Program-made: the position numbers and the translations under genes
Origin: a virus
IMG/VR virus record: IMGVR_UViG_3300005435_000020
Location: 1-64,000 of that record
DNA length: 64,000 nucleotides
Strand: one strand, 5' to 3'
The notes under the pieces: model-generated
Databases searched by the model: none
The model's input: only the letters and a program-made list of their open reading frames with translations
What the model was told of the DNA's origin: nothing
In this document: one piece after another, positions 1 through 64,000 of the stretch
Numbering within the stretch: the first letter of the stretch is position 1
Layout of the letters: every line of letters starts with the position of its first letter

Positions 1-1
1 C

Positions 2-172
2 TTCGGAAAGTACTACAAGCTCAATATCATCTCCACACAGACTATGGCTAACGATACAAGCAAACAGTTTAGACTCGGGACTAGTACTACTCTTGGAGCT
101 AAAGGCATGGATGCTGCCATAAAAGAAGCTGATAGGGTGTTGGTTAGACACGGCTATAAGAGGAGCCAGTGA
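2..172 (+). CDS. Family A small protein, 3' part only
   Basis: This is the last 56 codons of a gene entering from the left edge, ending in TGA. Its C-terminus (MDAAIKEADRVL..HGYK) matches the C-terminal signature of the small paralogues at 174-416 and 2622-4312 (A.GAAN.IL..GF). I do not know the function. The stop lies one base before the GTG start of the next member, so the two are in one operon. Confidence 0.7.
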   Translation, partial: FGKYYKLNIISTQTMANDTSKQFRLGTSTTLGAKGMDAAIKEADRVLVRHGYKRSQ

Positions 173-173
173 A

Positions 174-416
174 GTGTCGGCTTTTATTCCCTTTACTATA
201 GGCAATACAGACACTTGCGACTATTATCTGGCTAATATTCCAGAGGATAGACGTGTCTGTGTATACCGTATAGGACCAAGCACTTATCGTGTGGAGGTAT
301 TCAAGCTCTCGCCTTATGAAGTCCTACACTCTGAGGAATTCAAGGCAAGGGGAATGAAGAAAGCTCTACAAGAGACTCAGAGGATTCTGACTGATAACTG
401 TTATGTGGAGGGCTAG
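174..416 (+). CDS. Family A small protein
   Basis: This 80-aa protein starts at GTG, one base after the preceding stop. The C-terminal segment ARGMKKALQETQRIL...VEG fits the family A pattern of an amphipathic helix ending in EG. The final GAGGG codons also form the ribosome site for the following ATG at 419. It is a cytoplasmic protein of unknown function with no recognisable catalytic motif. Confidence 0.7.
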   Translation: MSAFIPFTIGNTDTCDYYLANIPEDRRVCVYRIGPSTYRVEVFKLSPYEVLHSEEFKARGMKKALQETQRILTDNCYVEG

Positions 417-418
417 GA

Positions 419-544
419 ATGTCGGAACATACGAAAGACCAGGCTGCTAGTTATACCATCCTCGGTGCTGTACTCAGCGTCGTGTTCCTCATCCTCTACG
501 TGTGCTTGCAAGCTTTCCTCTGGCTGGCACACCTTTTCGTCTGA
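419..544 (+). CDS. Small single-pass membrane protein
   Basis: This 41-aa ORF starts at ATG two bases after the previous stop, with GGAGGG just upstream. Residues 13-40 are almost entirely hydrophobic (ILGAVLSVVFLILYVCL), predicting one transmembrane helix after a short polar N-terminus. It is the last gene before a new promoter at 569. Function is unknown; a role as a small phage membrane effector is inference only. Confidence 0.6.
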   Translation: MSEHTKDQAASYTILGAVLSVVFLILYVCLQAFLWLAHLFV

Positions 545-568
545 AACACATCCGTAACAATAACCCTC

Positions 569-597
569 TTGACAGGCTATGATACTCATGATAGTAT
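569..597 (+). promoter_or_regulatory. Sigma70-type promoter, TTGACA-N17-TAGTAT
   Basis: TTGACA at 569-574 and TAGTAT at 592-597 are separated by 17 bases. It lies 36 nt upstream of the ArdC-like gene. It is the first of eight near-identical promoters in the window. Confidence 0.8.
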
Positions 598-632
598 AAG
601 TATAGGTAAGTTATTCAATGAGAGGAAACGAA

Positions 633-1508
633 ATGCCTGCGGATAGTAAAGACCTTCTGGCGACTGTTGAGACTGGCATTAGCAAGCTGGCTCAGGAAAT
701 GTCTGGTGGCAAGTCTGGTAACTTCCTTCGATATCTGGAATTCGCCTCTCAGTTTCATAGCTATAGCCTACACAACCAATGGCTGATCTGGATGCAGAAG
801 CGTGATGCTACCCGAGTGTCTGGTTATCGGACCTGGCTAAAACTTGGTAGGCAAGTCAGGAAGGGTGAGAAGGCGCTTTCTATCCTGGCACCTAGGACCT
901 TCACGGCAAACAAAACCAAGACAAACGACGACGGCGAGGAAGTCACAAAGTCTCGGCTTGCACTCCGCTTTGTGGCGGTGCCAGTTTTCGATATCTCCCA
1001 AACTGACGGTGCAGACATTCCTACGTGGGTATCCGATGCGCCAGACGGCGAAGGTGACGCTGACCTCCTGGCTAAACTGACGAAGGCGGCGCAAGGATGG
1101 GGCTACACCGTCTCTTACAAGCAGAGCCTCGGTGATGGCGTCAACTCAGGCGAAACCATGGGCTATGCAACCTCAGAGAATGAGATAGCACTCCGAGAGG
1201 GTGTCAGTCAGCGACGTAGCTTCCTCACCCTCATTCACGAAGTAGCACACTTGTTGTGTGGCCACCTTGACCTCGGCAAGCGCCACACCTTCACCAAACA
1301 GGACAGAGAGCTTCAAGCCGAAGCAGTAGCTTACGTGGTAGCACATCACTTCGGTATCCACCACCAGGATGCAGCAGATTACCTGCTCTCATACCGTGTC
1401 AATCAGGAGCAGCTAACTTCCAACCTTACCGCAGTCAATAAGGTTGTCAAGCAAATCGTGACGGCTTTGGAAGGGTCTGCCGAAATGCAGACCCAGGTAG
1501 CAGCGTAG
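633..1508 (+). CDS. ArdC-like antirestriction protein with zincin domain
   Basis: ArdC-family proteins bind ssDNA and protect incoming DNA from restriction. The N-terminal half (about residues 10-120) has the family signature NFLRYLEFASQF..YS..N and SGYRTWLKLGRQVRKGEKA. The C-terminal half is an ImmA/IrrE-like metallopeptidase with HEVAH at about 202-206 and a downstream glutamate in LQAEAVAYVV (about 230). I chose ATG 633 because GAGAGGA sits 8 nt upstream; an in-frame ATG at 618 would place that site inside the gene. It is the first gene after the 569 promoter, fitting early expression after DNA entry. Protease activity is not proven for this family. Confidence 0.85.
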   Translation: MPADSKDLLATVETGISKLAQEMSGGKSGNFLRYLEFASQFHSYSLHNQWLIWMQKRDATRVSGYRTWLKLGRQVRKGEKALSILAPRTFTANKTKTNDDGEEVTKSRLALRFVAVPVFDISQTDGADIPTWVSDAPDGEGDADLLAKLTKAAQGWGYTVSYKQSLGDGVNSGETMGYATSENEIALREGVSQRRSFLTLIHEVAHLLCGHLDLGKRHTFTKQDRELQAEAVAYVVAHHFGIHHQDAADYLLSYRVNQEQLTSNLTAVNKVVKQIVTALEGSAEMQTQVAA

Positions 1509-1525
1509 GTAACGGGAGCTAATCA

Positions 1526-2017
1526 ATGAGCACTCGGAGTTTTATCGGCATCCACGGTGAGGATAATACCATCCAGGGTATCTATTGCCACAGTGACGGC
1601 TACCCTTCTTGGAATGGCAGACTCCTGCGTGACAACTACGAAACTGCAACCAAGATAGGCCAGCTTATGCGCCTCGGGGACCTCTCGGTACTCGCTGAGG
1701 AAATCGGGGAGAAACACGACTTTCATAGGTGGCTGCAAAGTCAAGAAGAGCAGGACAAGACGGCTAACTGGTGCCTGGCCTATGGCAGAGACAGGGGCGA
1801 GAAGAATACGAAGGCAAAGACCTACCAGACTGAGGCTGAATTCCTGCAAGGTGCAAGGGACTTCAGTGCTGAGTTTGCCTACCTTTATCGTGGCGGCGAG
1901 TGGATAGCTTGGGACCTCCACGACGGCATGTCCTACCAGTTGTGGAAGGGACCTAAGCCACTGGCTGAGGCTGTGGCACTCGATGAGGCAAAGCAGGCAG
2001 TAGACGAGGCTAGCTAA
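1526..2017 (+). CDS. Conserved phage protein of unknown function
   Basis: This 163-aa protein starts MSTRSFIGIHGEDNTI.GIYCHSDGYP, a pattern I recognise from many phage and plasmid proteins with no assigned function (S-x-I-x-I...GIYCHWDGYP...LGDLS.L.EEIG). It also has GDLSVLAEEIGE near residues 50-60. No catalytic motif is evident. It sits 17 nt after ardC with its own GGGAG site, so it is probably cotranscribed with it. Confidence 0.75.
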   Translation: MSTRSFIGIHGEDNTIQGIYCHSDGYPSWNGRLLRDNYETATKIGQLMRLGDLSVLAEEIGEKHDFHRWLQSQEEQDKTANWCLAYGRDRGEKNTKAKTYQTEAEFLQGARDFSAEFAYLYRGGEWIAWDLHDGMSYQLWKGPKPLAEAVALDEAKQAVDEAS

Positions 2018-2029
2018 ACGATTAGCCTA

Positions 2030-2058
2030 TTGACAAACTAGAATGGTCATGGTAGTAT
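2030..2058 (+). promoter_or_regulatory. Sigma70-type promoter, TTGACA-N17-TAGTAT
   Basis: TTGACA at 2030-2035 and TAGTAT at 2053-2058 have a 17-base spacer. The -10 is preceded by CATGG, giving an extended -10 TGG. It drives the 2096 gene and probably the family A genes up to 3730. Confidence 0.85.
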
Positions 2059-2095
2059 TACTCATCGGCACAGACGATAGAGAGAAAGGCCAGCA

Positions 2096-2314
2096 ATGCA
2101 AACCTTCGCTACGCTGCTTGAGGCCCTGGAATCTGAGGATGCACAGATCATCGTGACGGTTTCCGAGGGTCAGGCCATGGTCCATTTCCGCAAGGGCAGC
2201 ACTCCTGTCAAAGTGGCTATCGTCAACTATGATGACCTCGATGCTAAGAATGCCGACACGGTAGGTGTTCCTACTTTCATCGATGACAACTACGTAGCAG
2301 TAGGTGAGGGCTAA
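2096..2314 (+). CDS. Hypothetical 72-aa protein
   Basis: This is the first gene after the 2030 promoter, with AGAAAGG upstream of ATG. The protein is mixed alpha/beta and acidic (LEALESEDAQIIVTVSEGQAMVHF) and ends in GEG. The terminal GAGGG codons double as the ribosome site for the next gene. I do not recognise a family. Confidence 0.65.
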   Translation: MQTFATLLEALESEDAQIIVTVSEGQAMVHFRKGSTPVKVAIVNYDDLDAKNADTVGVPTFIDDNYVAVGEG

Positions 2315-2318
2315 GCTA

Positions 2319-2618
2319 ATGCAAGCCACGGCGCTGTTCCCTGTCGAAGAGGCTGATATCTACCAGGCCATGCGTCGGATGCTCACACAGTATGGTGACG
2401 TGAAGGTAATTCTCCCCGTGGTGCATTGGGAAAGCTTCTCTGAAGTCATGAGGGTCCATCACACGCCAGACGGCTTGTGGCACAGTACACGAGTAGCTTT
2501 GCGTGAAGCTTCGGATGCTCTGGGACTTGACATCAAGTACTCGATGACCAAGGAATGCCTACAGGACATCCTCGACGTGGCTACTGTTATCAGTGCCAAA
2601 ACAGCACAGGAGGGCTAA
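2319..2618 (+). CDS. Hypothetical 99-aa protein
   Basis: I chose ATG 2319, which follows GAGGG by 8 nt, over an in-frame GTG at 2304 that overlaps the previous gene. The protein contains predicted helices (EEADIYQAMRRMLTQYGDV and LREASDALGLDI) and ends in QEG. No function is recognised. The stop is 3 nt before the TTG start of the next family A gene. Confidence 0.65.
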   Translation: MQATALFPVEEADIYQAMRRMLTQYGDVKVILPVVHWESFSEVMRVHHTPDGLWHSTRVALREASDALGLDIKYSMTKECLQDILDVATVISAKTAQEG

Positions 2619-2621
2619 TCG

Positions 2622-2903
2622 TTGAAGGCTACCAACTTCGTCAGGTTCCCTTGGCAGGTATCGCCGCTAGGCTCCCGCTGCGAGGCTCTCTATGACCTCG
2701 AAAACTTCACGCTAACGCTAAGGTTCCGCATGGCATCATACGTCAGTGGTGGCCCCAAAGAATATACTTTGACTGCTACCCCCGACAACCCGCGTGTAGG
2801 CATCTCCTTAGATCATCCTATCCTCGCAGCCTCACCAGACGAGGCCATGGGTGCAGCTAACGTCATCTTGTCGTCTCTCGGCTTTACTCCCAAGGAGGGC
2901 TAA
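2622..2903 (+). CDS. Family A small protein
   Basis: This 93-aa protein starts at TTG, 8 nt after AGGAGGG. It shows the full family signature: an N-terminal FVRFPW motif, a central beta-rich part, and the C-terminal EAMGAANVILSSLGFTPKEG. The KEG codons (AAGGAGGG) supply the ribosome site of the next gene. Function is unknown; the tandem copies suggest lineage-specific expansion. Confidence 0.75.
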   Translation: MKATNFVRFPWQVSPLGSRCEALYDLENFTLTLRFRMASYVSGGPKEYTLTATPDNPRVGISLDHPILAASPDEAMGAANVILSSLGFTPKEG

Positions 2904-2906
2904 TCA

Positions 2907-3173
2907 GTGTTCACCTGGGAATCCTGGGACATCTCCTATCACGAAACTTGGGTCACTGACGGTAAGGCAAGCCGACACGTCACCCTGGAAACTCTGGGGC
3001 CATGGGTCAAGTATGGTGAGGAAAGAAAGCAGCTTCTTACCATCTTGACGCCTTCCGGCAGTGGACCAGATATCCAATGGTGTTTCAATGCCACCGATGA
3101 AGGTGAGGCAAAACACAAGGCTAATGAGAGGCTAACCCTCGAAGGTTTCACACCCTACAAGAAGGAGGGCTAA
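2907..3173 (+). CDS. Family A small protein, divergent
   Basis: This 88-aa protein starts at GTG. The C-terminus EAKHKANERLTLEGFTPYKKEG aligns with EAxGAANVILxxLGFTPKEG of its neighbours, but the N-terminal RFPW motif is replaced by FTWESWD. It lies between two canonical members with 3-nt spacers. Function is unknown. Confidence 0.72.
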   Translation: MFTWESWDISYHETWVTDGKASRHVTLETLGPWVKYGEERKQLLTILTPSGSGPDIQWCFNATDEGEAKHKANERLTLEGFTPYKKEG

Positions 3174-3176
3174 TCG

Positions 3177-3437
3177 TTGGAAACCAAGAATATCATCAGG
3201 TTTCCTTGGGACCATAATCGTGGCACCCTTGTAGATACCTGCGAAGTGGTACTCGATGGTGTCCTGTTCCAAGCTAGCCTTCAGTATTATTGGGACAATG
3301 AGTACAACCTCATGGAGACGTCGATAAGCACTGATGCGTTGTTTGTGCAGACCATACCTGCTAAGTCCCAGACAGAGGCGCTAGGGGCTGCCAACGTCAT
3401 TCTCACATATCTTGGTTTTACTCCTAGGGAGGGCTAG
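3177..3437 (+). CDS. Family A small protein
   Basis: This 86-aa protein starts at TTG after AAGGAGGGCTAATCG. It has IIRFPWD near the start and TEALGAANVILTYLGFTPRE at the end, closest to the 2622 member. The terminal REG codons again form a GGGAGGG ribosome site for the gene 2 nt downstream. Function is unknown. Confidence 0.75.
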   Translation: METKNIIRFPWDHNRGTLVDTCEVVLDGVLFQASLQYYWDNEYNLMETSISTDALFVQTIPAKSQTEALGAANVILTYLGFTPREG

Positions 3438-3439
3438 AT

Positions 3440-3730
3440 GTGAAGGCACTCAAGTATTCTCGATTCGCTTGGTATGAAGGCGAATCCACATCGAAGCCTG
3501 GCACCTCCAGACCATTCTGCAAAATGGTCAGGGTGACGGAGACAGGGGCTACAGAGACGTTTAGGGCTAACCTTTATCCTACGCGGGAAGGATTGTATAA
3601 ACTTCTCGTGTTCCCTGATACGTCAAGCCGACACTCCCTACTCCAGAAAATCGAGGCTGACACTGAGGATGAGGCCATAGGCTCCGCGAATGTTATTCTG
3701 AGTGTCAAGGAATTTCTACCATCCTCTTGA
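3440..3730 (+). CDS. Family A small protein
   Basis: This 96-aa protein starts at GTG. It begins MKALKYSRFAWYEGE and ends with EDEAIGSANVILSVKEFL, the family A signature with the tail truncated. The TGA stop (3728-3730) lies inside the TTGACA box of the next promoter, so this gene ends the transcription unit. Function is unknown. Confidence 0.72.
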   Translation: MKALKYSRFAWYEGESTSKPGTSRPFCKMVRVTETGATETFRANLYPTREGLYKLLVFPDTSSRHSLLQKIEADTEDEAIGSANVILSVKEFLPSS

Positions 3731-3755
3731 CAGACTAAAAATCCCATGGTAGTAT
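3727..3755 (+). promoter_or_regulatory. Sigma70-type promoter, TTGACA-N17-TAGTAT
   Basis: TTGACA at 3727-3732 and TAGTAT at 3750-3755, preceded by CATGG. The -35 box overlaps the stop codon of the preceding gene. It serves the 3789 gene. Confidence 0.85.
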
Positions 3756-3788
3756 TATTGAAGTGGCGTGAGTGAGTAGGAGAGAAGC

Positions 3789-4058
3789 ATGAGCACAGTC
3801 AAGGAGAGCCTGGAGCTCCACACTTTTATGTGGGCTGACCTCCGTTTCTCTAGTGAGACGAAGGCGCAGCTTTATGGTATGGCCTACGACGTGAATATTG
3901 GCCTTCGTTGGTCTGGAGAAGGCTATGTCGTGTCGGCTGTCAATACGGATGGTAAGTGCTCCGTCAACTTCTTCCAGAATCTTCCGGCGGCGTCACTCTC
4001 TGAGGCGAAGGGTGCCGCGAATGTAGTGCTCAGCATCAATCATCTCAGGCCAGCATAG
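3789..4058 (+). CDS. Family A small protein
   Basis: This 89-aa protein starts at ATG with GGAGAGAAGC upstream. It carries the signature as TFMWADLRF near the start and SEAKGAANVVLSINHLRP at the end. It has its own promoter at 3727, unlike the upstream tandem copies. Function is unknown. Confidence 0.75.
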   Translation: MSTVKESLELHTFMWADLRFSSETKAQLYGMAYDVNIGLRWSGEGYVVSAVNTDGKCSVNFFQNLPAASLSEAKGAANVVLSINHLRPA

Positions 4059-4093
4059 GCTGTGCTGTTTCCGCATAAAGAAAGGTCTATAGA

Positions 4094-4312
4094 GTGAATT
4101 GGCAACCAAAGTCTGACGGTACCTACACCACCAAGCTCCGGCGTGGCAAGCAGTTTTTCGAGGCTAGCATCTCAGAAAACAAAGACACGGGAACCTATAA
4201 GCTTTCCGCTGAGCCTGGCGGCTTGAAGTGGGAAGTCAGGGCTGAGGCTGACACCGTGGCACTCCGCGAAGCAGACCTCATCCTCGACGGCTATGGGTTT
4301 CGAGATGCGTAA
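4094..4312 (+). CDS. Family A small protein, short form
   Basis: This 72-aa protein starts at GTG 4094. The C-terminal TVALREADLILDGYGF matches the family A helix with D replacing the usual N of GAANVIL. It is the last copy in the cluster, 35 nt after the previous gene. Function is unknown. Confidence 0.68.
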   Translation: MNWQPKSDGTYTTKLRRGKQFFEASISENKDTGTYKLSAEPGGLKWEVRAEADTVALREADLILDGYGFRDA

Positions 4313-4335
4313 GGTGTAGGTCTTAGGTAACACAC

Positions 4336-4364
4336 TTGACAGACTAATATAATACTGATAGGAT
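4336..4364 (+). promoter_or_regulatory. Sigma70-type promoter, TTGACA-N17-TAGGAT
   Basis: TTGACA at 4336-4341 and TAGGAT at 4359-4364 with a 17-base spacer. It is a slightly weaker version of the recurrent promoter and precedes three small genes. Confidence 0.75.
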
Positions 4365-4395
4365 TATAGTGTCGAAGGAAAGCGAGGAAGATACA

Positions 4396-4524
4396 ATGGA
4401 AACTCGACAAGAGAAAAGGGAGAAACGACGCAAGGGGCTAAAAGATAAGATGCCTCGCCACGGTGCTTCTAGCCTACACACCATTCAGCAGGTAATTGTG
4501 AAGAGAAGTCAGAAGGATGCGTGA
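4396..4524 (+). CDS. Small basic protein, 42 aa
   Basis: ATG 4396 is preceded by AGCGAGGAAG. The first 20 residues are highly basic (METRQEKREKRRKGLKDKM), suggesting nucleic-acid binding by charge only. The TGA stop overlaps the ATG of the next gene (TGATG), supporting translation. No family is recognised. Confidence 0.55.
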   Translation: METRQEKREKRRKGLKDKMPRHGASSLHTIQQVIVKRSQKDA

Positions 4525-4733
4525 TGGAATATGCGAGGTTCTTAGTCGCCACAAATAGCGGCGTAGTCTGGCATATTATCTATGATTACGGCGACAGAGG
4601 CGATGACGTCATCGCAGCTCTTTGCGGTGCCAAGCCAGAAAACGGCAAGGGCTGGTCACACTGGACCAAAGAGGTAGTAGGTAAGCGGAGGACATATACG
4701 TGTAAAGTCTGCTTGAAGAAAGAAGAGGAATGA
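4524..4733 (+). CDS. Small putative zinc-binding protein
   Basis: I chose ATG 4524, which overlaps the previous stop, over a GTG 3 nt earlier. The 69-aa protein has C34, H46 and a C60-K-V-C63 pair near the C-terminus, a layout seen in small phage zinc proteins. Metal binding is inferred. It may take part in protein or nucleic-acid binding; function is unknown. Confidence 0.6.
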   Translation: MEYARFLVATNSGVVWHIIYDYGDRGDDVIAALCGAKPENGKGWSHWTKEVVGKRRTYTCKVCLKKEEE

Positions 4734-4736
4734 TGA

Positions 4737-4970
4737 GTGTCGGATGACGTCAAGAGACTCCTAACGGAAGCTATCGGGAAAGATGGCACCCTTTATGATG
4801 TCTTGAAGAGAGCCCAAAAATGTTCCCACACAGACGAAGATACGTTTCGACAGGCTTTCCATATTGTCGATGGCTACCTCCTGGCGATGTACCACAACGA
4901 TTATGATGTCCACCACCCACAGATTGGTAAGCGACTCTCGAAGATGATCACGCATATTTTGGGTGTGTAG
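4737..4970 (+). CDS. Hypothetical helical protein, 77 aa
   Basis: The gene starts at GTG, 3 nt after the previous stop. The protein looks all-helical (DVKRLLTEAIGKDGTLYDVLKRA and KRLSKMITHILGV). It is the last gene of the unit driven from 4336. No family is recognised. Confidence 0.6.
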   Translation: MSDDVKRLLTEAIGKDGTLYDVLKRAQKCSHTDEDTFRQAFHIVDGYLLAMYHNDYDVHHPQIGKRLSKMITHILGV

Positions 4971-4989
4971 GAAATTCCTAGCCACCCCA

Positions 4990-5018
4990 TTGACAGACCT
5001 ATAATCGCATGGTAGTAT
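4990..5018 (+). promoter_or_regulatory. Sigma70-type promoter, TTGACA-N17-TAGTAT
   Basis: TTGACA at 4990-4995 and TAGTAT at 5013-5018, preceded by CATGG. An ATG at 5009 lies inside this promoter and so cannot be the start of the following gene. Confidence 0.85.
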
Positions 5019-5050
5019 TATTTACAGGCGTTGTGAATAAGGAGGTTCCC

Positions 5051-5368
5051 GTGAAGGACAGGAAGCTCACTTGGAGAGAATTCTATATAGCCGACGAGGA
5101 CACACTACTCAGTGTTGATGCCCTCCTGAGAAGCTGGGGAGACAGTGGAGTAAAGTGGGTTGTCGAAGATACTTGGTTCATCACGAATGCTCCACTGACT
5201 AGTCTCCGTAGGAAGCTGAGGCAACTCTACGGAAAGTCCCTGCCTCGGGACTTCACGACCCCCCTATGTCAAGAAGAAACCACGGATTGTAAGAATTTCG
5301 TGACGGGAATGGGAAGTGACGGAAGCCTTTACTGTCAAGAACATTTGTCTTCACACCTGAAAGGATAA
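5051..5368 (+). CDS. Hypothetical protein with C-terminal Cys/His cluster
   Basis: I chose GTG 5051 because AAGGAGG sits 6 nt upstream and the only in-frame ATG (5009) is inside the promoter. The 105-aa protein ends with a cysteine-rich segment (LCQEETTDCKNFV then GSLYCQEHL), compatible with one zinc site. The N-terminal part resembles no family I know. Confidence 0.65.
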   Translation: MKDRKLTWREFYIADEDTLLSVDALLRSWGDSGVKWVVEDTWFITNAPLTSLRRKLRQLYGKSLPRDFTTPLCQEETTDCKNFVTGMGSDGSLYCQEHLSSHLKG

Positions 5369-5373
5369 GCAAG

Positions 5374-5565
5374 TTGAATACCTTTGTTATTGGCGACTAT
5401 ATCAAGAGCAAGCTCTCCCCCCAGATGACGGGTCAGGTTATCCGTGTCGGCATCCTCGATGAGGGCAGGAAGAAAATCGTTGCCTACACTATCAGCATGC
5501 CTGCACCAAAGCGTGACACGATTATTCTCCAGGGAGATGCCATCGAAGTTTCCTCACCCTCTTGA
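5374..5565 (+). CDS. Hypothetical 63-aa protein
   Basis: It starts at TTG after AAAGGATAAG. The sequence is beta-rich (IGDYIKSKLSPQMTGQVIRVG), as in small SH3/KOW-like folds, but that is only an impression. The TGA stop overlaps the TTGACA box of the next promoter. Confidence 0.55.
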   Translation: MNTFVIGDYIKSKLSPQMTGQVIRVGILDEGRKKIVAYTISMPAPKRDTIILQGDAIEVSSPS

Positions 5566-5590
5566 CAAGAGCCAATACTCATGGTAGTAT
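5562..5590 (+). promoter_or_regulatory. Sigma70-type promoter, TTGACA-N17-TAGTAT
   Basis: TTGACA at 5562-5567 and TAGTAT at 5585-5590, preceded by CATGG. It drives the run of genes from 5626 to about 6421. Confidence 0.85.
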
Positions 5591-5625
5591 TACTGTGTAG
5601 TAGTGATTAGGCAGAGGAGCTAAGA

Positions 5626-5916
5626 ATGTTCATCCCCCGAAACGTTGACCTGGACTTCATCAGCGACTATGTGGTACACAATCCTGAGACGTGGCGTCGT
5701 CTCCCCTCCTTCATGACGACGTGGATTGAGGACAAGGTTCACCAGGCTCACGATACTCCTCTGACCTTCACACACTGCGACTACGTGGCCCTCCAGAGGC
5801 TCATCAAGGCGCTGGATGAAGGCTGGTCCCTCAACTCTGCTGAAATCGTCAATACGCTTTGCAAGTACCTCATCGACGCTGGCGAAGGCGAGAGGGTGAG
5901 AAGGGTGATGTTCTAA
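5626..5916 (+). CDS. Hypothetical 96-aa protein
   Basis: ATG 5626 follows GAGGAGC. The protein is mostly helical with one Trp-rich helix (ETWRRLPSFMTTWIEDKV). It overlaps the next start by one base (TAATG), indicating translational coupling. No family is recognised. Confidence 0.65.
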   Translation: MFIPRNVDLDFISDYVVHNPETWRRLPSFMTTWIEDKVHQAHDTPLTFTHCDYVALQRLIKALDEGWSLNSAEIVNTLCKYLIDAGEGERVRRVMF

Positions 5917-6131
5917 TGGGTGTCTTCAGGATGATCAAGATGTACCGACGCGAGGAAGGCGGGAGGGTAGAAAAAGGGAAACTCTACGTCAGGTATGACA
6001 AAAACGAAGGCTACTCCTATCGTCTCCCCGATGAGACAATGTACACGGACCTCAGCGCCACTAGTGATTATGATGCGGAATACGCGGCAGAAACGATAGC
6101 TGCCGGTGAAGGATGGAAGGAAGAGAGATGA
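5916..6131 (+). CDS. Hypothetical 71-aa protein
   Basis: ATG 5916 overlaps the upstream stop; a longer frame from 5859 exists but would overlap the upstream gene by 58 nt. The protein is charged (MYRREEGGRVEKGKLYVRYD). It overlaps the next ATG by 4 nt. Function is unknown. Confidence 0.6.
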   Translation: MGVFRMIKMYRREEGGRVEKGKLYVRYDKNEGYSYRLPDETMYTDLSATSDYDAEYAAETIAAGEGWKEER

Positions 6132-6421
6132 GACAGACTATAGTCATCAATGATGGTCAATACAGGTGGGGAGCTAGCCGACAACAACTACTCGAAGCCC
6201 TCAATCAAGGGGGATGGTACCACGCTGGCAGCGGCATCTGGCGAGAGCCTGAGCAAGAACCGGATGCCGACCCCGTAGATGCTCCCTACACCATGCTCTG
6301 CGCTAGCTTGGATAGCGTCGCAGGCGAAGGCTCTTCGACACCGATGACTGACGATTTCATGGCAACGTCGAGTCGTTTCACCTACCGCCCAGACCTCGAT
6401 GGTTGGCTCCTGGAAGACTGA
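6128..6421 (+). CDS. Hypothetical 97-aa protein
   Basis: ATG 6128 is in an ATGA overlap with the previous stop. The protein has a small domain with GASRQQLLEALNQGGWYHAG. No family is recognised. It is the last gene before an 84-nt gap that contains a 17-bp dyad repeat. Confidence 0.62.
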   Translation: MRQTIVINDGQYRWGASRQQLLEALNQGGWYHAGSGIWREPEQEPDADPVDAPYTMLCASLDSVAGEGSSTPMTDDFMATSSRFTYRPDLDGWLLED

Positions 6422-6436
6422 ATCGGAAATCGTAAT

Positions 6437-6453
6437 TGTGCCAAATCCGCATT
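6437..6453 (-). promoter_or_regulatory. Dyad repeat site (reverse orientation)
   Basis: Read on the minus strand this is AATGCG-GATTT-GGCACA, one of the dispersed 17-bp dyads. It is intergenic, between 6421 and 6506, and runs opposite to local transcription. Confidence 0.55.
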
Positions 6454-6505
6454 GTTTTGTTCCATAATGGCCTTGGTGTGGTGGACATATAATCAGGAGA
6501 GTATA

Positions 6506-6682
6506 ATGTCCTGGATGGCGAAGAAGACGGAGCACACGGGGACGAAGACCTCTGTGAGAGACGGCGCTTTTCGAGGCAACCGCTTCGAGGCTAAAACCAT
6601 CAGCAAGAAGCTTAGGCGTCGTGTAGGTCATCGCATCGTCAAGTTTTACTTGACAGGGGAGGGAAAGAAGGTTGCTGCTTGA
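6506..6682 (+). CDS. Small basic protein, 58 aa
   Basis: ATG 6506 follows CAGGAGA. The protein is strongly basic (KKLRRRVGHRIVKFYL), hinting at nucleic-acid binding. An upstream in-frame ATG at 6452 lacks a ribosome site. TATAAT at 6488-6493 is just upstream but no convincing -35 is seen. Confidence 0.55.
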   Translation: MSWMAKKTEHTGTKTSVRDGAFRGNRFEAKTISKKLRRRVGHRIVKFYLTGEGKKVAA

Positions 6683-7284
6683 GGTTACAAAGAGAACAGA
6701 CCCTCGTCTCCTCGATACGATGGCTAAACACTACTCGCAACCAAAAGGCTTTGTCGGCAGGAACATCTGCTATGCCATCACCTATGATGACGTTTATTAT
6801 GGACACATCATCAGCGGCTCTGCCACAAGATTTCTGCCAGGAAGGAATGAGTTTTTCGGCACCACCATAAAAGACCTCAACCACATCATCAATAACATTT
6901 ACTTTCATATTGAGCCACAGAGTGGGAAGTATCCCACCAGAAACTTCTCCTCCCTCGTGATCAAAACCTGGAGAGAGAGCATCCAGGGACTGGCTAGAGA
7001 AGTATGAGGACTATATTATCGGCTTTGAAACCCTTGTGGAGTTGCCGAGGACAGGAGAGTGCTATCGTCGTGATGGCTGGGTTGAAGTAGGCACCACAAT
7101 CGGGTATACCTGCAAAAGAATAGGAGGTGTCGGTACCGATGATTGGACAGGTAAGAGAGTCTGGGATACTAAGAACCTCAGACCTAAGAGAGTATTAGCA
7201 AAGCATTGCCAACATACCCTACACATACCGGCAGCGGCACCTCAGAATCTTGAAATGGCTTATGGAGCTACATATGGAAGTTAG
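6672..7284 (+). pseudogene. Mom-like DNA-modification protein, split by a frameshift
   Basis: Two overlapping frames give one protein. Frame 1 (6672-7007) contains HYSQPKGFVGRNICYAI and GSATRFLPGRNEFFG. Frame 2 (visible from 6961 to 7284) continues with DWLEKYEDYIIGFETLVELP, then GECYRRDGW and KRVWDTKNLRPK. This order matches phage Mom-like proteins, which by analogy with phage Mu modify adenines to block restriction. Joining needs a +1 shift near 6987, where GGG would become GG. The start is uncertain (TTG 6672 or ATG 6720). It could be a real mutation, a read error or programmed frameshifting. Confidence 0.65.
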
Positions 7285-7426
7285 TAAGACGAGGGCTCTT
7301 TGGCTAGCGATAATCACTGCCCAGCTTGTCGGCTTGGCGTTTGTCTGGATGCCAGCTATCGCCCCTGGAGTGCTTGTAGGAGTGCTCATTGTCCTGTTTG
7401 TGATGTTGGTTGTGGTGACGAAGTGA
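7274..7426 (+). CDS. Small two-helix membrane protein
   Basis: This 50-aa ORF starts at ATG 7274 inside the end of the Mom-like gene and stops in a TGATG overlap with the next start. It is nearly all hydrophobic after a short basic start (MEVSKTRALWLAIITA), with two predicted helices split by MPAIAPG. A cysteine-rich reading of the same DNA in another frame is rejected. Function is unknown. Confidence 0.6.
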   Translation: MEVSKTRALWLAIITAQLVGLAFVWMPAIAPGVLVGVLIVLFVMLVVVTK

Positions 7427-7725
7427 TGAATAAGCCAACAGACTACTTCGTGGAGTATGCACACCAGGGACTCTATCAATCAGAATTGAAACGTGTTGGT
7501 GGCGTGGAGGATAGCGTAGACCCTAGCCGATTCATGACCTACTGCAACGCCACATCACTCAGGGATGCAAGGAGGATTGCCAACACACGACAAATCAAGA
7601 AGGCTGCTGGCGGCACTACACGTTTCATCTATCATCGCAGCAATATCGAGGAGATTCCTCCTAGTGGGCAATTCGGGACGACAACCTACGAATATGACGT
7701 GGAGTTTGTGGAAGACGTAGATTAG
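7426..7725 (+). CDS. Hypothetical 99-aa protein
   Basis: ATG 7426 overlaps the preceding stop. The frame is open upstream to 7300, but that part runs out of frame through the membrane-protein gene. The protein is hydrophilic and ends acidic (YDVEFVEDVD). It is the last gene before the tRNA. Confidence 0.6.
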   Translation: MNKPTDYFVEYAHQGLYQSELKRVGGVEDSVDPSRFMTYCNATSLRDARRIANTRQIKKAAGGTTRFIYHRSNIEEIPPSGQFGTTTYEYDVEFVEDVD

Positions 7726-7730
7726 TAATG

Positions 7731-7803
7731 GCCCCTGTAACTCATCGGTTAGAGTAAGGTCCTTATAAGACCTAAGTAGGTGGTTCAATTCCACCCAGGG
7801 GCA
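7731..7803 (+). tRNA. tRNA-Ile (anticodon UAU)
   Basis: A full cloverleaf can be drawn: acceptor GCCCCTG pairs with CAGGGGC, D-stem ACTC with GAGT, anticodon stem AGGTC with GACCT around loop CTTATAA, and T-stem GGTGG with CCACC. The anticodon TAT reads AUA isoleucine codons directly, with no need for lysidine modification of a CAU anticodon. The discriminator is A, and CCA is not encoded (ACCG follows). It lies in sense orientation between two protein genes, so it may be processed from the mRNA. Confidence 0.92.
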
Positions 7804-7832
7804 CCGTAGTTTGTACCGTAGAAAGGAATGAC

Positions 7833-8537
7833 TTGAGGGTTATTGCTGAGGCAGAGGGTTATCAGTTTGGCATCGGTTGCAATGGAGACGGTAAATATCA
7901 GATACATCTGAGGCGTTTTATTGCTTCTTCCGACACACGAGTATGTTATGTTGGCGAGTGGGAGCCCTATCGTAATGGTACTGGTAGCGATGAAGACGAA
8001 AGCTTGATCATCCGTCGCTTTGCGAAGAGACTTGCTCACGACACGCATCCTACCGCCACTGACCTCTATGAAGCAGCCGTAGATCACATCAACTGGACCC
8101 TCCCTGAGAGTGAGAGGCGCTACGACAAAGAGAAGTATGACCTCCTTAGGAGTGAAGGAAGAGTATTCTGGGCTGGCGTCGAGGATCGTGTCAACGTGAC
8201 GACGTGGAAGCGTGGCACTTACACCATCAGGGACATAGAAGGCGGCTCCGAAGACGTAGTAGGACATGTGTCTAGACATTTCGGAATTACCGGAACCGCG
8301 ACGCGAGGCAAGGTCAAAGACGTCTGGACCATCACCCACTTGCCGACAGGCTTCAAGGTTGGCCCCAAATTTTCCTCCCTTTTCGAGGCTAAACTCCACG
8401 TCATGGCTTTGCAGTCTCCAGGCTTGGACTGGAGCTTCACTGATCCTAAGGCCATCACACCCGCGATGCATAGTCGTGTGGCGGCTATCCGCGATGCTTG
8501 GAATGAGAAACTTTTGCCAGTCACGGAAAAGGGCTAA
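7833..8537 (+). CDS. Hypothetical 234-aa protein
   Basis: It starts at TTG with GAAAGGAATG upstream, 30 nt after the tRNA. No domain is recognised. The sequence is mixed, with a helical middle (DEDESLIIRRFAKRLAHDTH) and beta-rich C-terminal half (TWKRGTYTIRDIEGGSEDVV). It is the largest gene in this early segment; the next gene begins 3 nt after its stop. Confidence 0.65.
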   Translation: MRVIAEAEGYQFGIGCNGDGKYQIHLRRFIASSDTRVCYVGEWEPYRNGTGSDEDESLIIRRFAKRLAHDTHPTATDLYEAAVDHINWTLPESERRYDKEKYDLLRSEGRVFWAGVEDRVNVTTWKRGTYTIRDIEGGSEDVVGHVSRHFGITGTATRGKVKDVWTITHLPTGFKVGPKFSSLFEAKLHVMALQSPGLDWSFTDPKAITPAMHSRVAAIRDAWNEKLLPVTEKG

Positions 8538-8540
8538 ACG

Positions 8541-8762
8541 TTGACTGGTGCGGATTCGGCACAGGAGCTAACTCCGGCGCAGTGGCTGGAGAGTGTGTCG
8601 GCTAGACCCCACAATGTCCTCGATACCGACTGCCTGCTCACGGCTCAGGGACTGCTTGAGGCGACGGAGGAGCAGAGACAAGCAATACCCTACCAGCACC
8701 AGAGCCTCTATCTCTTCTTAGTGGCACTCTTCACCCTCATCCGAAAGATAGCAAGATGGTAA
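8541..8762 (+). CDS. Hypothetical 73-aa protein, possible C-terminal membrane helix
   Basis: It starts at TTG, 3 nt after the previous stop. The C-terminus SLYLFLVALFTLIRKIARW could insert in a membrane. The first codons contain a dispersed dyad repeat (8547-8563). It overlaps the next gene by 7 nt. Function is unknown. Confidence 0.55.
   Translation: MTGADSAQELTPAQWLESVSARPHNVLDTDCLLTAQGLLEATEEQRQAIPYQHQSLYLFLVALFTLIRKIARW
8547..8563 (+). promoter_or_regulatory. Dyad repeat site inside coding DNA
   Basis: GGTGCG-GATTC-GGCACA, forward orientation, just after the TTG start of the 8541 gene. It shares TGCGGATTCGGCACAG with sites at 25411 and 49506. Confidence 0.6.
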
Positions 8763-9016
8763 AGACATATCCCGAGGCCCTCGATTTATTCCTTGAGCAG
8801 TGGCCCAACAAGCCCTGGACTGTCGGCGGCGCTAACTATGACAAATTCAATCCCGAGAGGAAGAGTTACCGACACGCCATGGAGGCAGCCCTGGGAGGCG
8901 AGACGGCGGTGAAAATCGAGGGGATGTTCACCAAGGGGACCAGCATTTTGTTTGGGAGCCTGACGTTGAGGCTCCGACGAGGGAAATGGCAAGTCGAGAA
9001 AATCAAGACAGTATAG
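8756..9016 (+). CDS. Hypothetical 86-aa protein
   Basis: ATG 8756 overlaps the preceding gene. The sequence suggests a small alpha/beta fold (YPEALDLFLEQWPNKPWTVGG then SLTLRLRRGKWQVEKIK). No family is recognised. It ends 4 nt before a strong promoter. Confidence 0.58.
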   Translation: MVKTYPEALDLFLEQWPNKPWTVGGANYDKFNPERKSYRHAMEAALGGETAVKIEGMFTKGTSILFGSLTLRLRRGKWQVEKIKTV

Positions 9017-9020
9017 CCTA

Positions 9021-9050
9021 TTGACAAGAACCGAATATTCATGGTAGTAT
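9021..9050 (+). promoter_or_regulatory. Sigma70-type promoter, TTGACA-N18-TAGTAT
   Basis: TTGACA at 9021-9026 and TAGTAT at 9045-9050 with an 18-base spacer; the -10 is preceded by CATGG. It drives the 9084 and 9447 genes. Confidence 0.82.
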
Positions 9051-9083
9051 TATTATAGGTCATGAATTGAGAAGGAGAAGAGC

Positions 9084-9443
9084 ATGGAAACGTCGAGGCC
9101 AACACCTGAAGAAATCCTGAAACTAGCAGCCGAATATGCACCAACATTTTATTTCATAGCCGACAGGTCTGGCCTCCACATCTTGGAGACGGCTGCCGAG
9201 ACCAGCGGGAGCTACTGGTGGTATAGAACCAAGGATGCGGAAGAGAAAGTAGAGGCGGCGATGGAAGCAGCTAGCCTCGCGGCAGACTGCCTCTACTATG
9301 ACATCAATAACCTGCCGGAAAATGACCCAGACATTGCCTTGATCTTCCGTCTCGCCACCTTGGGGGTGGAGGACTTGAAGAAAATCAATGCGAGGCTCTT
9401 CCCATTGAAGTACCTGCGTGATGACGTTTTGGATAAAGGATAA
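9084..9443 (+). CDS. Hypothetical acidic 119-aa protein
   Basis: ATG 9084 follows GAAGGAGAAGAG. The protein is acidic and helical (DAEEKVEAAMEAASLAADCL). No family is recognised. It is first in a two-gene unit from the 9021 promoter. Confidence 0.65.
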   Translation: METSRPTPEEILKLAAEYAPTFYFIADRSGLHILETAAETSGSYWWYRTKDAEEKVEAAMEAASLAADCLYYDINNLPENDPDIALIFRLATLGVEDLKKINARLFPLKYLRDDVLDKG

Positions 9444-9446
9444 AGC

Positions 9447-9797
9447 ATGAAAAGCCTACACACCGCACAACAGCGTGTCCCTCCCCTTGACCACCTTGAG
9501 AAGGTCAAGGACATAATCGCAGACCCTTCGTTGTTCTTGTTTGGCACCGAGACTCCTGGCATCCAATATACGGGTGCCTTGTCTGACACTGGCAAGGCGT
9601 GTCAGCCGACGTCTGAGAATGCGTGTCGCTGGACCCTCCGGGGCGCAGTCCTGAAGACGGCACCCAATCTTGACCAGGCACACGAGACGCTAGTGTGGCT
9701 TGAGGAGACGGCTGCGAAACTTGACCTCGACGCAAACCTCCGCAACCCCATGAGCCACCTGACGGCACTCAAAATCCTCCGTGGGGCTATGCAATAG
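9447..9797 (+). CDS. Hypothetical protein, DUF6197-like motif
   Basis: ATG 9447 is 3 nt after the previous stop with AAAGGATAAAGC upstream. The segment SENACRWTLRGAVLKTA near residues 56-72 resembles the C.WC..GAL..A pattern of the DUF6197 phage/plasmid family. The assignment is tentative and no activity is known for that family. Confidence 0.6.
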   Translation: MKSLHTAQQRVPPLDHLEKVKDIIADPSLFLFGTETPGIQYTGALSDTGKACQPTSENACRWTLRGAVLKTAPNLDQAHETLVWLEETAAKLDLDANLRNPMSHLTALKILRGAMQ

Positions 9798-9831
9798 CCA
9801 CGTCAGTATGGTAGACTATCTACGTCGCTAT

Positions 9832-9848
9832 TATGCGGATTTGGCACA
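9832..9848 (+). promoter_or_regulatory. Dyad repeat site near a gene start
   Basis: TATGCG-GATTT-GGCACA ends 3 nt before the TTG start of the 9852 gene and lies downstream of a TAGACT -10-like element (9812-9817), a position suited to blocking transcription or initiation. Confidence 0.6.
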
Positions 9849-9851
9849 GCC

Positions 9852-10313
9852 TTGAGGCGCATAGATTTCCTGGTGCCGTGTGAAGGAGAAGACCACAAGG
9901 TAATACTCGCCGGAAACGGAGCCATGAGGCTTTGCCACCACCCACAGCCACATAGGGAGTTGTGGGTGCAGAAGGAGATGCAGCAGCGCATCCTCAAAGA
10001 CCTCTCGCCTTGTCTGATAGCTTTCCTCCATACGCATACAGACTATGTGCCCTACACGGCTGAGGAGCAGCTTCCAAACTATCTCCGATTTGCGATGGGG
10101 AATAGCATCAGGTGGCGCAAGAATATCCTCCGGTTTACCTACGGCGATAATATCTACAAGAGGACAAGGATTCGTCGGCATCCTGTAGTGCAAGATGGAG
10201 ACGGCTATTCGTTAGTAAATAAGGCAGAGACGTATCAAGCAGAAGTCGTGATGGCACCGGGGCACACCTACCTCGTGGCGGGTGGCAAGCCGATTATTGG
10301 GATACATTGGTAG
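9852..10313 (+). CDS. Hypothetical protein, distant family B relative
   Basis: This 153-aa protein starts at TTG 9852 with no clear Shine-Dalgarno site. Its N-terminus has C10-x4-H followed by a CHH triad (VPCEGEDHKVILAGNG then RLCHHP) and a later LSPC, mirroring the C..H, HH, C spacing of the family B array that begins at 11946. The LEIYPDADVSLC core is absent, so membership is only suggested. A shared metal-binding fold is inference. Confidence 0.58.
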   Translation: MRRIDFLVPCEGEDHKVILAGNGAMRLCHHPQPHRELWVQKEMQQRILKDLSPCLIAFLHTHTDYVPYTAEEQLPNYLRFAMGNSIRWRKNILRFTYGDNIYKRTRIRRHPVVQDGDGYSLVNKAETYQAEVVMAPGHTYLVAGGKPIIGIHW

Positions 10314-10321
10314 GAGAGACA

Positions 10322-10636
10322 TTGCATACTATCCTTGAGTCCATCCAAGCAGAGCAGAAGACCCTCCGAGACAGACTTGCCCTCCTCGATGAGATGGAGA
10401 GGATGATCCTCGCAGCCGACACGCCGCAGCCACCGAAGGTCCCCACCTACACCTTCGAGAGTGATAGCCGCCTTGGGCTCTTCCACCAGACGTGGCTTGT
10501 CAACGACGAGTGGCGCTGCACCTGCGAAGGCTTCACCTACCACGGCCACTGCAAGCACATCAGAAACGTCGAATCCGACGTCAGGATGGAGAAACTTCGC
10601 CGTGATCTCCGTATCGTGGCTGCTACCCGAAACTAG
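10322..10636 (+). CDS. SWIM zinc-finger protein
   Basis: I chose TTG 10322 with GGAGAG upstream. The 104-aa protein has an N-terminal helical/coiled segment (ILESIQAEQKTLRDRLALLDE) and a C-terminal SWIM finger CTCEGFTYHGHCKH, which fits CxC...CxH. SWIM fingers bind DNA or proteins; what this one binds is unknown. It ends just before the promoter of the moxR operon. Confidence 0.75.
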   Translation: MHTILESIQAEQKTLRDRLALLDEMERMILAADTPQPPKVPTYTFESDSRLGLFHQTWLVNDEWRCTCEGFTYHGHCKHIRNVESDVRMEKLRRDLRIVAATRN

Positions 10637-10643
10637 CAGCATC

Positions 10644-10672
10644 TTGTAGTATCACCATATTGGTGGTATACT
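10644..10672 (+). promoter_or_regulatory. Promoter of the moxR/family B operon
   Basis: TTGTAG at 10644-10649 and TATACT at 10667-10672 with a 17-base spacer and a TGG extended -10. A short dyad ACCA-TAT-TGGT (about 10653-10663) lies in the spacer. A second possible -10 (TATAAG, 10687-10692) is closer to the gene. Confidence 0.65.
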
Positions 10673-10706
10673 TATCTAATAGTCTGGTATAAGAAAAGGA
10701 GCTAGG

Positions 10707-11891
10707 TTGAGCAGTCCCACACACGTCGAAGCCGTTGCCCTCGCGGCGCAGGCGAGGATTCCGATTATCGCCTGGGGGGAGCCTGGTATCGGCAAGACCA
10801 GCGTGGTGTATGCACTGGGCAGGAAGCTGCAAAGGCCCACCCACGTCTTCGTGGGCTCCTACCACGAAGCGCAAGACCTCGGCTGGCCTGTCCTCGAAGA
10901 TAGGCCAAGGAAGCAGCGCAAGATCACGCAACGTCGCGTCTCACAGACGGGGCCAAGGCGCATGAAGCAGGCCATTGCCGAGTCTAAGATGCTTGTCAAG
11001 GTGGCACCGAAGTGGGGCATCGAGATTGTCGAGTTTGGTGATGGCATCGTCTTCCTTGATGAGTTTTCCAACACGGAACCGGCTGTGCAAGCCGTGATGC
11101 TCCAGCTTCTCTTCGAGGGAAAGCTTGGCGACTTGCAGTTTCCTAGCTCCGTGAGCTATATCGCGGCAGCTAACTCGGCAGACCAGGCTGCCAATGGCTT
11201 CAACCTTAGCTGGCCCCTCAAGAACCGCCTTGTCCACATCAACTGGGGGCTTGACATCGAGGGCTGGGTGCAGGGTGTCCTCTCGGATTTCCCCGCCGTG
11301 GAGTTTCCTATTCTTCCCGACAAGTGGCAAGAACACGCATTCTCCGAGAAGGCGCTGGTGGCCTCCTTTATCCAAAAGAAGCGTGACCAACTTCTCAGGA
11401 TGCCCACTGATCCGTCAGTGAATGCCTACCCGACGCCTCGAAGCTGGCACCACCTCGCCATCCCGCTGCTGGCGGCTTGCAAGTCCATCGGCAGGGACCA
11501 CAGCGACGACTTGACGGTGATGCTGCTTGATGGGTGTGTCGGCAACGCCTCAGGCAACGAGTTTCGGAGCTACGTCAAGGCGCTGGACCTGCCGGACCCC
11601 GAAGTGCTCCTCGCCAATCCCGCAGAGTGGTCCGTGTGGGCCAAAGGGAAGCGTGGAGACCAAATCCACGCTTCCCTCAACACCATGGCGACGGCAGTGA
11701 GGGGCAACAATACGAAGCCTCGCTGGGAATCCGGCTGGGAAATCGTCATCAGGGCTGCGAAGGAGGGCCACAAGCCGCCTGCACTCCTGGCGGGGAATGT
11801 CCTGGCAGGTAAGAAGCCCACCAACGACGCAAAGTACCCAGATGTCGAGGACATCTTCGGGAAGGTCAATCAACTAGCGAAGGCAAGCTAG
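10707..11891 (+). CDS. MoxR-type AAA+ ATPase
   Basis: It starts at TTG after AGGAGC. The 394-aa protein has Walker A GEPGIGKT at residues 24-31, Walker B GIVFLDEF at 113-120, a sensor-1 asparagine in AAANSAD (about 156) and an arginine-finger-like NR at 173-174. MoxR ATPases act as remodelling chaperones and typically work with a VWA-domain partner encoded nearby. Here the likely partner is the VWA/peptidase protein at 14885, separated from it by eight family B genes. The ATPase core is complete, so it should be active. Confidence 0.85.
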   Translation: MSSPTHVEAVALAAQARIPIIAWGEPGIGKTSVVYALGRKLQRPTHVFVGSYHEAQDLGWPVLEDRPRKQRKITQRRVSQTGPRRMKQAIAESKMLVKVAPKWGIEIVEFGDGIVFLDEFSNTEPAVQAVMLQLLFEGKLGDLQFPSSVSYIAAANSADQAANGFNLSWPLKNRLVHINWGLDIEGWVQGVLSDFPAVEFPILPDKWQEHAFSEKALVASFIQKKRDQLLRMPTDPSVNAYPTPRSWHHLAIPLLAACKSIGRDHSDDLTVMLLDGCVGNASGNEFRSYVKALDLPDPEVLLANPAEWSVWAKGKRGDQIHASLNTMATAVRGNNTKPRWESGWEIVIRAAKEGHKPPALLAGNVLAGKKPTNDAKYPDVEDIFGKVNQLAKAS

Positions 11892-11896
11892 TATCG

Positions 11897-11927
11897 AGGG
11901 GGCAGGTTCCGAAAGGGCCTGCCCCTT
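11897..11927 (+). terminator. Attenuator-like hairpin after moxR
   Basis: AGGGGGCAGG (11897-11906) pairs with CCTGCCCCTT (11918-11927), 10 bp including one wobble, loop 11 nt. No U-tract follows, so it more likely attenuates or protects the mRNA than terminates it. Confidence 0.55.
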
Positions 11928-11945
11928 CTGGTATGAGGACACAAC

Positions 11946-12320
11946 ATGATCCCCTACAAAGCCGATGTACCAGCCTGCTGTCCTCGCCACGAGGGTGTCA
12001 TCACGCTAGACACGGGTGTGGTTGCCGCCTCACCTGTGCCCTTACTGGCAGAGAACCTACACATCCTCGATATCTTCCCCGACGCAGATGTATGCGAATG
12101 TGTTATCGCAACGGCAATAACAATCAATATAATGGACACAAAGCATGCGACGATGTATGAAATGAGAAACCTGACAGTTGCTGTGTTTTTCCAGGATGGT
12201 GTGTGGCTTGCAAGGGTTGTCTCGAATTTAGGCAAAGACAGTCAGAAATACCACATACTGGAACACGACATGGAGGGCCGACGCCTCCTCACCTACCAAC
12301 CAGCGAGATATACACAATGA
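11946..12320 (+). CDS. Family B protein 1 (C-H-H-C, IFPDADV core)
   Basis: This 124-aa protein starts at ATG. It carries ACCPRHEG near the N-terminus and ENLHILDIFPDADVCEC at about residues 37-53. The middle histidines of the family are missing, so the metal site would be incomplete. It is the first copy after moxR and ends in an ATGA overlap with copy 2. Function is unknown. Confidence 0.75.
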   Translation: MIPYKADVPACCPRHEGVITLDTGVVAASPVPLLAENLHILDIFPDADVCECVIATAITINIMDTKHATMYEMRNLTVAVFFQDGVWLARVVSNLGKDSQKYHILEHDMEGRRLLTYQPARYTQ

Positions 12321-12691
12321 ATACCATCACGGTGTCTTGCTTCTGCACACACCAAGGAGCAGACTATCATCCCCCAACTATCATCGAGAAACGAAAAATA
12401 GTCGCGGAGGGCCATCCTGGGCTCAAAGAAAGCCTCGCCTATCTCGAAATCTACCCACAGGCAGACGTGGACCTCTGCACCCTCGCCATCTCCGTCATCA
12501 TGAAACGCTGGAGATCAGTCTGCCAGGCGGGGAAGTACATGAAGAAATACGACGACAGGACACCGTATCGGGTCATCCTCATCAAGACTGAAGACGACGA
12601 AGGCTACGACGTCAGGCTTTCCTACGTCTACACGAAGTCCTGCATGAAAAACAATAACATCCCGAAGATTACGTGGAAGCATCATCCATGA
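12317..12691 (+). CDS. Family B protein 2
   Basis: ATG 12317 is in an ATGA overlap; longer upstream extension is rejected. The 124-aa protein has CFCTHQG at the N-terminus, a histidine in EGHPGL and the core SLAYLEIYPQADVDLC. The C-terminal 60 residues are variable and beta-rich. Function is unknown; a compact zinc fold is inferred. Confidence 0.78.
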   Translation: MNTITVSCFCTHQGADYHPPTIIEKRKIVAEGHPGLKESLAYLEIYPQADVDLCTLAISVIMKRWRSVCQAGKYMKKYDDRTPYRVILIKTEDDEGYDVRLSYVYTKSCMKNNNIPKITWKHHP

Positions 12692-13047
12692 CAACCGTCT
12701 ACATCCCCCCTATCTGCGGCTGTCACGAAGGCAGCACCGTTGTCCTTGATGGCAAGGTTACGCATACGAGTTGTCCTACACTCCTGGAGGAGTTGGCAGT
12801 GCTAGACATCTACCCGCAGGCAGATGTGAGCCTCTGCGCCGTTTCCGTGATAGAAATACTCAAGGGCTGGGGCAGCTACTACCCAGGTCTGAGGAGGACC
12901 AGGGTAGGAGGCGCATTCAAAAGCATAGCCATGGATATCATGACGCCTTGGGATGACTTCGACAAGGACAATGTTGTGCAATCAAGGAATGTCTTTGTGG
13001 CGTTTCGAGATGTGAACACGAGACCTCTATGGCATGGCATGGAGTAG
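12688..13047 (+). CDS. Family B protein 3
   Basis: ATG 12688 is in an ATGA overlap. The 119-aa protein has ICGCHEGS, a TSCP segment where other copies have HH, and the core EELAVLDIYPQADVSLC. The first metal-ligand pair is C-x-CH and the HH position is Cys, consistent with ligand exchange in a zinc site. Function is unknown. Confidence 0.78.
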   Translation: MTTVYIPPICGCHEGSTVVLDGKVTHTSCPTLLEELAVLDIYPQADVSLCAVSVIEILKGWGSYYPGLRRTRVGGAFKSIAMDIMTPWDDFDKDNVVQSRNVFVAFRDVNTRPLWHGME

Positions 13048-13063
13048 GTGTAGGAAATATCCG

Positions 13064-13525
13064 ATGAAACGAGACCCAGAGAAAGCCATCGTGATACCGT
13101 CGCAATGCGAGTCCCACATGGGTGGCGGGACAGTGTTGTATGAGGGTAAGGTACTCTCGACGTGTCACGAAGGACTGGAGCAAGAGCTAGGGATAGAGGA
13201 TATCTACCCAGACGCCGATATCAGCAAATGTGCCCTCGCCGTCAAGGCTGCACTTGCTGCTCCCTGCGACTATTATCGAAGCAGAAACGTTTTCACCTTC
13301 ATTCAAGGAGACATCGCCGTGAAGGTCTCCTTCAGAGAGGTGACACTCGCATTTCTCGCTGAAGTGGAGATACAAGAGCTACTACCGCTGGATTACTACA
13401 GAAACATACTAGGTAGTATGTACCACACTGACTCTAAACGGTTAGCGTTACTTTCCGAGGTATTCAATGATCATTTTCCTTCCCCCGATATGCGACAAAC
13501 ACAAGGGCCTCACAAAAATCGTTGA
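13064..13525 (+). CDS. Family B protein 4, with C-terminal extension
   Basis: ATG 13064 has AGGA upstream. The 153-aa protein has SQCESHMGG, STCHEGLEQEL and the core IEDIYPDADISKC. It is longer than its siblings; its last 20 residues are read through the first 59 nt of the next gene, so the true C-terminus may have been altered by a late frameshift. Function is unknown. Confidence 0.72.
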   Translation: MKRDPEKAIVIPSQCESHMGGGTVLYEGKVLSTCHEGLEQELGIEDIYPDADISKCALAVKAALAAPCDYYRSRNVFTFIQGDIAVKVSFREVTLAFLAEVEIQELLPLDYYRNILGSMYHTDSKRLALLSEVFNDHFPSPDMRQTQGPHKNR

Positions 13526-13850
13526 TGGCGTGATCACAGCGAGTGACCACGATGGTCTGAAAACCGAAGTCGATGCCTACGAGATATTCGACGGGGTGAT
13601 GCCCACTCGATGCACCCTCGCCACGAAGGTGGTGCTCAAAAACCCTCCCGACGACATGTACCCAATGAGAACCTACACATCCTATTATCTAGGATATATC
13701 TACACGATAAGCTACCATTACGACGGAGAAAAAGACATTTATCACACGAAGGTGACCATCTCCACGGAGTACTACGACTGTTGTGGAGGCGGATACCCCG
13801 ATTCTATCCAGATAATCCTGTCGCAGGATAGTCGTGATTATCTGAGCTAG
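13467..13850 (+). CDS. Family B protein 5, degenerate core
   Basis: ATG 13467 lies inside the end of copy 4. The 127-aa protein keeps ICDKHKG, SDHDGL and a terminal cysteine, but the hallmark PDADVSLC is replaced by FDGVMPTRC. The four putative ligands are retained while the core loop is not, suggesting the ligands matter more. Function is unknown. Confidence 0.7.
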   Translation: MIIFLPPICDKHKGLTKIVDGVITASDHDGLKTEVDAYEIFDGVMPTRCTLATKVVLKNPPDDMYPMRTYTSYYLGYIYTISYHYDGEKDIYHTKVTISTEYYDCCGGGYPDSIQIILSQDSRDYLS

Positions 13851-13885
13851 ATTTTCCAAATTTTTAGAAGGTTTTGGAGTAAGGA

Positions 13886-14230
13886 ATGGTCATTCCCTAT
13901 CCAACAAGGATATTCATGGACAACTGTGACGCGGAGTGCCATGAGTTGCATAATATTGGCACTCCATACGTCTGGTCTTCTCACCACGCGGGTCTACTTG
14001 AAGACGCAAAAATCTTTGATCTCTTCCCAGACGCCAATGTGTGCCTCTGCGCCAAGCTCCACGCTGTTGCTTCGCAGCGGGAGACGTGGTGGGGGTTCTA
14101 CCACGAGACAAAGCTATCGTCTCCGCTAATCATGTACAGGCTCAGTAGTGAGATTTTTTTGTCTGCTTGGATTGATACTACGGAGGGATTTCATGTGATG
14201 CAGAGGGAGAGTACCGGGAAGATTATATGA
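13886..14230 (+). CDS. Family B protein 6
   Basis: ATG 13886 or 13916 could be the start; both have AAGGA-type sites. The protein (114 aa from 13886) has CDAECHEL, SSHHAGLLED and the core KIFDLFPDANVCLC. It ends in an ATGA overlap with the next copy. A 35-nt gap precedes it, the longest between two copies before the VWA gene. Function is unknown. Confidence 0.75.
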   Translation: MVIPYPTRIFMDNCDAECHELHNIGTPYVWSSHHAGLLEDAKIFDLFPDANVCLCAKLHAVASQRETWWGFYHETKLSSPLIMYRLSSEIFLSAWIDTTEGFHVMQRESTGKII

Positions 14231-14550
14231 GTGACTTCATGCTCATCGTGAAAGACTGCTGCGGCGAGGACCACACCCTCCATGCGCTTCAGAATGGCTA
14301 TCCCTTTTATAAAAATAAGTGGCACGATAACCTTCACACCGATATTACAGTGCTGGGCCTTTACCCGGATGCCGACGTTTCAAACTGCGCCATCGTTGCC
14401 TACGCAGTCACACAAAAATGGAGTCATGTTGACGAGGGCTATCCGCTGTGGCATCCATTCTCTTATTACCTTTTTGTAGGTAGAGTGGTCATTGATGTCG
14501 AGCAGGACAGGTACGGCAATCTTCAAGCAGAAGTGAGCCGGATGAGGTGA
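14227..14550 (+). CDS. Family B protein 7
   Basis: ATG 14227 is in an ATGA overlap. The 107-aa protein shows the signature clearly: DCCGEDHTL, WHDNL and VLGLYPDADVSNC. C, H, H and C are all present. The C-terminal half is variable, with a hydrophobic strand (YYLFVGRVVIDV). Function is unknown. Confidence 0.8.
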   Translation: MSDFMLIVKDCCGEDHTLHALQNGYPFYKNKWHDNLHTDITVLGLYPDADVSNCAIVAYAVTQKWSHVDEGYPLWHPFSYYLFVGRVVIDVEQDRYGNLQAEVSRMR

Positions 14551-14894
14551 GCACTCAAATCTCTAGAGTAATAGTCTGTGATTGTGGTGATCAAGACCAC
14601 ACAATTTCATTGGAACATGGTAGACTAATATCAGGCCACCACGACATCCTAGGAGAGTTGGAGGTGCTGAGGGTCTACCCGCTGGCAGACATCAGCCTCT
14701 GTGCTGATTATGCACTGGCCCACGTAGCGTGTGGTTTTGGGAAGGAGCCGTGGGTACCGGGTTGGGAGTTACGTGACGTGACACACCTATGGGAACATCG
14801 ACAGAACCGTAGGAAGTGGATATTCGACTTGACATTTCGAGAAGAAAACACGACGACGAAAGTGTATAGCGCAAGGAAATTTTCATGGGAGTAG
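14547..14894 (+). CDS. Family B protein 8
   Basis: It starts at GTG 14547 in a GTGA overlap. The 115-aa protein has CDCGDQDHTI, SGHHDILGELEVL and RVYPLADISLC, a complete C-H-H-C set. Its end overlaps the start of the VWA/peptidase gene by 10 nt, tying the array translationally to that gene. Confidence 0.8.
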   Translation: MSTQISRVIVCDCGDQDHTISLEHGRLISGHHDILGELEVLRVYPLADISLCADYALAHVACGFGKEPWVPGWELRDVTHLWEHRQNRRKWIFDLTFREENTTTKVYSARKFSWE

Positions 14895-16168
14895 CCGCCT
14901 GGAAAGACATCTTCGATGCCAGCGTTTTGAGGCTGTGCAGGACACACCCCTACGTGTCCTCGACGGCGCTTGCCCTGGTCCCTGTGGAGAGGCCAGAGAG
15001 CAATACCTTGTCCACAGATATGTATGGCAGGGTATACGTCGGCACCCAACGCCAATGGGACGTCGAGGGGATGTCCACGATTATCTACCATGAGCTTTGG
15101 CATCTCCTTTTCCAGCATCACAAGAGGGCTGAATCGTTGGTGCCCTTCGAGAAGACCATCGCCAACATCGCCATGGACATGGAGATCAATGGCACTGAAA
15201 AGGTAGGCATCCACGGAGAGATCAATAGCGGAGCTTCGCATCTCAAGTTTCCCTTCGAGGTATTCACGCCGAGACATTTTGGCCTCGATGAGGGGCTAAT
15301 GATGGAGCAGTATTATGAAGAGTTGCTCCAGCAGGCCAAGGAGCAGCAGGATGGCGAAGGTGGAGGCCAAGGCCAGAGTGAAGGCCAGCAGGGCAAGGGC
15401 AAGGGCCAGCCACACGTAGGCTTCGGTGACTGCGGCTCCTGCGCTTCTGGTGAGCCGCAAGAAGGCGATGAGCCTTCACCCGAGAATTCCGACACGCCTG
15501 GGATGACTGCGAAGGAGTTGGAAGACCTCGCCAAATCGACGGCGAGAGAGATCAGCGAAGCATCGAAGTCCCGAGGCAACATCCCCGGATGGATGAAGCG
15601 TTGGGCCGACGATATGTGCAAGACGAAACACGACTGGAAGCCTGAGTTGAGGGCCACCATACGCAATAGCATGACGACGGTGACAGGCAGGGGCATCCCC
15701 TCCTACCAGAGGCCACACCGCAAGCAGCAGCTTCACGGCAGGGTGCTCTTGCCTGGTCAGCGCCAGCCTGTCATCAAGGTTGCCGTCGTCTGCGACACGT
15801 CTGGTTCCATGTCTGAGAAGCAGATGGGGCAGAGCCTCGCGGAAGTCGAAGGCGTCTTACAATTCACGAAACAGGTCACGGTATTTGCCACGGATAGCGC
15901 AGCATCGACGGCACAGAAGGTGATGAGGCGCAGCCAGGTAAATCTTATGGGTGGTGGCGGCACCGATATGGGTGTCGGCATCCAGGCTGCTGCTGACCAT
16001 ACACCAACACCCGACTTGATCATCTGCCTGACAGATGGCATCACGCCTTGGCCTGCGAAGGCTCCCAAGGGCATCAAGACGATTATCGGCTTGATAGGTG
16101 AGGGCTCAACCTATTATCGTCTCCCTGAGTGGGCTACCATAGTCAACATCCCACTCGATGAAGAATGA
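14885..16168 (+). CDS. VWA-domain metallopeptidase-like protein (DUF2201/COG3864 type)
   Basis: The N-terminal part has a zincin motif HELWH (69-73) and NIAMDMEIN (94-102), as in the DUF2201 N-terminal peptidase-like domain. A Gly/Gln/Glu-rich linker follows (about 155-210). The C-terminal VWA domain has a complete MIDAS: DTSGSMS (304-310), T360 in GGGGTD and D384 in LTDG. Such proteins are the usual partners of MoxR ATPases. The gene overlaps family B copies at both ends (10 nt and 4 nt), so the pair and the array act as one unit. The protein substrate is unknown; family B proteins are obvious candidates. Confidence 0.85.
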   Translation: MGVAAWKDIFDASVLRLCRTHPYVSSTALALVPVERPESNTLSTDMYGRVYVGTQRQWDVEGMSTIIYHELWHLLFQHHKRAESLVPFEKTIANIAMDMEINGTEKVGIHGEINSGASHLKFPFEVFTPRHFGLDEGLMMEQYYEELLQQAKEQQDGEGGGQGQSEGQQGKGKGQPHVGFGDCGSCASGEPQEGDEPSPENSDTPGMTAKELEDLAKSTAREISEASKSRGNIPGWMKRWADDMCKTKHDWKPELRATIRNSMTTVTGRGIPSYQRPHRKQQLHGRVLLPGQRQPVIKVAVVCDTSGSMSEKQMGQSLAEVEGVLQFTKQVTVFATDSAASTAQKVMRRSQVNLMGGGGTDMGVGIQAAADHTPTPDLIICLTDGITPWPAKAPKGIKTIIGLIGEGSTYYRLPEWATIVNIPLDEE

Positions 16169-16494
16169 AAGTGACGGTTATCGGCTGCGGTGACAAGCCA
16201 CATTATCTCTATAAGGATGGTGACAACGCTTATCAGTGCCCAGCACACGCAGAATTCAAAAGGGAGCTTGAGGTACTTTCCGTGTATCCGAAAGCAGACA
16301 TCTGCTTCTGCGTGGCGGCATCTATCGCGGCAGATAGGTACAAACTCTACTTGAAGAATGCAGGAATACCCAACACCATGGAATACGGCTCCCTGAATAC
16401 AGGAGTCGGTGAGTATGAGTGCAGCGTGGAGCAGCACCTTGGCGGTGACCTCACCGTGAGATTTGAGAGGAGAGTGAAGTTTGCCTTACCTTGA
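16165..16494 (+). CDS. Family B protein 9
   Basis: ATG 16165 is in an ATGA overlap with the VWA gene. The 109-aa protein has GCGDKPHYL, CPAHAEF and the core ELEVLSVYPKADICFC. Its second ligand pair is C-x-x-H rather than HH. Function is unknown. Confidence 0.78.
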   Translation: MKVTVIGCGDKPHYLYKDGDNAYQCPAHAEFKRELEVLSVYPKADICFCVAASIAADRYKLYLKNAGIPNTMEYGSLNTGVGEYECSVEQHLGGDLTVRFERRVKFALP

Positions 16495-16774
16495 CGTCAA
16501 TGAGATACGCAGGCAGGTGTATCTCGCAAGGAAGGAGTTGGTCCTCAAGCACAAATGGGACATCAGCATTTCCACAGGTCATCTGAAGTTTGTTCACGGC
16601 TACAACTTCCCAATGCGTGGCGACGTAGAGATACACGTCACTCGGGAAGAGGAGAGATGGCGCATCGACTTCTTCGTAAATGGTGTGAAGGAAGGCCCAT
16701 CCGACTATGTGGATACAAGCCTCGATGACTACATAGAGGTACTAAGACTAGCCCAGAAATACATCCTCTACTAG
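16481..16774 (+). CDS. Hypothetical 97-aa protein inside the array
   Basis: It starts at TTG with GAGAGGAGAG upstream and overlaps copy 9 by 14 nt. It lacks the C-H-H-C set and the PDADVSLC core, so it is not a family B protein. It has a helical N-terminus (DVNEIRRQVYLARKELVLKH) and an acidic C-terminus. Its position suggests a function shared with the operon; nothing more can be said. Confidence 0.6.
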   Translation: MPYLDVNEIRRQVYLARKELVLKHKWDISISTGHLKFVHGYNFPMRGDVEIHVTREEERWRIDFFVNGVKEGPSDYVDTSLDDYIEVLRLAQKYILY

Positions 16775-17091
16775 TGGCGGATACTTTCTACCTATGGGTG
16801 AATGGTTGTGGTGATCAGGCACACCTAATCCGTGTCAATGGAGATAAGGCACACTCCAGTCACCATGATCTGGAGCATGAAGTGTCTGCGCTTGAGATAT
16901 TTGATGACGCAGATATATCCGTGTGCTGCCAGGCGTGGATGCTCTTCACGAGGGCTACACAACCAGCCTATACGATGCCGATTGGTCCTAAACTTACGTA
17001 TGGCTACGGCAATCACGACTACACGGTGACCCATTATGATGTTGTGAGGACAGGCGGCGTTACCTGGACCTTCACACCTCATCCTAAGTAG
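16774..17091 (+). CDS. Family B protein 10
   Basis: It starts at GTG overlapping the previous stop (TAGTG). The 105-aa protein has NGCGDQAHLI, SSHHDLEHEVSALEI and FDDADISVCC, a complete ligand set. It is one of the shortest copies, so it is useful for defining the minimal domain. Function is unknown. Confidence 0.8.
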   Translation: MADTFYLWVNGCGDQAHLIRVNGDKAHSSHHDLEHEVSALEIFDDADISVCCQAWMLFTRATQPAYTMPIGPKLTYGYGNHDYTVTHYDVVRTGGVTWTFTPHPK

Positions 17092-17102
17092 AAGAGTTGG
17101 TA

Positions 17103-17459
17103 ATGATAGTAAGAGAGAAGATATATGTCCACGGGTGTTGTGGCAAGGTCCACCACCTCCGAGTGAGGGATGACCATTCCATTGTCTGCGATGAACACGA
17201 CATCAAGCGTGACGTCGAAGCCTTGGAGCTATTCCCCGACGCCGACGTTTCCTTATGCAGCAGGGCCTACGTCTACTACAAGGTCTATAGGGACATCAGG
17301 GATGAGTTTCTGATGCCTGAGCAGCACCTACGCATAGCCAGGCTTGGTAATCATCTCCACGTCTACGACTATAATAGAACAAGACCAGTAATTCTACCGG
17401 CAGCGGGTGTCATGGACAACTGGTTTGGAAACTATACGGTGGCCAATGAAACTCCCTGA
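17103..17459 (+). CDS. Family B protein 11
   Basis: I chose ATG 17103 over a TTG at 17097. The 118-aa protein has HGCCGKVHHL, CDEHDIKRDVEALEL and FPDADVSLC. Its second pair is C-x-x-H. It overlaps the next ATG by 11 nt. Function is unknown. Confidence 0.8.
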   Translation: MIVREKIYVHGCCGKVHHLRVRDDHSIVCDEHDIKRDVEALELFPDADVSLCSRAYVYYKVYRDIRDEFLMPEQHLRIARLGNHLHVYDYNRTRPVILPAAGVMDNWFGNYTVANETP

Positions 17460-17886
17460 AGAGATTATTGTGGAGCATTGCGGAGAGTGGGGCACCAAGC
17501 ATACGCTTCGTCTTACTGACGGAGCCTACACCTCTGAGTATCACTGCGACTTGCGAGACTGCGTGAGTATGCTGAGCATCTTCGAGGATGCCGACACACC
17601 ATTCTGCGCTATTGTGGTAAAATTCTACCTTGAATACATGATAAACTTGCCGTTTGAGCCTAGAGGCACTTGCGATAGGCTCCAGGGTAGTAAAAGATTT
17701 AGGTATTACATACTGTCGACGACGGATCGTCATAGGATTGTGTTCCACGACGTGAGGTATTCTGACCCAGTGTTGGGCACCACAATACAAAGAGCCATCG
17801 AGTTGCCTGGCGGCATGTACCACGATTGCTGGCTAGCACATCAAAAAGGCCTCATGTCGATAGCGGAGAGTATGGGGCTGCTATGA
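17449..17886 (+). CDS. Family B protein 12
   Basis: ATG 17449 lies within the end of copy 11. The 145-aa protein has HCGEWGTKHTL, EYHCDLRDCVSMLSI and FEDADTPFC. It is longer than most copies because of a C-terminal extension that includes PGGMYHDCW. It ends in an ATGA overlap. Function is unknown. Confidence 0.76.
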   Translation, partial: KLPEEIIVEHCGEWGTKHTLRLTDGAYTSEYHCDLRDCVSMLSIFEDADTPFCAIVVKFYLEYMINLPFEPRGTCDRLQGSKRFRYYILSTTDRHRIVFHDVRYSDPVLGTTIQRAIELPGGMYHDCWLAHQKGLMSIAESMGLL

Positions 17887-18227
17887 AAGAGTCCATCTAC
17901 GTCAGCGACATCGTGGACCCTGCCGACGTCATCTTGGTGGAGGATGGTCACTTCCAGTCCCTCTACGTCGGTGGTGTGGAGGAGGAGCTTTCCTTACTTG
18001 AGCTATATCCAAATGCAGACATATCTATATCCACGAAAGTAGCCTACACCTACCGACTCAACAGGCGAGATGGTTTTATGAGTGAGATGGAAGCCTGGCT
18101 AGGAGGGCATCTCTATGTAGTCTACGGAGCACCGAATGGCAGAGCCCCTCACCACAACCAAGGCTTCGAGATCACCAGGGTCGCTGACACTAACTGGCTC
18201 TTCATCCCCGTGGTGATCACAGTATGA
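17883..18227 (+). CDS. Family B protein 13, all putative ligands lost
   Basis: ATG 17883 is in an ATGA overlap. The 114-aa protein keeps the framework EEELSLLELYPNADISI but has no Cys or His at any of the four conserved positions (DIVDPADVIL, YVGGVEEEL, ISIST). Loss of all four together supports the view that they form one metal site in the other copies. Function is unknown. Confidence 0.78.
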   Translation: MKESIYVSDIVDPADVILVEDGHFQSLYVGGVEEELSLLELYPNADISISTKVAYTYRLNRRDGFMSEMEAWLGGHLYVVYGAPNGRAPHHNQGFEITRVADTNWLFIPVVITV

Positions 18228-18230
18228 CGA

Positions 18231-18596
18231 ATGTATAAGTGTGTGGTTTGGTGTGACGGCGAAACCCATTGGTGTGTCTATGATTATAAATCCAAGAGGT
18301 TCTACGACAACCATCACAACATCGAGAATGAGTTGCTCCTGTGGGAAATGAGTGAAGGCAGCGCAGACATCTCCCTCTGCACAAGGGTAGCCCTCTATTT
18401 TATCCTTCAATATGTAGGCGGCTGTCGGGGCTACCCAGAATGGATGCTGACGAAAAAGACTGCGCCACCTTTCAACATATCAAACCTTGGGGAGTTGTGG
18501 TATGTGAGCCTCGTCAAGGATAATCCCCCCGTGGAATTCTTCTCGACGTGGCCTTGGTCAGAGGAAAAGACGAAGAGGGTTTTCGAGGTACCGTGA
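18231..18596 (+). CDS. Family B protein 14
   Basis: ATG 18231 is 3 nt after the previous stop. The 121-aa protein has WCDGETHWCV, NHHNIENELLLWEM and SADISLC. Its C-terminus WPWSEEKTKRVFEVP closely matches that of copy 15 (WPWSDEETREIFKLP), so these two are a recent duplication. Function is unknown. Confidence 0.78.
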   Translation: MYKCVVWCDGETHWCVYDYKSKRFYDNHHNIENELLLWEMSEGSADISLCTRVALYFILQYVGGCRGYPEWMLTKKTAPPFNISNLGELWYVSLVKDNPPVEFFSTWPWSEEKTKRVFEVP

Positions 18597-18973
18597 TCAA
18601 GAAGTTTATTGTGCAGTGTGTCGATGAAGTCCACAGGTTTGTCTATTATAAGGATAGGTTCTATAGTCTCCATCACAATATCGAGAATGAACTTTCGATA
18701 CTGGAAATCTATCCGGCGGATATTTCTGTGTGTACTGCTGGGGCTGGGTGGTTCCTTTCAACAGAACCTCGATACACACTGATCCAAGATAATTTCTATG
18801 AGAGCACTGGCCACATCGTGAGCTTTCACACCTACACAAAGTACATTCGAGATGACCTCTTCATCGTCGGCTATAATACTAAACACACGTATAGCTCAAC
18901 GACAGCGAAAAGTCCAGTCCCACACTGGCCTTGGTCAGACGAGGAAACCAGGGAGATTTTCAAGCTCCCTTGA
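18593..18973 (+). CDS. Family B protein 15, last copy
   Basis: It starts at GTG 18593 in a GTGA overlap. The 126-aa protein has QCVDEVHRF, LHHNIENELSILEIYP and ADISVC, with the YPDAD loop shortened by one residue. Its TGA stop lies within the -35 box of the next promoter, closing the operon. Function is unknown. Confidence 0.78.
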   Translation: MIKKFIVQCVDEVHRFVYYKDRFYSLHHNIENELSILEIYPADISVCTAGAGWFLSTEPRYTLIQDNFYESTGHIVSFHTYTKYIRDDLFIVGYNTKHTYSSTTAKSPVPHWPWSDEETREIFKLP

Positions 18974-18998
18974 CACCTAGAAATGAGTATGGTAGTAT
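18970..18998 (+). promoter_or_regulatory. Sigma70-type promoter, TTGACA-N17-TAGTAT
   Basis: TTGACA at 18970-18975 and TAGTAT at 18993-18998, preceded by TATGG. It drives the integrase unit and starts a new operon after the family B array. Confidence 0.82.
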
Positions 18999-19026
18999 GG
19001 TGTAGTGGCTATTGAAAGGGAGTTGT

Positions 19027-19356
19027 ATGTCCAAGAAAAATACGAGGGACTATTTCCACATCCTCTACCAGACGGAGCAGGGTGCCGTGACGAGGAGTGC
19101 CCACACGCGAGAGTATGCAGACAGGCTCCTCAGTAAACTTCGAGAGGAACACGGCGACTGTCCTGGCAGACTAGCGTTACAAACGTGGTCAGTCTCGGAT
19201 GAGACTGGCCCCGTGAAGATGCTCTCCGAGGAGATCATCGAAGCCTTCTCCGGGTGGGAAGCAGCCAAGCCCATCGAGAAGAAGCCGACACCGCGGCCCA
19301 TCAGGTCACGTTTCTCAGCGATGGCAGAGTGGCCCACGAGAAAGGCGAAGGCGTGA
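19027..19356 (+). CDS. Hypothetical 109-aa protein upstream of integrase
   Basis: I chose ATG 19027 with AAAGGGAG upstream. The C-terminus is basic and Pro-rich (PIEKKPTPRPIRSRF). The stop overlaps the integrase start (GTGA), so the two are translationally coupled and this could be an integrase accessory protein; that role is inferred from position only. Confidence 0.62.
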   Translation: MSKKNTRDYFHILYQTEQGAVTRSAHTREYADRLLSKLREEHGDCPGRLALQTWSVSDETGPVKMLSEEIIEAFSGWEAAKPIEKKPTPRPIRSRFSAMAEWPTRKAKA

Positions 19357-20219
19357 TACCGGCGACAAGCATTCAAGGCAGCCCCTCCGAGTATGTCGGA
19401 ATGTTCCTCGACAGGTATCGTGACCTCCAGAAATCGCAAAACACCATCGCCTCCTATTGTGCCGATTTGGCACAGCTCATGGAGTTTTCTCCGTCGTGTC
19501 GCCTCTCCTACCAAGACGCAGACAGATTCGTGGCGTGGCTCTCACAGCAAGGGCTCAGTGCTGCCAGCATCAAAAGAAAGCTCTCCGCGTGTCGGAGCTT
19601 CTTCACCTACTTGCTACGCCAGGGCATCGTTGACGTCAATCCTTTCCTTGGCGTCGAGACACCGGCACTGCCGCAGAGGCTTCCCAAGCTCCCCTCTCCC
19701 GAGAAGGTCAAGGAATGCCTCGATGCGATGGGAGACGACTACCTGAGCACACGAGACGGCGCATTGATTGCCCTTCTCTTCGGCTCAGGTGCCAGGATCA
19801 GCGAAGCACTGAGCCTCCACACGACGCACCTTGACCTCAACAAAAATGAGATACGTGTCGTCGGCAAGGGGAACAAAGAGAGGGTGCTAGTGCTCTCAGA
19901 TGGGGCAAGAAGGCACCTAGAAGGCTATCTGAGGGTCAGACCCTCCTCAGACACGACGGCATTATTCCTGACCCTCCAAGGGGCATCCTTGACGCGAAGG
20001 GGCGCAGAGTATGCCATCGAGAGGAGGTTTGCGTGTGTCGGAGAGGAAGTCAGCCCACACCAGTTGCGCCATAGCTTCGCATCAACGGTACTTGACAGCG
20101 GCGCAGACATCAAAATAATCCAGGAGCTTCTCGGACACTCAAGTGTCGCTGTAACGGGGAGATACCTGTCGGTGAGTGTCGGCAGGCTCCATCAAGCAGT
20201 AGCAAAGGCATTCGAGTGA
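19353..20219 (+). CDS. Tyrosine site-specific recombinase (XerC/D-like integrase)
   Basis: I chose GTG 19353 (GTGA overlap); it leaves a typical core-binding domain (residues 10-95). The 288-aa protein has the catalytic set: R148 in GARISEAL, K172 in VVGKGNKER, H236-x-x-R239 in SPHQLRHSF, H262 in LLGHSS and Y271 in GRYLSVS. Its size and motifs are closest to Xer-like enzymes, so it may integrate, resolve dimers or both. A perfect 17-bp dyad repeat lies within its N-terminal codons (19458-19474). No att site was identified. Confidence 0.88.
   Translation: MIPATSIQGSPSEYVGMFLDRYRDLQKSQNTIASYCADLAQLMEFSPSCRLSYQDADRFVAWLSQQGLSAASIKRKLSACRSFFTYLLRQGIVDVNPFLGVETPALPQRLPKLPSPEKVKECLDAMGDDYLSTRDGALIALLFGSGARISEALSLHTTHLDLNKNEIRVVGKGNKERVLVLSDGARRHLEGYLRVRPSSDTTALFLTLQGASLTRRGAEYAIERRFACVGEEVSPHQLRHSFASTVLDSGADIKIIQELLGHSSVAVTGRYLSVSVGRLHQAVAKAFE
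19458..19474 (+). promoter_or_regulatory. Perfect dyad repeat site in integrase gene
   Basis: TGTGCC-GATTT-GGCACA has perfect 6-bp arms. It is the best-formed member of the dispersed dyads and lies inside coding DNA. Confidence 0.65.
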
Positions 20220-20476
20220 CAAGCACCGTGACGTGTACCCATTGCCACAAAGGCACCGTGACCCAGCTCATCGGTGGTTATGAGGCTGTCCTCTGCCCGG
20301 AGTGCAAGCATGTCATCTGCCCAGCCTGCGGCGAAGCTAACCTCAGGATAGTTGCGAGGATACCACAAGTATACGGCATCCTCTGGTGTACCTGCGGTGG
20401 TCCTCATATGCTCTACGCCAACGAAGAGGCCATCAATAAGTCCCTCGTCGCAGACGCCGTGGGCGTGTCGGCGTGA
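20216..20476 (+). CDS. Zinc-ribbon protein
   Basis: It starts at GTG in a GTGA overlap with the integrase. The 86-aa protein has four cysteine pairs (CTHC, CPEC, CPAC, CTC), which can bind two zinc ions as a double ribbon. It probably binds DNA, RNA or a protein partner. Coupling to the integrase gene suggests a related role, unproven. Confidence 0.65.
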   Translation: MTSTVTCTHCHKGTVTQLIGGYEAVLCPECKHVICPACGEANLRIVARIPQVYGILWCTCGGPHMLYANEEAINKSLVADAVGVSA

Positions 20477-20721
20477 TCATCAGCCTGCTCCTCGTGTGTC
20501 CACACTGCCAGAAGACCATTGACCCTGGAAAGTTTCGCCTGACGTGGGACCTCAACGTGGATGAAAACTTCATGTTCATCCCGGAAGGGGAGAAAAATGC
20601 CCTCCTCGCTGGATTCTTCCTGAGCCTGAATGGTGAGTTGAAGAAAGGGGTGGGGTGCTGCCCAGACTGCCTGGGCATGGCAAAGATGAAAGACTTGTCA
20701 GAATCTGATCTACTCGGGTAG
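20473..20721 (+). CDS. Small zinc-finger-like protein
   Basis: It starts at GTG in a GTGA overlap. The 82-aa protein has VCPHCQK at the N-terminus and CCPDCLG near the C-terminus, compatible with one four-cysteine zinc site. It is the last gene of the integrase unit. Function is unknown. Confidence 0.6.
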   Translation: MIISLLLVCPHCQKTIDPGKFRLTWDLNVDENFMFIPEGEKNALLAGFFLSLNGELKKGVGCCPDCLGMAKMKDLSESDLLG

Positions 20722-20726
20722 ACTAC

Positions 20727-20755
20727 TTGACCTTCTTATTAGCATGGGGTAATAT
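20727..20755 (+). promoter_or_regulatory. Promoter, TTGACC-N17-TAATAT
   Basis: TTGACC at 20727-20732 and TAATAT at 20750-20755 with a 17-base spacer. It is placed to express the HTH gene at 20795. Confidence 0.75.
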
Positions 20756-20794
20756 AAAAAAGGGAATAGGACATGACCAGATTGAGGGGGAAAT

Positions 20795-21340
20795 GTGAGT
20801 ACAAAGACGTCGAGAGAAATTACCGTCACGAGTCCTGTGCCGAATCTATTACCGCCTACTGGCAACCTGGGACAAGATTTCCGTGACCTCTCCCAGTATA
20901 CGCCGCCACGGCGGGGGAGGCTCGGGAAAAACCATAACAACCCAGGCTTCCGGCTGGGTGAGCACATCCGGGAGTTGATCACCCTCCGTGGGCTGACGAG
21001 GCAGCAAGTGGCCGACAGGTCCGGTGTGTCCACGTATGGACTGAACCACATCGTCGGCGGTTATGTCAAGATACCAAGCATTGAGACCTTGATGGGACTT
21101 GCCAAAGCCTTGGATGTCTCCACGTTGGAGCTTCTCGCCTACACAGGTGCCGTCGATGAGCAGGACATCACTAGCTACGTTGCATCCCATATGCAGAGTA
21201 GTGTGATGGCTGAGGATAGCGCCTGGAAGCTTGCAGGTAAGGAGCTACAGGACCTCCCCCTGGAGAAGAGGAAGGTCCTGCTCCAGACTATCCTTGTCCT
21301 GATCTCCTCCCACAAAGCGTATTGCCAGACGGAAGACTAA
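20795..21340 (+). CDS. XRE-family HTH regulator
   Basis: It starts at GTG after GAGGGGGAAAT. The 181-aa protein has a 50-residue Pro-rich N-terminal arm, then a lambda-repressor-type HTH (about 52-110: LGEHIRELITLRGLTRQQVA, then SGVSTYGLNHIVGG) and a helical C-terminus. No S24 peptidase motif is seen. It converges with the minus-strand regulator at 21337, overlapping it by 4 nt. It likely controls lysogeny or an early promoter. A dispersed GATTCGGCAC half-site lies in its first codons. Confidence 0.78.
   Translation: MSTKTSREITVTSPVPNLLPPTGNLGQDFRDLSQYTPPRRGRLGKNHNNPGFRLGEHIRELITLRGLTRQQVADRSGVSTYGLNHIVGGYVKIPSIETLMGLAKALDVSTLELLAYTGAVDEQDITSYVASHMQSSVMAEDSAWKLAGKELQDLPLEKRKVLLQTILVLISSHKAYCQTED
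20835..20846 (-). promoter_or_regulatory. Half-site of the dyad repeat
   Basis: On the minus strand, GATTCGGCACAG. The right arm and spacer are intact; the left arm is degenerate (TAATA). It lies inside the HTH gene. Confidence 0.4.
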
Positions 21341-21732
21341 GGCACTTCATCATCAGCCGGGGCGTCATTGCGACGGCGCCGGCTGCGCTGATTCTGGAGG
21401 GCCTTCACAACGGTATTCATCGTCTCCAAGTACTCCTCGATTTCCTGAGGCGTGAGCTTCGAGACGATATCCTCTTCGTTTGCCTCCAGCATCGGGTCAA
21501 GGCCAGCCCTCCTGCGAAACTCCGAGGATGGCACACCTAGTAAATTGGCGAGGGCCTTCGCCACACCATCACTCGGCTTCTGGCCTCCCCGTATGATCTT
21601 GTGGAGCATATTCACAGGTATCCCAGCGTCACGGCACACTGCCCTGTCGCTGGCCCTCCTGCCATACTTCTCGAAGATGCGATGCTCCAGCCACGTCACG
21701 AATCTATCGTGGCTGTAATAGATTTTCACCAT
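21337..21732 (-). CDS. CI-like HTH repressor
   Basis: This 131-aa protein has an N-terminal XRE-type HTH (RASDRAVCRDAGIPVNMLHK and GGQKPSDGVAKALANLLGV), an acidic helical linker (LTPQEIEEYLETMN) and an Arg-rich tail. It lacks a peptidase domain. The ATG is about 6 nt from the expected transcription start of a minus-strand promoter overlapping the 21747-21768 dyad, so the mRNA may be leaderless, as for lambda cI from PRM. Autoregulation is likely. Confidence 0.75.
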   Translation of the reverse strand: MVKIYYSHDRFVTWLEHRIFEKYGRRASDRAVCRDAGIPVNMLHKIIRGGQKPSDGVAKALANLLGVPSSEFRRRAGLDPMLEANEEDIVSKLTPQEIEEYLETMNTVVKALQNQRSRRRRNDAPADDEVP

Positions 21733-21740
21733 AACATGGC

Positions 21741-21770
21741 ATACCCTATACCATCTCGATATGGTATACT
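21741..21770. promoter_or_regulatory. Divergent promoter/operator region
   Basis: TATACCAT (21747-21754) and ATGGTATA (21761-21768) form a dyad with a 6-base centre. It overlaps a plus-strand extended -10 (ATGGTATACT) and a minus-strand one (ATGGTATAGG). It is a good candidate operator for the CI-like repressor; -35 boxes are weak on both sides. Confidence 0.6.
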
Positions 21771-21774
21771 AAAG

Positions 21775-21885
21775 ATGATAGAAAGTGGGGTCATTATTTT
21801 CTTCACTGTCATCCTCTCCTTCCGCCTACAGTATACTCCGAAGTTGTTACCAAAATTCGGGTACAAACTGTCGCCTAAACGGTGA
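21775..21885 (+). CDS. Possible leaderless 36-aa membrane microprotein
   Basis: ATG 21775 sits 4 nt after the plus-strand -10 of the divergent promoter. The peptide has one hydrophobic stretch (GVIIFFTVILSF) and a basic tail. There is no ribosome site, so only leaderless translation could make it. Evidence is weak. Confidence 0.25.
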   Translation: MIESGVIIFFTVILSFRLQYTPKLLPKFGYKLSPKR

Positions 21886-21894
21886 CAAGCTGCC

Positions 21895-21924
21895 TTGCCA
21901 AGAGTAATATCCTTCTGGTATACT
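21895..21924 (+). promoter_or_regulatory. Promoter, TTGCCA-N18-TATACT
   Basis: TTGCCA at 21895-21900 and TATACT at 21919-21924 with a TGG extended -10. It starts the replication/recombination operon and leaves an 80-nt leader. Confidence 0.7.
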
Positions 21925-22011
21925 AGTAGCATCAAAAGGGACAGAGCAAGCGAGTAGAGATTGTAGAGATAGACGAGGAGGACCCCACACGACATAACGA
22001 AAGGTAACCCA

Positions 22012-22656
22012 TTGCCATTGCCGAAAGAGTTTGACCCGAATGACCACATCATCCAGTTTCGAGGCAAACCCTACCTGGAATGCAAGTACCGAATCCACTG
22101 GATGCGTGTCGAGAAGCCAGACTGGGGCATCGTCACGGAGTTGGTAGAGCTTTCCGAGAGGATTGTCGGCAAAGGTGCCGCCGCTAAGGCTGTGCCCTTC
22201 GCCATGTTCAAAGCAACCATCGTGAATGAGCAGGGACAAGTCGTTGCAGTCTCCCACGGCACCGAAACCGCAGAGGACTGGGGAGACTACGTAGAAAAAA
22301 GTGAGACGAAGGCCATAGCGAGGGCTCTCGCGGCTGCTGGCTTCGGCACCATCCAGTCCCTCGAATTCGAGGAGGGCACCGACGCCAACGGCGACGTGAA
22401 TATCGCGGATGCACCTGGCAACGTCGGGGCGAAAGTCGTCAAGGTTGCCGAATCCAAGGTGGCCCAGCCTACCACTCCTTCCGACACAGGAGATGCCAAG
22501 AAGTGTGCCGAGTGTGGGGACACCATCGTTGGCTACAAGGCAGCCAATGGGGATGTCGTGTCGGCGCAACAGGTCATCGAAAGGAGCACCAATAAGTTCC
22601 AGAAGCCACTCTGCAAGAAGTGCTACTCGAAGAATTCCAATCCTGCGAAGCCGTAG
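22012..22656 (+). CDS. Putative phage ssDNA-annealing/recombination protein
   Basis: This 214-aa protein starts at TTG, 8 nt after AAAGG. The N-terminal domain has FDPNDHIIQFRGKPYLECKY and the motif YVEKSETKAIARALAAAGFGT. The pattern ETKAIGRALA..G(Y/F)GT occurs in phage proteins I associate with Rad52-like annealing proteins, though I cannot confirm the fold. The C-terminus is a zinc ribbon (CAEC and CKKC), an unusual add-on. Location just upstream of primase and helicase fits a recombination role. Confidence 0.55.
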   Translation: MPLPKEFDPNDHIIQFRGKPYLECKYRIHWMRVEKPDWGIVTELVELSERIVGKGAAAKAVPFAMFKATIVNEQGQVVAVSHGTETAEDWGDYVEKSETKAIARALAAAGFGTIQSLEFEEGTDANGDVNIADAPGNVGAKVVKVAESKVAQPTTPSDTGDAKKCAECGDTIVGYKAANGDVVSAQQVIERSTNKFQKPLCKKCYSKNSNPAKP

Positions 22657-22668
22657 CGTAGAGAATAG

Positions 22669-23043
22669 ATGAGAGACGAATCTGTGTGCTGTGTGGCGAA
22701 ACATTCCGAGATGGTTGGCGAATTTTTCACGAGTCTCCCGAAAGCTGGACCCATCCCTGTCGATAGGTCCAGCCCCCTCTTCAGATTTGCCTGCAACTTC
22801 CTCTGCAATTCCCCCATCTTGGGGAGTCTCCTCGCCTATGCTTCCCACCTTTGCCATAAGGTGCCGGAAGAAGGCAAGGTGTCCATCGAAGAGTTGGTCA
22901 AGTATTTCTGCCAAGGAGACGTCGATATGAGCAGGGATGCCATCGAGAATCGGTGCCGCATCTCTTTCCATCTCGGCTACGCGACGAGAGCAGCGCAGCA
23001 GAGGGCTATCCTCGATAAGCTCCCAGAGTTGCCTTTGGGCTAG
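22669..23043 (+). CDS. Hypothetical 124-aa protein
   Basis: ATG 22669 follows GAGAATAGATG. The protein has several Cys and His (CCVAKH, CNFLCNSP, ASHLCH) without a clear motif, and a helical C-terminus. It lies between the putative annealing protein and primase, so a replication role is possible. No family is recognised. Confidence 0.6.
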   Translation: MRDESVCCVAKHSEMVGEFFTSLPKAGPIPVDRSSPLFRFACNFLCNSPILGSLLAYASHLCHKVPEEGKVSIEELVKYFCQGDVDMSRDAIENRCRISFHLGYATRAAQQRAILDKLPELPLG

Positions 23044-23052
23044 GAGACCTTC

Positions 23053-24120
23053 TTGCTGGATTTGCAAGACATCCGGCGACGCTACGACTTGAGGGCCATG
23101 ATCCCCGCAGGCATCGACTACAGGGACACGGAGAGGTGCAGGGTCCAGCGGTGCCTCTGGCATCGAGAGTTGGACCCTTCCCTCCTGGTCTTCCAGGATG
23201 GCTATTTCTGCAAAGCATGCCGAGAGAGGGGAGACGTCATCGACTGGATACAGTTTGAGAAGCGCCTCACCTTCAAGGAAGCCCTCGACTATCTCTGCCG
23301 CAATGCTGGCACCACCGTCTATGAGACGCCAGCCTTCACGGAACCGAGGCCACTCCCTTGCGGCGTGGCACTGGACTACCACCTTGAGCTTACCCGCGAA
23401 GCCCTCGCCTACTATGAACACCGTGGGCTCTCGAAGGAGACCATCGTCAGGTTCCAGCTAGGCTACGGGAAGCCGCCAGGCCACGACTTCAATAGGTTCA
23501 CCATCCCAATCTACCGGGGCGATGATTTAGTAAATGTGAAGTTTCGACGCGACGATACGTGTCCCTACTGCGGGAGCTTCGACACCAAGGAGCAACACGG
23601 CACCGTCGCGTGTCCCTGCGGGGCATCCTGGGCTGCCGTGGGGACCAAGTATTTCAGCCTCAAGAATAGAGGCACACCGAGGCTCTTCAATGATAGGATT
23701 TTGTCTGGCGGCGTGATAGCACAATGCCAGTATGGTATAATACCTAGAGTAGTAATAACAGAAGGCGAATTCGATGCGATGGTCACCACCCAACACGGGT
23801 ACCCTGCCGTCGCCTCGACGGGAGGTGCCCTCAATTTCCAGAGAGGGTGGGCACCAGCGTTTGCGCCAGTCAGGCAGGTCTACAGCATCTTTGACAACGA
23901 CACTGCCGGTAATAAGGGTCGGAGTATTCTCCATCTGAGCTTGCCTCGCGTTGTCGATGTGTTCCTCCCCGTCAAGGAGGACAAAGCAGACCTGACGGAT
24001 TATTTTCGCCTCTACGGTTCTTCTGACTTCGAGGCCATGATCAATAGTGCAAAACGCCACGCCAGAAACCAGCGACAAGTTGCATGGCTCCGGCGTGATC
24101 ATGGACAGAGCTACAACTGA
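23053..24120 (+). CDS. DnaG-like primase (CHC2 zinc finger plus TOPRIM)
   Basis: This 355-aa protein starts at TTG 23053. It has a CHC2-type zinc finger (C34-L-W-H37 and C53-K-A-C56 followed by GD) and a TOPRIM fold with EGE (237-239) and DND (281-283). Between them lies an inserted zinc ribbon (CPYC at 170-173, CPCG near 187). It would make RNA primers for replication. It lacks the C-terminal helicase-binding domain of bacterial DnaG, common for phage primases. The candidate origin follows directly. Confidence 0.85.
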   Translation: MLDLQDIRRRYDLRAMIPAGIDYRDTERCRVQRCLWHRELDPSLLVFQDGYFCKACRERGDVIDWIQFEKRLTFKEALDYLCRNAGTTVYETPAFTEPRPLPCGVALDYHLELTREALAYYEHRGLSKETIVRFQLGYGKPPGHDFNRFTIPIYRGDDLVNVKFRRDDTCPYCGSFDTKEQHGTVACPCGASWAAVGTKYFSLKNRGTPRLFNDRILSGGVIAQCQYGIIPRVVITEGEFDAMVTTQHGYPAVASTGGALNFQRGWAPAFAPVRQVYSIFDNDTAGNKGRSILHLSLPRVVDVFLPVKEDKADLTDYFRLYGSSDFEAMINSAKRHARNQRQVAWLRRDHGQSYN

Positions 24121-24474
24121 AGAACAATTGAATACGTGAAACCCCTGCGAAGGGGCCATCACACAACCTGCTGCTGACCTAGGACCTCCCTCGCCATTTC
24201 TGGCAGGTTGGGAGGCTAGCAGCGGCTTGCCCACACCGACTTTCATAGCAACCACGTCAGCCCCAAAGTTACGAAGCAGCAGCGTTACCAGGGGCAAAAG
24301 ACGAAAAATCCTCCACCCAGCAAACGCGATGCTAGCTTCAGTCGGGTGTCGGCTATAGGGGCGAAGCCCCCTAAATAGAACCCCCGAAGGGGGTTACGAG
24401 ATAGAGAAATACAAGTCCTACTACGTAGTAGGACTTCGTGGAATAGACGAAGTGAAGAATAGGCGTAGCTATAT
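24121..24474. other. Hairpin-rich gap, candidate replication origin
   Basis: This 354-nt gap has no convincing gene and at least five inverted repeats. CCCCT-GCGA-AGGGG is at 24142-24155, GGGGC-GAA-GCCCC at 24358-24370 and AACCCCC-GAA-GGGGGTT at 24379-24395. A perfect 24-bp palindrome is at 24413-24436 (half-site AAGTCCTACTAC), and CTTCGT/ACGAAG at 24434-24452. The second contains GCGAAGC, known to form an exceptionally stable DNA mini-hairpin. It lies between the primase gene and the helicase cluster. It could instead be a structured RNA or strong transcription block. Confidence 0.5.
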
Positions 24475-24957
24475 ATGTACCCACACGATGATGAGGATGA
24501 AGGTCCATTGCTCCCTTCCGTGGGGACCAAGGTTCCGTGGATTGAGAGGGAAGGCGATGATGTTTTCGAGGAACACAGGTCATTGTGGCTTGACCCTTGG
24601 TTCCCTGGGTGCGGGAGGCAGCCCACGAGGAAGCGTGGCGTGGCAGAGAGATATAGCCTCTATCCAAACGACGTGAAGAGCAGCCTTTCGTATCGCCTGA
24701 TGCAGCTACTATCCCAGTGCAAGAGTGTGCAGGAGGAGAAGGGGATCATCGAAAGGTATTGGAAGAGGTGCTTTCCCAACGTAAGAGAAAGTTGGCCCTT
24801 GCTTATGAAGTGGAGGAAACTCTACACCACAAAGAGATTGATTATGGCGATGATAGTGACGTCGAAGAGGGGCATCACAAAGCCTTCGGAAGTACCGGGA
24901 TATATCGTCTCTGTGCTCAGGGACTGGGAGACTAACGGCGTTGAAATTTACGGGTGA
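24475..24957 (+). CDS. Replication-cluster protein with KRGITK motif
   Basis: This 160-aa protein starts at ATG 24475 without a strong ribosome site. The N-terminus is acidic; the C-terminal part is basic and helical with VTSKRGITKPSEVPGYIVS near residues 128-146. The next gene has the same motif (VTRQRGITKTPQAYALG), so the two share a domain. Between primase and helicase, this pair is suited to origin binding or helicase loading; that is inference. Confidence 0.55.
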   Translation: MYPHDDEDEGPLLPSVGTKVPWIEREGDDVFEEHRSLWLDPWFPGCGRQPTRKRGVAERYSLYPNDVKSSLSYRLMQLLSQCKSVQEEKGIIERYWKRCFPNVRESWPLLMKWRKLYTTKRLIMAMIVTSKRGITKPSEVPGYIVSVLRDWETNGVEIYG

Positions 24958-25231
24958 CGCTTATAAAGATTTCGGCAATTGCGTTGATGACACGCAACGG
25001 AGCCATTGCGCCATGCATTATTTCGAGAGGGCCTACCCGATGTCCCTGACGCCAGGGCAACTGCGTGGCGTGACGAAGAAGTATGGCCCACACAACATAC
25101 TGAAGGGCATCGTCGTCACGAGGCAGAGGGGCATCACGAAGACACCGCAAGCATACGCATTGGGGGTGGCGAAGAAGCTCAAGGCACAGGAAACCGAGGG
25201 GATGCTGTTTCGTGAGGAGGAGTCGCATTGA
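24941..25231 (+). CDS. Putative helicase-loader-like protein
   Basis: This 96-aa protein starts at TTG within the end of the previous gene and stops in a TTGA overlap with the helicase. It shares the RGITK motif and a surrounding helical segment with the 24475 protein but lacks its acidic N-terminus. Direct coupling to the DnaB-like gene suggests a loader or cofactor. Family not recognised. Confidence 0.55.
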   Translation: MKFTGDAYKDFGNCVDDTQRSHCAMHYFERAYPMSLTPGQLRGVTKKYGPHNILKGIVVTRQRGITKTPQAYALGVAKKLKAQETEGMLFREEESH

Positions 25232-26619
25232 GTAGGGACGGCTTCGAGGCGCAATTCATAGCGATGCTCCTCGATGAGCCTTCGCTGATCAGGCTTGCTT
25301 CCGTGGAGCCTGACGATTTTGCCGACACACTCCACGCAAACGTCTATAAACTCCTGCGTGGCATGAAAGTTGACGTCACACCTGTGACGGTACATTCCGA
25401 GTTGGAGCAATGCGGATTCGGCACAGCCATCCCCTACGTGGAGAGCCTGTATGACTTGGTGCCTGATGACGTCAGCATCGAGGCGCTGAAGACGAGGGCT
25501 GCGAAGCTGAGGGAGAACCACATCCGAAGGGACACCTCCAAGAGGCTCCAGGAGCACTTGAAGCGCCTCCAGGACCCCTCCCTGGACCTCTCGAAGCAGA
25601 TCAGCGATGTGTCGGAAGTACTCACCGACGCAGGCAGGGGATTACTCGGGGAAGACAGCCCCACGGCAGATGCGATTATCCAGAGGGCTCATGCACAGAC
25701 GCAGGGTATTCGCTTCGCGTCTGGCCTCTCGGGAGTAGACGCCGCCTTGACTGCCCACGGTATGAGGCAAGGCCACGTCTGGGTCATCGTGGCACCCTAC
25801 AAGGGATTCAAGACAGGCACTGCCCTCAATATCGTGGATACGCTTTTACAAGATAACAGAAGCGTCAGCTACGTTGCCTTGGAGGATAATGATATTGCCT
25901 TCACAGAAGTCCTGACGGCGGCGCATAGCGGTGTGCCCCTCGAAATCATCGAGGATTGGCATGTGGACAAGATCACGCCTCCACCCATCTACACACAAGC
26001 ACTACAAGACGCAGAAGACTGGCTCTCCGTCACGGTGAAGGACAGATTCCGCGTCTACGATGCCTCGAAACACGCAGTCCATTCTTGGAAAGCCTTTCCC
26101 ACCCTTGTAGCCATAGATAAATCACTGTATAATACTGATGTGGTGGTTATCGACTATGTGCAGGCGTGGGCAGAGGAACACGAAGACCTGGCCCAGGTGG
26201 CGCAGATGTTGGTGAAGGTGGCGGCAGAGTATCAGGTCTGCCTCCTTGTGCTCAGCCAGATGCCCAACGATGCCATCAAGAATGGCGCTGGTCAGCACCT
26301 CGCCACGAAGGGCAGCGGCTCTTTGGGGCAGGCAACCCACGTCGGCATCGAGGTGAAATTCGACAAGGAGCAATGCTTCAGCAAGGTCACACCTGACATC
26401 TTGAAGGAGTTGGCGCAGCACAACGTCAAGCACTTTCTTTCGATGACGGGTGGCCCACCATTCCAAGGCAATCCTACACCTAGCGACATCATGGAAGTCG
26501 GCTACCACCTGAAAACCGTGAGGCGTGGGAAGATTAGCAAGATGTATTCGCTGATTGATCCCGTCTCTCAGAAGGTATTGTTACAGTCTTCCAAGCCTAC
26601 GTTTATGCCAGTCTTTTAG
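25228..26619 (+). CDS. DnaB-like replicative helicase with altered Walker A
   Basis: It starts at TTG in a TTGA overlap. The 463-aa protein has a DnaB N-terminal-like helical domain (1-110) and a RecA-like motor. Walker B is VVVIDYVQAW, as in DnaB DYLQ. The P-loop is APYKGFKT, where the canonical Gly before Lys is Phe. QMPND and GSGSLGQATHVGIEV match the later DnaB motifs. Its place after primase supports the role. Whether the odd P-loop hydrolyses ATP normally is unknown. It contains a dyad repeat at 25409-25425. Confidence 0.8.
   Translation: MSRDGFEAQFIAMLLDEPSLIRLASVEPDDFADTLHANVYKLLRGMKVDVTPVTVHSELEQCGFGTAIPYVESLYDLVPDDVSIEALKTRAAKLRENHIRRDTSKRLQEHLKRLQDPSLDLSKQISDVSEVLTDAGRGLLGEDSPTADAIIQRAHAQTQGIRFASGLSGVDAALTAHGMRQGHVWVIVAPYKGFKTGTALNIVDTLLQDNRSVSYVALEDNDIAFTEVLTAAHSGVPLEIIEDWHVDKITPPPIYTQALQDAEDWLSVTVKDRFRVYDASKHAVHSWKAFPTLVAIDKSLYNTDVVVIDYVQAWAEEHEDLAQVAQMLVKVAAEYQVCLLVLSQMPNDAIKNGAGQHLATKGSGSLGQATHVGIEVKFDKEQCFSKVTPDILKELAQHNVKHFLSMTGGPPFQGNPTPSDIMEVGYHLKTVRRGKISKMYSLIDPVSQKVLLQSSKPTFMPVF
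25409..25425 (+). promoter_or_regulatory. Dyad repeat site inside helicase gene
   Basis: AATGCG-GATTC-GGCACA, forward orientation, read here as C-G-F-G-T, a different codon frame from the copies at 8547 and 49504. The conservation is therefore at DNA level. Confidence 0.6.
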
Positions 26620-26628
26620 GGGGAACCA

Positions 26629-27129
26629 ATGCGTTGTACTGAAACACCCCAAAAATCAGGGAGGTTTCTCAAGTACCCTAGCCTCATCGAAAGGTTCCGT
26701 AGCGAGGATGCTAGCATCGTGGCGGCACACGACGATGCCGTGGTATATAGCGATGGTTTTGTCCTTCCAGACCCATTGAAGACACACGAAAGCGACATCA
26801 AGAACACGGATGGGATGCAAGACATCCTTCGCCTCGCCTTACTCGCCGCAAACACAGGGAAAGCGAAGACCCTGAGGGAGGCCATCGTGGTGGCATTCCA
26901 TCAGAAATACCTCGAAGTGTGCAGGGACCACGGGGAGACGCCATCGTGTCCCCCGCAGTATCGCCTCCCGAATAGGCAGGCTGCCAGGGTCAACGCGAGG
27001 AGGCGCATCAAACGTCTCCTCGGCAAGGGCCTGACACTAGAGAACATCGCAGAGAAACTTTGTCTCACCGTGGATGGTGTGAAGGATATTGGATGTACCG
27101 ATAAGCGGTATCGTAGTTGGAGACTTTAG
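26629..27129 (+). CDS. Hypothetical protein with C-terminal HTH-like segment
   Basis: ATG 26629 follows AGGGGGAACC. The 166-aa protein is helical, with a basic stretch AARVNARRRIKRLLGKG and LTLENIAEKLCLTVDGVKDI near the end, which looks like a helix-turn-helix. DNA binding is inferred. The stop is one base from the reductase start. Confidence 0.58.
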   Translation: MRCTETPQKSGRFLKYPSLIERFRSEDASIVAAHDDAVVYSDGFVLPDPLKTHESDIKNTDGMQDILRLALLAANTGKAKTLREAIVVAFHQKYLEVCRDHGETPSCPPQYRLPNRQAARVNARRRIKRLLGKGLTLENIAEKLCLTVDGVKDIGCTDKRYRSWRL

Positions 27130-27130
27130 C

Positions 27131-29044
27131 TTGACTTTCCTTTCGACAGACGACGCTACATCATTCCCAGGGGATGAGCTACAGAGGTTTATCTATTACC
27201 GCACCTATAGTCGCTACCGAGATGACCTCGGCAGACGGGAGCATTGGGAGGAAACCGTGGCGAGGGTCATGTCCTTCTTCCGAGAGATAGGCGGCACCAA
27301 TATACGAGACGATGAGTACGAGGAAATGGAAGAGGCTTTTCGTAGCCTCTCCGTAGTGCCTTCAATGAGACTGGTAAACTTCGCCGGACCCGCAGCGAGG
27401 CGTCAGAACCTGACGTGTTATAACTGCTCTGCCCTGCCTGTAGATTCCATTGATGCCTTTGGGGAAATAAGCTATCTCTTAGCACAAGGCGTGGGCGTAG
27501 GCTTCAGTGTGGAACACGACGCGATTGATAAGCTGCCAGTGGCGTCGGAAGAGCCGGGACTTGTGTTACCTGTTGTGGTGGTAGAAGACTCCTCGGAAGG
27601 GTGGTCAACGGCATTCAAGGAAGTGATTAGAGCAGCCTATAGGGGATGTCGTGTAGGCATTGATGTGACTGGCGTCAGGCCAGCGGGGTCACGTCTCGTG
27701 ATCAAAGGAGGTAGGAGTAGTGGTCCTGGTCCCCTCTTAGAGTTGTTTTCCTTCACACAAGATACCATAATCTCTGCATCTAAACAGCATCGGAAACTCA
27801 CAAGCCTGGAAGTCCACGATATTGCTTGCCGGATAGCGAGTGTGGTGGTGGTTGGTGGTGTGAGGCGCAGTGCCATGATCAGTCTCTCTGACCTTGACGA
27901 CGATGCCATGAGGTCTGCGAAAGACGGGACCTATTGGGAGATGGCTCCTTATCGGAGTATGTCAAATAATAGTTATATCCTGGACCACAAACCTTCTTGG
28001 GAGGAATTTTCGAGAGAGTGGGATTCCTTAGTTGCCAGTGGCACAGGAGAGAGAGGACTAGTAAATCGTTATGGGATGAGGAAGAACAAGCCATCTCGTA
28101 GGCAGGATGATATATTTTATGTCAACCCCTGCGGCGAGGCCATACTTCGGGCAGGAGGGCTCTGCAACCTATCCGAGTCTATCGTTAGGGAATATGACAC
28201 CGAGGAGTCCTTGACGAAGAAAATTCGGATAGCTGCAATGTTTGGCACACTCCAGTCAAGCCTGACATATTTCCCTTATGTCCGGGACATGTGGAGTAGA
28301 AATGCGGAAGAGGAGAGGCTTCTCGGGGTCAGTCTCACGGGGTGCAGGGATTCTCGATTACTCCAAGGCAACCCACAACTTCTTAGTCGCCTCAAAGAAA
28401 CTGCCATCCTAGCCAATCAAGAGTTTGCATCGAGACTTGGTATCAATCCCTCTGTTGCTGTCACATTAGTGAAGCCAAGCGGTACTGTCAGCCAGTTGGC
28501 AAACTGCTCTAGTGGTATTCACGCTAGGTGGTCACAGTACTACATCCGAAGGGTGAGAATATCGGCAAACGACAGTCTTGCAAAATTATTGAGAGCAGCC
28601 GGAGCCCCTATGAAGCCGGAAAACGGCGAGACTGAAGACAACGTATCGACGTGGGTAGTGTCCTTCCCCGTGAAGAGCCCCGAAGGTGCCCTGACACGGC
28701 ATGATGTGACCGCCAGGGATCAGGTTCTCTATGCCCTGAACATGCAGAGGTTCTACTCGGAGCATGGGGTATCTGTCACTGTAACCGTAGAAGACCACGA
28801 ATGGGCCGACGTCGGGAAACTCGTCTACGATAATCTGGAATACGTCACGGGTTTTTCTTTCCTTCCCAAGGATGGTGGACTGTATGAGCAAGCTCCTTAT
28901 GAAGAAATAGATAAAGAAACCTACGATAGACTGTCTGCCGAGTTTTCGCCTATTCCTTATAAGCATCTCACGTTGTTTGAAACCGAGGACACCACAGTGG
29001 GGCACAGGGAGTTGTCGTGTGTCGGCGGGAGCTGTGAGATATAA
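27131..29044 (+). CDS. nrdJ: Adenosylcobalamin-dependent ribonucleoside-triphosphate reductase
   Basis: Class II reductases make dNTPs using B12. I chose TTG 27131 with GGAGA 7 nt upstream; the 637-aa length fits the monomeric type. Expected residues are present: C99 in CYNCSAL, C334 in NPCGEAIL with C345 in LCNLSES, the same 11-residue spacing as C408/C419 of the Lactobacillus enzyme, and the C-terminal pair CVGGSC (630/635) that re-reduces the active site. A KPSGTVSQLANCSSGIH motif is also present. It should be active if the host supplies cobalamin. It supports phage DNA synthesis next to primase and helicase. Confidence 0.92.
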   Translation: MTFLSTDDATSFPGDELQRFIYYRTYSRYRDDLGRREHWEETVARVMSFFREIGGTNIRDDEYEEMEEAFRSLSVVPSMRLVNFAGPAARRQNLTCYNCSALPVDSIDAFGEISYLLAQGVGVGFSVEHDAIDKLPVASEEPGLVLPVVVVEDSSEGWSTAFKEVIRAAYRGCRVGIDVTGVRPAGSRLVIKGGRSSGPGPLLELFSFTQDTIISASKQHRKLTSLEVHDIACRIASVVVVGGVRRSAMISLSDLDDDAMRSAKDGTYWEMAPYRSMSNNSYILDHKPSWEEFSREWDSLVASGTGERGLVNRYGMRKNKPSRRQDDIFYVNPCGEAILRAGGLCNLSESIVREYDTEESLTKKIRIAAMFGTLQSSLTYFPYVRDMWSRNAEEERLLGVSLTGCRDSRLLQGNPQLLSRLKETAILANQEFASRLGINPSVAVTLVKPSGTVSQLANCSSGIHARWSQYYIRRVRISANDSLAKLLRAAGAPMKPENGETEDNVSTWVVSFPVKSPEGALTRHDVTARDQVLYALNMQRFYSEHGVSVTVTVEDHEWADVGKLVYDNLEYVTGFSFLPKDGGLYEQAPYEEIDKETYDRLSAEFSPIPYKHLTLFETEDTTVGHRELSCVGGSCEI

Positions 29045-29959
29045 ATGCCGAGGTGTAGGCTTGATATCCAATCAGGACAGGTGTTTGGTGATCTCACAGT
29101 AACGCAGCCGTATGTGGTTGCTGGAAGGCATAGTAAGTCTCTATGCCAGTGTAGATGCGGGACAATCAAAGAGATTTCCAATTCCTGTCTAGTCAGCGGC
29201 AGAACAAAATCCTGTGGGTGCAGGAATATAGAGAACATTCATCGCAATATCCCAGATGTAGGCGAAGTGTTTGGGAACCTTACAGTAAAGGTGGGAGATG
29301 CAGGAAGGTATCGTAAACGTGTCTTGTCCTTATGTACCTGTGTCTGCGGCAACGATGTGCTTGCGAGGCTGGAGAGTCTTCGCAATAGCACAACCACGCA
29401 GTGTAGGCAATGCTCCTATCGCCAGAATGGTGAAAGGATAACAGGGACCAACCATCCTCAATACACGCATGGGATGACAGGCTCCTCGTTATATGCGATA
29501 TGGTCCAGCATGAAGAATCGCTGTTACAACCCGAGACAGGAACACTATGCCGACTACGGCGGCAGGGGAATTCGTATTCACCAGCCTTGGAGAGAATCGT
29601 TTGAGGCATTTTTAGGCGACGTTGGCTTGCCCCCTTCTCCTGCACACTCCCTCGATAGGATTGACCCAGACGGAAATTATGAGCCTGACAATGTGAGATG
29701 GTCTACTTGGGTTGAGCAAGCAAACAATAAACGTAGAACCAAAAGGGTTACCCTCCGTGGGGTCACCAAGCCCCTCGCGGAATGGTGTCGAGATTTAGGC
29801 GTCAACTACGGTACCGCGTGGTTCAGAATTTTTCGTGAAGGCTGGACCTCTCACGATGCCCTCCTGATGGGGTGGAACCGCCGCGAGTGGAGGAAAAACA
29901 AGCTGGCAGCTACTCAAAATATTTCCCAAGGCGATAGCCAAGATAGTAGACAAGTCTGA
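29045..29959 (+). CDS. Homing-endonuclease-like protein with zinc-knuckle repeats
   Basis: ATG 29045 directly follows the reductase stop. The 304-aa protein has two N-terminal repeats of the type FG.LTV...C.C.CG...CGC (about 10-60 and 76-125). It also has a central nuclease-like domain with YAIWSSMKNRCYNP, YADYGGRGIRI and SLDRIDPDGNYEPDNVRW, typical of freestanding phage HNH/AP2-type homing endonucleases. A C-terminal DNA-binding tail follows. These often sit beside reductase genes and cut intron-less relatives. No intron is seen here. Confidence 0.75.
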   Translation: MPRCRLDIQSGQVFGDLTVTQPYVVAGRHSKSLCQCRCGTIKEISNSCLVSGRTKSCGCRNIENIHRNIPDVGEVFGNLTVKVGDAGRYRKRVLSLCTCVCGNDVLARLESLRNSTTTQCRQCSYRQNGERITGTNHPQYTHGMTGSSLYAIWSSMKNRCYNPRQEHYADYGGRGIRIHQPWRESFEAFLGDVGLPPSPAHSLDRIDPDGNYEPDNVRWSTWVEQANNKRRTKRVTLRGVTKPLAEWCRDLGVNYGTAWFRIFREGWTSHDALLMGWNRREWRKNKLAATQNISQGDSQDSRQV

Positions 29960-29976
29960 TAGTGTTGTGGTATAAT
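29947..29976 (+). promoter_or_regulatory. Promoter, TAGACA-N18-TATAAT
   Basis: TAGACA at 29947-29952 and TATAAT at 29971-29976 with TGG before the -10. It drives the exported-protein cluster. The leader contains a GGTGTGG/CCACACC stem near 29984-30027. Confidence 0.7.
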
Positions 29977-30055
29977 CATTGTGAGGGTGTGGTGCTTTGC
30001 TTCTTGACATGAGTTTCCTCCACACCTTCCGTATATTTCTCGAAGGAGTACACAC

Positions 30056-30466
30056 TTGTTCAAGCGTCTCGTAGCCCCGTCGCTTTCCGTCGTGGCCCTC
30101 GCATCAGCACTGCTTCTCCCACTGCAAGCATTCGCCGACGGCGAGTGGTGCGAGGATGAGCCTGATATCGTGTCGGCTTCCGGTGTCCACACGGAGGTTG
30201 CCGTGAAGGTCCATGCGCCAGCTAGTCACATTGTCACTGACCTCAACATCTTCACGGAGGGTGGCGCATTTCTGCTGCCATCGCCTCTCGGTGCCTTCCC
30301 TCAGAAGAATGTCCTCATCGACGCTGGTCCTGCACACACCTTGCAGTATCGTGTGTTGGTGGTGGACCCCAAGGATCAAGGCGCAGAGGTTGTGGTGACG
30401 GCAAATGGTGTCGAGGTTGCCCACGGCACTGTCAATCACGAAGTCTCTGGATCACTGAGCAACTAA
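30056..30466 (+). CDS. Secreted protein with Sec signal peptide
   Basis: It starts at TTG after GAAGGAG. The 136-aa protein opens with a classic signal peptide (MFKRLVAPSLSVVALASALL, cleavage after AFA near residue 27), followed by a mature beta-rich domain of about 109 residues. Family is not recognised. It is the first gene of a unit rich in exported proteins, which is unusual for a phage replication arm and suggests lysogenic conversion or cargo. Confidence 0.7.
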   Translation: MFKRLVAPSLSVVALASALLLPLQAFADGEWCEDEPDIVSASGVHTEVAVKVHAPASHIVTDLNIFTEGGAFLLPSPLGAFPQKNVLIDAGPAHTLQYRVLVVDPKDQGAEVVVTANGVEVAHGTVNHEVSGSLSN

Positions 30467-30478
30467 GGAGAAGAATTA

Positions 30479-30838
30479 TTGGAAGGCACAGAGCAACAAG
30501 CAGGAGGCCAGCCGGAGAGGACTGGCCCCAAGCCTGGAGAGTACATCAATAAGTTTGCCATCCTCGACGGGAAGAAGTACTCACCGGCTGGGTCAACACT
30601 TCTCGCAGACGACATCGGCATCCCTCTCCCTCCACACGATAACTGGGTGAGGACACTACTCTTCAAGACGCCTGGCGGCAAGTATTTCTTCCAGATGAGA
30701 CAGCCATACTTGGATGGTTTCATTCACGTTGTCGAGACATACCACGCCATGGCCTTCTATACTAACTATGCCGTCAATATCTATGTACCTTTCGAGAAGG
30801 CGTTTGATGGCATCCACTTGCTTGTAGAGGAAGCTTGA
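30479..30838 (+). CDS. Hypothetical 119-aa protein
   Basis: It starts at TTG after AAGGAGAAG. The N-terminal 20 residues are Gly/Gln/Pro-rich; the rest looks like a compact alpha/beta domain (DNWVRTLLFKTPGGKYFFQM). No signal peptide. It is cotranscribed with the secreted protein upstream. Function is unknown. Confidence 0.6.
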   Translation: MEGTEQQAGGQPERTGPKPGEYINKFAILDGKKYSPAGSTLLADDIGIPLPPHDNWVRTLLFKTPGGKYFFQMRQPYLDGFIHVVETYHAMAFYTNYAVNIYVPFEKAFDGIHLLVEEA

Positions 30839-30840
30839 TA

Positions 30841-31125
30841 ATGGACAGTTATTATACATCGAAGGCGGGGGCCATGGCCATTATACCTGAGCCCCCAGAC
30901 TTGGTGCTGACCCTACAGATTGAAGAGCAGAAATACCAGGCGCAATATGGCCTTTATGGGGAAACTGTCCTTGTCGAGAAGGGGGACAGCGAGGATAGCA
31001 AGGGCTTCATCACGATAAAGCTCCGTCACCACACCCTGCCCCTGGCCCTCAACCCAGGCAGGCGCTATATGGTCACGTTCCAAGATATTGGTGCCGACAA
31101 CTACAGGGAAAAGGAAACGGAGTAG
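30841..31125 (+). CDS. Hypothetical 94-aa protein
   Basis: I chose ATG 30841 over a TTG at 30835. The protein is beta-rich (LVLTLQIEEQKYQAQYGLYG). The stop overlaps the GTG of the next gene. No family is recognised. Confidence 0.6.
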   Translation: MDSYYTSKAGAMAIIPEPPDLVLTLQIEEQKYQAQYGLYGETVLVEKGDSEDSKGFITIKLRHHTLPLALNPGRRYMVTFQDIGADNYREKETE

Positions 31126-32198
31126 TGGTTGGTGTTGTCGCCATATTCGTGGCGCTGCTCATCCCCTGGTTCATGGCGTCACCCCCTAGCGTTGTCACGT
31201 CTGGTCATCTCCTCGATACTGGCGGTGACCAGGCGATGTCTCCCGATGGCACACATCTCGCCTACGATAAGGCTGACGAGAAGGGTGTCTACCATCTCTA
31301 CGTCGCTAGTAGTGACGGCTCCAACCCCGTCTGCATCTCCTGTGATGTGGCACCAAACCGCAACGTTTTCTCTTCCGTGTGGACACCAGATGGCAAGCTC
31401 CTTCTTGTGAGGCGTGAGGATGATAGCTCCTTCTTCGGCTGGTTAGGTTGGAATGGCCAAGGTTGGGTGAGTGAGTTGGAGGAAAATGGTGTCTGGTGTG
31501 ATCTGTATGCCGTCACACCAGAGGGCAAGACGTGGACAAAGCTCCTTGGCATCGACACGACAGCCCCAACGGATGGGCTCATGCAGGTCCACCTATCTCC
31601 AGACGGCACACACGTCGTCTGGTCAAAGCTGACGGAGACTGCCGGTACCAATAACAATCCTTGGGGCACCTATAAGATCATGGAGGCAGACTTCACGCAG
31701 TCCCCTCCCTCGATTTCCAACACACGAGATATCACGCCGAAGATGCCAGGGCATTTCTTCGAGGCACACGGCTTCTCGCCGGATGGGAGTAAACTCCTCT
31801 TTGCATCGGATAGTGGCGCAGCCTTCCAATGGAACATGAACATATTTTCGTTGGACCTGTCGTCGGGAGTGGCGACGAAGTTGACGTCTGGACTCGGCTG
31901 GTATGAACACGCCTACTATACACCTTCGGGAAACCGCATCACGTATATGTCGAGTGACGGCTCCTACGAGATGTATGAGACGGAAGTATGGTCCATGAAC
32001 CCAGACGGAAGCGATAAGCAGCAGGTAACCCATTTCAATACTCCAGGCTATGCGGAATACGCACAGCAAGTGGTGATGGCTGGTGTCCCTAGCTTCAGCG
32101 CAGATGGCACCCAGATGATTGTTGGCCTCCAACTGAAGGCTTCGTATCCACAACGCCAGATGTGGTTGCTCCAATGCAACGGAAAGTGTATTCCCTGA
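31125..32198 (+). CDS. Exported TolB/PD40-like beta-propeller protein
   Basis: It starts at GTG overlapping the upstream stop. The 357-aa protein has an N-terminal hydrophobic signal/anchor (VVAIFVALLIPWFM) and at least six PD40-type blades, seen as SPDGTHLAYD, TPDGKLLLVR, SPDGTHVVWS, SPDGSKLLFA, TPSGNRITYM and SADGTQMIVG. Propellers of this kind bind proteins or ligands outside the cell or in the envelope. A phage virion role is unlikely because of the signal sequence; cargo or lysogenic conversion is more plausible. Confidence 0.8.
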   Translation: MVGVVAIFVALLIPWFMASPPSVVTSGHLLDTGGDQAMSPDGTHLAYDKADEKGVYHLYVASSDGSNPVCISCDVAPNRNVFSSVWTPDGKLLLVRREDDSSFFGWLGWNGQGWVSELEENGVWCDLYAVTPEGKTWTKLLGIDTTAPTDGLMQVHLSPDGTHVVWSKLTETAGTNNNPWGTYKIMEADFTQSPPSISNTRDITPKMPGHFFEAHGFSPDGSKLLFASDSGAAFQWNMNIFSLDLSSGVATKLTSGLGWYEHAYYTPSGNRITYMSSDGSYEMYETEVWSMNPDGSDKQQVTHFNTPGYAEYAQQVVMAGVPSFSADGTQMIVGLQLKASYPQRQMWLLQCNGKCIP

Positions 32199-32377
32199 TG
32201 GAAGACATAACTAGCGAGTACTTGAAACTACAAGATAAGATACTGGACATCGCCAATGATATTGCCAATCTCGGAGACAAGTATCTAGAGCTTGGTAAGA
32301 TGGCTTGGCAGTTGGGACAGAAGCTGCGAGGGTATCAATCGCCAGTTGTTGTGCCGGAAGAAGACGTGGAGCAGTGA
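32198..32377 (+). CDS. Small coiled-coil protein, 59 aa
   Basis: I chose ATG 32198, overlapping the propeller stop. Residues 3-46 form a leucine-rich helical heptad pattern (YLKLQDKILDIANDIANLGD). Likely a protein-protein interaction module; partner unknown. The stop overlaps the exonuclease start. Confidence 0.6.
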   Translation: MEDITSEYLKLQDKILDIANDIANLGDKYLELGKMAWQLGQKLRGYQSPVVVPEEDVEQ

Positions 32378-32925
32378 AGAGACTACTTGATACCCTGCTC
32401 CTTGTCGATATTGAAAGCACCTGCTGGGAGGATGGTCCTCCTCCTGGTCAAGAGAGTGAGATCATTGAGGTTGGTGTGGCGACACTTGATATACAATCTC
32501 ACGCTGTCGCGTCTCATCCTGGCTATTTCGTGAGGCCACTTGTTTCGCGTGTGTCTCAGTTTTGCACAGACCTCACGACGCTGACACAACACGACGTAGA
32601 GAATGGTTGCGACTTCCAGTCCATACTCGATATACTCAAACAAGAGTACAAGAGTGATGAGAGGGTGTGGGTTAGTTACGGAGACTACGACAAGATTATG
32701 TTTGAGAAGCAATGTAGTCGTCTTGGTCTTATCTATCCGTTTGGTAGCCGACACCTCAATGTCAAGACACTCTTCGCATTGAAGATGGGACTGACGAAGG
32801 AAATAGGGATGGCGGCAGCCTTGACCCTCCTAGGCTTGAGACTGGAAGGCACACATCACCGGGGCGGCGATGATGCCTATAACATCGCCAAGATCATGAA
32901 GTATTGCTTGTGGGGCGAAGTATGA
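32374..32925 (+). CDS. DEDDh 3'-5' exonuclease-like protein
   Basis: It starts at GTG 32374 in a GTGA overlap. The 183-aa protein matches the DnaQ/ERI1-type fold: LLVDIEST gives the first D-x-E, VSYGDYDKIMFEKQC the second Asp, and HHRGGDDAYNIAKI the final His and Asp. It should degrade DNA or RNA from the 3' end. The KapD/ERI1-like architecture (no extra domains) leaves open RNA trimming or DNA repair. Confidence 0.78.
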   Translation: MKRLLDTLLLVDIESTCWEDGPPPGQESEIIEVGVATLDIQSHAVASHPGYFVRPLVSRVSQFCTDLTTLTQHDVENGCDFQSILDILKQEYKSDERVWVSYGDYDKIMFEKQCSRLGLIYPFGSRHLNVKTLFALKMGLTKEIGMAAALTLLGLRLEGTHHRGGDDAYNIAKIMKYCLWGEV

Positions 32926-33335
32926 TCAAGAAGATATCGGGAAGTATCTACAATCCGTATTATTATGATGACGATGGTGTGGATGTCGAGGAGGGTGGCG
33001 TCTTTATCAATGGCATACAACTAGCCGAATCCTTAGTAGAAAACTTCCAAGGCAAGATGGTCTATGCGAGGCTTGCCTATGCGAAGACGCCTATTTCTGA
33101 TGAGTTGTTTTTGGAGATAGCAGACCAGCTTGAGGGTATTTTCGAGGGACACTCGGAGTACCATAGGGGTTACAGCGAGTATACCCCAGGTTACTATGAT
33201 GAATATGGTAATATTGGAGGTCACAAATTACTTGACGTGATGGCATCATATGAAGGGGATTACGTTTATCTCCTTATTGCCGATGAGCCCATCCCTGACC
33301 TTGCAGAAGCACTAAGTAAAGCAGAAAGTTTATAA
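32922..33335 (+). CDS. Hypothetical Tyr-rich acidic protein
   Basis: ATG 32922 is in an ATGA overlap. The 137-aa protein is rich in Tyr, Gly and acidic residues, with a segment EYHRGYSEYTPGYYDEYGN. It is predicted cytoplasmic. Function is unknown. Confidence 0.6.
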   Translation: MIKKISGSIYNPYYYDDDGVDVEEGGVFINGIQLAESLVENFQGKMVYARLAYAKTPISDELFLEIADQLEGIFEGHSEYHRGYSEYTPGYYDEYGNIGGHKLLDVMASYEGDYVYLLIADEPIPDLAEALSKAESL

Positions 33336-33682
33336 TGAATAGGCGTCGTTTCTTCGTAGCTGCCGCATCTACTCTCGCAGGGCTGGCTGCTTTGGCTCTG
33401 TATAAATCGCAGCCTGCCGTAGAGACTTTTGTGTTTGACGCTACTGACATGTGCATAAACTTCGGTAAGAAAGACTACCTCTTTACTTATTATAGCCATG
33501 GTAAAAAAGTATTCAGTGGGTGGAATAGCAGCATACAGTCCATCACATCACAGTCGGGTGGTCCTCTAGGATTTGAACACACGATGGAGCTAAGGGATGG
33601 TAGAAAGATCACGGGATATTCTTATGCTTTCCATCCTATATTCAACACATCGGTTTGGGAACACGTAAGCATGGAGGTATAG
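33335..33682 (+). CDS. Putative Tat-exported small protein 1
   Basis: ATG 33335 overlaps the previous stop (TAATG). The 115-aa protein starts MNRRRFFVAAASTLAGLAAL, a twin-arginine signal (RRxFF plus hydrophobic core). The mature part is beta-rich. Its neighbour at 33682 has the same signal design, so the pair probably arose by duplication. Function is unknown. Confidence 0.68.
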   Translation: MNRRRFFVAAASTLAGLAALALYKSQPAVETFVFDATDMCINFGKKDYLFTYYSHGKKVFSGWNSSIQSITSQSGGPLGFEHTMELRDGRKITGYSYAFHPIFNTSVWEHVSMEV

Positions 33683-34203
33683 TGAATAGGCGTCGTTTCT
33701 TTGGAAAGAGTTTGGCAGCAACGGCTGGAGTCGCCGCTGCGTCGTTTCTTTTGACGGGTAGCAAGTCTTCTCAGAAGGAGAAGCACATCGTCTATGATAT
33801 GGTCTATTATTTTCAAGGCAAGGATAGTCTGAAGGGCCTGTATCATATACTAACGGAAGGCCAGACCCATTATGCGGTTCCCATCAAGGCTATTGTCTCT
33901 CACACCTTCCGAAGAATTGAAGATGGTAGGCGGGAGTTTACTTGGACACTGAGTAATGGCCTTGTGGTTGTGGCCCACCCTTCTGGCAAAATGAACCAGG
34001 GCATGACACTCTTCAAGTGTGTCTATGGATGCAGTATCCGCAGTTATGTAGACGGTAGCCAGATATTCTCGTCTCCTGATCCGAAAGCACTGGATAAGTG
34101 GCCTGTGACGTGGGTAGCTTCCCACTTGGATGATGTCTTCACTGCCGAGTATCCCGTGATCCCTGTACCTGACGAGAAGAGCATTCTCACTTGGCTATCG
34201 TAG
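33682..34203 (+). CDS. Putative Tat-exported small protein 2
   Basis: It starts at GTG overlapping the upstream stop (TAGTG). The 173-aa protein begins NRRRFFGKSLAATAGVAAAS, a clear twin-arginine signal. The mature part of about 145 residues has a pattern similar to protein 1 (a beta-rich domain with DGRREFTW near the middle, compare DGRKITGY). Tat export implies folding in the cytoplasm first, often around a cofactor. Function is unknown. Confidence 0.68.
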   Translation: MNRRRFFGKSLAATAGVAAASFLLTGSKSSQKEKHIVYDMVYYFQGKDSLKGLYHILTEGQTHYAVPIKAIVSHTFRRIEDGRREFTWTLSNGLVVVAHPSGKMNQGMTLFKCVYGCSIRSYVDGSQIFSSPDPKALDKWPVTWVASHLDDVFTAEYPVIPVPDEKSILTWLS

Positions 34204-34943
34204 GTGTGATCCCTGCGGCGGGGCAAGGAAGCCGCCTCCATCCCTACCCAGGACCCAAGGAGATGCTTCCCATTGGCCTCACGGAGTGGCCTGGCGGGAA
34301 GCTTGCACCCAAGCCCATCGCTGAGTACACCGTCGAGAGGATGGTGGATGCTGGGGCCGAGACTATCTACTTCGTGGTGTCGGAGAGGAAGTCTGCCCTC
34401 CTCGAATACTTCGGAGATGGCACCCGATTCGGCGTGAACATCGCCTATCTCTATCAAGAGAAGGATAGGCAAGGTACTGCCCAAGCCGTCATTACTGCAT
34501 ATCCTTGGATCAAAGGAGACGCGGTACTCTACGGGATGCCTGATACGCTAGTGAAGCCTGATGACGTTTTCATCAAGCTACTAAAGCATCACAAGAGGCT
34601 TGCCACCAACTTGTCCCTCGGCGTCTTTCGTGTGCAGGACCCCAGCCAGTATGGCGTGGTCCATCTTGATCCTGCCGACTTGAACCGTGTGCTCCTCCAC
34701 GAGAATAAGCCCCAGTACCTGACGGGACCGGCTACCATCTGGGGAGTGGCTTGCTGGGATAGTGCCTTCACTCAGCTACTGTATGATCACAGGATAGCAT
34801 TGGGTGTGTTGGATATCGGGGACATCTTCGACATAGCCATCAACTATTATAGAGTTTTTGGACACGTCTTCGAGGATGGCGTGTACATAGACACCGGCAC
34901 CGCAGACGGCATCGGCAAGGCTCTCGATTACGTGAGGATATAG
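34191..34943 (+). CDS. Sugar-phosphate nucleotidyltransferase-like protein
   Basis: It starts at TTG 34191 inside the previous gene. The 250-aa protein has the NTP-transferase signature GVIPAAGQGSRL..YPGPKEMLP and a later YGMPDTLV that supplies the metal-binding Asp. Such enzymes make NDP-sugars for cell-surface glycans or base glycosylation. Whether it serves envelope change or DNA modification is unknown; the nearby methyltransferase makes the latter possible. Confidence 0.8.
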   Translation: MAIVGVIPAAGQGSRLHPYPGPKEMLPIGLTEWPGGKLAPKPIAEYTVERMVDAGAETIYFVVSERKSALLEYFGDGTRFGVNIAYLYQEKDRQGTAQAVITAYPWIKGDAVLYGMPDTLVKPDDVFIKLLKHHKRLATNLSLGVFRVQDPSQYGVVHLDPADLNRVLLHENKPQYLTGPATIWGVACWDSAFTQLLYDHRIALGVLDIGDIFDIAINYYRVFGHVFEDGVYIDTGTADGIGKALDYVRI

Positions 34944-34945
34944 GA

Positions 34946-35461
34946 ATGAAGATACGCAGAGAGATCAGGGACTTCGCTGTGCTTCTTGAGAAGTATATGC
35001 GGAAAAATAAGTTTATGCCGGGTGAGAACTGTGAAACGTGGGACCTCATACCACTACTCAAGGAGGCATTGCAGGCTTCAGATAAGATAGATACATCCGA
35101 CGATATTTGGCTCATGCTCTCCACACGGATCATGGTCAAACTTCGAGACAACCAACAGGCCCCTCAACTATATGAGTACCGCTATACGTTGTCGAAGGTG
35201 TCTGCCGTGACGAATGAGAGTGGTGCGATTACCAACTATGAGAGGTGGTCACAGCCTGGCTATACGTCAGTCAATGAAGCCGTGACATATGCACAGTCTC
35301 AGGCAGGTAAGACATTTTCTTGGCCTGTGCAGGATGAAGGGGACGACTCTTATCCGACACGTGTGGCCCAAGATGAGAATACTTGGTGGACCATCACACC
35401 ACACGTCTACGTCTTGAAGGATGAAGATGACCTGACTCCTGACGACGAGTGTGACTGGTGA
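34946..35461 (+). CDS. Hypothetical acidic 171-aa protein
   Basis: ATG 34946 is 3 nt after the previous stop. The N-terminus is helical (IRREIRDFAVLLEKYMRKN), similar to the starts of several phage proteins of unknown role. The C-terminal tail is strongly acidic (DEDDLTPDDECDW). It overlaps the methyltransferase start by 4 nt. Confidence 0.6.
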   Translation: MKIRREIRDFAVLLEKYMRKNKFMPGENCETWDLIPLLKEALQASDKIDTSDDIWLMLSTRIMVKLRDNQQAPQLYEYRYTLSKVSAVTNESGAITNYERWSQPGYTSVNEAVTYAQSQAGKTFSWPVQDEGDDSYPTRVAQDENTWWTITPHVYVLKDEDDLTPDDECDW

Positions 35462-36252
35462 GCAGGGGCATCGACATCTCGCGGTGGAAAAACTACGACG
35501 ACATCCTCACCGACTCCCTCTGGACCTTCCCGAAACGCGACGCATCGGGTCCATATCAGGGGTCCACGTCGTTTCACGGAGGCTTCATAGCGCAGATACC
35601 TGAGCAACTTATCAAGCGATACACGAAGCCAGGCGATATCGTGGTGGACCTTTTCGCAGGCTGGGGCACTTCTCTGATAGCTGCGCTGACGCTGAAGAGA
35701 CACGCCTATGGCGTGGAGTTGAATAGGGAGACGTGGCAGGAGACGCTGAATCGCCTCCACGCCTTGCCGAAAGACCCCTATCTTTATTATTCCTTGTTTC
35801 GAGGAGACGCAGCTTCGCCGGAGGTTGTCAAGGACTTCGACGCTTTGATGTTTGGTGTGAAGGCAGACCTCACTATCCTCCACCCGCCATACTTGGATAT
35901 CGTCAAGTTTAGTGATGATCCCCATGATCTCTCGAATATGGACACGTCGAGTTTCTTCGCTGTATTTGAGAAGGTGGCAGACAATGCTTTCGCCATCACA
36001 AAACCAGGCGGCATCGTGGCCCTAGTAGTCGGAGACGTCTACCAGAAGGGTGCCGTGGTTCCGCTTGGCTTCCGCTGCTCAGAGATTTTCTCGCATCGAC
36101 ACGCTGTTTTGAAGGGTATTATTGTCAAGGACATCAATGGGAATGAGAGGGGCAAGGGGAAGAACAAGAACCTCTGGCGGTACCGGCACCTCAAGAATGG
36201 CACCTTCGACTTCAGTCACGAATATATTTTTGTGATGCAGACACCAAAATAA
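35458..36252 (+). CDS. DNA methyltransferase (N4-cytosine/N6-adenine type)
   Basis: It starts at GTG in a GTGA overlap. The 264-aa protein has an SAM-binding motif DLFAGWGTS (64-72) and a catalytic-type motif HPPY (142-145), in the order expected for enzymes that start with the SAM region. The first motif IV residue is His where D, N or S is usual. No restriction enzyme is adjacent, so it is an orphan that probably marks phage DNA. Target site unknown. Confidence 0.82.
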   Translation: MSRGIDISRWKNYDDILTDSLWTFPKRDASGPYQGSTSFHGGFIAQIPEQLIKRYTKPGDIVVDLFAGWGTSLIAALTLKRHAYGVELNRETWQETLNRLHALPKDPYLYYSLFRGDAASPEVVKDFDALMFGVKADLTILHPPYLDIVKFSDDPHDLSNMDTSSFFAVFEKVADNAFAITKPGGIVALVVGDVYQKGAVVPLGFRCSEIFSHRHAVLKGIIVKDINGNERGKGKNKNLWRYRHLKNGTFDFSHEYIFVMQTPK

Positions 36253-36282
36253 TAGACTGGCACAATACCTATATGGTATAAT
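36253..36282 (+). promoter_or_regulatory. Promoter, TAGACT-N18-TATAAT
   Basis: TAGACT at 36253-36258 and TATAAT at 36277-36282 with a TATGG extended -10. It starts just after the methyltransferase stop and gives a leader of about 150 nt. Confidence 0.7.
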
Positions 36283-36290
36283 GACTTCAG

Positions 36291-36346
36291 AGGTAGAGAG
36301 CAGGGTGCCCCCTCCCTTGGCTCTCTACCTCGGGTAGAGGAAGGAG
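36291..36346 (+). promoter_or_regulatory. Leader with two mutually exclusive hairpins
   Basis: AGGTAGAGAGC (36291-36301) pairs with GCTCTCTACCT (36320-36330). The second arm can instead pair as CTCTACC/GGTAGAG (36323-36329 with 36333-36339). AAGGAG follows immediately. The two folds cannot form together, as in attenuators and riboswitch-like leaders. No ligand-type aptamer is recognised. Confidence 0.45.
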
Positions 36347-36440
36347 ATGTGCAACGAAAAATCCAGAGTACTCAAGCAAGCTTTATCGATGTTGTGCCGG
36401 GGATGATCACTTTCTAGCCTTCACACGGTATACGAGGGGA

Positions 36441-36638
36441 ATGGAAGAGCTTGGCCCTCCTGTGGAATGCCAGATTGAGGTTGTACTTTTTACGGGTGGC
36501 CTCACACTCTGGCAAAAGTTGAAGGCTGCGTTTCATATCCTCACACGTCAGCAGATGTACCTCAGCGAGTGCATCATCCTGGGGCCAGATGATTCTCAGG
36601 AGCTATTGAGAGAGTTGGGAGTGGTGGCGCATGGCTAG
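36441..36638 (+). CDS. Hypothetical 65-aa protein
   Basis: ATG 36441 has GAGGGGA upstream. The protein has a hydrophobic helical middle (WQKLKAAFHILTRQ) and overlaps the next gene by 8 nt. The 100 nt before it hold two very short frames (about 20 codons from 36347 and 36349) that I cannot support. Function is unknown. Confidence 0.55.
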   Translation: MEELGPPVECQIEVVLFTGGLTLWQKLKAAFHILTRQQMYLSECIILGPDDSQELLRELGVVAHG

Positions 36639-36903
36639 TATGCCTGAGAAGCTTTGGGTGATCTTGGAGCATAAGACATTCAAAGCAACCGACACTGACA
36701 CAACTATAGTTTCCGCAGTCGCTATCCACGACAACCTTGAGAAAGCCCAGTCGGATGTGGAGGATAGACTCAGAGAAGTCGAGGTAGTATGGCATACTCG
36801 CCACGATGCTGCCAAAGAGGTTGCCTATCACTGGTACACACCCACCGTTGTCTATGAAGTAGTCAGCGTCTACGCCTACTTCGAGATCAACTACACGCGA
36901 TAA
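36631..36903 (+). CDS. Hypothetical 90-aa protein
   Basis: ATG 36631 overlaps the previous gene; an in-frame ATG 36640 is an alternative. The protein looks alpha/beta (LWVILEHKTFK and LEKAQSDVEDRLREVEVVW). No family is recognised. A 76-nt AT-rich gap follows. Confidence 0.55.
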   Translation: MASMPEKLWVILEHKTFKATDTDTTIVSAVAIHDNLEKAQSDVEDRLREVEVVWHTRHDAAKEVAYHWYTPTVVYEVVSVYAYFEINYTR

Positions 36904-36979
36904 CCCTGTTTTTGTTGTGGACACGAATAGTAGAGATGAGGTGAGTGATATGTAGATTAGCTATTATAAGGCAGGTCTT

Positions 36980-38059
36980 TTGAGCACCTTTGAAGTCAAG
37001 GTGAGACGAGTCGTCGTCTCTGAGCACCCAGACCCTGAAGTGCATTCCCTGGAGCTAGGACAGGTTGACGACTACCACGTAGTGGTAGGAAAAGGGCAGT
37101 TTCACACAAACGATTTAGCCGTCTACATCCCAGAGCAGGCAGTGGTACCCGACGCCATCATCGAGGAGATGGGCCTCACTGGCAGGCTTGCAGGCTCAAA
37201 GAAGAACAGGGTCAAGGCCATACGCCTTCGCGGCGAGTTGTCGCAAGGTCTCCTCTATGTCCCCCAAGGCAGGGAGCTAAGGGAAGGCGAAGAGCTTGGT
37301 GAAGAGTTTGGCATCTATAAGCATGAGCCTCCCATACCGCAGAGCATGGCGGGGAAGGTGCAGAGGCTTGGTCCTGGGCCTGGTCAGGAGAGTTTCGCTG
37401 AGGGCTTCTTCAGGACCTACACGGATATCGAGAACATCAAGAAGTACCCTGATGCTTTTGAAGATGGCGAGGATGTTGTCATCACGGAGAAGCTCCACGG
37501 CTCTTGCTGCATCGTCGGCATCGTGTCGGGTCAGCGCATCGTCTCTTCCAAGGGCATCGCAAAGCGTGACCTGATCCTGCAAGAAGAGGAGGGCAACGTC
37601 TACTGGCGCATCGTCAAGCAGATGGGCCTCCACGAGAAGCTTGAGGGCTTCCTTGAGGAGTTTCAACATATTGGCATCACCGATGTCTTGCTCTTCGGTG
37701 AAGTCTTGGGTGTGCAGGACTTGATGTATGGCTGCAAGCCTGGCGAGTTGGACTTCAGGGCCTTCGATGTCTACGTCAACTATGAGAAAGCTGGCCCACA
37801 GTTTCTGGACCATCCCATCATGGTGTCTGTGCTCATCGGCAGCGGCATCCCGATGGTCCCTGTCCTCTACAAGGGTCCCTTCAGCAAGGAGAAGCTGACG
37901 GAGTTGACGTCTGGCGAGTCCACGCTGGCGGGACACATCCGAGAAGGCGTCGTCGTCAAGTCCTATTGGGAGAAGGAAGACAGGAAGGTAGGCAGGAAGA
38001 TACTCAAGTCCATCAGCCCAGAGTACCTGCTTCGGAAAGGAGGCACTGAGCTAGAATAA
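36980..38059 (+). CDS. RNA ligase, DRB0094 (Rnl5) family
   Basis: It starts at TTG 36980. The 359-aa protein has an N-terminal OB-like domain (1-110) with the family pattern LRGELSQGLLYVP, then the adenylyltransferase domain with motif I K171-L-H-G in ITEKLHGSCCIVG, motif IV EGVVVKS and motif V GRKILKSIS. This is the order of Deinococcus DRB0094, which seals nicks having an RNA 3'-OH end. It could repair tRNAs cut by host defence or join RNA/DNA junctions. The phage tRNA gene makes the first option attractive. Confidence 0.85.
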   Translation: MSTFEVKVRRVVVSEHPDPEVHSLELGQVDDYHVVVGKGQFHTNDLAVYIPEQAVVPDAIIEEMGLTGRLAGSKKNRVKAIRLRGELSQGLLYVPQGRELREGEELGEEFGIYKHEPPIPQSMAGKVQRLGPGPGQESFAEGFFRTYTDIENIKKYPDAFEDGEDVVITEKLHGSCCIVGIVSGQRIVSSKGIAKRDLILQEEEGNVYWRIVKQMGLHEKLEGFLEEFQHIGITDVLLFGEVLGVQDLMYGCKPGELDFRAFDVYVNYEKAGPQFLDHPIMVSVLIGSGIPMVPVLYKGPFSKEKLTELTSGESTLAGHIREGVVVKSYWEKEDRKVGRKILKSISPEYLLRKGGTELE

Positions 38060-38076
38060 TATCGTGATGGATATGG

Positions 38077-38082
38077 TATAGT
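38077..38082 (+). promoter_or_regulatory. Extended -10 promoter of ssb
   Basis: TATAGT preceded by ATATGG, with no -35 match at 16-18 nt. It lies 18 nt after the RNA ligase stop and about 55 nt before the ssb start. Confidence 0.5.
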
Positions 38083-38137
38083 GACTTTGTGACTAATCAC
38101 GAGTGTTGGCAGTGTGGCTCAAGGAGTAGGTTTCAGG

Positions 38138-38479
38138 TTGAATACGTTTCAGGTGGTTGGCAGGCTCGGCGGTGACCCGGAGACGACGACGTTTGCGAGT
38201 GGGGACACGAAGGTGGCCTTCAATCTCGTGGACAATCGCAAGGTCAAGGGTGTCGAGGAGTCTTCCTGGTTCAAGGTCATCGCCTTCGGCAAGACGGCTG
38301 AGATCATCGCTTCCCATCTCCACAAGGGGAGCCAGGTCTTCGTCGCGGGGAGGATGCAGCAGCGCAAATACACAACCTCCCAAGGCGAAGAGAAGAAGGT
38401 CTACGAGGTTGTTGCTTCGCAGGTGGAGTTTATCGGACCTCGCGTGAGCAATAACGATGGAGACGAATTGCCGGAGTAG
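38138..38479 (+). CDS. ssb: Single-stranded DNA-binding protein
   Basis: I chose TTG 38138, preceded by AAGGAG, because it gives the typical start MNTFQVVGRLGGDPE; an in-frame GTG at 38114 would add eight residues. The 113-aa protein is a bacterial-type OB fold with FNLVDNR, WFKVIAFGKTAE and GRMQQRKYT. The C-terminal tail is short and ends DGDELPE, lacking the usual aromatic tip that recruits host proteins. It protects ssDNA in replication and recombination. Confidence 0.9.
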   Translation: MNTFQVVGRLGGDPETTTFASGDTKVAFNLVDNRKVKGVEESSWFKVIAFGKTAEIIASHLHKGSQVFVAGRMQQRKYTTSQGEEKKVYEVVASQVEFIGPRVSNNDGDELPE

Positions 38480-38531
38480 TCTCCGACACACCGCAGGCTC
38501 CCGAGAGCAGAAGGATTACGCCACAGGGGCC

Positions 38532-38548
38532 TGTGCTGTTTTGGCACA
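38532..38548 (+). promoter_or_regulatory. Dyad repeat site between ssb and CAP gene
   Basis: TGTGCT-GTTTT-GGCACA, forward orientation, intergenic and just upstream of a terminator. The spacer departs from GATTY but the arms fit. Confidence 0.5.
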
Positions 38549-38556
38549 AAGAAAAG

Positions 38557-38585
38557 AAGGAGGACTGTATTTCAGTCCCCTTTTT
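38557..38585 (+). terminator. Rho-independent terminator after ssb
   Basis: GGACTG (38562-38567) pairs with CAGTCC (38573-38578) around TATTT, extendable past a bulged A to GAAGG/CCTTT, and is followed by T5. It ends the ssb unit. Confidence 0.75.
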
Positions 38586-38600
38586 ACTAAGGGAGGGGCG

Positions 38601-39149
38601 ATGAGGAACCACGGCGTGAGGCTGCTGTTGGTGGCTCTTATCGGAATATGTTGTTTGGCCCTGCATCCGAATAATGCAGAGGCTGCCCCCTTACAGACGG
38701 GGGCCATGGAAAACCAACTGAGGAGTGACGTCAACTTCGATAGGGCCAACTACCACGCGGCTCCATTGAAAGAAGACGCCACCCTCGATGCCATAGCCCA
38801 CGCGAGGGCCTGGTACATCCTGACGCACCATAGCGTCACGCATTGCAGCACAGACACCCTACAGGAAGGGTGCCATCTCCAGGTGTTGGACCAGTTTTCC
38901 TGGCGCAACATCCCGATGGATGGGAAGTGGGCAGGTGAGAACCTGGGAGCCGCAGACTATCCTGCATCCGACGTGAGTGACATGAATGGTTATTTCATGG
39001 CATCTCCTCCCCATGAGGAGAACATACTCAATAGCCACTTCACGAAGCTGGGTGTCGGTATCCTCTGCTGCTTCGAGGGCCACATCGGCTCCACGCAGAT
39101 AGGACCCAATCAGCCGTTTCCCGTCTACGTCGAAGTGTTCTCAAGTTGA
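38601..39149 (+). CDS. Secreted CAP-domain protein
   Basis: I chose ATG 38601 with GGGAGGGG upstream. The 182-aa protein has a signal peptide (NHGVRLLLVALIGICCLALH, cleavage after AEA) and a CAP/SCP-like domain: LRSDVNFDRANYHAAPL, HARAWYILTHH, GENLGA and LNSHFTKLGVGI. CAP proteins are secreted; some bind lipids or peptidoglycan. Next to two lysins, it may assist host-wall lysis or modify the lysogen surface. Cysteines (CS, GC, CC) may form disulfides. Confidence 0.72.
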   Translation: MRNHGVRLLLVALIGICCLALHPNNAEAAPLQTGAMENQLRSDVNFDRANYHAAPLKEDATLDAIAHARAWYILTHHSVTHCSTDTLQEGCHLQVLDQFSWRNIPMDGKWAGENLGAADYPASDVSDMNGYFMASPPHEENILNSHFTKLGVGILCCFEGHIGSTQIGPNQPFPVYVEVFSS

Positions 39150-39523
39150 AGCGCCTCCTCGCCATCTTCGGGTTTGTCTTCAGTCTGGCGTTTCCACTCA
39201 AAAGCTACGCAGGCTCCGGTGATTGCACCGCCTGGGCCTACGAGATGAGGCCAGACCTCTATGGGAGTGTCTGGGGCAATGCCGGTGGCTGGGCCATAGA
39301 CGCTAGGATGTCTGGCAGGAGTGTCGGCTTCCTACCCAAGGTGGGGGCCATCGCCGTCTGGAGACCATGGACTGGGGGAGCTTGGGGACAAGGACACGTC
39401 GCATATGTGACGAGTGTCGGAGCCTACGGCTTCACTGTCACCGAAATGCATTACCCAGTTTACGGCAGAGTAACATCTCGGTGGGTGCCGAGATATTCAG
39501 GAGCTATGTTCATCTACAAATGA
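39146..39523 (+). CDS. Secreted CHAP-domain peptidoglycan hydrolase
   Basis: It starts at TTG in a TTGA overlap. The 125-aa protein has a signal peptide (MKRLLAIFGFVFSLAF) and a CHAP domain with catalytic Cys in GDCTAWAYEMRPDL and His in GQGHVAYVTSV. It should cut peptide bonds in the cell wall as amidase or endopeptidase. With its own signal it may reach the wall without a holin. It overlaps the next lysin by 4 nt. Confidence 0.82.
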   Translation: MKRLLAIFGFVFSLAFPLKSYAGSGDCTAWAYEMRPDLYGSVWGNAGGWAIDARMSGRSVGFLPKVGAIAVWRPWTGGAWGQGHVAYVTSVGAYGFTVTEMHYPVYGRVTSRWVPRYSGAMFIYK

Positions 39524-40023
39524 CTGATTACAAGAAGGCTGTTTGGGTACCATCACCCAATTTTGACCAGGGGAGGGAAGGCCACACGATAAACTCCCTA
39601 GTCCTTCACGGTACCGCTGGCGGTGGGACTGTCCCTTGGTTCTCCCTCCCGCAAAGTTATGTGTCGGCCCACTATGTGGTGGATAAAGACGGCACCGTGA
39701 CGCAGATGGTATTGGAAGCCGACACAGCTTGGCATGCCGGAGAGGTTCCCTACAATAGCCCCTTCTATGGGCAGCCGAATCCCAATTCATGGACCATCGG
39801 CATAGAGTTTGTCAGGGATATCAATAACGCTGAGCCGCTGCCGCAAGTGCAGGTAGACGCTGGCGCTGATCTTGTGAGGGACATCTTTGCGAGGCGAGGC
39901 AGGCTCATTGTCTTGACCCATGACGAAATTGAGCCAGGCAGAATCTGTCCAGGGCCTGGCTTTCCGGTTGAGACCTTCATGAATATTGACGCCGACACAC
40001 CAGTACCGCCGATGGAGAAATAA
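39520..40023 (+). CDS. N-acetylmuramoyl-L-alanine amidase (Amidase_2) endolysin
   Basis: ATG 39520 is in an ATGA overlap. The 167-aa protein has the zinc-amidase layout: LVLHGTAGG (first His), TAWHAGEVP, THDEI and RICPGPGFP, in which Cys replaces the usual Asp/His as a zinc ligand as in phage T7 lysozyme-like amidases. No signal peptide and no wall-binding domain. It cuts the lactyl-amide bond of peptidoglycan. Together with the CHAP protein it forms the lysis cassette. Confidence 0.85.
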   Translation: MTDYKKAVWVPSPNFDQGREGHTINSLVLHGTAGGGTVPWFSLPQSYVSAHYVVDKDGTVTQMVLEADTAWHAGEVPYNSPFYGQPNPNSWTIGIEFVRDINNAEPLPQVQVDAGADLVRDIFARRGRLIVLTHDEIEPGRICPGPGFPVETFMNIDADTPVPPMEK

Positions 40024-40316
40024 TGCGAGACGACGACAACAACGAAGAAGAGGAAGCACCGGCAGGAGCACTGCCACCGATAAGCACATGGCCCATCTAC
40101 AGCCGCATAGAGGTGGTGAGGGCCTTCCAAACGCTGGTACCCGTGGCGATAAAGATACCCATTCATCCCTTCCAGCAGTATGGGCAGCCTGGTGACTACA
40201 TCATCGTGGGTGCCGCGAATATTATGAGGATCATGCCCAAGGCGCAGTTTGAGAAGATGTACACGTCGGGTGAGGAAGTGGCCTCGCCTGAAAAAACACT
40301 CTTGCTAGCGAGGTAA
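40023..40316 (+). CDS. Hypothetical 97-aa protein
   Basis: ATG 40023 overlaps the endolysin stop (TAATG). The N-terminus is very acidic (MRDDDNNEEEEAPAG), followed by a beta-rich part (VPVAIKIPIHPF). No transmembrane segment. Function is unknown; coupling to endolysin suggests a lysis or late role. Confidence 0.6.
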   Translation: MRDDDNNEEEEAPAGALPPISTWPIYSRIEVVRAFQTLVPVAIKIPIHPFQQYGQPGDYIIVGAANIMRIMPKAQFEKMYTSGEEVASPEKTLLLAR

Positions 40317-40317
40317 T

Positions 40318-40722
40318 ATGGCCTACTACGACGAGAACCGAGACAACTGGACCATCGACTTCCCCGTTGCGAAGCTTATCGACATCATAGAGCAGCGTCT
40401 TTTTGATGCAGAAGCCGTCGTCAATGAGCATGCCAAGGAGGAAGCAGCAAAGCCGGTTGCGAGGAAGCGCCTCGGCTGGCTTGGCGATTTGCTTGGCCTG
40501 AATACAGATACGTCAGGCATCTTTGGAAACTGGGAAGAAGAGTACCAGCACTATAAGAGTTACGACGAAGCCAATTTCCGAATCCGCGAGTATAAAAACT
40601 GGCTGATGTTCCTTGGCGCGATGTACAACCCCCTCGACTGTCCGAAGTCATTGTCCCTGAATATCCGAGATGTCCTCTATTTCCAGTTGACACAGGAAGA
40701 CCTCAACCCAGGCTTGTTTTAG
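40318..40722 (+). CDS. Hypothetical 134-aa protein
   Basis: ATG 40318 is one base after the previous stop. The protein is helical (VAKLIDIIEQRLFDAEAVVN) with aromatic residues in the C-terminal half. No family is recognised. It ends the lysis unit. Confidence 0.6.
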   Translation: MAYYDENRDNWTIDFPVAKLIDIIEQRLFDAEAVVNEHAKEEAAKPVARKRLGWLGDLLGLNTDTSGIFGNWEEEYQHYKSYDEANFRIREYKNWLMFLGAMYNPLDCPKSLSLNIRDVLYFQLTQEDLNPGLF

Positions 40723-40743
40723 CCCACATTAGTATGGTAGAAT
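40714..40743 (+). promoter_or_regulatory. Promoter, TTGTTT-N18-TAGAAT
   Basis: TTGTTT at 40714-40719 and TAGAAT at 40738-40743 with TATGG before the -10. A 110-nt leader with an imperfect CACGCCAGCGTC/GACGTGGTG stem (40808-40833) follows. Confidence 0.55.
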
Positions 40744-40854
40744 ATTGAGACGAGTATTATAGTGTTTGAGGAAATAATAAATCTGGTCCGTTTAGATTAG
40801 AACCTTCACGCCAGCGTCTTGCTGACGTGGTGCCCTACTAGGAAAGGAATCTCA

Positions 40855-41004
40855 TTGTCTCCACTCGCGTGGTTCTTGCTTGTTGTCGCTGGCCTTATCT
40901 TGGTCTATGTTTTGTATACGGTGCTGCATGTCGCCGTCGCCGTGGCTATCGTAATTGTCCTTTGTGTGATTGGCGTCGCAATCCTTGTGTCGGGAAGATA
41001 TTAG
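40855..41004 (+). CDS. Small two-helix membrane protein, possible holin
   Basis: I chose TTG 40855 with AAAGGA upstream. The 49-aa protein is almost entirely hydrophobic (LAWFLLVVAGLILVYVLYTV then VAVAIVIVLCVIGVAILV) with a basic end (SGRY). Its place soon after two lysins makes it a holin candidate, though it is smaller than most. A three-TM protein at 49984 is the alternative. Confidence 0.6.
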   Translation: MSPLAWFLLVVAGLILVYVLYTVLHVAVAVAIVIVLCVIGVAILVSGRY

Positions 41005-41020
41005 GTAAAGGACACGTAAC

Positions 41021-41710
41021 TTGATCACTCCCACTGCCGAAGAGTTAGGCAGACTGGCTGCTGAGGCCCTCAACATAGTAGGACACGAGTCTGCTACCTA
41101 CGACGACATGCCGGAAAAAGACCCATATATGTCGTCTAGAGAAGACATGGAAACACTAGGTGCATATATGTTTGAGGGCTTGAAGACGTATATGGGTGCA
41201 ACCCCCACAGATTTTGTGTTCAGGACTGACGATGTAGCGAAGACCCTTGCGGAAGCCTTCGGCTATCCTTGGGATGAGTTGAGTTCCGAAGATGAGGAAA
41301 ATCGCTGGTCCAAGGACTTCTGGCGTATCCTTACCAACAAGGTTCTCCGCGTCATCACCGAGAAGTCTAAGCTAGTCCATTCTCTCGATATCAAGGACCC
41401 CAATCGTCGCCGTCTCGTGGAGCTTATCGACACGGCTAAGGAAATAGCCATCACACGAGGCAACGACTATGGCGACGGAGAGGACACCTTCTCCAATGTC
41501 CATTCCGTCAAGCTGAAGGGCCAGAAACCCTCCGACTACGCCTTGAGTGAGATGTGCTCAAAGCTGACCAGGGTCATCAACGTCTATCGCAAGGGTAATG
41601 TGACGGAGAGTGCAGAAGGTCTCCACAATGATGCCATTGACCTCGCCAACTACGCCATGATATTCCTGGTGATGTATGAGGAAGAGCAGAGACTGAAGGA
41701 AGGTGAATAA
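41021..41710 (+). CDS. DUF1599-like (nucleotide-modification-associated) protein
   Basis: It starts at TTG 41021. The C-terminal 100 residues (ITRGNDYGDGEDTFSNVHSV and EMCSKLTRVINVYRK then LHNDAIDLANYAMIFL) resemble DUF1599, found in phages with altered nucleotides. The N-terminal 120 residues are not recognised. It is coupled to a deoxyribosyltransferase-like gene, which supports a nucleotide role. Enzymatic activity is unproven. Confidence 0.65.
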   Translation: MITPTAEELGRLAAEALNIVGHESATYDDMPEKDPYMSSREDMETLGAYMFEGLKTYMGATPTDFVFRTDDVAKTLAEAFGYPWDELSSEDEENRWSKDFWRILTNKVLRVITEKSKLVHSLDIKDPNRRRLVELIDTAKEIAITRGNDYGDGEDTFSNVHSVKLKGQKPSDYALSEMCSKLTRVINVYRKGNVTESAEGLHNDAIDLANYAMIFLVMYEEEQRLKEGE

Positions 41711-42152
41711 GCCCACCATTTATTTGGCGGGGCCACTCACTGGCATCTCTTTCGATGAGGCGAAGCTTTGGAGGAGGATGGTCCAGGAGTGGATGTCCCC
41801 CGACATAGATTGCCTATGCCCCCTCCGCAGCCAGAGCTACATCGTAGGTGAGAAGGTGCTTGCCAACACCTACGACGAGGACCCCTTCTGCACAGGGAAG
41901 TCCATCACACTTCTGGACCACCACGACGTCAAGCGGTGTGACCTCCTCCTTGTCAACTATCTCGACGCAAAGAAAGTGAGCATCGGCACAGTCATGGAGC
42001 AGGCGTGGGCCTATGCCTATGGACATCCCGTGGTGGTTGTGATGGAAGAAAATAACCCACACTTCCATTGTATGGTGGAGGAAACCTCAACGATGGTGTT
42101 TGATGATCTCATGGATGCCTGCTTCGCCGTCAAGACGATACTACTGCCTTAG
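41703..42152 (+). CDS. Nucleoside 2-deoxyribosyltransferase-like protein
   Basis: It starts at GTG overlapping the previous gene by 8 nt. The 149-aa protein has TIYLAGPLTG at the start, DLLLVNYLDAKK, and VSIGTVMEQAWAYAYG with the family's nucleophilic-type Glu. Members exchange bases on deoxyribose or hydrolyse dNMPs. In phages they adjust nucleotide pools or feed unusual bases. Confidence 0.72.
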   Translation: MNKPTIYLAGPLTGISFDEAKLWRRMVQEWMSPDIDCLCPLRSQSYIVGEKVLANTYDEDPFCTGKSITLLDHHDVKRCDLLLVNYLDAKKVSIGTVMEQAWAYAYGHPVVVVMEENNPHFHCMVEETSTMVFDDLMDACFAVKTILLP

Positions 42153-42157
42153 GGATT

Positions 42158-42319
42158 ATGAGAAAGATGTGCTTCTTCACCATCTTCTTCTGGGCCATCA
42201 TGATTGCGCTTCGCCTCATGATGGGCAGCCAGCTTGACATGGCCTTCTGGACCCTCGCCGTTTTCGGCTGGTTGATCTTCATGATGCTCATTGCACCAGA
42301 CCCGAAGGCAGTATCGTGA
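42158..42319 (+). CDS. Small two-helix membrane protein
   Basis: ATG 42158 is followed by 53 codons and stops in a GTGA overlap with the next gene. Two hydrophobic helices (FFTIFFWAIMIALRLMM and FWTLAVFGWLIFMMLI) flank a short polar loop. Met and Phe content is high. Function is unknown. Confidence 0.6.
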   Translation: MRKMCFFTIFFWAIMIALRLMMGSQLDMAFWTLAVFGWLIFMMLIAPDPKAVS

Positions 42320-42570
42320 CACTCGGTGCAGGCTGGCGCATCACCGTATCCACCGAGTATGTCAGGTCCATCCTCCGGCGCTACCACGACAAACTAGGGA
42401 AGGATGGCGGCGAGTCAGACAGGGTGTTGATGCTCCTCAAAGTACTCTCAAGCGGCATGCCCAATAACGGCATGGAAATGAGTGTCGAAGACTTGGCACA
42501 TCTCCAGGAAATCGAGAGGGGCCTGGGTACACGTCAGTGGCAGCGCCTCGTGGAGTCGGAGGGTGCCTAA
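42316..42570 (+). CDS. Hypothetical 84-aa protein
   Basis: It starts at GTG in a GTGA overlap. The protein is helical with mixed charge (EYVRSILRRYHDKLGKDGGE). The end overlaps the next gene. No family is recognised. Confidence 0.58.
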   Translation: MTLGAGWRITVSTEYVRSILRRYHDKLGKDGGESDRVLMLLKVLSSGMPNNGMEMSVEDLAHLQEIERGLGTRQWQRLVESEGA

Positions 42571-42829
42571 GCCTTTCGCTTCCTTTCCTACCTCTGTACC
42601 AAAAGACGAGATGCTTGAGCTTCTCGATATACGTATATGTAAACTTGTGAGCAGCGAAAGAATCTCCAAAAGTTTATTGGCACTATGGAGATTCGATGAT
42701 CACTTCAAGGCGGATATTTTCCGTATTCAGGAGTCCCTCATTGTTATGAGGGACCTCCGTCAGAAGGTTGCCGAGAGCAAAGACGACAACATAGAAGTCA
42801 CCATACAGATACTGGAACAAGGGACCTAG
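42563..42829 (+). CDS. Hypothetical 88-aa helical protein
   Basis: I chose GTG 42563 with GGAG 7 nt upstream; ATG 42611 is an alternative. The protein is mostly helical (DEMLELLDIRICKLVSSER). It ends the unit; a gap with a strong promoter follows. Confidence 0.52.
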   Translation: MPKPFASFPTSVPKDEMLELLDIRICKLVSSERISKSLLALWRFDDHFKADIFRIQESLIVMRDLRQKVAESKDDNIEVTIQILEQGT

Positions 42830-42885
42830 ATGGGCTGGCATCCCACCGGCAGAGCAAGCAGCGGGTGGAGGCTGCCTCGCAATTC

Positions 42886-42914
42886 TTGACGGTATAATAC
42901 TCATATGGTATAGT
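42886..42914 (+). promoter_or_regulatory. Promoter, TTGACG-N17-TATAGT
   Basis: TTGACG at 42886-42891 and TATAGT at 42909-42914 with ATATGG before the -10. A second TATAAT (42893-42898) lies in the spacer without its own -35. Confidence 0.78.
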
Positions 42915-42949
42915 GAGTGTAGGAACAATAATACAGAGGAGCAGATCAT

Positions 42950-43303
42950 TTGGATGCAGACGAATACCAGCGCCTCGCCATGAAGACGGCAAACCCCAAC
43001 GCCAAAAATCTCTTCAATGCCTGCTTGGGCCTCGCGGGAGAGGCTGGTGAGGTGTGTGATCTCGTCAAGAAGCACACGCAGCAGGGGCACACACTCGATG
43101 TCAGCAAGCTAGAAGACGAGGCGTCTGATATCGCTTGGTACCTAGCACTCCTCGCCACCGTTTTGGATATCCCGCTGTCGCAGATACTCAGGCACAACGT
43201 AGATAAATTGTCTAGTAGGTATCCGAAGGGGTTTGAGCCGGAGAAGAGCACACACCGCAAAGAGTATGTCGAAGCTGTAGCCAAAGAAGCAGAGAAGGAA
43301 TAG
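42950..43303 (+). CDS. MazG-like nucleotide pyrophosphohydrolase
   Basis: It starts at TTG after GAGGAGC. The 117-aa protein has the EExxE...ExxD-type motif of all-alpha NTP pyrophosphatases: LAGEAGEVCDLVKKH and LEDEASDIAWYLA. It would hydrolyse (d)NTPs to monophosphates, cleaning or reshaping nucleotide pools or lowering alarmones. Its own promoter separates it from upstream genes. Confidence 0.82.
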   Translation: MDADEYQRLAMKTANPNAKNLFNACLGLAGEAGEVCDLVKKHTQQGHTLDVSKLEDEASDIAWYLALLATVLDIPLSQILRHNVDKLSSRYPKGFEPEKSTHRKEYVEAVAKEAEKE

Positions 43304-43305
43304 TA

Positions 43306-43956
43306 TTGGAAGCCGAAAATACTGCCCATAACACTGAAGACGCCGAGGAGTGGGATAAGTTTTGGGACAAGGTTCTTGATGAGTTTGTCGAAGAGCTTTT
43401 CCCAACACCGAATAATGGTGTGAAGGAAGTGAAGTCTGATACCTGGAAGCCCTGTGATCCCGGTTGCAAGGATACGTGTTCTTGCGCTGGCCTCCCACCT
43501 GACGATATTCACGTTGAGAGTGACGCTGGCCCCGGTCAGTCTTCTGTCTTCAGTAGCAGTCCCGGTGATTTCCTCGATGGGGTCTTGGAAAGCGTCAAGA
43601 ACAATCGCTTCCTCTCGAAGAAGGAGAATAAGAAATTTCGCAAGAAGCTGAAGAAACTTGCGAAGCAACAGGAGCCTGCACCCCAAGAGGCGGAAGATTG
43701 GTCCTCCGACGACGAGTTGTTCTATGGTGGTGAAGGCAATGTTCTCGAAGACGAAGAGATCACCCAGATCAGGCTCCGCAATCGTCGTCGTCGCTATGAG
43801 ACGCAGACACGCAAGGATGTGACGGCTCTTCTCAAAGAGATTGACAGGCTCAACGAGAAATACGACGCCTTCTATGATAAGGTTGGCGACTTGTCTGAGA
43901 GCCTCCAGGATGCCTTGACCTACGAAGAGGACTACGAGGAAGTCGAGTGGCCCTAA
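43306..43956 (+). CDS. Hypothetical acidic 216-aa protein
   Basis: It starts at TTG, 2 nt after the mazG-like stop. It has a cysteine cluster (KPCDPGCKDTCSC near 49-61), a Lys-rich basic helix (SKKENKKFRKKLKKLAKQQE), a coiled coil near the C-terminus and an acidic tail (YEEDYEEVEW). No family is recognised; it could be a scaffold or binding protein. Confidence 0.6.
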   Translation: MEAENTAHNTEDAEEWDKFWDKVLDEFVEELFPTPNNGVKEVKSDTWKPCDPGCKDTCSCAGLPPDDIHVESDAGPGQSSVFSSSPGDFLDGVLESVKNNRFLSKKENKKFRKKLKKLAKQQEPAPQEAEDWSSDDELFYGGEGNVLEDEEITQIRLRNRRRRYETQTRKDVTALLKEIDRLNEKYDAFYDKVGDLSESLQDALTYEEDYEEVEWP

Positions 43957-44207
43957 GAGAGAGTGCCGGTGGGGAAGTGACCATCGGCACCTCCCGTATC
44001 AGGCCCATCACACCACTCAAGCCATTGATACCCCCGTCGTTTGACGACGTATTGTCTGGGCACCTGCGAAGGTGGGTGCCCACCGCCAAAGAGGAAGGAG
44101 ACGGCTGGATACTCTGCGACGCAAAGGGCAATGAGATAGACCTTTCCCGCATTGATGTGTTGATGTTGATTGCCGACGCCGTGAATAGGTATACGCCGGA
44201 GAGGTAG
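43947..44207 (+). CDS. Hypothetical 86-aa protein
   Basis: It starts at GTG inside the end of the previous gene. The N-terminal 35 residues are Pro/Ile/Ser-rich; the rest has DGWILCDAKGNEIDLSRI. No family is recognised. Confidence 0.55.
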   Translation: MALRESAGGEVTIGTSRIRPITPLKPLIPPSFDDVLSGHLRRWVPTAKEEGDGWILCDAKGNEIDLSRIDVLMLIADAVNRYTPER

Positions 44208-44209
44208 TA

Positions 44210-44677
44210 GTGGGTAGTGTAGGCACCGTCAAGAGAAACTTCCAGAATTACGGAGGCTACGTCTTCAGGAATGGCGTATTCCACCCGAGACACACCTGGG
44301 TCAATCCCATACACTTCAATAAGAATGTCTCCTTCTTCTATGAGATGGCGCAAGGAATAGGTAAGCCACCCGACATGCACATCCTCTTAGGAGAAGGTGA
44401 GGTGATGGTTGGCTTCGAATATACTGAGGCGTGTATTTTCTATAACTACGGGGAGGAGTCGCCGGGACCCTTCCTCAAGAAGAAGAGCCTCAATAAGTAT
44501 ATCTGCGCCGGAGAGATAGAAGGCTATAAGTTTCTCTTGTGGTACTACAATCCCCGAGACATCAGGATGTCTTGTTATCTCGTTGAGCCTGACGGCACAC
44601 GTTGGGAGGGCATATGCGGCTATAAGTATGGGCCACAGTTTTCTTCGTCTCCACCCGACACGATACCTTTCCCCTAG
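44210..44677 (+). CDS. Hypothetical 155-aa protein
   Basis: It starts at GTG, 2 nt after the previous stop. The protein is rich in aromatic residues and Gly (NYGGYVFRNGVFHPRHTWV), probably beta-structured. It is the last gene before a strong terminator. Function is unknown. Confidence 0.6.
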   Translation: MGSVGTVKRNFQNYGGYVFRNGVFHPRHTWVNPIHFNKNVSFFYEMAQGIGKPPDMHILLGEGEVMVGFEYTEACIFYNYGEESPGPFLKKKSLNKYICAGEIEGYKFLLWYYNPRDIRMSCYLVEPDGTRWEGICGYKYGPQFSSSPPDTIPFP

Positions 44678-44683
44678 CCTCAA

Positions 44684-44715
44684 GCCCTGTGCCTTCGGGT
44701 GCAGGGCCTTTTTTT
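44684..44715 (+). terminator. Rho-independent terminator
   Basis: GCCCTGTGCC-TTCG-GGTGCAGGGC forms a 10-bp stem with a stable TTCG tetraloop, followed by C and T7. It ends the mazG unit. Confidence 0.9.
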
Positions 44716-44733
44716 GTCATAATGCCGATACGG

Positions 44734-44739
44734 TATAAT
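44734..44739 (+). promoter_or_regulatory. Extended -10 promoter (TATAAT)
   Basis: TATAAT preceded by ATACGG, just after the terminator. The -35 is weak (T-rich). It serves the 44781 gene. Confidence 0.6.
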
Positions 44740-44780
44740 GATAGTAGGGATACTATTGATTACTAATAAGAGGATTATTG

Positions 44781-45413
44781 ATGGCTACCATTGCCGACAC
44801 ACAAGGCTTGAAGCCTGGGCAGATTGACCTGACGGATTCCTATGTACTCGCAGCCGCGAGGAAGATGGAGCAGATACGCACCAAGAAGAAAGCAGGGTGG
44901 AGTGTCGGCCCCAACAGAAATAGCCACCTATGGGGCGCTGTCGGTGAGATATTCGTGTGTGGGCTCCTCGGCGTGACCCCAGACTGGGAGCAGAAGGACA
45001 CCGATGAGGGCATCGACGGCACCTACCAAGGCGGCGTGACCTTCGACGTCAAGGTGTCCACCTTCGGCACTGGCGATGATCCCCACTTGAAGCTGCCGGT
45101 GAAGGCCAAGTACTCCGCCGACATCTACATCCTTGTCTATGCAGACCTCCAGGGACTGAAGGCGGAAGTCGTCGGCTGGGCCACCGTCGCGGAGATCAAG
45201 AAGGCACCCGTCAAAAACTACAAGCCGGAGTGGCAGAAAAACCCTCGCCACTATCCCGATAACTATGTCCTGACTTCCAGGCAACTCCACCCCCTCTCTG
45301 AGCTTATCGCCATGGCGGAAAATGGCACCATCAATAGCCTCAAGAGTATTGCACATACACCAGAAAAGTGTTATACTGACCTACGTAGTGCTGAAACGGC
45401 ACAGCGTGGCTAG
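44781..45413 (+). CDS. PD-(D/E)XK nuclease-like protein
   Basis: I chose ATG 44781. The 210-aa protein has the core of a PD-(D/E)XK fold: E56 in GAVGEIFV, D79 in EGIDGTY and D89-V-K91 in VTFDVKVS, then a strand DIYILVYADL. Family members include restriction enzymes, resolvases and phage nucleases. Substrate is unknown. It overlaps the next gene, another EVK protein. Confidence 0.68.
   Translation: MATIADTQGLKPGQIDLTDSYVLAAARKMEQIRTKKKAGWSVGPNRNSHLWGAVGEIFVCGLLGVTPDWEQKDTDEGIDGTYQGGVTFDVKVSTFGTGDDPHLKLPVKAKYSADIYILVYADLQGLKAEVVGWATVAEIKKAPVKNYKPEWQKNPRHYPDNYVLTSRQLHPLSELIAMAENGTINSLKSIAHTPEKCYTDLRSAETAQRG
45349..45377 (+). promoter_or_regulatory. Internal promoter, TTGCAC-N17-TATACT
   Basis: TTGCAC at 45349-45354 and TATACT at 45372-45377 lie in the end of the 44781 gene. 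The expected start of transcription (about 45384) is at the edge of a dyad repeat (45387-45403), suggesting repression. Confidence 0.6.
45387..45403 (+). promoter_or_regulatory. Dyad repeat site at a transcription start
   Basis: AGTGCT-GAAAC-GGCACA, directly downstream of the TATACT element. The arms fit; the spacer departs from GATTY. Confidence 0.5.
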
Positions 45414-45870
45414 GCCCATCAAGGCACCCGTCCCTAGCGAAAAGGGCAAGTCGCCGGATGCCAGGAAGCCTCGGAGTAGGAGCCAGAAATGGAAACTGAG
45501 TGAGAGAGAATCTTCCGTTTTCTTACGAGATGAGGATGGTCAAGACCCGGACCCCACCATCCAGCAGCTTCAGACATCCACAGGAAGATTAGGCCACCTA
45601 ACAAGCCTAGGCTACGACACATCGTCAAAGCATTACGTCGGAGAAGTGAAGCGTCGGGTGCTTCCCGCCTGGATCATCGAGGCGTGGGTGCAAATCAATC
45701 AGATAGGGTTGCGGCGAAAAAGGCATCCCGTGTTGTTTTTACACATTGCCGACACACAAGACAAGAAGTTTGAGTGTGATGGCAAGCAATACGACATACC
45801 CGAGTTACACTGCCTCACCGCCGAGAGGCATAAACAGCTACTTGAATACGAAAGGATATGCAACTCGTGA
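45406..45870 (+). CDS. Resolvase/nuclease-like protein with EVK motif
   Basis: I chose GTG 45406; GTG 45388 is also possible and neither has a clear ribosome site. The 154-aa protein has a basic N-terminus (PDARKPRSRSQKWKLSERES) and GHLTSLGYDTSSKHYVGEVK followed by PAWIIEAWVQI, resembling small PD-(D/E)XK resolvases with E-x-K. It may resolve branched DNA. The fit is weaker than for its neighbour. Confidence 0.55.
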   Translation: MARPIKAPVPSEKGKSPDARKPRSRSQKWKLSERESSVFLRDEDGQDPDPTIQQLQTSTGRLGHLTSLGYDTSSKHYVGEVKRRVLPAWIIEAWVQINQIGLRRKRHPVLFLHIADTQDKKFECDGKQYDIPELHCLTAERHKQLLEYERICNS

Positions 45871-46709
45871 GCATTGATATGGTGACGGGAGAGATTGTCG
45901 AAGGCACCGACTCGGAGGCGCAAGGTCTCACGTCTCTCCCGCCTGAGCCAGTCTACGAGTTTCTCTCCGAAGACACAATCCCCGCGTACCGCAGCATCGA
46001 AGAGGCTGAGGATGCCCTCTATGACATGATGGCGAAAGGCGAGGCACTCCGCATCCAGCAGGTGCAGGTCCTCGCAAGAATCAGGGACCAGCGCCTCTAT
46101 GAGCAGAAGCTCAATGGTGCCACCAACAAGCCCTACACCTCCATGGAGAGCTACCTCAAGGACTTGTGCAAGTCCACGGCTTCGTTTGCCTCCGATGCAC
46201 CCAGGACCCTGAAATCCTGGATGACACGCTGGGAGATTTACAACCAGCAGCTTGGCATCGACGCGGATGTGCTCCTGGAGATGGGGGCACACTTCGAGAT
46301 ACTCCTCCCCGTGGCTGCGAGGGAGAGGACCACCATGGAGCTTACTGAGGGGAATGTCCCGCAGCTTTCAGGTGGCATGAAGCTAGGCAAGTCAGGCTTT
46401 GAGCAGCTTACCCACGAGATCATGGAGAAGGTCAGGGAAGCAAGGAACAATCCAGGCGTTGACGAAGTAGCTTGGGGCGTGAAGGACACCCGAGAGAGGG
46501 TGAGGGAAATCCTGGGCCAAGACAACCACGCCGTCACCATCTCCTTCGGTGCCGCGATGCTCCCCGGCGACAAGATCAAGATGACGGATGTCACCTTCTG
46601 GCATCAGAAGATTCCTTACAAGGTAGGGGACACCATCCCCTTGGAAGTCTTCAAGAAGATTGTCGGCAATGCCACCGTGGAAGGGCTAGGCGACAATTGG
46701 AAGGACTAA
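45867..46709 (+). CDS. Hypothetical 280-aa protein
   Basis: I chose GTG 45867 (GTGA overlap, AAAGGA 10 nt upstream) over ATG 45858. The protein is helical in the first two thirds (EEAEDALYDMMAKGEALRIQ) and has a beta-rich C-terminus (VTISFGAAMLPGDKIKMTDV). The N-terminal layout resembles DNA-binding segregation or regulatory proteins, but no family can be named. Confidence 0.6.
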   Translation: MSIDMVTGEIVEGTDSEAQGLTSLPPEPVYEFLSEDTIPAYRSIEEAEDALYDMMAKGEALRIQQVQVLARIRDQRLYEQKLNGATNKPYTSMESYLKDLCKSTASFASDAPRTLKSWMTRWEIYNQQLGIDADVLLEMGAHFEILLPVAARERTTMELTEGNVPQLSGGMKLGKSGFEQLTHEIMEKVREARNNPGVDEVAWGVKDTRERVREILGQDNHAVTISFGAAMLPGDKIKMTDVTFWHQKIPYKVGDTIPLEVFKKIVGNATVEGLGDNWKD

Positions 46710-47068
46710 ATAGCAATACCGTCACCGACTATAAGGCAGCCTACACATCCCATATGACCTGGCTGCATCGCCTCAAGACGCAGAGTGACGCGGCGGAAAG
46801 TGGCATCAAGCGTCAACTTGAAGCAGCGAAGCGAAACCTCGACGGGGCGCAGAAGGCAGCGGCGGAAGGGGAAGCGGGTGCAAGGAACCGGCTCCCCACC
46901 GCAGCCTTGGCAGTGAGAGAAGCAGAGAAGAATGTCGAAGCCTGGTATTTCGTAAACGCAACGTTGGAGCTTATCATCGCAAAGTCGATATCGGAAGAGA
47001 AAAGGTCAGGGCTGCCTCCAACCATACTAGAATGGATTGATGATGTCAGCCCCCGAGTGCCGAGTTAG
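46697..47068 (+). CDS. Coiled-coil protein, 123 aa
   Basis: I chose TTG 46697, overlapping the previous gene; ATG 46754 is an alternative. Residues 20-85 form a long Ala/Gln/Lys-rich coiled coil (AAESGIKRQLEAAKRNLDGA). It ends overlapping the next gene. Likely a structural partner; function unknown. Confidence 0.58.
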   Translation: MEGLNSNTVTDYKAAYTSHMTWLHRLKTQSDAAESGIKRQLEAAKRNLDGAQKAAAEGEAGARNRLPTAALAVREAEKNVEAWYFVNATLELIIAKSISEEKRSGLPPTILEWIDDVSPRVPS

Positions 47069-47429
47069 CTTTCGCCGCGTAGAGTTACTGGCGAAAGGCG
47101 AGAAGTATACCATCACATCGCTATTATCAGAGGACATGAAGTACAGCCGCGATGTCGTGGAGCATCTCGTCAGGTACTTCTGGCATTTCCTCTCCACGCA
47201 TTACGAGTCGAATGAGCTTTACCTTTGCATCTATTGTGATATTGTCAGCGCCGTCGAGAAGCTTGAGGACCCGAGAGAAAAGCAGGCAATGAAACTCATG
47301 ATGTCAGGCTACGAGATACGAGATGCGATGAATGGCGTCGCACCTCGCCTTGGCGTTGACCAGAAACTCGCCGCCAGGATATGCAAGCGAAGTTATCGCA
47401 ACATAGCGAAGCTTTTAGGTGAGAAGTGA
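47040..47429 (+). CDS. Hypothetical 129-aa helical protein, possible HTH
   Basis: ATG 47040 (or 47043) overlaps the upstream gene. The protein is helical. The C-terminal part (LGVDQKLAARICKRSYRNIA) could be a helix-turn-helix. No family is recognised. Confidence 0.55.
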   Translation: MMSAPECRVSFRRVELLAKGEKYTITSLLSEDMKYSRDVVEHLVRYFWHFLSTHYESNELYLCIYCDIVSAVEKLEDPREKQAMKLMMSGYEIRDAMNGVAPRLGVDQKLAARICKRSYRNIAKLLGEK

Positions 47430-47527
47430 CGAAGCCGATACGCCTCAATCGGGAGGCACTGAAAGCCTGGGATAAAGCCTGTCAGCAATGGGAGAAGAGA
47501 AAGCCAGCAAACAAAAAAGCTAGCTAG
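47426..47527 (+). CDS. Small basic protein, 33 aa
   Basis: It starts at GTG in a GTGA overlap and ends in TAG. The peptide is basic with two Trp (LKAWDKACQQWEKRKPANKK). The overlap and position just before a terminator support it as a real gene. Function is unknown. Confidence 0.45.
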   Translation: MTKPIRLNREALKAWDKACQQWEKRKPANKKAS

Positions 47528-47533
47528 CACATC

Positions 47534-47567
47534 AGCCGCCATGCCTCCGGGTGTGGCGGCTTTTTTT
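47534..47567 (+). terminator. Rho-independent terminator
   Basis: AGCCGCC (47534-47540) pairs with GGCGGCT (47555-47561), extended inward by ATGCC/GGTGT pairs around TCCG, followed by T7. Confidence 0.88.
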
Positions 47568-47588
47568 ATGCCAAAAGATAACCGCCTA

Positions 47589-47602
47589 GCGTTATACTAA
47601 CG
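47589..47602 (+). promoter_or_regulatory. -10 element within a palindrome before the serine recombinase
   Basis: TATACT (47593-47598) lies inside CGTTA-TAC-TAACG (47590-47602). No good -35 is visible. A protein bound to the palindrome would cover the -10. Confidence 0.45.
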
Positions 47603-47618
47603 ACAGGGAGGCATGGTC

Positions 47619-49274
47619 ATGATCATCGGATTACTCAGGCGCTGGTCCACACCGAATCAGACGGGAAACTTCCGGCAGGAAGCACACTTCGAGGTGATGG
47701 AGAAAGTTGTCGCCGCGAAGGGATGGGAGTTTGCCTACTACGATGAGGGGCAAGTCTCCGGCAGGGACATGAAGAAGAGGCCCAACCTCCAGAGGCTGCT
47801 TGATGACATCCGTCACAAGAAGGTGCAGGGCATCGGTGCCCTGGACATCGACAGGATCACCCGCGACGAATACCTCGTGGACCCTGGCATCATCCTCTCC
47901 GCCTGCGCCGACGCTGGTGCCATCATCGTCACGAGGGACAGGGTGTATGACCCTCGGAAGAAAAACGATAGGTTCATCTTCCAGGTCCAGAGTGCCATCG
48001 CGGGGAATGAAGTCTCCACGATACGCGAGAGGATGTATGAGGGGCTTTCACGCAAGATGATGGAGTCCCCGGTGCATCGAGGCAGGACACCGTGGGGCTA
48101 TATGCGTGTGCTGGATGGCGTAGACGCGAAAGGCAATGCCATCAGGCATCTTGAGAAAGACCCTGAGCTTACTCCGGTGGTAATGAGGCTCTTCGAGTTA
48201 GCCTCCACGTCACTCTCGGTGCAGGGTGTGTCGGCACAACTCAACGGCGAAGGCCTACTGAAACGACGCTGGAAAGACACGGAGGGTGGGCCTCGTTTCT
48301 GGACACACGCAGACGTGGCGAGTATCGTCTTCAATCCTATTTATTCGGGTAGGCACCACGTCTTGAAGCACCCGACGAAGCCCATCTGGGAAAGCGACGT
48401 CATACCCGAAGGCTTGAGGGACAAGGTTCATTACATAGAAGACTGGGCATTCCTGGACCCTGAGGATCACGATGCCCTGATGAGGCGATTCGAGAAGACG
48501 AAGGCACACGGGACACGGGGCAGGCGCAACGACAATGCGCTGCTTGGCATCCTCTCGTGTCTCTACTGCGGCGGCAAGATGTATTTCTCGAAGCGGAAGC
48601 CGGGGAGTAAACTCAACGACTTCCATTTCTGCTTCAACCACATGGCGTGTAAGACTAGCTGCCGTGGGCAGACGATATCGGACCACCTCGTGAAAGCAGC
48701 CGTCTTCGACTTCATCCAGGGAAGGCTCTCGAAGTCCTTGGTGGAGGAGGTAGCCAATGAGCACCAGGACATCTTCGGCTCCGGCGCTGAAGAGGAGCTA
48801 CGGAGCCTGCGCCTCCAGTTGGCGACGCTAGAAGAGAAGAGGATGCGCTTCAAGCAGATGGCGAGGGCTGCGACGTCGGAAGCACTGGAGCAGACCTACA
48901 CGGAAAACGCAGCGGAGCTACTTGACGAGATTGCTAGTGTGAGGGAGACCTTGCGACAGAAGGAGACGTTTGCCAAGAATAAGGACAGGATGCTCAGCGT
49001 TGTCGAGAATGTGGTCAGGTTCCGAGACGTCATGGAACACGCGGATAGCGCCACGCAGCATGGGCTCCTCACCCACGTGTTCCGATGGGTGAAGGTGGAA
49101 GCCTACGGTGCGATGCAGCATCGGCAAGTCAGGGTAGCAGCCTGGCACCTGATGGGGGAGGAGGAGCCCCAGACGTCTTATCTCACTGACGACGCCATAT
49201 CCCCATATAACGTCGCCATTTGGATGATGCCACCAGGAGTGTGGCGTGATGTTGTCGGTATGTTCACGGCTTGA
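47619..49274 (+). CDS. Large serine recombinase
   Basis: I chose ATG 47619, 8 nt after GGGAGG. The 551-aa protein has an N-terminal resolvase domain with the likely nucleophile S10 in LRRWSTPNQ, LDIDRITRD and EVSTIRERM. It also has the recombinase domain (GRTPWGY and VMRLFELAS), a zinc ribbon (CLYCGGK...CFNHMACKTSC), a long coiled coil (about 390-460) and a C-terminal domain. This is the layout of phage integrases such as phiC31-type enzymes. The window also has a tyrosine recombinase. No att site was recognised. Confidence 0.9.
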   Translation: MIIGLLRRWSTPNQTGNFRQEAHFEVMEKVVAAKGWEFAYYDEGQVSGRDMKKRPNLQRLLDDIRHKKVQGIGALDIDRITRDEYLVDPGIILSACADAGAIIVTRDRVYDPRKKNDRFIFQVQSAIAGNEVSTIRERMYEGLSRKMMESPVHRGRTPWGYMRVLDGVDAKGNAIRHLEKDPELTPVVMRLFELASTSLSVQGVSAQLNGEGLLKRRWKDTEGGPRFWTHADVASIVFNPIYSGRHHVLKHPTKPIWESDVIPEGLRDKVHYIEDWAFLDPEDHDALMRRFEKTKAHGTRGRRNDNALLGILSCLYCGGKMYFSKRKPGSKLNDFHFCFNHMACKTSCRGQTISDHLVKAAVFDFIQGRLSKSLVEEVANEHQDIFGSGAEEELRSLRLQLATLEEKRMRFKQMARAATSEALEQTYTENAAELLDEIASVRETLRQKETFAKNKDRMLSVVENVVRFRDVMEHADSATQHGLLTHVFRWVKVEAYGAMQHRQVRVAAWHLMGEEEPQTSYLTDDAISPYNVAIWMMPPGVWRDVVGMFTA

Positions 49275-49288
49275 AAGGGAAGCCCACG

Positions 49289-49462
49289 ATGATCTTACTT
49301 GCTTTGATGATCTTCGCTTTGGTAGTCTTGGTGGTAGGAGTGCCCTCGGCATTCCTCCTAGTACTTTCTATCGCTATCATAAGGATCAGTTTGAAGTTAT
49401 GGTGGCTATGGCTGATCATCGCATTGGTCTGCGTCGCGGCTGCGAATGGAGGTTCCGGTTGA
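49289..49462 (+). CDS. Small membrane protein, 57 aa
   Basis: I chose ATG 49289 with AAAGGGA upstream; TTG 49271 would overlap the recombinase stop. Two hydrophobic helices (LMIFALVVLVVGVPSAFLLV and LWWLWLIIALVCVAAA) are predicted. The stop overlaps the lipoprotein start. Function is unknown. Confidence 0.58.
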   Translation: MILLALMIFALVVLVVGVPSAFLLVLSIAIIRISLKLWWLWLIIALVCVAAANGGSG

Positions 49463-49938
49463 GATACTTGCTTGGTTTCTTGGTTGCATTCCTGCTGGTG
49501 GGCTGTGCGGATTCGGCACAGACGGTTGTATCATCTCCCACGGCAGTAGCCCCTGCGGCTCCTAGTGCCACACCTGGGGCTGCGGCGGCTACTGTCCCTC
49601 TCGGAAGTGACTTGGAGCTTGCCAAAGTCGCCGCCGTTGCCGACATCAAAGGCGACGAGAAAACGGTGCAACAGGTCATGCAGGCCAACCCACAGGCGGT
49701 GGCACTATTTGTCAAGACGGATAGGCAGAGCTACAACCTCGATATGTACACGGTGGTGGGTGCTGCGGTGGAACAGAAGCCATCGTCCCCCAACCAAGAT
49801 GGCACTGTCATGTATTATTTGGATGTCCCCGTGAAGACCCCGCAAGGGACATCACAGCGTTTTAGTATACAAGTCAGGGTCAATCCCGTGGCACACAGAG
49901 TGACTTCCATTGATCCGATGGGCATAGGACTTGACTAG
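49459..49938 (+). CDS. Putative lipoprotein
   Basis: It starts at TTG in a TTGA overlap. The 159-aa protein has a lipoprotein signal (YLLGFLVAFLLVGC, lipobox LVGC near residues 13-16), then an Ala/Pro/Thr-rich linker and a globular domain. It would sit on the outer face of the membrane. Phage lipoproteins of this sort can exclude superinfecting phages, which is a possibility only. A dyad repeat overlaps the lipobox codons. Confidence 0.7.
   Translation: MRYLLGFLVAFLLVGCADSAQTVVSSPTAVAPAAPSATPGAAAATVPLGSDLELAKVAAVADIKGDEKTVQQVMQANPQAVALFVKTDRQSYNLDMYTVVGAAVEQKPSSPNQDGTVMYYLDVPVKTPQGTSQRFSIQVRVNPVAHRVTSIDPMGIGLD
49504..49520 (+). promoter_or_regulatory. Dyad repeat site inside lipoprotein gene
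   Basis: TGTGCG-GATTC-GGCACA, forward orientation, overlapping the lipobox region of the gene. One arm mismatch from perfect dyad symmetry. Confidence 0.6.
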
Positions 49939-49944
49939 ACAACA

Positions 49945-49985
49945 AAAATAAGCCCCCTACCCGATGAAGGTAGGGGGCTTATTTT
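49945..49985. terminator. Bidirectional terminator between convergent modules
   Basis: A 17-bp stem (49945-49961 with 49969-49985, core GCCCCCTACC/GGTAGGGGGC) with a 7-nt loop has A-tracts and T-tracts on both sides. It separates the plus-strand lipoprotein unit from the minus-strand tail module. Confidence 0.92.
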
Positions 49986-50565
49986 ATTGCTTCAGGAATG
50001 ACGTGATGGGGATTTGCGGGGGAGGCTCCGGCGAGGGGATAGTCACCGTCGTCGTCGTGTTGGCGGGGAATGTCGGCGCTGCCGCATTGAGTGGGGGATT
50101 GGAAAGCGAGGGGTCCACCTTTGGTGTGTAGGATTCCGGCACCTTCATGGACACCGTGACGGGGATATCGACAAGCTTCATGGCGACGTCTACAGACTGC
50201 ACCAAGTCTCCAGGCTTCGTCGGTGCCTCCACAGTGGCTGCGGTGCCACTTGTCTTGTCCACCGTCTGCTTCCCAAGGAAGGCTGGGATCACTTGCGTGG
50301 CACCGTGGTAGCCGAGTACTGCGCCGCCTCCAATCAAGAGGCCACCATTGTAGAGGAGCAGGAGGATGGCCTGGCTGGACTCCGGCATCCCCGAGAACAT
50401 TCCCCACGCGACGATACCGAGGGCTATGCTCACAAGGCGGATCACGGAGTCGTGGATGCTATTGTCTGGTGTGATCTTTAGCTCAATGAAGTTCTTGATG
50501 ATCTGTGTGGCGATGGCAACCATCACCGCCAGGATGAATGGCGTGAGGGCATCAGCGATGGGCAT
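49984..50565 (-). CDS. Three-TM membrane protein, holin candidate
   Basis: This 193-aa protein has three hydrophobic segments in the first 100 residues (PFILAVMVAIATQII, VSIALGIVAWGMF, ILLLLYNGGLLIGGG) and a long Pro/Thr-rich cytoplasmic or external tail. The last gene of the tail/regulatory module, it has AAGGAGAG upstream. Size, TM count and module position fit a holin or tail-module membrane protein; the 40855 protein is the rival candidate. Confidence 0.6.
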   Translation of the reverse strand: MPIADALTPFILAVMVAIATQIIKNFIELKITPDNSIHDSVIRLVSIALGIVAWGMFSGMPESSQAILLLLYNGGLLIGGGAVLGYHGATQVIPAFLGKQTVDKTSGTAATVEAPTKPGDLVQSVDVAMKLVDIPVTVSMKVPESYTPKVDPSLSNPPLNAAAPTFPANTTTTVTIPSPEPPPQIPITSFLKQ

Positions 50566-51025
50566 GGTAGACTGTCTCTCCTTGACTTTGTAAGACGATG
50601 ACTGCCGGGGCTTCTACCCCAGGCTTGAGAAATCTCTGAATCAACCATAGTGGGGCCGGGAGATGGTGTATACCCCCTATGCCAGTATGGTGAAATTTAC
50701 AAAGCGGCATCAAATTTTCTTCACTTTCACACCACATGAAGAAGGCTTCTTCGTCGGGTATGTGGAATTGGGGATACAACTCAGCAAACCTACGCCAGTC
50801 TGCGTCGCCTATCAGCGCATACTCCACGAAGTAGTGATGAAGCTCAATGGACTCCTTTGAGCAATCCTTGTTGTCGATGTAGCATTTGAGCTTTCCTTCA
50901 CGACGCATCCTCTCTCGCGTCTCATTGAAGATGTGGTAGTAGGGATCACCCTCTCTTGGAATGTGTGGAGGGTAATGCTCAAGGATTTCGATGTGCTCAT
51001 GCTCAATATGCTCTTGCTCTGACAT
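50552..51025 (-). CDS. HNH-nuclease-like protein
   Basis: I chose ATG 51025; TTG 51037 is possible. The 157-aa protein has an acidic, His-rich N-terminus (SEQEHIEHEHIEILEHYPPH) and an HNH-type core: CYIDNKDCSKESIELHHYFV, SEENLMPLCKFHHTG and IHHLPAPLWLI. Such phage proteins are nucleases for homing or DNA packaging. Its place near the end of the module gives no further clue. Confidence 0.68.
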   Translation of the reverse strand: MSEQEHIEHEHIEILEHYPPHIPREGDPYYHIFNETRERMRREGKLKCYIDNKDCSKESIELHHYFVEYALIGDADWRRFAELYPQFHIPDEEAFFMWCESEENLMPLCKFHHTGIGGIHHLPAPLWLIQRFLKPGVEAPAVIVLQSQGETVYHAHR

Positions 51026-51037
51026 GGGAGTGACCAA

Positions 51038-51063
51038 TAAAAAAGGACACCCGAAGGTGTCCT
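51038..51063 (-). terminator. Rho-independent terminator after the repressor
   Basis: On the minus strand AGGACACC-TTCG-GGTGTCCT is followed by T5-6 and ATT. It ends transcription of the repressor gene, so the HNH gene depends on read-through or another promoter. Confidence 0.85.
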
Positions 51064-51082
51064 GTGGTGTGAAGGAAAAGGG

Positions 51083-51793
51083 TTAGCTCCTGTGGAGCAT
51101 CTCGGCTAAGGCTGCGACGGTTTCCTTCTCGGTGCCGAAGCTTCGGTACATGCTCTCCACGTAGAAAAGTGGCGTCATTATCGTGGTCTTCCCGAAATGG
51201 GAGATGACGCCTTGGCCCCTCTTCGCAACTAGCGCCAGGCCCCTACCTTCTTTGATCACGACGGGGATGCCATCGGCAAGCTCCTGGTTCTCGTAGGGCA
51301 GGCAGCAGAGGACATCGCCTTGCGAAAACTGGAAGGGGAAGGGGCCTTCCTCCAGTACAGCAATACCGCGTTTCTCACTCGACACACCGAAGGTGGGGTA
51401 GGGCACCCTCGTTGCTTGGGAAACCCTCGCCACTTCGCCACTCTTGAGCAACTCGTAGCTGATGATCAGCGTATTATTATGCGCTGCGACTAGCGACTCC
51501 TGCACACCTTGTTGGAGTGCTTCGAGGAGAGGGATGATGGGCTCACGAAAGGGGATCACGTCTCTCGTGGGGAGTGGCGGCGGCTCATCTCCGTGGAGGA
51601 GATAGGTGGTGGATACCTCCAACACTTTCGCTATTTTCTCCAGCGTCTCCGTCGTCGGCTGCGTCTTCCCACTGAGCATCAGGGAGAGTGTCGATGCCCT
51701 GATGCCGGAGGCCAGCGCAAGTTTATTGTCAAGTGTCCAGCCACGCTTCAGCATGGTCTGCTTCAGCCTCTCGGGAAACTCCACCACACACAA
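51083..51793 (-). CDS. CI/LexA-like HTH repressor without S24 catalytic motifs
   Basis: The 236-aa protein starts at TTG 51793 or a nearby GTG. It has an XRE HTH (LDNKLALASGIRASTLSLML and TTETLEKIAKVLEVSTTYLL), then a linker and a C-terminal domain (FSQGDVLCCLPYENQE, DGIPVVIKEGRGLALVAKRG) resembling the fold of LexA/CI C-terminal domains. The Ser and Lys catalytic positions are not recognisable, so self-cleavage is doubtful. It has its own promoter and terminator, fitting an immunity or regulatory gene. Confidence 0.75.
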   Translation of the reverse strand: MCVVEFPERLKQTMLKRGWTLDNKLALASGIRASTLSLMLSGKTQPTTETLEKIAKVLEVSTTYLLHGDEPPPLPTRDVIPFREPIIPLLEALQQGVQESLVAAHNNTLIISYELLKSGEVARVSQATRVPYPTFGVSSEKRGIAVLEEGPFPFQFSQGDVLCCLPYENQELADGIPVVIKEGRGLALVAKRGQGVISHFGKTTIMTPLFYVESMYRSFGTEKETVAALAEMLHRS

Positions 51794-51822
51794 TCCTCTT
51801 CAACACACCAAAACACTGCTAC

Positions 51823-51851
51823 AGTATATCAGGCGGGTGGTAGTTTCACAA
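51823..51851 (-). promoter_or_regulatory. Minus-strand promoter, TTGTGA-N17-TATACT
   Basis: TTGTGA (51851-51846) and TATACT (51828-51823) with a 17-base spacer, inside the end of the response regulator gene. It serves the repressor gene at 51083. Confidence 0.7.
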
Positions 51852-52263
51852 CGGAAAGCCAGAAGTTTGAAATGGCCGATACCACCGCCATGAATTGCTC
51901 AAGGTCAAATGGCTTCGTCACGTAGCAGTTTGCGTGGAGGTTATAGCTCTGCAATACATCCTTGTCCTCCTGCGACGTCGTGAGCACCACCACGGGAATA
52001 CGCATCAGGCACTCGTCTTGTTTGATGTCTTGCAGGAGTTCCCTGCCGTCTTTGCGTGGCATGTTGAGGTCAAGGAGGATCAAGTCTGGCCGAGGGGAGT
52101 CCTGGTAGGGTGCTTCGCGTTTCAGGAACCTGAGTGCCTCCACGCCATCGGTGCAGACGTTGATGTGGTTGATGACCTTGGAGTCCCTCAGCAATTCCTG
52201 CGTGAGATCAACGTCTGCCTCGCTGTCGTCTACGATGAGTATTTCAATGGGTACTGCCACCAC
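51829..52263 (-). CDS. Single-domain response regulator
   Basis: I chose GTG 52263 just after the kinase stop; the frame extends further upstream, out of frame with the kinase. The 144-aa receiver has ILIVDDSEAD, the phospho-acceptor Asp in LLDLNMPRKDG and VTKPFD with the conserved Lys. No output domain. It matches Rcp/CheY-type receivers paired with PAS-containing kinases. Adjacent to the kinase, it is its likely target. Confidence 0.85.
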   Translation of the reverse strand: MVAVPIEILIVDDSEADVDLTQELLRDSKVINHINVCTDGVEALRFLKREAPYQDSPRPDLILLDLNMPRKDGRELLQDIKQDECLMRIPVVVLTTSQEDKDVLQSYNLHANCYVTKPFDLEQFMAVVSAISNFWLSVVKLPPA

Positions 52264-52270
52264 CTTGCCG

Positions 52271-54013
52271 CTACTTGGAGTATTTCGGGAGGGTGAAGGA
52301 GAAGACTGAACCTTTGTCGGGGACGGAGGTTGCCCAGATGGTGCCACCATGTTGTTCTATGACTTTCTTGCAGATGGAAAGACCTATGCCGGTGCCTTCG
52401 TATTCCTCCTTGCGATGGAGTTTCTGGAATACGACGAATATCTTGTCAGAGTATTGCATATCGAAGCCAATACCGTTATCCGATATATCAATTCGCCACA
52501 TTGAATGTTCATCAGTACAGCGTATCAGGATATTCGGGGGGACACCAGGCTTCCGAAACTTTATCGAGTTGGCGAGGAGGTTCTGGAAGACTTGGGTCAG
52601 CCAGATGGGATCACCCGAGACGGAGGGAAGCTGGTCCCTCTCTATCTCCGCGTGGCTCTCGTTGATGGCTGCTTGTAGGCTGTCTAGTGCCGAATCCACA
52701 CAGGCATTGAGATTGGTCTGCACCATCTCCTTCGTCTTCGACGTGACCCTCGAATAGAGGAGCAAGTCTTGGATGAGGTTCCGCATCCTCTGGGAACCGG
52801 ACACTGCGTAGCCTATGTACTTCTTCGCCTTGTCGTCAAGCTGCGCCGTATACTGTTTGTCGAGGAGTTGGAGATATGACGTCACCATACGCAGGGGCTC
52901 TTGCAAGTCGTGGGAGGCGATGTAGGTGAACCTCTCCATCTCGCCGTTGCTCTTGATCAGCGCCTCCTCGTATCGCTTCCTCTCCGATACATCGCGTATG
53001 GTTGCCGTGTACATCTTGCCGTCACTCTCGGATGCCCACACGGAGATGAGAAGCTCCAGTGGGAACCTGCTGCCATCTTTCTTGACACCCTGCAACTCCA
53101 TGGTGGTGCCGATGACGTGTGAGGGCCACCCCTCCGCGAGGCGTCGGATGCCGTGTTCATGCTTCGGATAGAGGTCAGGGGGGATGATCTTCTCTAGCGT
53201 GTGGCCCACCATCTCCTCCGACGTGTAGCCAAAGATGTTCTCGGCGGCGTGGTTCCAGAAGGTCACGATGCCATCCGGTGTGATGGACACGAAGGCGTCG
53301 GTGGAGGATTGCGTCACATTCCAGTACCACTCCTTGACCTTCTCCACTTCCTTGCGCTGCTGAAGTGTCTGCGCCTCTGCCTTCCTCGTGGCATCCATGA
53401 AGAATCGCATCCCAAGGAAATTGCCTATCACCAGGAGCACACCGAAGATGCTTCCATAGAAGGTGATGCGGAGGCTATTGCGTGTGCCCTCTAGCACCGC
53501 GTCGTATTTCTGCTGGATGGCCTTGGACTGCCTGTCGAGGATGTTGCCCAGGAGGGTGCTGGCATCGACGCCTTGATAGAGACCTTCATCTGTCATGACG
53601 AGGGCAACGGCTTCATCGTGGGAACCTGATTGCTCAAGCTCAATGGTCCTGAGCATCTCTGATCTCTTCTGGGTGATGAGCCTCTTCGCCTCCGAGAAGT
53701 CCCTCGCATCGTCGGTGCTGTCTTGTGTGGTGGCCTGCGTCGCGTCTATGGCAGTGTTGATGACCTTATTCGCGTCATTGTAGGACATGAGATAGAGGGG
53801 GTCCCCGGTGAGCAGGTAGCCACGCTGCCCACTCTCCATCTGCTTCAGGTCCAACAGTGTTTGGTAGACGTTGTAGTATTCTAGCCTGGCGCTGCGATAA
53901 TCTTGCAGGACATAATAGACCCTGGCGACGATGACGACGGAGTAGATATACGCCGCCACGAGGATGGCGAGTGTGCCCAGGGAACAGAAGGTCAAGAAAC
54001 GCTGGGAGGTCAT
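52271..54013 (-). CDS. Membrane histidine kinase (CHASE3-PAS-HisKA-HATPase)
   Basis: I chose ATG 54013, just before the first membrane helix; the frame is open to 54103. The 580-aa protein has TM1 (8-35), a CHASE3-like extracellular domain with ESGQRGYLLTGDPLYL, TM2 (about 192-212) and a PAS domain with FVSITPDGIVTFWNHAAENI. These are followed by HisKA with IASHDLQEPLRMV (phospho-His) and an ATPase with NLLANSIKFR, DNGIGFD and GTGIGLS. It should sense an outside signal and phosphorylate the adjacent regulator. A complete kinase in a phage tail operon is unusual. Confidence 0.88.
   Translation of the reverse strand: MTSQRFLTFCSLGTLAILVAAYIYSVVIVARVYYVLQDYRSARLEYYNVYQTLLDLKQMESGQRGYLLTGDPLYLMSYNDANKVINTAIDATQATTQDSTDDARDFSEAKRLITQKRSEMLRTIELEQSGSHDEAVALVMTDEGLYQGVDASTLLGNILDRQSKAIQQKYDAVLEGTRNSLRITFYGSIFGVLLVIGNFLGMRFFMDATRKAEAQTLQQRKEVEKVKEWYWNVTQSSTDAFVSITPDGIVTFWNHAAENIFGYTSEEMVGHTLEKIIPPDLYPKHEHGIRRLAEGWPSHVIGTTMELQGVKKDGSRFPLELLISVWASESDGKMYTATIRDVSERKRYEEALIKSNGEMERFTYIASHDLQEPLRMVTSYLQLLDKQYTAQLDDKAKKYIGYAVSGSQRMRNLIQDLLLYSRVTSKTKEMVQTNLNACVDSALDSLQAAINESHAEIERDQLPSVSGDPIWLTQVFQNLLANSIKFRKPGVPPNILIRCTDEHSMWRIDISDNGIGFDMQYSDKIFVVFQKLHRKEEYEGTGIGLSICKKVIEQHGGTIWATSVPDKGSVFSFTLPKYSK
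52686..52702 (-). promoter_or_regulatory. Dyad repeat site in kinase gene
   Basis: On the minus strand TGTGTG-GATTC-GGCACT, two arm mismatches, oriented with local transcription. Confidence 0.45.
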
Positions 54014-54130
54014 GAGATGAAATGGAGCAGGATGCCACACAATGTTATGATGCCGCCACATACCAGGGACCAGTTTCCGAAGAGGTGAAATCTTTGGAGC
54101 CACAGGAGCTTTCTTATTTCCTTACGAATT

Positions 54131-54985
54131 TTATGATGGGGTTGTTGTGGTAGTTGTCGTCGTGGTTGTTGTTGCTGGAGATGGTAAGGTGTGAGCACCT
54201 TCCTCACTACTTCTATCAATGACGGAGGAGATGTCCTGCACAAGCCTGACTAACTGCTGCCTATTGAATGGCACAGGGAACAGGAAAACCTTTTCCGGTA
54301 GCTCCTTGTCCAGGGACAGATAGCTCCTCGATGACGGGTCACCAAACTCTAATGCGAGTATGAATGCGATTTTGTTGTATCCTGGCATCCTCCTGACGGT
54401 GTTCACGAATTCGTAGCTGTCGGATTTGAAGGACAGGACATCCACGATGATCACACCCAGCGTGGAGGAAGTCATCGTGGAGATGAGGTTCAGTGCATCG
54501 TTGCGACTCTTTGCGACGACGACGGAGAAGCCGTGGTTGATGAGGAGTTCCTGCGTAGCCTCCCGTATCCTCCCTTCGTTGCCGACGACAAGCACCGTGA
54601 TGCTTGAGGGGAGGCTCAAATCGCCTTCGTTGCCGATGAGGAAACCAAACGACTTGGCGGAATTCTTGACGGTGAGGATGAACCTCTCCTGCCTGTCCAG
54701 AGACGTTTGCATGTCCCTGATACGCTGGTCTTGCGTGTAGGCAGCGGCTTTCATGGCTGTCATCTGGCCATCCATCTGGTCAAGCTTCGTCTTCTGCGTG
54801 GCGGCGTCTTCCCTGAGTGTCTTCATGTCGTTGGTCAAGGAGTCGTTGAGGGTCTTCATCTGGCCTATGATCTCGGATTTGATGTCCCGGTGGTTGCGTC
54901 GCAGCAGCACATAGGAAGTCACCATGGCCCCGAAGCCGCCGAGGGCAGAGCCTATCTGGACTAAGGGGATGTCAGTGATGAGCAT
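54131..54985 (-). CDS. Membrane-anchored receiver-like protein
   Basis: This 284-aa protein has one N-terminal TM helix (GSALGGFGAMVTSYVLL), a long coiled coil (about 35-110), a receiver-like domain (ITVLVVGNEGRIREATQELL, GVIIVDVLSFKS, FLFPVPF) and a Thr-repeat tail. The acidic pair of a true receiver is replaced by N-E, while an Asp is kept in VIIVD, so phosphorylation is uncertain. It starts 4 nt after the glycosidase stop and precedes the kinase, forming a three-gene signalling unit. Confidence 0.68.
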   Translation of the reverse strand: MLITDIPLVQIGSALGGFGAMVTSYVLLRRNHRDIKSEIIGQMKTLNDSLTNDMKTLREDAATQKTKLDQMDGQMTAMKAAAYTQDQRIRDMQTSLDRQERFILTVKNSAKSFGFLIGNEGDLSLPSSITVLVVGNEGRIREATQELLINHGFSVVVAKSRNDALNLISTMTSSTLGVIIVDVLSFKSDSYEFVNTVRRMPGYNKIAFILALEFGDPSSRSYLSLDKELPEKVFLFPVPFNRQQLVRLVQDISSVIDRSSEEGAHTLPSPATTTTTTTTTTTPS

Positions 54986-54989
54986 TGCG

Positions 54990-56129
54990 TTACTTCAGGT
55001 AGAGTTCCACGGCACCAGCATACCACTGATCACCACGGTTATAACATTCAATAATACGATTAGTGAGCCTGACGCGATACCGTATCTCGCCATTCACAAC
55101 CTCCTGGTACTCCCCGGTGAGGCAGGGTCCGGGGTTCTCCATATCCGCCGTGGGGTCGCCAGCGGCAACCAGCGCCAAGTACTTCTCGCGGAGGGGCTTC
55201 AGGCCATACTTATACAGTGCCGAATCAGCACTGGGAGGGTATCCATACATTCCATAGTAGGCAATAATAGAATCGGTAGACTGTGGCTGCGTGGGCACTG
55301 GGGTATCTCCTACTGTGACGTAATCGGCTATTGTGTCCAACACAGGATCAGTTAGCCGGAAGCTGTTCCAGTCTGTGTCGTTGCCGACTTGGTAGATGGT
55401 GGCACCTAGCTCCATAGCATCCGTCAGCATCGCGTCACCCAAGGCGATGAGTTGCGACGCATATACTTCGTCGGGGATGCCGTGAGCCCTATAGCCGTTA
55501 GTGTTTGTGTAGGAGGTGTCCCCTTGACTATTGGGGATCACGCCGAAGTCGATGCCAGCCTCCGAGTAGATGCGTGGCTTTGTGCCATAGCGTGGGTCAA
55601 GCTGGACATACTTGCGTGGCCTGAGTGCAAGCCAGTCAGACGACGTGAGGACACCGGGGGCACCGTAGGCGTGGTAGCTCCACGCATCTGCCTGCAAGAC
55701 GCAGGGTGCCAGGATATCCAACACACGTCGTATGTCGTCGTCGCTGCCAGCGGGGGTGCCGACAGCCAGGGATAAATCGGAGACCTTAAGGCCAGCGCCT
55801 TGGAGGCGCTTCGTCACTTCGAGGTTGAATTTATTGTAGAAGACGGGATCACCGAGGGCTTCATTGTAAAGCTCCCAGTAGTCCACGATGCCTTTGACGG
55901 TTTGGCTCTCCGTCAGGATGGCCTGCGCCATCTCCTCTTCGTTGCCGTCTTGATTGATCATCCTTCGGCAGACGATGATGGCCTGCGGGTTGTCCTTACG
56001 TATCTCCACCAGCGATTCTTCGTCGCTATTGAGGAATTTCAGGATGCCCCAGGAGCCGTTGCCTTTGTTGATGGCGTTTCTGGCGAGTGGCGAATAGTTA
56101 TTGGCGTGTAGGCCAAGCTTCTTCTTCAA
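54990..56129 (-). CDS. Tail-associated glycoside-hydrolase-like protein
   Basis: It starts at TTG with GGAGGT upstream. The 379-aa protein looks like a clan-A TIM-barrel glycosidase: VDYWELYNEALGD (acid/base Glu after Asn), ADAWSYHAYGAP and PRIYSEAGIDFGV (nucleophile-type Glu). Position after the tail fibre-like gene suggests a virion enzyme that cuts capsule or wall polysaccharide to reach the receptor. Substrate is unknown; a xylanase- or beta-glucanase-like action is a guess. Confidence 0.7.
   Translation of the reverse strand: MKKKLGLHANNYSPLARNAINKGNGSWGILKFLNSDEESLVEIRKDNPQAIIVCRRMINQDGNEEEMAQAILTESQTVKGIVDYWELYNEALGDPVFYNKFNLEVTKRLQGAGLKVSDLSLAVGTPAGSDDDIRRVLDILAPCVLQADAWSYHAYGAPGVLTSSDWLALRPRKYVQLDPRYGTKPRIYSEAGIDFGVIPNSQGDTSYTNTNGYRAHGIPDEVYASQLIALGDAMLTDAMELGATIYQVGNDTDWNSFRLTDPVLDTIADYVTVGDTPVPTQPQSTDSIIAYYGMYGYPPSADSALYKYGLKPLREKYLALVAAGDPTADMENPGPCLTGEYQEVVNGEIRYRVRLTNRIIECYNRGDQWYAGAVELYLK
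55216..55232 (-). promoter_or_regulatory. Dyad repeat site in glycosidase gene
   Basis: On the minus strand AGTGCT-GATTC-GGCACT, oriented with local transcription. The outer arms also form a CAGTGC/GCACTG palindrome. Confidence 0.5.
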
Positions 56130-56164
56130 TGGTACCTCCGTTCCATTACAACGAAACGGGGGGT

Positions 56165-56575
56165 TTACGGGAGGTAATAAGGGATTCTTACCATCACACC
56201 ATCCACCTTGGCCCAGGCATAACCTTTCGGTGTGGCGGGTAGAGCCGTGGCACCTCCAGCCGTCGCGGAGGTGGACGTCTTCAGGCCCGTGAATTGCAAC
56301 ACGCCGTTGTCGAAGAAGAGTATGCTCTTCTTATCGACGGAAGAGAGCCTCAATGCTTCGGCGGCTGCCCTATTCGATGTCGAGATGGCGAGGGCATACT
56401 GTGTGTGGTCATCCTCTTTGATGCCATCCAGCCTGGAGTGCAAGGCGATGATGCCATAGAACCTCTCCAAGTCGTCCACCCTATCCGTCAAGTCCCGTAT
56501 TTTCAAGACGGGGTTGTAGGGGACCTTCACATCAGCCAAGAGGTCTGGTCTGAACCTATCCGGCGGTGCCGCCAC
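56165..56575 (-). CDS. Tail fibre-like protein
   Basis: It starts at GTG overlapping the previous stop (TAGTG). The 136-aa protein has RLDGIKEDDHTQYAL, a version of the DDDHPQY motif common in phage tail fibres and spikes, preceded by a helical segment (LTDRVDDLERFYGI). Position between Gp37-like protein and glycosidase fits a small fibre or adaptor. Confidence 0.65.
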   Translation of the reverse strand: MAAPPDRFRPDLLADVKVPYNPVLKIRDLTDRVDDLERFYGIIALHSRLDGIKEDDHTQYALAISTSNRAAAEALRLSSVDKKSILFFDNGVLQFTGLKTSTSATAGGATALPATPKGYAWAKVDGVMVRIPYYLP

Positions 56576-57597
56576 TAGAGTACCTCCACGAGGTATCTGA
56601 CGGGTTTCGCCGCGTATTCATCGACTTCCCTGCCCACAATCCTCGCGGGGAGGCTCAAGCCGTTGGGTCCAAACGACGCAAGCTGCACCGTGATGGTGTC
56701 GCCTTCGGAGGCTTGCCCCCATTCGCCATTGTTATTCGAGGCATAGAAGTCGAGAAGCTCCCTGGGCCTGTATTTCCTCTCAAGGTTTCGCCTTGCGATG
56801 TCACTCAATGCCGAAGCGTGAACAATGTCGTATCTCACGTTGGTGGCCTGGTAGAGGCCATACTGCGTGATGCTTGCGTGGTCACTGTGTTGGGCATGCG
56901 GCGCTGCCTCCCATGCTCCGTCTCCCCTGCCGATGAATACAGTGTCATTGATAAGCTCCTCACCATCTCGTGTGTAGGTAACTTCGTCGTCTATGTTCTG
57001 GCCTTCACTGAAGAGCACCGAGTCTGTCTTGTCCACACCTCTATTACCCGTGTGCAGGACACCCTGCCCATTCGGCAGCATCTCCACCCACCAGTCCACA
57101 CCCGTGTCGTAGGGGAGACGCCTCAAGGCAGCGAGGCCACCCGTGAAGTGGAATTCCTTGGAGAGTGGCGCTGACGTGTCGGCATTGTCTGGCGACGCGA
57201 TGACGAAAGGCGAAGTGAGGGCAGTAAGCTGCTTATTCAATTCCGACGCCGACTTGTAGGGGAAAAACTCGGATTTGCCGAGACGTCGCCTCGCAAATAT
57301 GTAGGCCATCTCCTTACACGTCACCGTCAAGGTCAGTCGTGTCTCGTCAATGCGTGTGATCCAGCCTCCCCACGGCGTGATACCTGCCGTCGAGTTGATC
57401 ATCACTATCCTGCCGATGTCCAACACAGGATTGTTGCTATTGAGTTTGTAGAAAGGATTGGTCTTGTCGAGGACTAGCCTGGCCTGTCCTATCCCGTTGA
57501 GAACATAGCTTCGCTGTACCGAATACAGCTTGTTTAGCTCTCCTATCTTTCTGTGGGAAAGGTCAAAGATTCCTACCTCCGCGTAAAAGATAGCAAT
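56575..57597 (-). CDS. Gp37-like siphovirus tail protein, unusual start
   Basis: The protein resembles the ReqiPepy6 Gp37-like tail family (GRIVMI, WITRIDETRLTLTVTCKEM, FARRRLGKS). The first ATG/GTG/TTG in frame is GTG 57426. The frame is open to 57606, and those 60 codons encode tail-like sequence (IFYAEVGIFDLSHRKIGELN, GIGQARLVLDK) that fills an otherwise empty 200-nt gap. Either translation starts at ATT 57597 after AGGAG or the upstream DNA has a frameshift. From 57597 it is 340 aa. It probably connects Dit to the receptor-binding complex. Confidence 0.7.
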   Translation of the reverse strand: MAIFYAEVGIFDLSHRKIGELNKLYSVQRSYVLNGIGQARLVLDKTNPFYKLNSNNPVLDIGRIVMINSTAGITPWGGWITRIDETRLTLTVTCKEMAYIFARRRLGKSEFFPYKSASELNKQLTALTSPFVIASPDNADTSAPLSKEFHFTGGLAALRRLPYDTGVDWWVEMLPNGQGVLHTGNRGVDKTDSVLFSEGQNIDDEVTYTRDGEELINDTVFIGRGDGAWEAAPHAQHSDHASITQYGLYQATNVRYDIVHASALSDIARRNLERKYRPRELLDFYASNNNGEWGQASEGDTITVQLASFGPNGLSLPARIVGREVDEYAAKPVRYLVEVL

Positions 57598-57627
57598 ACT
57601 CCTATATTATAATATCAATGACAGACA

Positions 57628-60219
57628 TTACAGCCACGAATCATTCCAATCGACTTCGAGATTGACGCCTCCCACGGTGTCTTCTTTGTATTGGAGGAAG
57701 TTGTCTCCGGGGTGTAGCTGTAGCCAGAATGGGCGAATAATGCCTACGGTGGAGAGTGCCGAAGTCCTCAGCGTCTGAGTACCGTCAGGCGCTTGGTACC
57801 AGACTTGTTTGTTTCGGGTGTCAATCATAAGGCTTGCTTTCGGCTCAAGTGGTGTGGAGATGACGATGGCATCCCCGTCTCCCGCCGTCGCCTGCGTGAT
57901 GGTGGCATTCAAGTCGTAAAACGTCTGCACAGGCTGGGGCACAACCGACACCACATACTGGGGATTGAAGGCGATGGTGACACCCTCAATAGAGGCGAAG
58001 GTGCCATCCTGATTATTCGGGATCAAAACAGACGTATTGACCTCAAACCTGACACGTTGCCTGGGAGGTACGATGGTATCGACGCGAGGGCTGCCGGAGG
58101 TTGAGTAGGCGACGGGGCCACCCGTCGTCAGGGAAGGCTGCCCCCACACGACAATGGGAGGGTATTGTGCATCTTCCGCCATGAGCCTCAAGACGTTATT
58201 ATTCAGGTAGTCACTGCCGACGAAGCTTGTCAAGCCATAGTGGGTGACTTGTGTGATCCCTGCGGGATGGGATATTTCCCAACCATTCAGGGGCACCTCG
58301 CGGTTATTCACGCCGACGCTGGAATGGAGCATCCCCATGACCTGAGCAATATTGGTGGTGGGGTCCTTGAGTGGAGTGTGGGTTGAGACGTCCACCGTGG
58401 GATAGATGAAAGCATCGTCAAGCCTGCCGAGGCCCACACCCAGCAGCGACAATATCTGCACCGACACGCCGGTAGTCGTCGCAGTGAAGGGGAGTTGGAT
58501 GTGTTGGTAGGCTTTGCTCCCAGCCGCATAATAAAAGGCAAGGATATTCGTAGTCGTGGAGTCCAATACCTGCACCACAAACGCATTGTCGGTGTCGGCC
58601 CAGACCCAGGCATCTATTGTGTAGCTCAGTCCCGAGATGAGACCCGCAGGGTTTGTGTTCCTGACGTATTCATTTGCCGCAAGGGGGGCAAAAGAGAGGG
58701 AGTAGGTATCGAGTGAGCCTGGCGAGGGATTGGTGTTATCGACGCCTACGGTGCCTGTAGATGATACCGTCCACCCCGTGAGGCTCCCCGACGAGAAGGT
58801 CTGGTTGGTGAAGGTAATCGCAGGTGACGTCGCATACGCCGTTTCCTGTCCCCTATGCACTATATTATTGTCTTGCTTCCAGCCGTAGCCGACACCTTGG
58901 GACTGCACAGGTGACCATGAGCCTGGTCTCGTGTTGTAGATGTAGTCGAAGAATTGTGTCCACGTCCAGCTATAGTTGTTGGAATGTGCCGTGTCGAGTA
59001 TCAAGGGATCACCCAACGCGAAGTCAGGCTGCGGATCAGGAAGCGTGTTCCCATACTGGATGTAGACGGTTTGCGACGCCTGTGCACCGAGATTCAGGAG
59101 AGCCCATACCTTCGTCTGCTGTGTGTTCAGGTTCTCCACCACTCGCGGCGCTGGGATGTTCCCCACCAGCACACGGATGTCGCTGCCGTCAGCCTTCATC
59201 TTCCCTGCGCTGATCAGCGCCGCCGTGTTCCACCCCGTGGTATTCGACGTCGGCAGGGCAGCGCCAGTCGTCGTCAATGCGGCGAGGGTCACCGTCAGCG
59301 TCGTCGCGTAGGGGTTTGGCTGCGATGTCGTGGATTGGAGTGTGAGGCTGCCGGGGGCACCAGCGTAGACGTTATAGGCGAAGGCATCCGTGGTGGTTGG
59401 GATGGTGAAAGTGACCTTGCCGCTGGCCCCCACCACCACCGACACCGGAGTAGCATCGCTTTCTCCGAGGGTGCCATCTAGCCTCGTCTTCTGGATGGTG
59501 ACGGCAACGGAGAGGGTCTGCGCCGGGATGGAGCCGCCACTCCCCGCCGTCGCGGTGAAGAGGGGAGGTGGCGTGTATCCTGTCAATTCGATGGGGATGC
59601 GTGTCGTCGCAGACAAAGCATTATTCGTGATGGTCACCGGCACCTGATAGGTGTAGAAGTTGCCGGTGTTGCCTGCGGCACCCTTGGGTGTGTTCCAGGT
59701 AATGATGAGTGTCGGAAAGGTATCCGTGGTGCCAGCCGACGTGATCTTGACTTGCTGACCCGACGTGGTGATGGGGACCATAACCTTGCTAGACGTCTCC
59801 GAGAGCCAGACGGCATCCGGCACCGCAAACTCAACCTGCACCCACCTTTCCGTCTTATTGATGGTGAAGGATTTTGCGGTACCAAGCACCGTCTTCGCAG
59901 TCTGGCTTGGCCTCTGGAGGCGAAGCGTCGAGAGCAACTGGCTGCGAGTGTCGAAGGCCCTCTTCAGGAGGTTGAGCTTCGACTCGAAGTCGAGATAGTT
60001 GGTGTCCCCCGCCACGTAGTGGATGTTGATGTGGAGGGTGATGGTCTTCTCTGCGGATATCTGCCCAGTGTAGACGGGAGGCCCAAACGCAACCTTCTGG
60101 ATGCGTAAATCGGCGGGTGCCTGGTCATCGAGATTCGTGTTTGGGACGGAAAAACTCACGCCGTCATTGAGTTCCAGGCCATTGATCTGGATAGACGAGA
60201 GGGAAGATAGTGCCGCCAT
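57628..60219 (-). CDS. Distal tail (Dit-like) protein with carbohydrate-binding inserts
   Basis: The 863-aa protein follows the tape measure gene directly. The N-terminal 150 residues (IQINGLELNDG, EKTITLHINIHYV) and the C-terminal part (SLMIDTRNKQVWYQAPDG, HPGDNFLQY) look like a siphovirus distal tail protein. The middle 600 residues are inserts: fibronectin-like Thr-rich domains and DUF2341-like or lectin-like modules (IYNTRPGSWSPVQ, GWTVSSTGTVGV). Such evolved Dit proteins bind host glycans. It forms the tail tip hub. Confidence 0.78.
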   Translation of the reverse strand: MAALSSLSSIQINGLELNDGVSFSVPNTNLDDQAPADLRIQKVAFGPPVYTGQISAEKTITLHINIHYVAGDTNYLDFESKLNLLKRAFDTRSQLLSTLRLQRPSQTAKTVLGTAKSFTINKTERWVQVEFAVPDAVWLSETSSKVMVPITTSGQQVKITSAGTTDTFPTLIITWNTPKGAAGNTGNFYTYQVPVTITNNALSATTRIPIELTGYTPPPLFTATAGSGGSIPAQTLSVAVTIQKTRLDGTLGESDATPVSVVVGASGKVTFTIPTTTDAFAYNVYAGAPGSLTLQSTTSQPNPYATTLTVTLAALTTTGAALPTSNTTGWNTAALISAGKMKADGSDIRVLVGNIPAPRVVENLNTQQTKVWALLNLGAQASQTVYIQYGNTLPDPQPDFALGDPLILDTAHSNNYSWTWTQFFDYIYNTRPGSWSPVQSQGVGYGWKQDNNIVHRGQETAYATSPAITFTNQTFSSGSLTGWTVSSTGTVGVDNTNPSPGSLDTYSLSFAPLAANEYVRNTNPAGLISGLSYTIDAWVWADTDNAFVVQVLDSTTTNILAFYYAAGSKAYQHIQLPFTATTTGVSVQILSLLGVGLGRLDDAFIYPTVDVSTHTPLKDPTTNIAQVMGMLHSSVGVNNREVPLNGWEISHPAGITQVTHYGLTSFVGSDYLNNNVLRLMAEDAQYPPIVVWGQPSLTTGGPVAYSTSGSPRVDTIVPPRQRVRFEVNTSVLIPNNQDGTFASIEGVTIAFNPQYVVSVVPQPVQTFYDLNATITQATAGDGDAIVISTPLEPKASLMIDTRNKQVWYQAPDGTQTLRTSALSTVGIIRPFWLQLHPGDNFLQYKEDTVGGVNLEVDWNDSWL

Positions 60220-63200
60220 TTATTGTCCCATGTGCTGTGTTTGCTGCACCCAGTAATCGACGTTTTGCGGGCTGCTCATGTCCATCTTGTCCACGTTGAT
60301 GTTGGTGGTTTTGTTGACGGTATGCTGCTGGTTCTCGGAGGCTGACGCGAGGCTCCTGATGGCATCGGCAACGTTGTTCAGACTGTTGGCGATGTCGCTG
60401 GTCATGCCCTGCGAGTTGTCCCCCACTGAGTACAACATATCCTTCACGCCACTTGCCACCTGCTGGATGACGTCTTGGAATGGCGTGATCTGGCTGCCGC
60501 GAGGGAGGTTCAGAAGTTCTTGCCCCTTCTCACCGACCCACGTCAAGCCGCCCATCCAGTTGCTGGTACCCGCGGCATTGTGGCCAGGAGGGGGTGTTGT
60601 CGCTGCCACGGCGGCGGCGTGGGCAGCCTCCCATTGTGATTTGGGAAGAGCAGTCCTGCCAGCAGCCACTTCGCCTTCGTAGGTCACACCATCACCCGCC
60701 ACCCCGCCACCGGAAGGGGCACTCCCGCCACCACCAAGACCCATTAGCTCTTGTATTTTTGCTTTCACCGCATTGATCTTATCGCTTATGTTTTGGATAA
60801 GACCATTGAAAGGACCAGTCAATGCAGTTTCTGCGGCGGTAATGGCGCTGGTAAACGCGGCAACTATGGCGTCTTTGAAGGTAGGCCACCACCCTGCCAA
60901 GAAGGTTCCTACAAGTTTCAATAAGGCCCCGAAGACATCGCTGATGAATTTCGAGAGACCCGCCGCGAAATCAGAAATACTGTTCCTATTCAGGAAGTCA
61001 AGCAGGGCAGTCCATATGGCCTTTACCTTGTCCCACAAGGCACCGGCCCATGTCGAGGTTTGGGATACCCAATACTTGAACCACTGGGTCATCAGGCCAT
61101 CTATCCACGTCTGGAATTGATTGAGTGGATTGGAGTCTGCCGTGATGTCATCCATGGCACCCTTCCACATCTCGGCAATCTTAGCCTCAAGGTCTGTGGC
61201 CCATTTCCCCAGCATGCTGCCAACGTGGTCTTGTATCCATTTCGACACGAGGTTGTCAATCCAGCCCTCGAAGCGTGTCTTGGGATTGTCGTCTCCTATC
61301 AGGAGGTCAAGTGCCTTGAGGAACAGGGTCAGGAGTTTATCTTTGAGGCTCTGTGACCTATTCGGCTGCTCCGAGTCCTGGTGCTTCCAGAAGGCTGGGA
61401 AAAGTGTCGTGTCAAGCCAGGCTTGTAGCTGGGCAAGTGGCCCACCGTCTGCCACGAGGCTTGCCACAGCCTGCGTGAACATCGTGAGGAAGAAGGTGAA
61501 AAGCTGATTGGCCCAAGTCCCTAGCTGGCTCATGGCGTAGCCGATGAGCTTGACGATGAGGCCACCGAACCACACCGTGAGGTCAAGGAGCAGTTTCCCC
61601 GCAGCGTAGAGTAACTCGAAGGCTGCTTCCATCACCAAGATGAGGACAGGCCCCAACGCTGCACCCCACGCGGGAGCATTGGCCTTCACCCAGTTGACGA
61701 GGTTGGTGATCAGCTTCTCGAAACTCTTGCCCATGGAAGAGCCTCCACTCCCTTGCACCCCTCCGTCTGAGGTGATGGCCTTGTCGATGTTATTGAGAAA
61801 CTCGGCCATGATGTGGTACCAACCGGCGAGGAGTTTCAAGGCGAAGGGAACCGCTTGGGTGACGATGAAGTTGACGGCAGCGCCGATGAGGTCACCCAGC
61901 TTTGCGCCGACGATGGGTCCATATGTCTTGAGGGTGTCTCCCACCGCGTCAGTAAAACTCTTCCAGATGACGGAGAAGTTGTCGCTTATCGTCTTGCCCC
62001 ACTTCGGAGCATTTGCCCTGATGGTTGCGACGATGTTCCCGATGATGGTGCCCAGCGCAGTGCCAAGGTCACCGCCTATCTTCCCGATGTCCCCGAAGAT
62101 GGCCCCGAGTTTGTCTCCGAAGCTCAGGTTCTTATTGTTGAGGATGCCCATGATGTCTTGGAAGATGGGCTGCGCCGCAGACCAAAATCCTTTCAAGGCG
62201 GTGGTCATCCCCATCCAGTTGGTCTCCCAACCGGCTTTCAACATCTGGATGATCTGGATGATGTTGAGTGCCCAGCCCACGATGGGGACAGCCCTCAAGA
62301 TGCCGCCGATGATGGGAAACCTCAGGAACACACCGAGAAAATCACCGAGAAGCCCTATCAGTGGTGTGATGGCTGCTTTCGCCCCGCCTAATATGGTCCC
62401 AAAAACACCGAAAGCACCGCCAGCCTCCGTGATAAGCCTCGCAAACATCGGGAGTGGCACCAACATGTCCTTGATGACGCCACTAAACTCTTTGATAGCA
62501 GCGATGGGGAGCCTGTCGAGACCAGTGACCTTACCGATGCCCCCGAGAATGTCTGAGCCGACACCTCCCACAGCACCGGCTGCGCTGCCAACCGCGTCGG
62601 CAGCCCTTGATCCATAGGCCAGGGGCCTTGCCAATCCCGCAAGCCTTCCCGGTGCCCCCACAATCCCGCCGCCGCTTACCGATGCCCTGATGGCGAGGTC
62701 TTTGAGGATGTCTCCCAGCCCTTGCGTTGCGCCTGTTCCGAGGAGGTCAGCGGCACCTCCGGCAAGTCCACCTTCACCCAGGAGGGAACCAGGGAGGCGC
62801 AGACCCCTGACGAAGCCTGAGACCTGTGGGCCACCGAGAGCCCTGCCAGCGAAGAGGCCCAACACGTCGCTGAGCTTGCCACCAACGCTGCTGAGATTGG
62901 AAGCAGCGGAGGTGAGGGCTCCCAGTCCCGGTATGCCACCCGTCGCAGCCATCGCCGCCGTGATCAGCGGAAGGTTGTTGGCAACGCCGGAATCTTGCTG
63001 CTGACGGAAGCGAGACGCCGAAAGTCTGCCCTCTGTCCTGGCATTCATTCTCGTGTCGTAGAGGGCATAGTCGTGGTAGTACTGCTGCAAGGCGGCGTCT
63101 TGGTCCTCTGTGGAGCCTCCCATCCTACCGCGAAGTCTTGGCCTCGCTATGGCACCCTGGCTAGCATTGACACCAAAAGCGCCGAGGATGCCATCGGTGA

Positions 63201-64000
63201 AACTCGTGAGCTTGTCGCCAAGGACAGAGAGCTTGTCGGAAGCATCCTGTTTTGCGCCGCTGAAGCCAGCCGACACGGCATTGAAGGGATTGAGTTGCTT
63301 GATGATGTTGCCATTGGCGTCGAGGCCCATGGCCTGCATGATCTGCGCTTGGAGGGCTTCGGGGGAAAGGTCACCGGGAGACGCAGGCTTATTGATCCCC
63401 GCCAGCGCAGGCAGCCCCGTGGGGCCACCACCCCCAATGCCCATCATCTTGTCGAAAGAGGTGGGGCCTGGGCCTTTGGGGCCTTTCGCCGCTGCCGCAA
63501 GCCTCTGCTGCTGCGCCAGGGAAAGCTGATTGATCTCCTGCGCTATCTTGTCGGCTTCTTGATCAATGGCAAGCTTCGCCTTGGCAGCATCCAGTGCCTG
63601 CTGAGCCGCCTTGACTGCGGAGCCTGCGGTGCCACCAGACGTCAGGGCATCTTGCAGCGCCTTGATCTCCCTGGCGATGGGGTCCATGTCGTTGATCTTG
63701 ATGCCAGCATTTGCGTGGGTGAGGGCAGCAATCCTCTCGTCAAGTTTCTTGATGCTGTCATCGACGGTTTTGGCCTGCAAGTCGATGAGCTTCTCTTGCC
63801 TGTCGTCAGCCGTGATCTGCCTGTCGATGACTTGCATCTGCTTGTCGATGCCAGCCATCTTCTTGTCTTCTGCGGCAGTCTGGTCACGGATGGCTAGCTC
63901 TTGCGCCTTGTAGGCGTCTTGCTGGCCCTTGAGGACATTGACCTGATCATTGATGTTAAGTTGCTGGTTCTTGAGGTTGTCGATGGTCTGCTGGTTGTCA
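60220..64000 (-). CDS. Tape measure protein, 5' end cut by the window
   Basis: The frame is open from the right edge, so the methionine at 63858 is internal; 1260 aa are visible. The N-terminal part is coiled coil (QQTIDNLKNQQL, IDRQITADDRQEKLIDLQAK). The middle has Gly/Ala-rich hydrophobic segments (IGGILRAVPIVGWALNIIQI) and Trp-rich repeats. The C-terminal end has SNWMGGLTWVGEKGQELLNL, the typical GE.GPEl motif of tape measure proteins. It sets tail length and helps DNA passage. It is the first visible gene of the minus-strand structural module. Confidence 0.9.
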   Translation of the reverse strand, partial: DNQQTIDNLKNQQLNINDQVNVLKGQQDAYKAQELAIRDQTAAEDKKMAGIDKQMQVIDRQITADDRQEKLIDLQAKTVDDSIKKLDERIAALTHANAGIKINDMDPIAREIKALQDALTSGGTAGSAVKAAQQALDAAKAKLAIDQEADKIAQEINQLSLAQQQRLAAAAKGPKGPGPTSFDKMMGIGGGGPTGLPALAGINKPASPGDLSPEALQAQIMQAMGLDANGNIIKQLNPFNAVSAGFSGAKQDASDKLSVLGDKLTSFTDGILGAFGVNASQGAIARPRLRGRMGGSTEDQDAALQQYYHDYALYDTRMNARTEGRLSASRFRQQQDSGVANNLPLITAAMAATGGIPGLGALTSAASNLSSVGGKLSDVLGLFAGRALGGPQVSGFVRGLRLPGSLLGEGGLAGGAADLLGTGATQGLGDILKDLAIRASVSGGGIVGAPGRLAGLARPLAYGSRAADAVGSAAGAVGGVGSDILGGIGKVTGLDRLPIAAIKEFSGVIKDMLVPLPMFARLITEAGGAFGVFGTILGGAKAAITPLIGLLGDFLGVFLRFPIIGGILRAVPIVGWALNIIQIIQMLKAGWETNWMGMTTALKGFWSAAQPIFQDIMGILNNKNLSFGDKLGAIFGDIGKIGGDLGTALGTIIGNIVATIRANAPKWGKTISDNFSVIWKSFTDAVGDTLKTYGPIVGAKLGDLIGAAVNFIVTQAVPFALKLLAGWYHIMAEFLNNIDKAITSDGGVQGSGGSSMGKSFEKLITNLVNWVKANAPAWGAALGPVLILVMEAAFELLYAAGKLLLDLTVWFGGLIVKLIGYAMSQLGTWANQLFTFFLTMFTQAVASLVADGGPLAQLQAWLDTTLFPAFWKHQDSEQPNRSQSLKDKLLTLFLKALDLLIGDDNPKTRFEGWIDNLVSKWIQDHVGSMLGKWATDLEAKIAEMWKGAMDDITADSNPLNQFQTWIDGLMTQWFKYWVSQTSTWAGALWDKVKAIWTALLDFLNRNSISDFAAGLSKFISDVFGALLKLVGTFLAGWWPTFKDAIVAAFTSAITAAETALTGPFNGLIQNISDKINAVKAKIQELMGLGGGGSAPSGGGVAGDGVTYEGEVAAGRTALPKSQWEAAHAAAVAATTPPPGHNAAGTSNWMGGLTWVGEKGQELLNLPRGSQITPFQDVIQQVASGVKDMLYSVGDNSQGMTSDIANSLNNVADAIRSLASASENQQHTVNKTTNINVDKMDMSSPQNVDYWVQQTQHMGQ

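Follow-up and report, generated by a model that had tools for sequence, protein, structure and literature searches.

A phage MoxR-VWA gene pair split and flanked by a tandem family of fifteen small C-H-H-C proteins

Gene arrangement at the locus

The window analysed here is a stretch of 64,000 nucleotides from an IMG/VR phage contig of 100.9 kb. Positions 10707-18973 carry, all on the plus strand, a gene for a MoxR-type ATPase, eight copies of a small paralogous gene, a gene for a VWA protein, a ninth copy, an unrelated gene (ORF X) and six further copies (Table 1). The gene order, coordinates and count of fifteen paralogues given in the original prediction are correct. The arrangement is operon-like, with all genes on one strand and tightly packed. 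The original prediction described the genes as joined mostly by 4-nt overlaps; neighbouring genes do overlap at 12 of the 17 junctions (by 1-59 nt), but the overlap is exactly 4 nt at only seven of them. The promoter proposed at position 10644 (TTGTAG-17-TATACT) was not recovered by a consensus scan and is regarded as putative, and CACCATATTGGTG, which lies in its spacer, is a near-palindrome that shows no enrichment in the window. ORF X has no match in Pfam and no significant match in PHROGs.

Table 1. Genes of the operon and its upstream neighbours, with E values of the leave-one-out profile searches.
Feature	Coordinates	Strand	Leave-one-out E	Remarks
Candidate diverged 16th relative	9852..10313	+		C-x4-H...HH...C, similar spacing
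Small SWIM zinc-finger protein, upstream neighbour	10322..10636	+		PF04434 SWIM E 0.0015, just under cut-off; phrog_29279 E 3e-5
MoxR-type AAA+ ATPase	10707..11891	+		394 aa; TTG start; AAGGAG upstream
Paralogue p1	11946..12320	+	1e-9	second H replaced
Paralogue p2	12317..12691	+	1e-10	
Paralogue p3	12688..13047	+	2e-12	second H replaced by C
Paralogue p4	13064..13525	+	2e-11	C-terminus overlaps p5 by 59 nt
Paralogue p5	13467..13850	+	2e-8	AD motif absent
Paralogue p6	13886..14230	+	1e-9	AD replaced by AN
Paralogue p7	14227..14550	+	1e-13	
Paralogue p8	14547..14894	+	5e-11	GTG start; 10 nt overlap with VWA gene
DUF2201 metallopeptidase-VWA fusion	14885..16168	+		427 aa; HELWH at 69; MIDAS
Paralogue p9	16165..16494	+	7e-12	4 nt overlap with VWA gene
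ORF X	16481..16774	+		97 aa; unrelated to paralogues
Paralogue p10	16774..17091	+	1e-14	first AF2 model
Paralogue p11	17103..17459	+	4e-15	AF2 N-domain model, pLDDT 93.9
Paralogue p12	17446..17886	+	7e-10	
Paralogue p13	17883..18227	+	2e-8	four ligands lost, AD motif retained
Paralogue p14	18231..18596	+	4e-6	C-half resembles p15
Paralogue p15	18593..18973	+	2e-11	GTG start

Domain matches and motifs identify the product of the first gene as a MoxR-type AAA+ ATPase (PF07728 AAA_5, E 5.7e-6; phrog_1297 ATPase, E 9.8e-38), with Walker A (GEPGIGKT), Walker B (IVFLDEF), AAAN and TPR intact. It is 33-36% identical, over 91-98% of its length, to plasmid proteins annotated as MoxR family ATPases (E down to 5e-51). 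Similarly, the VWA protein (PF13203, E 2.8e-30; PF09967, E 3.2e-17; phrog_1314, E 2.4e-44) is assigned as a DUF2201 zincin-like metallopeptidase domain fused to a C-terminal VWA domain, in which the HExxH motif and the MIDAS elements (DTSGS at 304, GGT at 358, LTDG at 382) are intact. The domains and motifs expected of a chaperone-like MoxR-VWA pair, as originally proposed, are thus present in both proteins. The two genes share one phage gene cluster and one strand, and are separated by eight paralogues that span 3 kb.

The paralogue family and its predicted metal site

Leave-one-out HMMs recovered all 15 copies from about 10,200 ORFs, with E values ranging from 4e-6 (p14) to 4e-15 (p11), and a search of the full record (100.9 kb) with the family profile found exactly 15 copies, all in the operon. 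The N-terminal halves align with a mean pairwise z of 7.9 (above 5 in 77 of 105 pairs) versus 0.19 for the C-terminal halves, which are 53-97 residues long and among which only those of p14 and p15 are alike (z 8.4). On these alignments the first ~65 residues are homologous in all copies and the back halves share no similarity except in p14 and p15, which bears out the earlier description of a small zinc-like family with conserved N-halves and variable C-halves. The motif L..[ILV][YF]P.AD[IV]...C occurs exactly seven times, against 0.00 expected.

The ligand pattern of the family is C-x2-5-H...H...C. The original prediction had all copies sharing this set and the AD motif; 13 of the 15 copies have a full C-H-H-C set (counting p3, where the second H is C), but p1 falls one ligand short and p13 has lost all four, and the AD motif is missing from p5 and p6. 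In the alignments, C1, H1 and C2 are each lost in p13 only and H2 in p13 and p1 only, a coincidence with a chance of about 6e-4 if the losses were independent. Such a joint loss is what a single metal site common to the four positions would lead one to expect and, together with the conservation of the ligands, suggests that the C-H-H-C positions form a zinc site. AF2 modelling of the N-domain gives a beta-beta-beta-alpha-alpha fold around these positions (pLDDT 94). Despite its lost metal site, p13 has kept the sequence LELYPNADIS.

The open reading frame two genes upstream of the ATPase may be a diverged relative of the paralogues lying outside the coordinates of the original prediction; its HMM score of 7.1 was equalled by 3 of 2000 shuffles and its own E value is about 4, which is suggestive only. 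The gene directly upstream encodes a SWIM-like protein, and SWIM zinc-finger proteins are, like the paralogues, small Cys/His proteins. Two weak viral fold matches of the paralogue N-domain are of SWIM type (E about 2). The sequences do not support a SWIM relationship, as the paralogues are devoid of CxC...CxH and none of the 15 has a Pfam SWIM match. No SWIM-like companion gene was found by motif beside other phage MoxR-VWA pairs.

A match to a known family had been named in the original prediction as an outcome that would speak against it, and the paralogues have none in Pfam, PHROGs, NCBIfam, PADLOC or the PDB. Weak PADLOC matches (E 0.0003 to 0.04) were set aside as short generic AAA or local matches. 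Foldseek searches with the N-domain gave no significant match in the PDB (best E 0.11, TM 0.37) and at best E 0.015, with an rmsd of 15.5, in BFVD; the matches to Hsp90, chemokines and one phage protein (E 0.015) were rejected owing to low TM-score and high rmsd. No relatives were found in motif scans of IMG/VR and GTDB, in 21 other virus records, in phage G or in ~1,200 bacterial genomes. In IMG/VR the strict form of the motif had zero matches, while the relaxed scan returned six viral and 39 genome matches that we attribute to chance, their agreement with the profile being essentially the motif alone, with the C..H...H part missing. An alignment-based viral scan with four close members found a single stretch and no relative; with all members or ten of them, divergence was too great for a pattern. 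Megablast of the operon against phages gave no match, nor did tblastn of p8 and p11 under E 7. With the MoxR protein and the terminase as queries against viral contigs no relatives were found, in a set from which near kin may be left out. A homologous array, with or without MoxR-VWA genes nearby, was found nowhere among the sequences searched, and no description of such an array was found in the literature. The family is an orphan, and its expansion, which splits and flanks a MoxR-VWA pair, is new, while the pair itself is ordinary.

It is improbable that the paralogues are nucleic-acid-binding zinc proteins, whether regulators or DNA-coating proteins. Their small size and metal site would fit such a role, and Bacillus phage G provides a precedent with about 35 zinc-ribbon copies, for which a role as transcription factors or in DNA binding has been proposed (PMC7824862). 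That expansion is likewise lineage-specific, of a small zinc protein and seen in one phage, but it is not described as linked to MoxR-VWA. However, net charge is negative in 14 of our 15 copies (-1 to -9), which is unusual among DNA binders, and no known zinc-finger family or fold was matched. Searched at E up to 10, the complete phage G record gave no match to the paralogue profile, which finds 15 of 15 of its own copies.

The array grew by local duplication on either side of the VWA gene

In a tree of the N-domains, p8 groups with p9, p10, p11, p14 and p15, that is, copies from both sides of the VWA gene fall together. Neighbours in the array lie closer together in this tree than they do when the gene order is shuffled (p = 0.0001), although deep supports are weak. 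Since copies that overlap the VWA gene on its two sides also group together, the array grew around this gene, by local duplication on either side of it.

The closest homologues found are plasmid-borne MoxR/VWA-like pairs of Streptomyces, Mycobacterium, Mycolicibacterium and Allomeiothermus, about 33% identical to this VWA protein over 97%. MoxR precedes VWA in the actinobacterial plasmids and VWA comes first in Allomeiothermus pMESIL01. In several plasmids examined the two genes lie next to each other, often overlap by 4 nt and have no array, whereas here they are split by paralogues. Because the genes are adjacent in these relatives, it appears that 3 kb of paralogues were inserted between two coupled genes and that neither was removed. 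Among 80 IMG/VR relatives, the MoxR gene lies directly after the VWA gene in 48, and no array accompanies the pair in these 80 loci, four isolated phages or eight plasmid loci. Direct adjacency is the usual arrangement among the loci examined, though the definition published by Iyer et al. does not require it.

GC at third codon positions is 0.52-0.69 in the paralogues, 0.74 in MoxR and 0.69 in VWA, the latter two resembling several core genes. The lower values of the paralogues raise the possibility that the array and the pair have separate histories.

Possible roles of the paralogues and comparison with known systems

We regard the locus as an ordinary MoxR-VWA pair into and around which one small gene has expanded in tandem in this lineage. 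The products of this expansion are most likely interchangeable adaptors or clients of the machine, a reading to which we give a probability of roughly 0.38. According to a published description (PMC7159879), machines of the MoxR-VWA type take hold of a client peptide via the MIDAS site of the VWA protein, and the action of the ATPase alters it. In the proposed mechanism, the N-domain would be a common docking module, with zinc pinning its hairpin onto its helices, and the nearly invariant Ala-Asp loop would provide an acidic contact for the MIDAS site. From copy to copy the C-half would select another protein of the host or phage, which the MoxR ring, by hydrolysing ATP, would then remodel or hand to the HExxH peptidase. 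The system is probably active in early infection. As in the original prediction, we infer that the paralogues may serve as clients of the pair, each with a target of its own.

The adaptor or client reading is favoured by the confinement of all 15 copies to the operon, where they flank the VWA gene on both sides, by the growth of the array around that gene and between two coupled genes that were both kept, by the joint loss of the ligands in p13, and by the described action of MoxR-VWA machines on client peptides together with the intact motifs of both proteins. Against it stand the absence of arrays at the other loci examined, the difference in third-position GC, the missing AD motif of p5 and p6, and an unrelated family in the same early region that grew without an ATPase. 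The latter comprises about six small proteins in tandem (2622-4312) and has no ATPase beside it; given this family and the pairs that are without arrays in other phages and on plasmids, a shared transcript is by itself a weak argument for joint function.

It is quite possible that the copies instead form a bank of anti-host or anti-defence proteins that act early and independently of one another. One small metal-stabilised scaffold would have been duplicated many times, its C-halves diverging in conflict with host targets that keep changing, and the transcript would be shared with MoxR-VWA only because all are early genes. We consider this the strongest rival because the early region, the left ~20 kb of the contig and rich in small ORFs, holds, besides the second small-protein array, an anti-restriction gene of ArdC-like type (633-1508; ArdcN, E 1e-14; M78 peptidase). 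The divergence of the C-halves past recognition, a codon composition unlike that of MoxR and VWA, and the lack of arrays at MoxR-VWA pairs elsewhere also agree with it. However, it leaves unexplained why every copy lies within the operon and why the copies are placed on either side of VWA, and the N-domain and AD loop are conserved more than a metal scaffold requires, as p13 illustrates.

Alternatively, the paralogues could be substrates or precursors, with the peptidase-VWA protein binding the shared N-domain and cleaving off the variable part to free different peptides. The intact HExxH domain would permit this, and among bacterial NTP-dependent conflict systems there is a zincin metallopeptidase paired with a small precursor that diverges rapidly (PMC7159879). 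In that precedent, however, it is the C-terminal peptide that is better conserved, in contrast to the variable C-halves here, and no common cleavage motif was seen, so that we give this alternative little credence.

The fifteen copies are a directly testable set of candidate partners for a MoxR-VWA pair, a type common to many phages and bacteria. The family provides a compact domain, modelled with confidence and lacking recognisable relatives, and a natural series of copies, one of them devoid of metal ligands (p13), useful for separating scaffold from specificity. If the link to the machine fails, the array is still a large phage small-protein expansion near other early-region families, from which host-interaction factors may be drawn.

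A pair of the same two proteins, with the same domain architecture, is known from group 2.2 jumbo phages (Iyer et al. 2021, PMC7824862), and Agrobacterium phage Atu_ph07 is among the phage matches of both MoxR and VWA. In Atu_ph07 and the jumbo phages the genes are neighbours and have no small paralogues, whereas eight lie between them and seven after them in the present operon. Iyer et al. suggested a role in virion assembly for the phage pair (PMC7824862), under which the paralogues would be virion parts or assembly factors folded by a MoxR-VWA chaperone. This is highly improbable here, as the operon lies more than 30 kb from the structural genes and on the opposite strand (tail, head and terminase genes occupy the minus strand at about 50 to 100 kb), in the vicinity of genes for recombination, regulation and replication. 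The pairs of Atu_ph07 and SBP1 also sit among DNA-metabolism genes.

The vWA-MoxR-VMAP ternary conflict systems of bacteria (PMC7159879) likewise combine a MoxR and vWA core with variable partners, but here the variability resides in separate small paralogues, in a phage. No VMAP or effector domain was detected in ORF X or the paralogues, with no Pfam match above chance and no notable PADLOC match. Compared with adaptor-directed AAA+ proteolysis, the locus would represent a phage counterpart with a genetically expanded adaptor repertoire if, as seems rather unlikely, fifteen exchangeable metal-stabilised adaptors steer one MoxR/peptidase-VWA remodelling or proteolysis engine to different host proteins.

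The paralogue array and its operon

All genes of the operon lie on the plus strand, in the order MoxR-type ATPase, small paralogues p1–p8, metallopeptidase-VWA protein, p9, an unrelated ORF and p10–p15. The original prediction of genes mostly joined by 4-nt overlaps holds for overlap as such (12 of 17 junctions) but not for its length, which is exactly 4 nt at only 7 of the 17; the remaining junctions are gaps of 3–54 nt.

Each copy is recovered by a profile of the other 14 (E-values of 4e-6 to 4e-15 among ~10,200 ORFs), and the whole 100,907-bp record, of which the window covers 1–64000, contains exactly 15 copies. The predicted fifteen-member family is therefore real. The proteins are 105–153 aa long, with homology confined to the first ~50–55 residues; beyond the last conserved Cys the C-halves are without similarity except for p14 and p15, in agreement with the conserved N-half and variable C-half proposed earlier. 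AlphaFold2, given the 15 sequences as input, yields a confident N-domain of predicted order beta-beta-beta-alpha-alpha in two different copies, p10 (pLDDT about 84–94 for residues 1–60) and p11 (N-domain alone, pLDDT 93.9, pTM 0.78), while the C-half is unpredictable. One further ORF, located 5' of both the SWIM-like gene and MoxR, is a possible diverged relative. It carries C-x4-H, HH and C at a spacing near that of the paralogues, with a score reached by 3 of 2000 shuffles; this likeness, noticed after the fact, is only suggestive.

Selected features of the window
Feature	Position	Strand	Remark
ArdC-like anti-restriction protein	633–1508		ArdcN and M78/IrrE-like peptidase domains
Second tandem family	2622–4312		About 5–6 small proteins unrelated to p1–p15; F.W near N-terminus, A..EA.GAANVILS..GF.P near C-terminus; two members without Pfam match
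Candidate paralogue relative	9852–10313
SWIM zinc-finger protein	10322–10636	+	Small; immediately 5' of MoxR
MoxR–VWA operon	10707–18973	+
MoxR ATPase	10707–11891	+
Metallopeptidase-VWA (DUF2201)	14885–16168	+
Unrelated ORF	16481–16774	+	97 aa
Good sigma-70-like promoter	18970–18998		TTGACA-17-TAGTAT, TG before second hexamer; at p15 end, reads into gene at 19027
Tyrosine and large serine recombinases	19254–20219, 47613–49274		Two different types in one phage
WD40-like (PD40) beta-propeller	31125–32198		Amid non-structural genes; unusual for phage

Putative metal site and growth of the array

The p10 model puts C12 and H17 at the first hairpin; H30 immediately precedes helix 1, and C51 falls where helix 2 begins. 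It is plausible that these residues form one predicted metal site. Among the copies, the first Cys, first His and last Cys are each absent from p13 only, whereas the second His is absent from p13 and p1 and p3 carries Cys in this position. Under independent losses, the joint absence of all four in p13 has a chance of ~(1/15)(1/15)(2/15) = 6e-4, which supports a single shared putative site. LELYPNADIS is nevertheless retained in p13, suggesting that the Ala-Asp loop is constrained separately from metal binding.

The N-domain tree places p1–p5 together and p8, p9, p10, p11, p14 and p15 in one group spanning both sides of the VWA gene, with weak deep branch supports. Array neighbours are nearer in the tree than expected (p = 0.0001), and both features indicate that local duplication around the VWA gene built up the array. 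Several of the plasmid relatives examined have MoxR next to VWA, some with a 4-nt overlap, and MoxR directly follows the VWA gene in 48 of 80 IMG/VR relatives. GC3 of the paralogues is below that of MoxR/VWA.

Possible function with the MoxR–VWA machine

Walker A/B, sensor and Arg motifs are all intact in the ATPase, and the VWA protein combines HELWH with a complete MIDAS. Together with the published description of the same pair and architecture in group 2.2 jumbo phages, where a virion assembly role was proposed (PMC7824862), this bears out the pair as a known chaperone-like system. For MoxR–VWA pairs generally, the VWA MIDAS is described as capturing a client peptide, with ATP driving a change in the client (PMC7159879).

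The analysis establishes the gene arrangement, homology, metal-site pattern and variable halves; the likeliest reading is that the paralogues act as partner proteins of this machine (probability roughly 0.38). The shared N-domain would dock on the machine and the variable C-half of each copy would choose a target; we infer that the target would then be remodelled or proteolysed, probably early in infection. The main rival, nearly as likely, sees the array as a set of early anti-host proteins that act independently of the machine, as favoured by the second tandem family, by other MoxR–VWA loci without arrays and by the ArdC-like gene, which suggests that the left end is an early anti-defence region. 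Precursor-peptidase, nucleic-acid-binding and virion-assembly readings of the paralogues are less likely.

Comparison with known systems

Judged by its genes, the source virus belongs to the tailed phages. Its right half encodes, on the minus strand, terminase, portal, major tail protein, head maturation protease and a tape-measure-like protein (2318 residues); DnaB-like helicase, primase-like protein, ribonucleotide reductase, RNA ligase, and serine and tyrosine recombinases occupy the left and middle. The terminase is distant from known ones (~22–28% identity to the Thermus P23-45 group and Tunturiibacter phage Tunturi_4), and IMG/VR searched with terminase peptides gave no relative.

Nothing in Pfam, PHROGs, NCBIfam, PADLOC (selected members) or PDB sequences matched the paralogues above chance, and nothing in PDB or BFVD matched their fold. 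Profile searches, with the window's own 15 copies as positive control, found no relative in the full length of 21 other virus records, in Bacillus phage G or in ~1,200 bacterial genomes; nor did 80 loci around VWA relatives contain one. Motif scans of IMG/VR and GTDB, which detect only copies resembling a single motif variant, roughly one in four of the 15, were also negative. The family is an orphan within these collections, from which near kin of the window may be missing, and the earlier view of its pairing with MoxR–VWA as undescribed stands for them. A motif search around 80 other phage VWA loci gave no SWIM-like neighbour.

The nearest sequences found for the window pair are plasmid pairs of actinobacteria and Allomeiothermus, not phage. 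In PA5oct and phiFa, a few unrelated small genes separate MoxR from VWA; in the Pseudomonas phage PA5oct these include two small membrane proteins (7147–8062) that may be paralogues of each other (alignment score 100) and are unrelated to the window family. Phage metallopeptidase-VWA proteins are labelled 'HNH endonuclease' in PHROG phrog_1314 and three phage records, including PA5oct; this looks like a misannotation because the window protein that matches them carries a DUF2201 metallopeptidase domain and a VWA domain.

The observation itself is solid, and the function of the paralogues is a testable question. The pair is already known; the family that forms the array is new, and within what was searched there is no precedent for its coupling to MoxR–VWA. 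That a small zinc protein can multiply in one phage lineage has a precedent in phage G.

Follow-up and report, generated by a model that had tools for sequence, protein, structure and literature searches.

The stretch of DNA analyzed here (the window, 64,000 nt) comprises bases 1-64000 of a 100,907-nt viral record, in which no end repeat was detected; the other 36.9 kb of the record were read as well. Genes for a portal, a terminase, an endolysin-like protein, integrase-like proteins, a primase, a DnaB-like helicase and a ribonucleotide reductase mark the record, by their sequences, as that of a tailed phage. Its genes are oriented along the + strand up to ~49.9 kb and along the - strand thereafter, from 50 kb onwards. 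Within the + strand replication cluster, the DnaG-type primase gene is followed by a gap, an ORF of 160 codons and the gene of the replicative helicase (Table 1). The coding scores of the gap are negative in all six reading frames and those of the flanking ORFs are positive, which rules out the gap as coding sequence and agrees with the original prediction of a 354-nt stretch with no gene. The gap had also been placed between the primase and helicase genes; the primase indeed adjoins it (stop codon at 24118-24120), but on the other side the next ORF, beginning at 24475, encodes the 160-aa protein, and the helicase gene comes after it.

The primase additionally matches TIGR01391 with 81.6 bits, which is under the cut-off. 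The 160-aa ORF has a weak PHROG match to phrog_4853, a family annotated as function unknown (E 0.0016). Structure models were poor for this ORF (pLDDT 51) and for a 124-aa ORF (pLDDT 39), and a fold search with the 160-aa model gave nothing below E 2; the end of this protein may resemble DnaD-type proteins.

Elsewhere in the record, a repeat of 41 nt whose core is TTGACA...TAGTAT is present in six copies (561-601, 2022-2062, 3719-3759, 4328-4368, 4982-5022 and 5554-5594), all located upstream of early genes and sharing an operator-like centre; these are probable early promoters of the phage. A single tRNA-Ile gene (anticodon TAT) lies at 7731-7805. Two adjacent ORFs (33335-33682 and 33678 onwards) have nearly identical starts containing MNRRRFF, which we take to be a Tat-signal-like motif, so named from sequence; the ORFs may thus encode exported proteins, unusual for a phage, and the first of them has no NCBIfam match. 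A GAATAGGCGT repeat was tried as a start-associated motif and rejected, because its other two exact + strand copies are the starts of these two Tat-like protein genes. Exactly at the switch of gene direction, a 17-bp hairpin with A/T-run flanks (49945-49985) looks like a two-way terminator. The site at 51044-51063, AGGACACC[CGAA]GGTGTCCT, would form a hairpin with a UUCG loop on the - strand, with TTTTTA behind it, and is terminator-like for the - strand genes.

Table 1. Features of the primase-helicase locus (loop bases in square brackets)
Feature	Position	Strand	Basis or remark
DnaG-type primase gene, CHC2 zinc ribbon + TOPRIM, 355 aa	23053-24120	+	Pfam PF01807, PF13155; PHROG DNA primases
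Hairpin-rich non-coding gap (origin candidate or structured element), 354 nt	24121-24474		Coding scores, hairpin cluster, fold z
Hairpin 1, GNRA tetraloop, CCCCT[GCGA]AGGGG	24142-24155; with outer GTGA/TCAC pairs 24136-24162	+	
Larger predicted stem-loop, 57 nt	24170-24226		Predicted fold; modest z of -2.2 for 24160-24235
Interrupted 12-bp long-range helix (3+5+4) closing a ~100-nt domain	24229-24353		Predicted fold; modest z of -2.3 for 24225-24357
Mini-hairpin GGGGC[GAA]GCCCC	24358-24370		GCGAAGC at 24361-24367
Mini-hairpin AACCCCC[GAA]GGGGGTT	24379-24395		
Perfect 24-nt palindrome AAGTCCTACTACGTAGTAGGACTT	24413-24436		Unique in record
160-aa ORF 3' of the gap	24475-24957	+	Coding score positive
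DnaB-like replicative helicase gene	25228-26619	+	phrog_19, E 1.3e-30; PF03796

Hairpins, palindrome and fold of the gap

As originally described, the gap holds GNRA- and GAA-looped GC hairpins, a perfect palindrome and a further 6-bp stem (CCTCCC/GGGAGG), and also 7-bp stems (e.g. ACTTCGT/ACGAAGT). The two mini-hairpins are the only GAA-triloop hairpins with a stem of at least 5 bp in the 64-kb window. The gap contains four perfect GC hairpins; its dinucleotide shuffles average 0.56, and none of 1000 reaches four. Among 1705 segments of 354 nt across the record, the summed hairpin score of the gap is reached by two, both of which overlap the gap, and the bare count of four hairpins is reached in 12. 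At 24 nt, the palindrome exceeds every other in the record (the runner-up has 16 nt), and it is possibly a binding site for a dimeric protein or a cruciform. The second exact copy of its half-site, at 95450, was discarded, being inside an 85-aa - strand ORF.

Relative to shuffled sequences, the whole gap folds with an RNA z-score of about -4.0 to -4.2 (+ strand) or -4.4 (- strand); with DNA parameters the values are -4.5 and -4.9, respectively. The two strands and the DNA parameters thus give equally structured folds, as expected for a DNA element. The z-score of the gap is the lowest among 143 sampled windows, of which coding ones go to -4.0, and the gap takes third rank among 38 crudely called gaps.

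The fold bears directly on another reading, offered in the original prediction as a new structured RNA, in which the GNRA and GAA hairpins of the sense transcript would protect the end of the primase mRNA, serve as processing sites or uncouple primase and helicase expression. We regard it as the main competitor of an origin, possible though doubtful. The gap lies within a co-directional + strand operon, its RNA z-score of about -4 is consistent with such an element, both loop types, GNRA and GAA, are also stable as RNA, and the larger predicted stem-loop includes G-U pairs on the + strand. However, the fold of the - strand is no weaker than that of the + strand (-142 versus -121 kcal/mol), which gives no hint of selection for a sense RNA, and the gap interior between the hairpins has modest structure only (z about -2.3). 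No known RNA element was recognized either: no Rfam 15 family reaches its gathering score in the gap, the sole match of the window being the tRNA-Ile gene, and the best weak match of the gap, PhotoRC-I on the - strand, scores 14.2 bits, the threshold being 45. Hammerhead-like letters 3' of the primase stop codon were rejected on inspection by eye.

A cluster of terminators was the outcome that the original prediction had named as speaking against an origin. No T-run longer than three follows the gap hairpins on either strand, and such a cluster is therefore unsupported. A broader, non-replicative role as a regulatory or barrier region, in which a dimeric regulator would bind the palindrome as its operator and the remaining hairpins would weakly terminate or block transcription, mainly that of the antisense (-) strand, is in our view unlikely. 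The palindrome is perfect and unique and is flagged as terminator-like on the - strand, where the terminator-like site at 51044-51063 also has its UUCG loop. The hairpin tails are T-rich on the - side, where 17 of 40 bases are T (+ side, 6 of 40), but with the base composition taken into account this bias is of marginal significance (p 0.057), and the gap hairpins lack the clear T-runs of the terminator-like hairpins at 51044, 93678 and 100228. Moreover, the gap has no - strand gene or promoter-like site, and the palindrome half-site shows no enrichment across the window (five matches with up to two mismatches versus 3.2 expected).

GC skew and origin signals

Cumulative GC skew climbs across the entire record, and we used its detrended form, from which the mean slope is subtracted. 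The detrended minimum falls at 24385, within the second mini-hairpin, and likewise at 24385 when the + gene half is taken on its own. With the gap masked the minimum persists at 24486, so the hairpins alone are not its cause. The GC-skew check suggested with the original prediction thus gives a suggestive position and a weak signal. The amplitude is not significant over the whole record, as block permutation gives p 0.04 with 300-nt blocks, 0.27 with 1-kb blocks and 0.44 with 2-kb blocks; a second minimum at 27069 has nearly equal depth (-208 versus -234); and at fourfold sites no shift in skew is seen at 24.3 kb (z 1.2).

Iterons were sought in and beside the gap by scanning for tandem and direct repeats, and none was found. 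The DnaA box TTATCCACA, with up to one mismatch, is absent from the gap and occurs 16 times in the window versus 11.6 expected. No sigma-70-like promoter was found in the gap. The best 100-nt stretch at the gap has an AT content of 59%, in the top 1.6% of windows, the record maximum being 65%; a strong AT-rich stretch is absent there. The position of the skew minimum is therefore suggestive and the accompanying origin signal weak, because of the amplitude, the minimum at 27069, the fourfold sites, the lack of iterons and a DnaA box, and the mild AT content.

Relatives of the locus and of the mini-hairpins

A DNA search of phage and plasmid records matched no part of the replication region, and the gap alone gave only a microvirus match. 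The peptides used from the helicase, the 160-aa ORF and the ribonucleotide reductase gave no relative in IMG/VR, and the primase relatives found there are only 25-35% identical. None of 30 such distant primase loci has a comparable gap, which at this distance says little on the refuting condition of the original prediction that homologous phages lack the hairpins. The next ORF mostly lies directly 3' of the primase; it is at least 100 nt away in four of the 30 loci, each with zero or one hairpin in the spacing, and a further locus has no following ORF within the available sequence. Among the terminase and portal matches listed, the nearest relatives of the phage are a 6,332-nt contig (terminase and portal 49-51% identical) and a 5.7-kb contig (portal 34% identical), both without the replication region, and a portal-alignment profile search of genome contigs gave no relative spanning the locus.

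The GCGAAGC mini-hairpin, put forward in the original prediction as a mark of origins, fared poorly in that role. On the stem TAGGGGC/GCCCCCTA in IMG/VR, the GAA loop is found in none of 25 matches and TTC in one. The pair GGGGCGAAGCCCC...CCCCGAAGGGG, searched with a spacing of 2-30 bases, has a single IMG/VR occurrence, in a contig of a microvirus whose genes lie on the other strand, and is found in 28 stretches of bacterial or archaeal genomes. Since the viral stem shows no preference for GAA and the pair recurs in cellular DNA, GCGAAGC is weak evidence of an origin; as judged from these sequences, the motif recurs and does not itself point to one. The accessible portions of the literature on GCGAAGC with hairpin and origin, and on both hairpin sequences, contained nothing evidently about such a phage element.

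Six of the 28 stretches form one Clostridia family sharing the pair and ~50 nt around it. This is a dispersed intergenic double-hairpin element of ~53 nt with 91-99% pairwise identity, seen in MAGs mostly of Clostridia. The bacterial pairs and the gap are alike in the two mini-hairpins, whereas their flanks and spacers are unrelated, and a blastn comparison of the Clostridia elements with the gap gives nothing at E 1e-3. A 21-nt identity with the microvirus bajarodmic virus 8 around the first mini-hairpin was rejected as homology (E 0.4, compatible with chance). A family of viral contigs shares an element, CCCTCCCGCCCTCTAG..TAGGGGCNNTGCCCCCTA..AGTCAACCCCTGG, mostly outside long ORFs, which is a putative conserved viral hairpin element.

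That the gap is a neutral spacer with no present function, either a remnant of lost genes or an inserted REP-like double-hairpin repeat, is very unlikely: the similar pair seen in bacteria, among them a dispersed family of Clostridia with little else in common, and the microvirus identity over the mini-hairpin would fit it, but the Clostridia elements lack a blastn match to the gap at that cut-off, the microvirus identity is compatible with chance, and this short gap has retained four strong hairpins in an otherwise hairpin-poor record.

The gap as a candidate origin and comparison with known systems

We tentatively interpret the gap as an origin of replication of the stem-loop type, or a priming region, next to the primase gene, in a pRN1/BIP-1-like arrangement with a different primase and helicase, and give this interpretation somewhat less than an even chance. 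The gap is a reasonable candidate for the replication start of the phage, as originally proposed: it is non-coding, structured beyond chance, located in the replication cluster, and coincides with the hairpin maximum of the 100.9-kb record and with the skew minimum. The hairpins without T-tracts and the pRN1 precedent also count for an origin. Counting against it are the non-significant skew amplitude, the unchanged skew at fourfold sites, the lack of iterons, a DnaA box and a strong AT-rich stretch, the absence of a comparable gap from the 30 distant primase relatives, the fold z-scores equalled by some coding windows and other gaps, and the other type of the pRN1 replication protein.

For such an origin, we infer that an initiator, possibly the protein from the adjoining 160-aa ORF, would bind the duplex, perhaps at the 24-nt palindrome, and that the region would be opened by negative supercoiling or helicase loading. 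The GNRA- and GNA-loop mini-hairpins would form on the exposed single strands, and the phage primase and DnaB-like helicase would then assemble at the gap, where the first primers would be laid. A more specific version, in which a double-stranded DNA tailed phage has an iteron-free and DnaA-free origin and its own primase directly recognizes extruded GNA/GNRA mini-hairpins beside the palindrome, appears quite unlikely. If true, it would represent a primase-marked origin, following the logic of single-stranded DNA phages and RSF1010, in a large double-stranded DNA phage. Few replication origins have been located in uncultured phages; if the gap is an origin, it would suggest a search rule, namely the hairpin maximum of a genome adjoining the primase gene at the skew minimum.

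The promoter of the phage N4 virion RNA polymerase is a hairpin with a GNA triloop, a C:G closing pair and a GC stem (PMC4496689). Both mini-hairpins of the gap (24358-24370 and 24379-24395) share a three-base G..A loop on a C:G-closed GC stem with the N4 hairpins as described there. As small GC hairpins, they would also be able to extrude under supercoiling, as the N4 hairpins are (PMC4496689). No N4-type giant virion RNA polymerase was named among 40 ORFs scanned with PHROGs, several large ORFs being without a match.

In the phage G4, which differs from the present phage in being a single-stranded DNA phage, the complementary-strand origin has short hairpins as a proposed priming site. In RSF1010, the ssiA and ssiB sites are stem-loops recognized by the primase (PMC4234260). 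The gap resembles these systems in its short hairpins proposed as single-strand priming sites. RSF1010 is described as additionally requiring an iteron origin bound by RepC, whereas the gap has no iterons, and its RepB' primase is a different protein from the phage primase.

The Sulfolobus plasmid pRN1 offers the comparison on which the origin interpretation is modelled. In its published description, the primase/helicase gene is followed directly by a non-coding stretch containing a small terminator-like hairpin and then a ~100-nt stem-loop required for replication, and the same layout was predicted by its authors for phage BIP-1 (PMC4234260). The phage gap shares with the pRN1-type origin, as described there, a structured non-coding stretch immediately 3' of the primase gene and the lack of iterons. 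The order of elements is also similar to the published outline, with hairpin 1 beginning 16 nt past the stop codon of the primase, the larger predicted stem-loop starting at ~50 nt and further hairpins beyond it, although the gap has several hairpins and a palindrome where the pRN1 outline has a single 100-nt stem-loop. The enzymes differ. The same account gives pRN1 and BIP-1 an archaeo-eukaryotic primase, an SF3 helicase and a winged helix in one chain, whereas the phage has a TOPRIM DnaG-type primase and a separate gene for a DnaB-like helicase, and the phage is therefore not a member of the pRN1/BIP-1 family. By analogy, the gap may nevertheless work like a pRN1-type origin; if it is an origin, the stem-loop origin idea drawn from pRN1 and BIP-1 would be widened to phages with separate enzymes of the DnaG and DnaB type.
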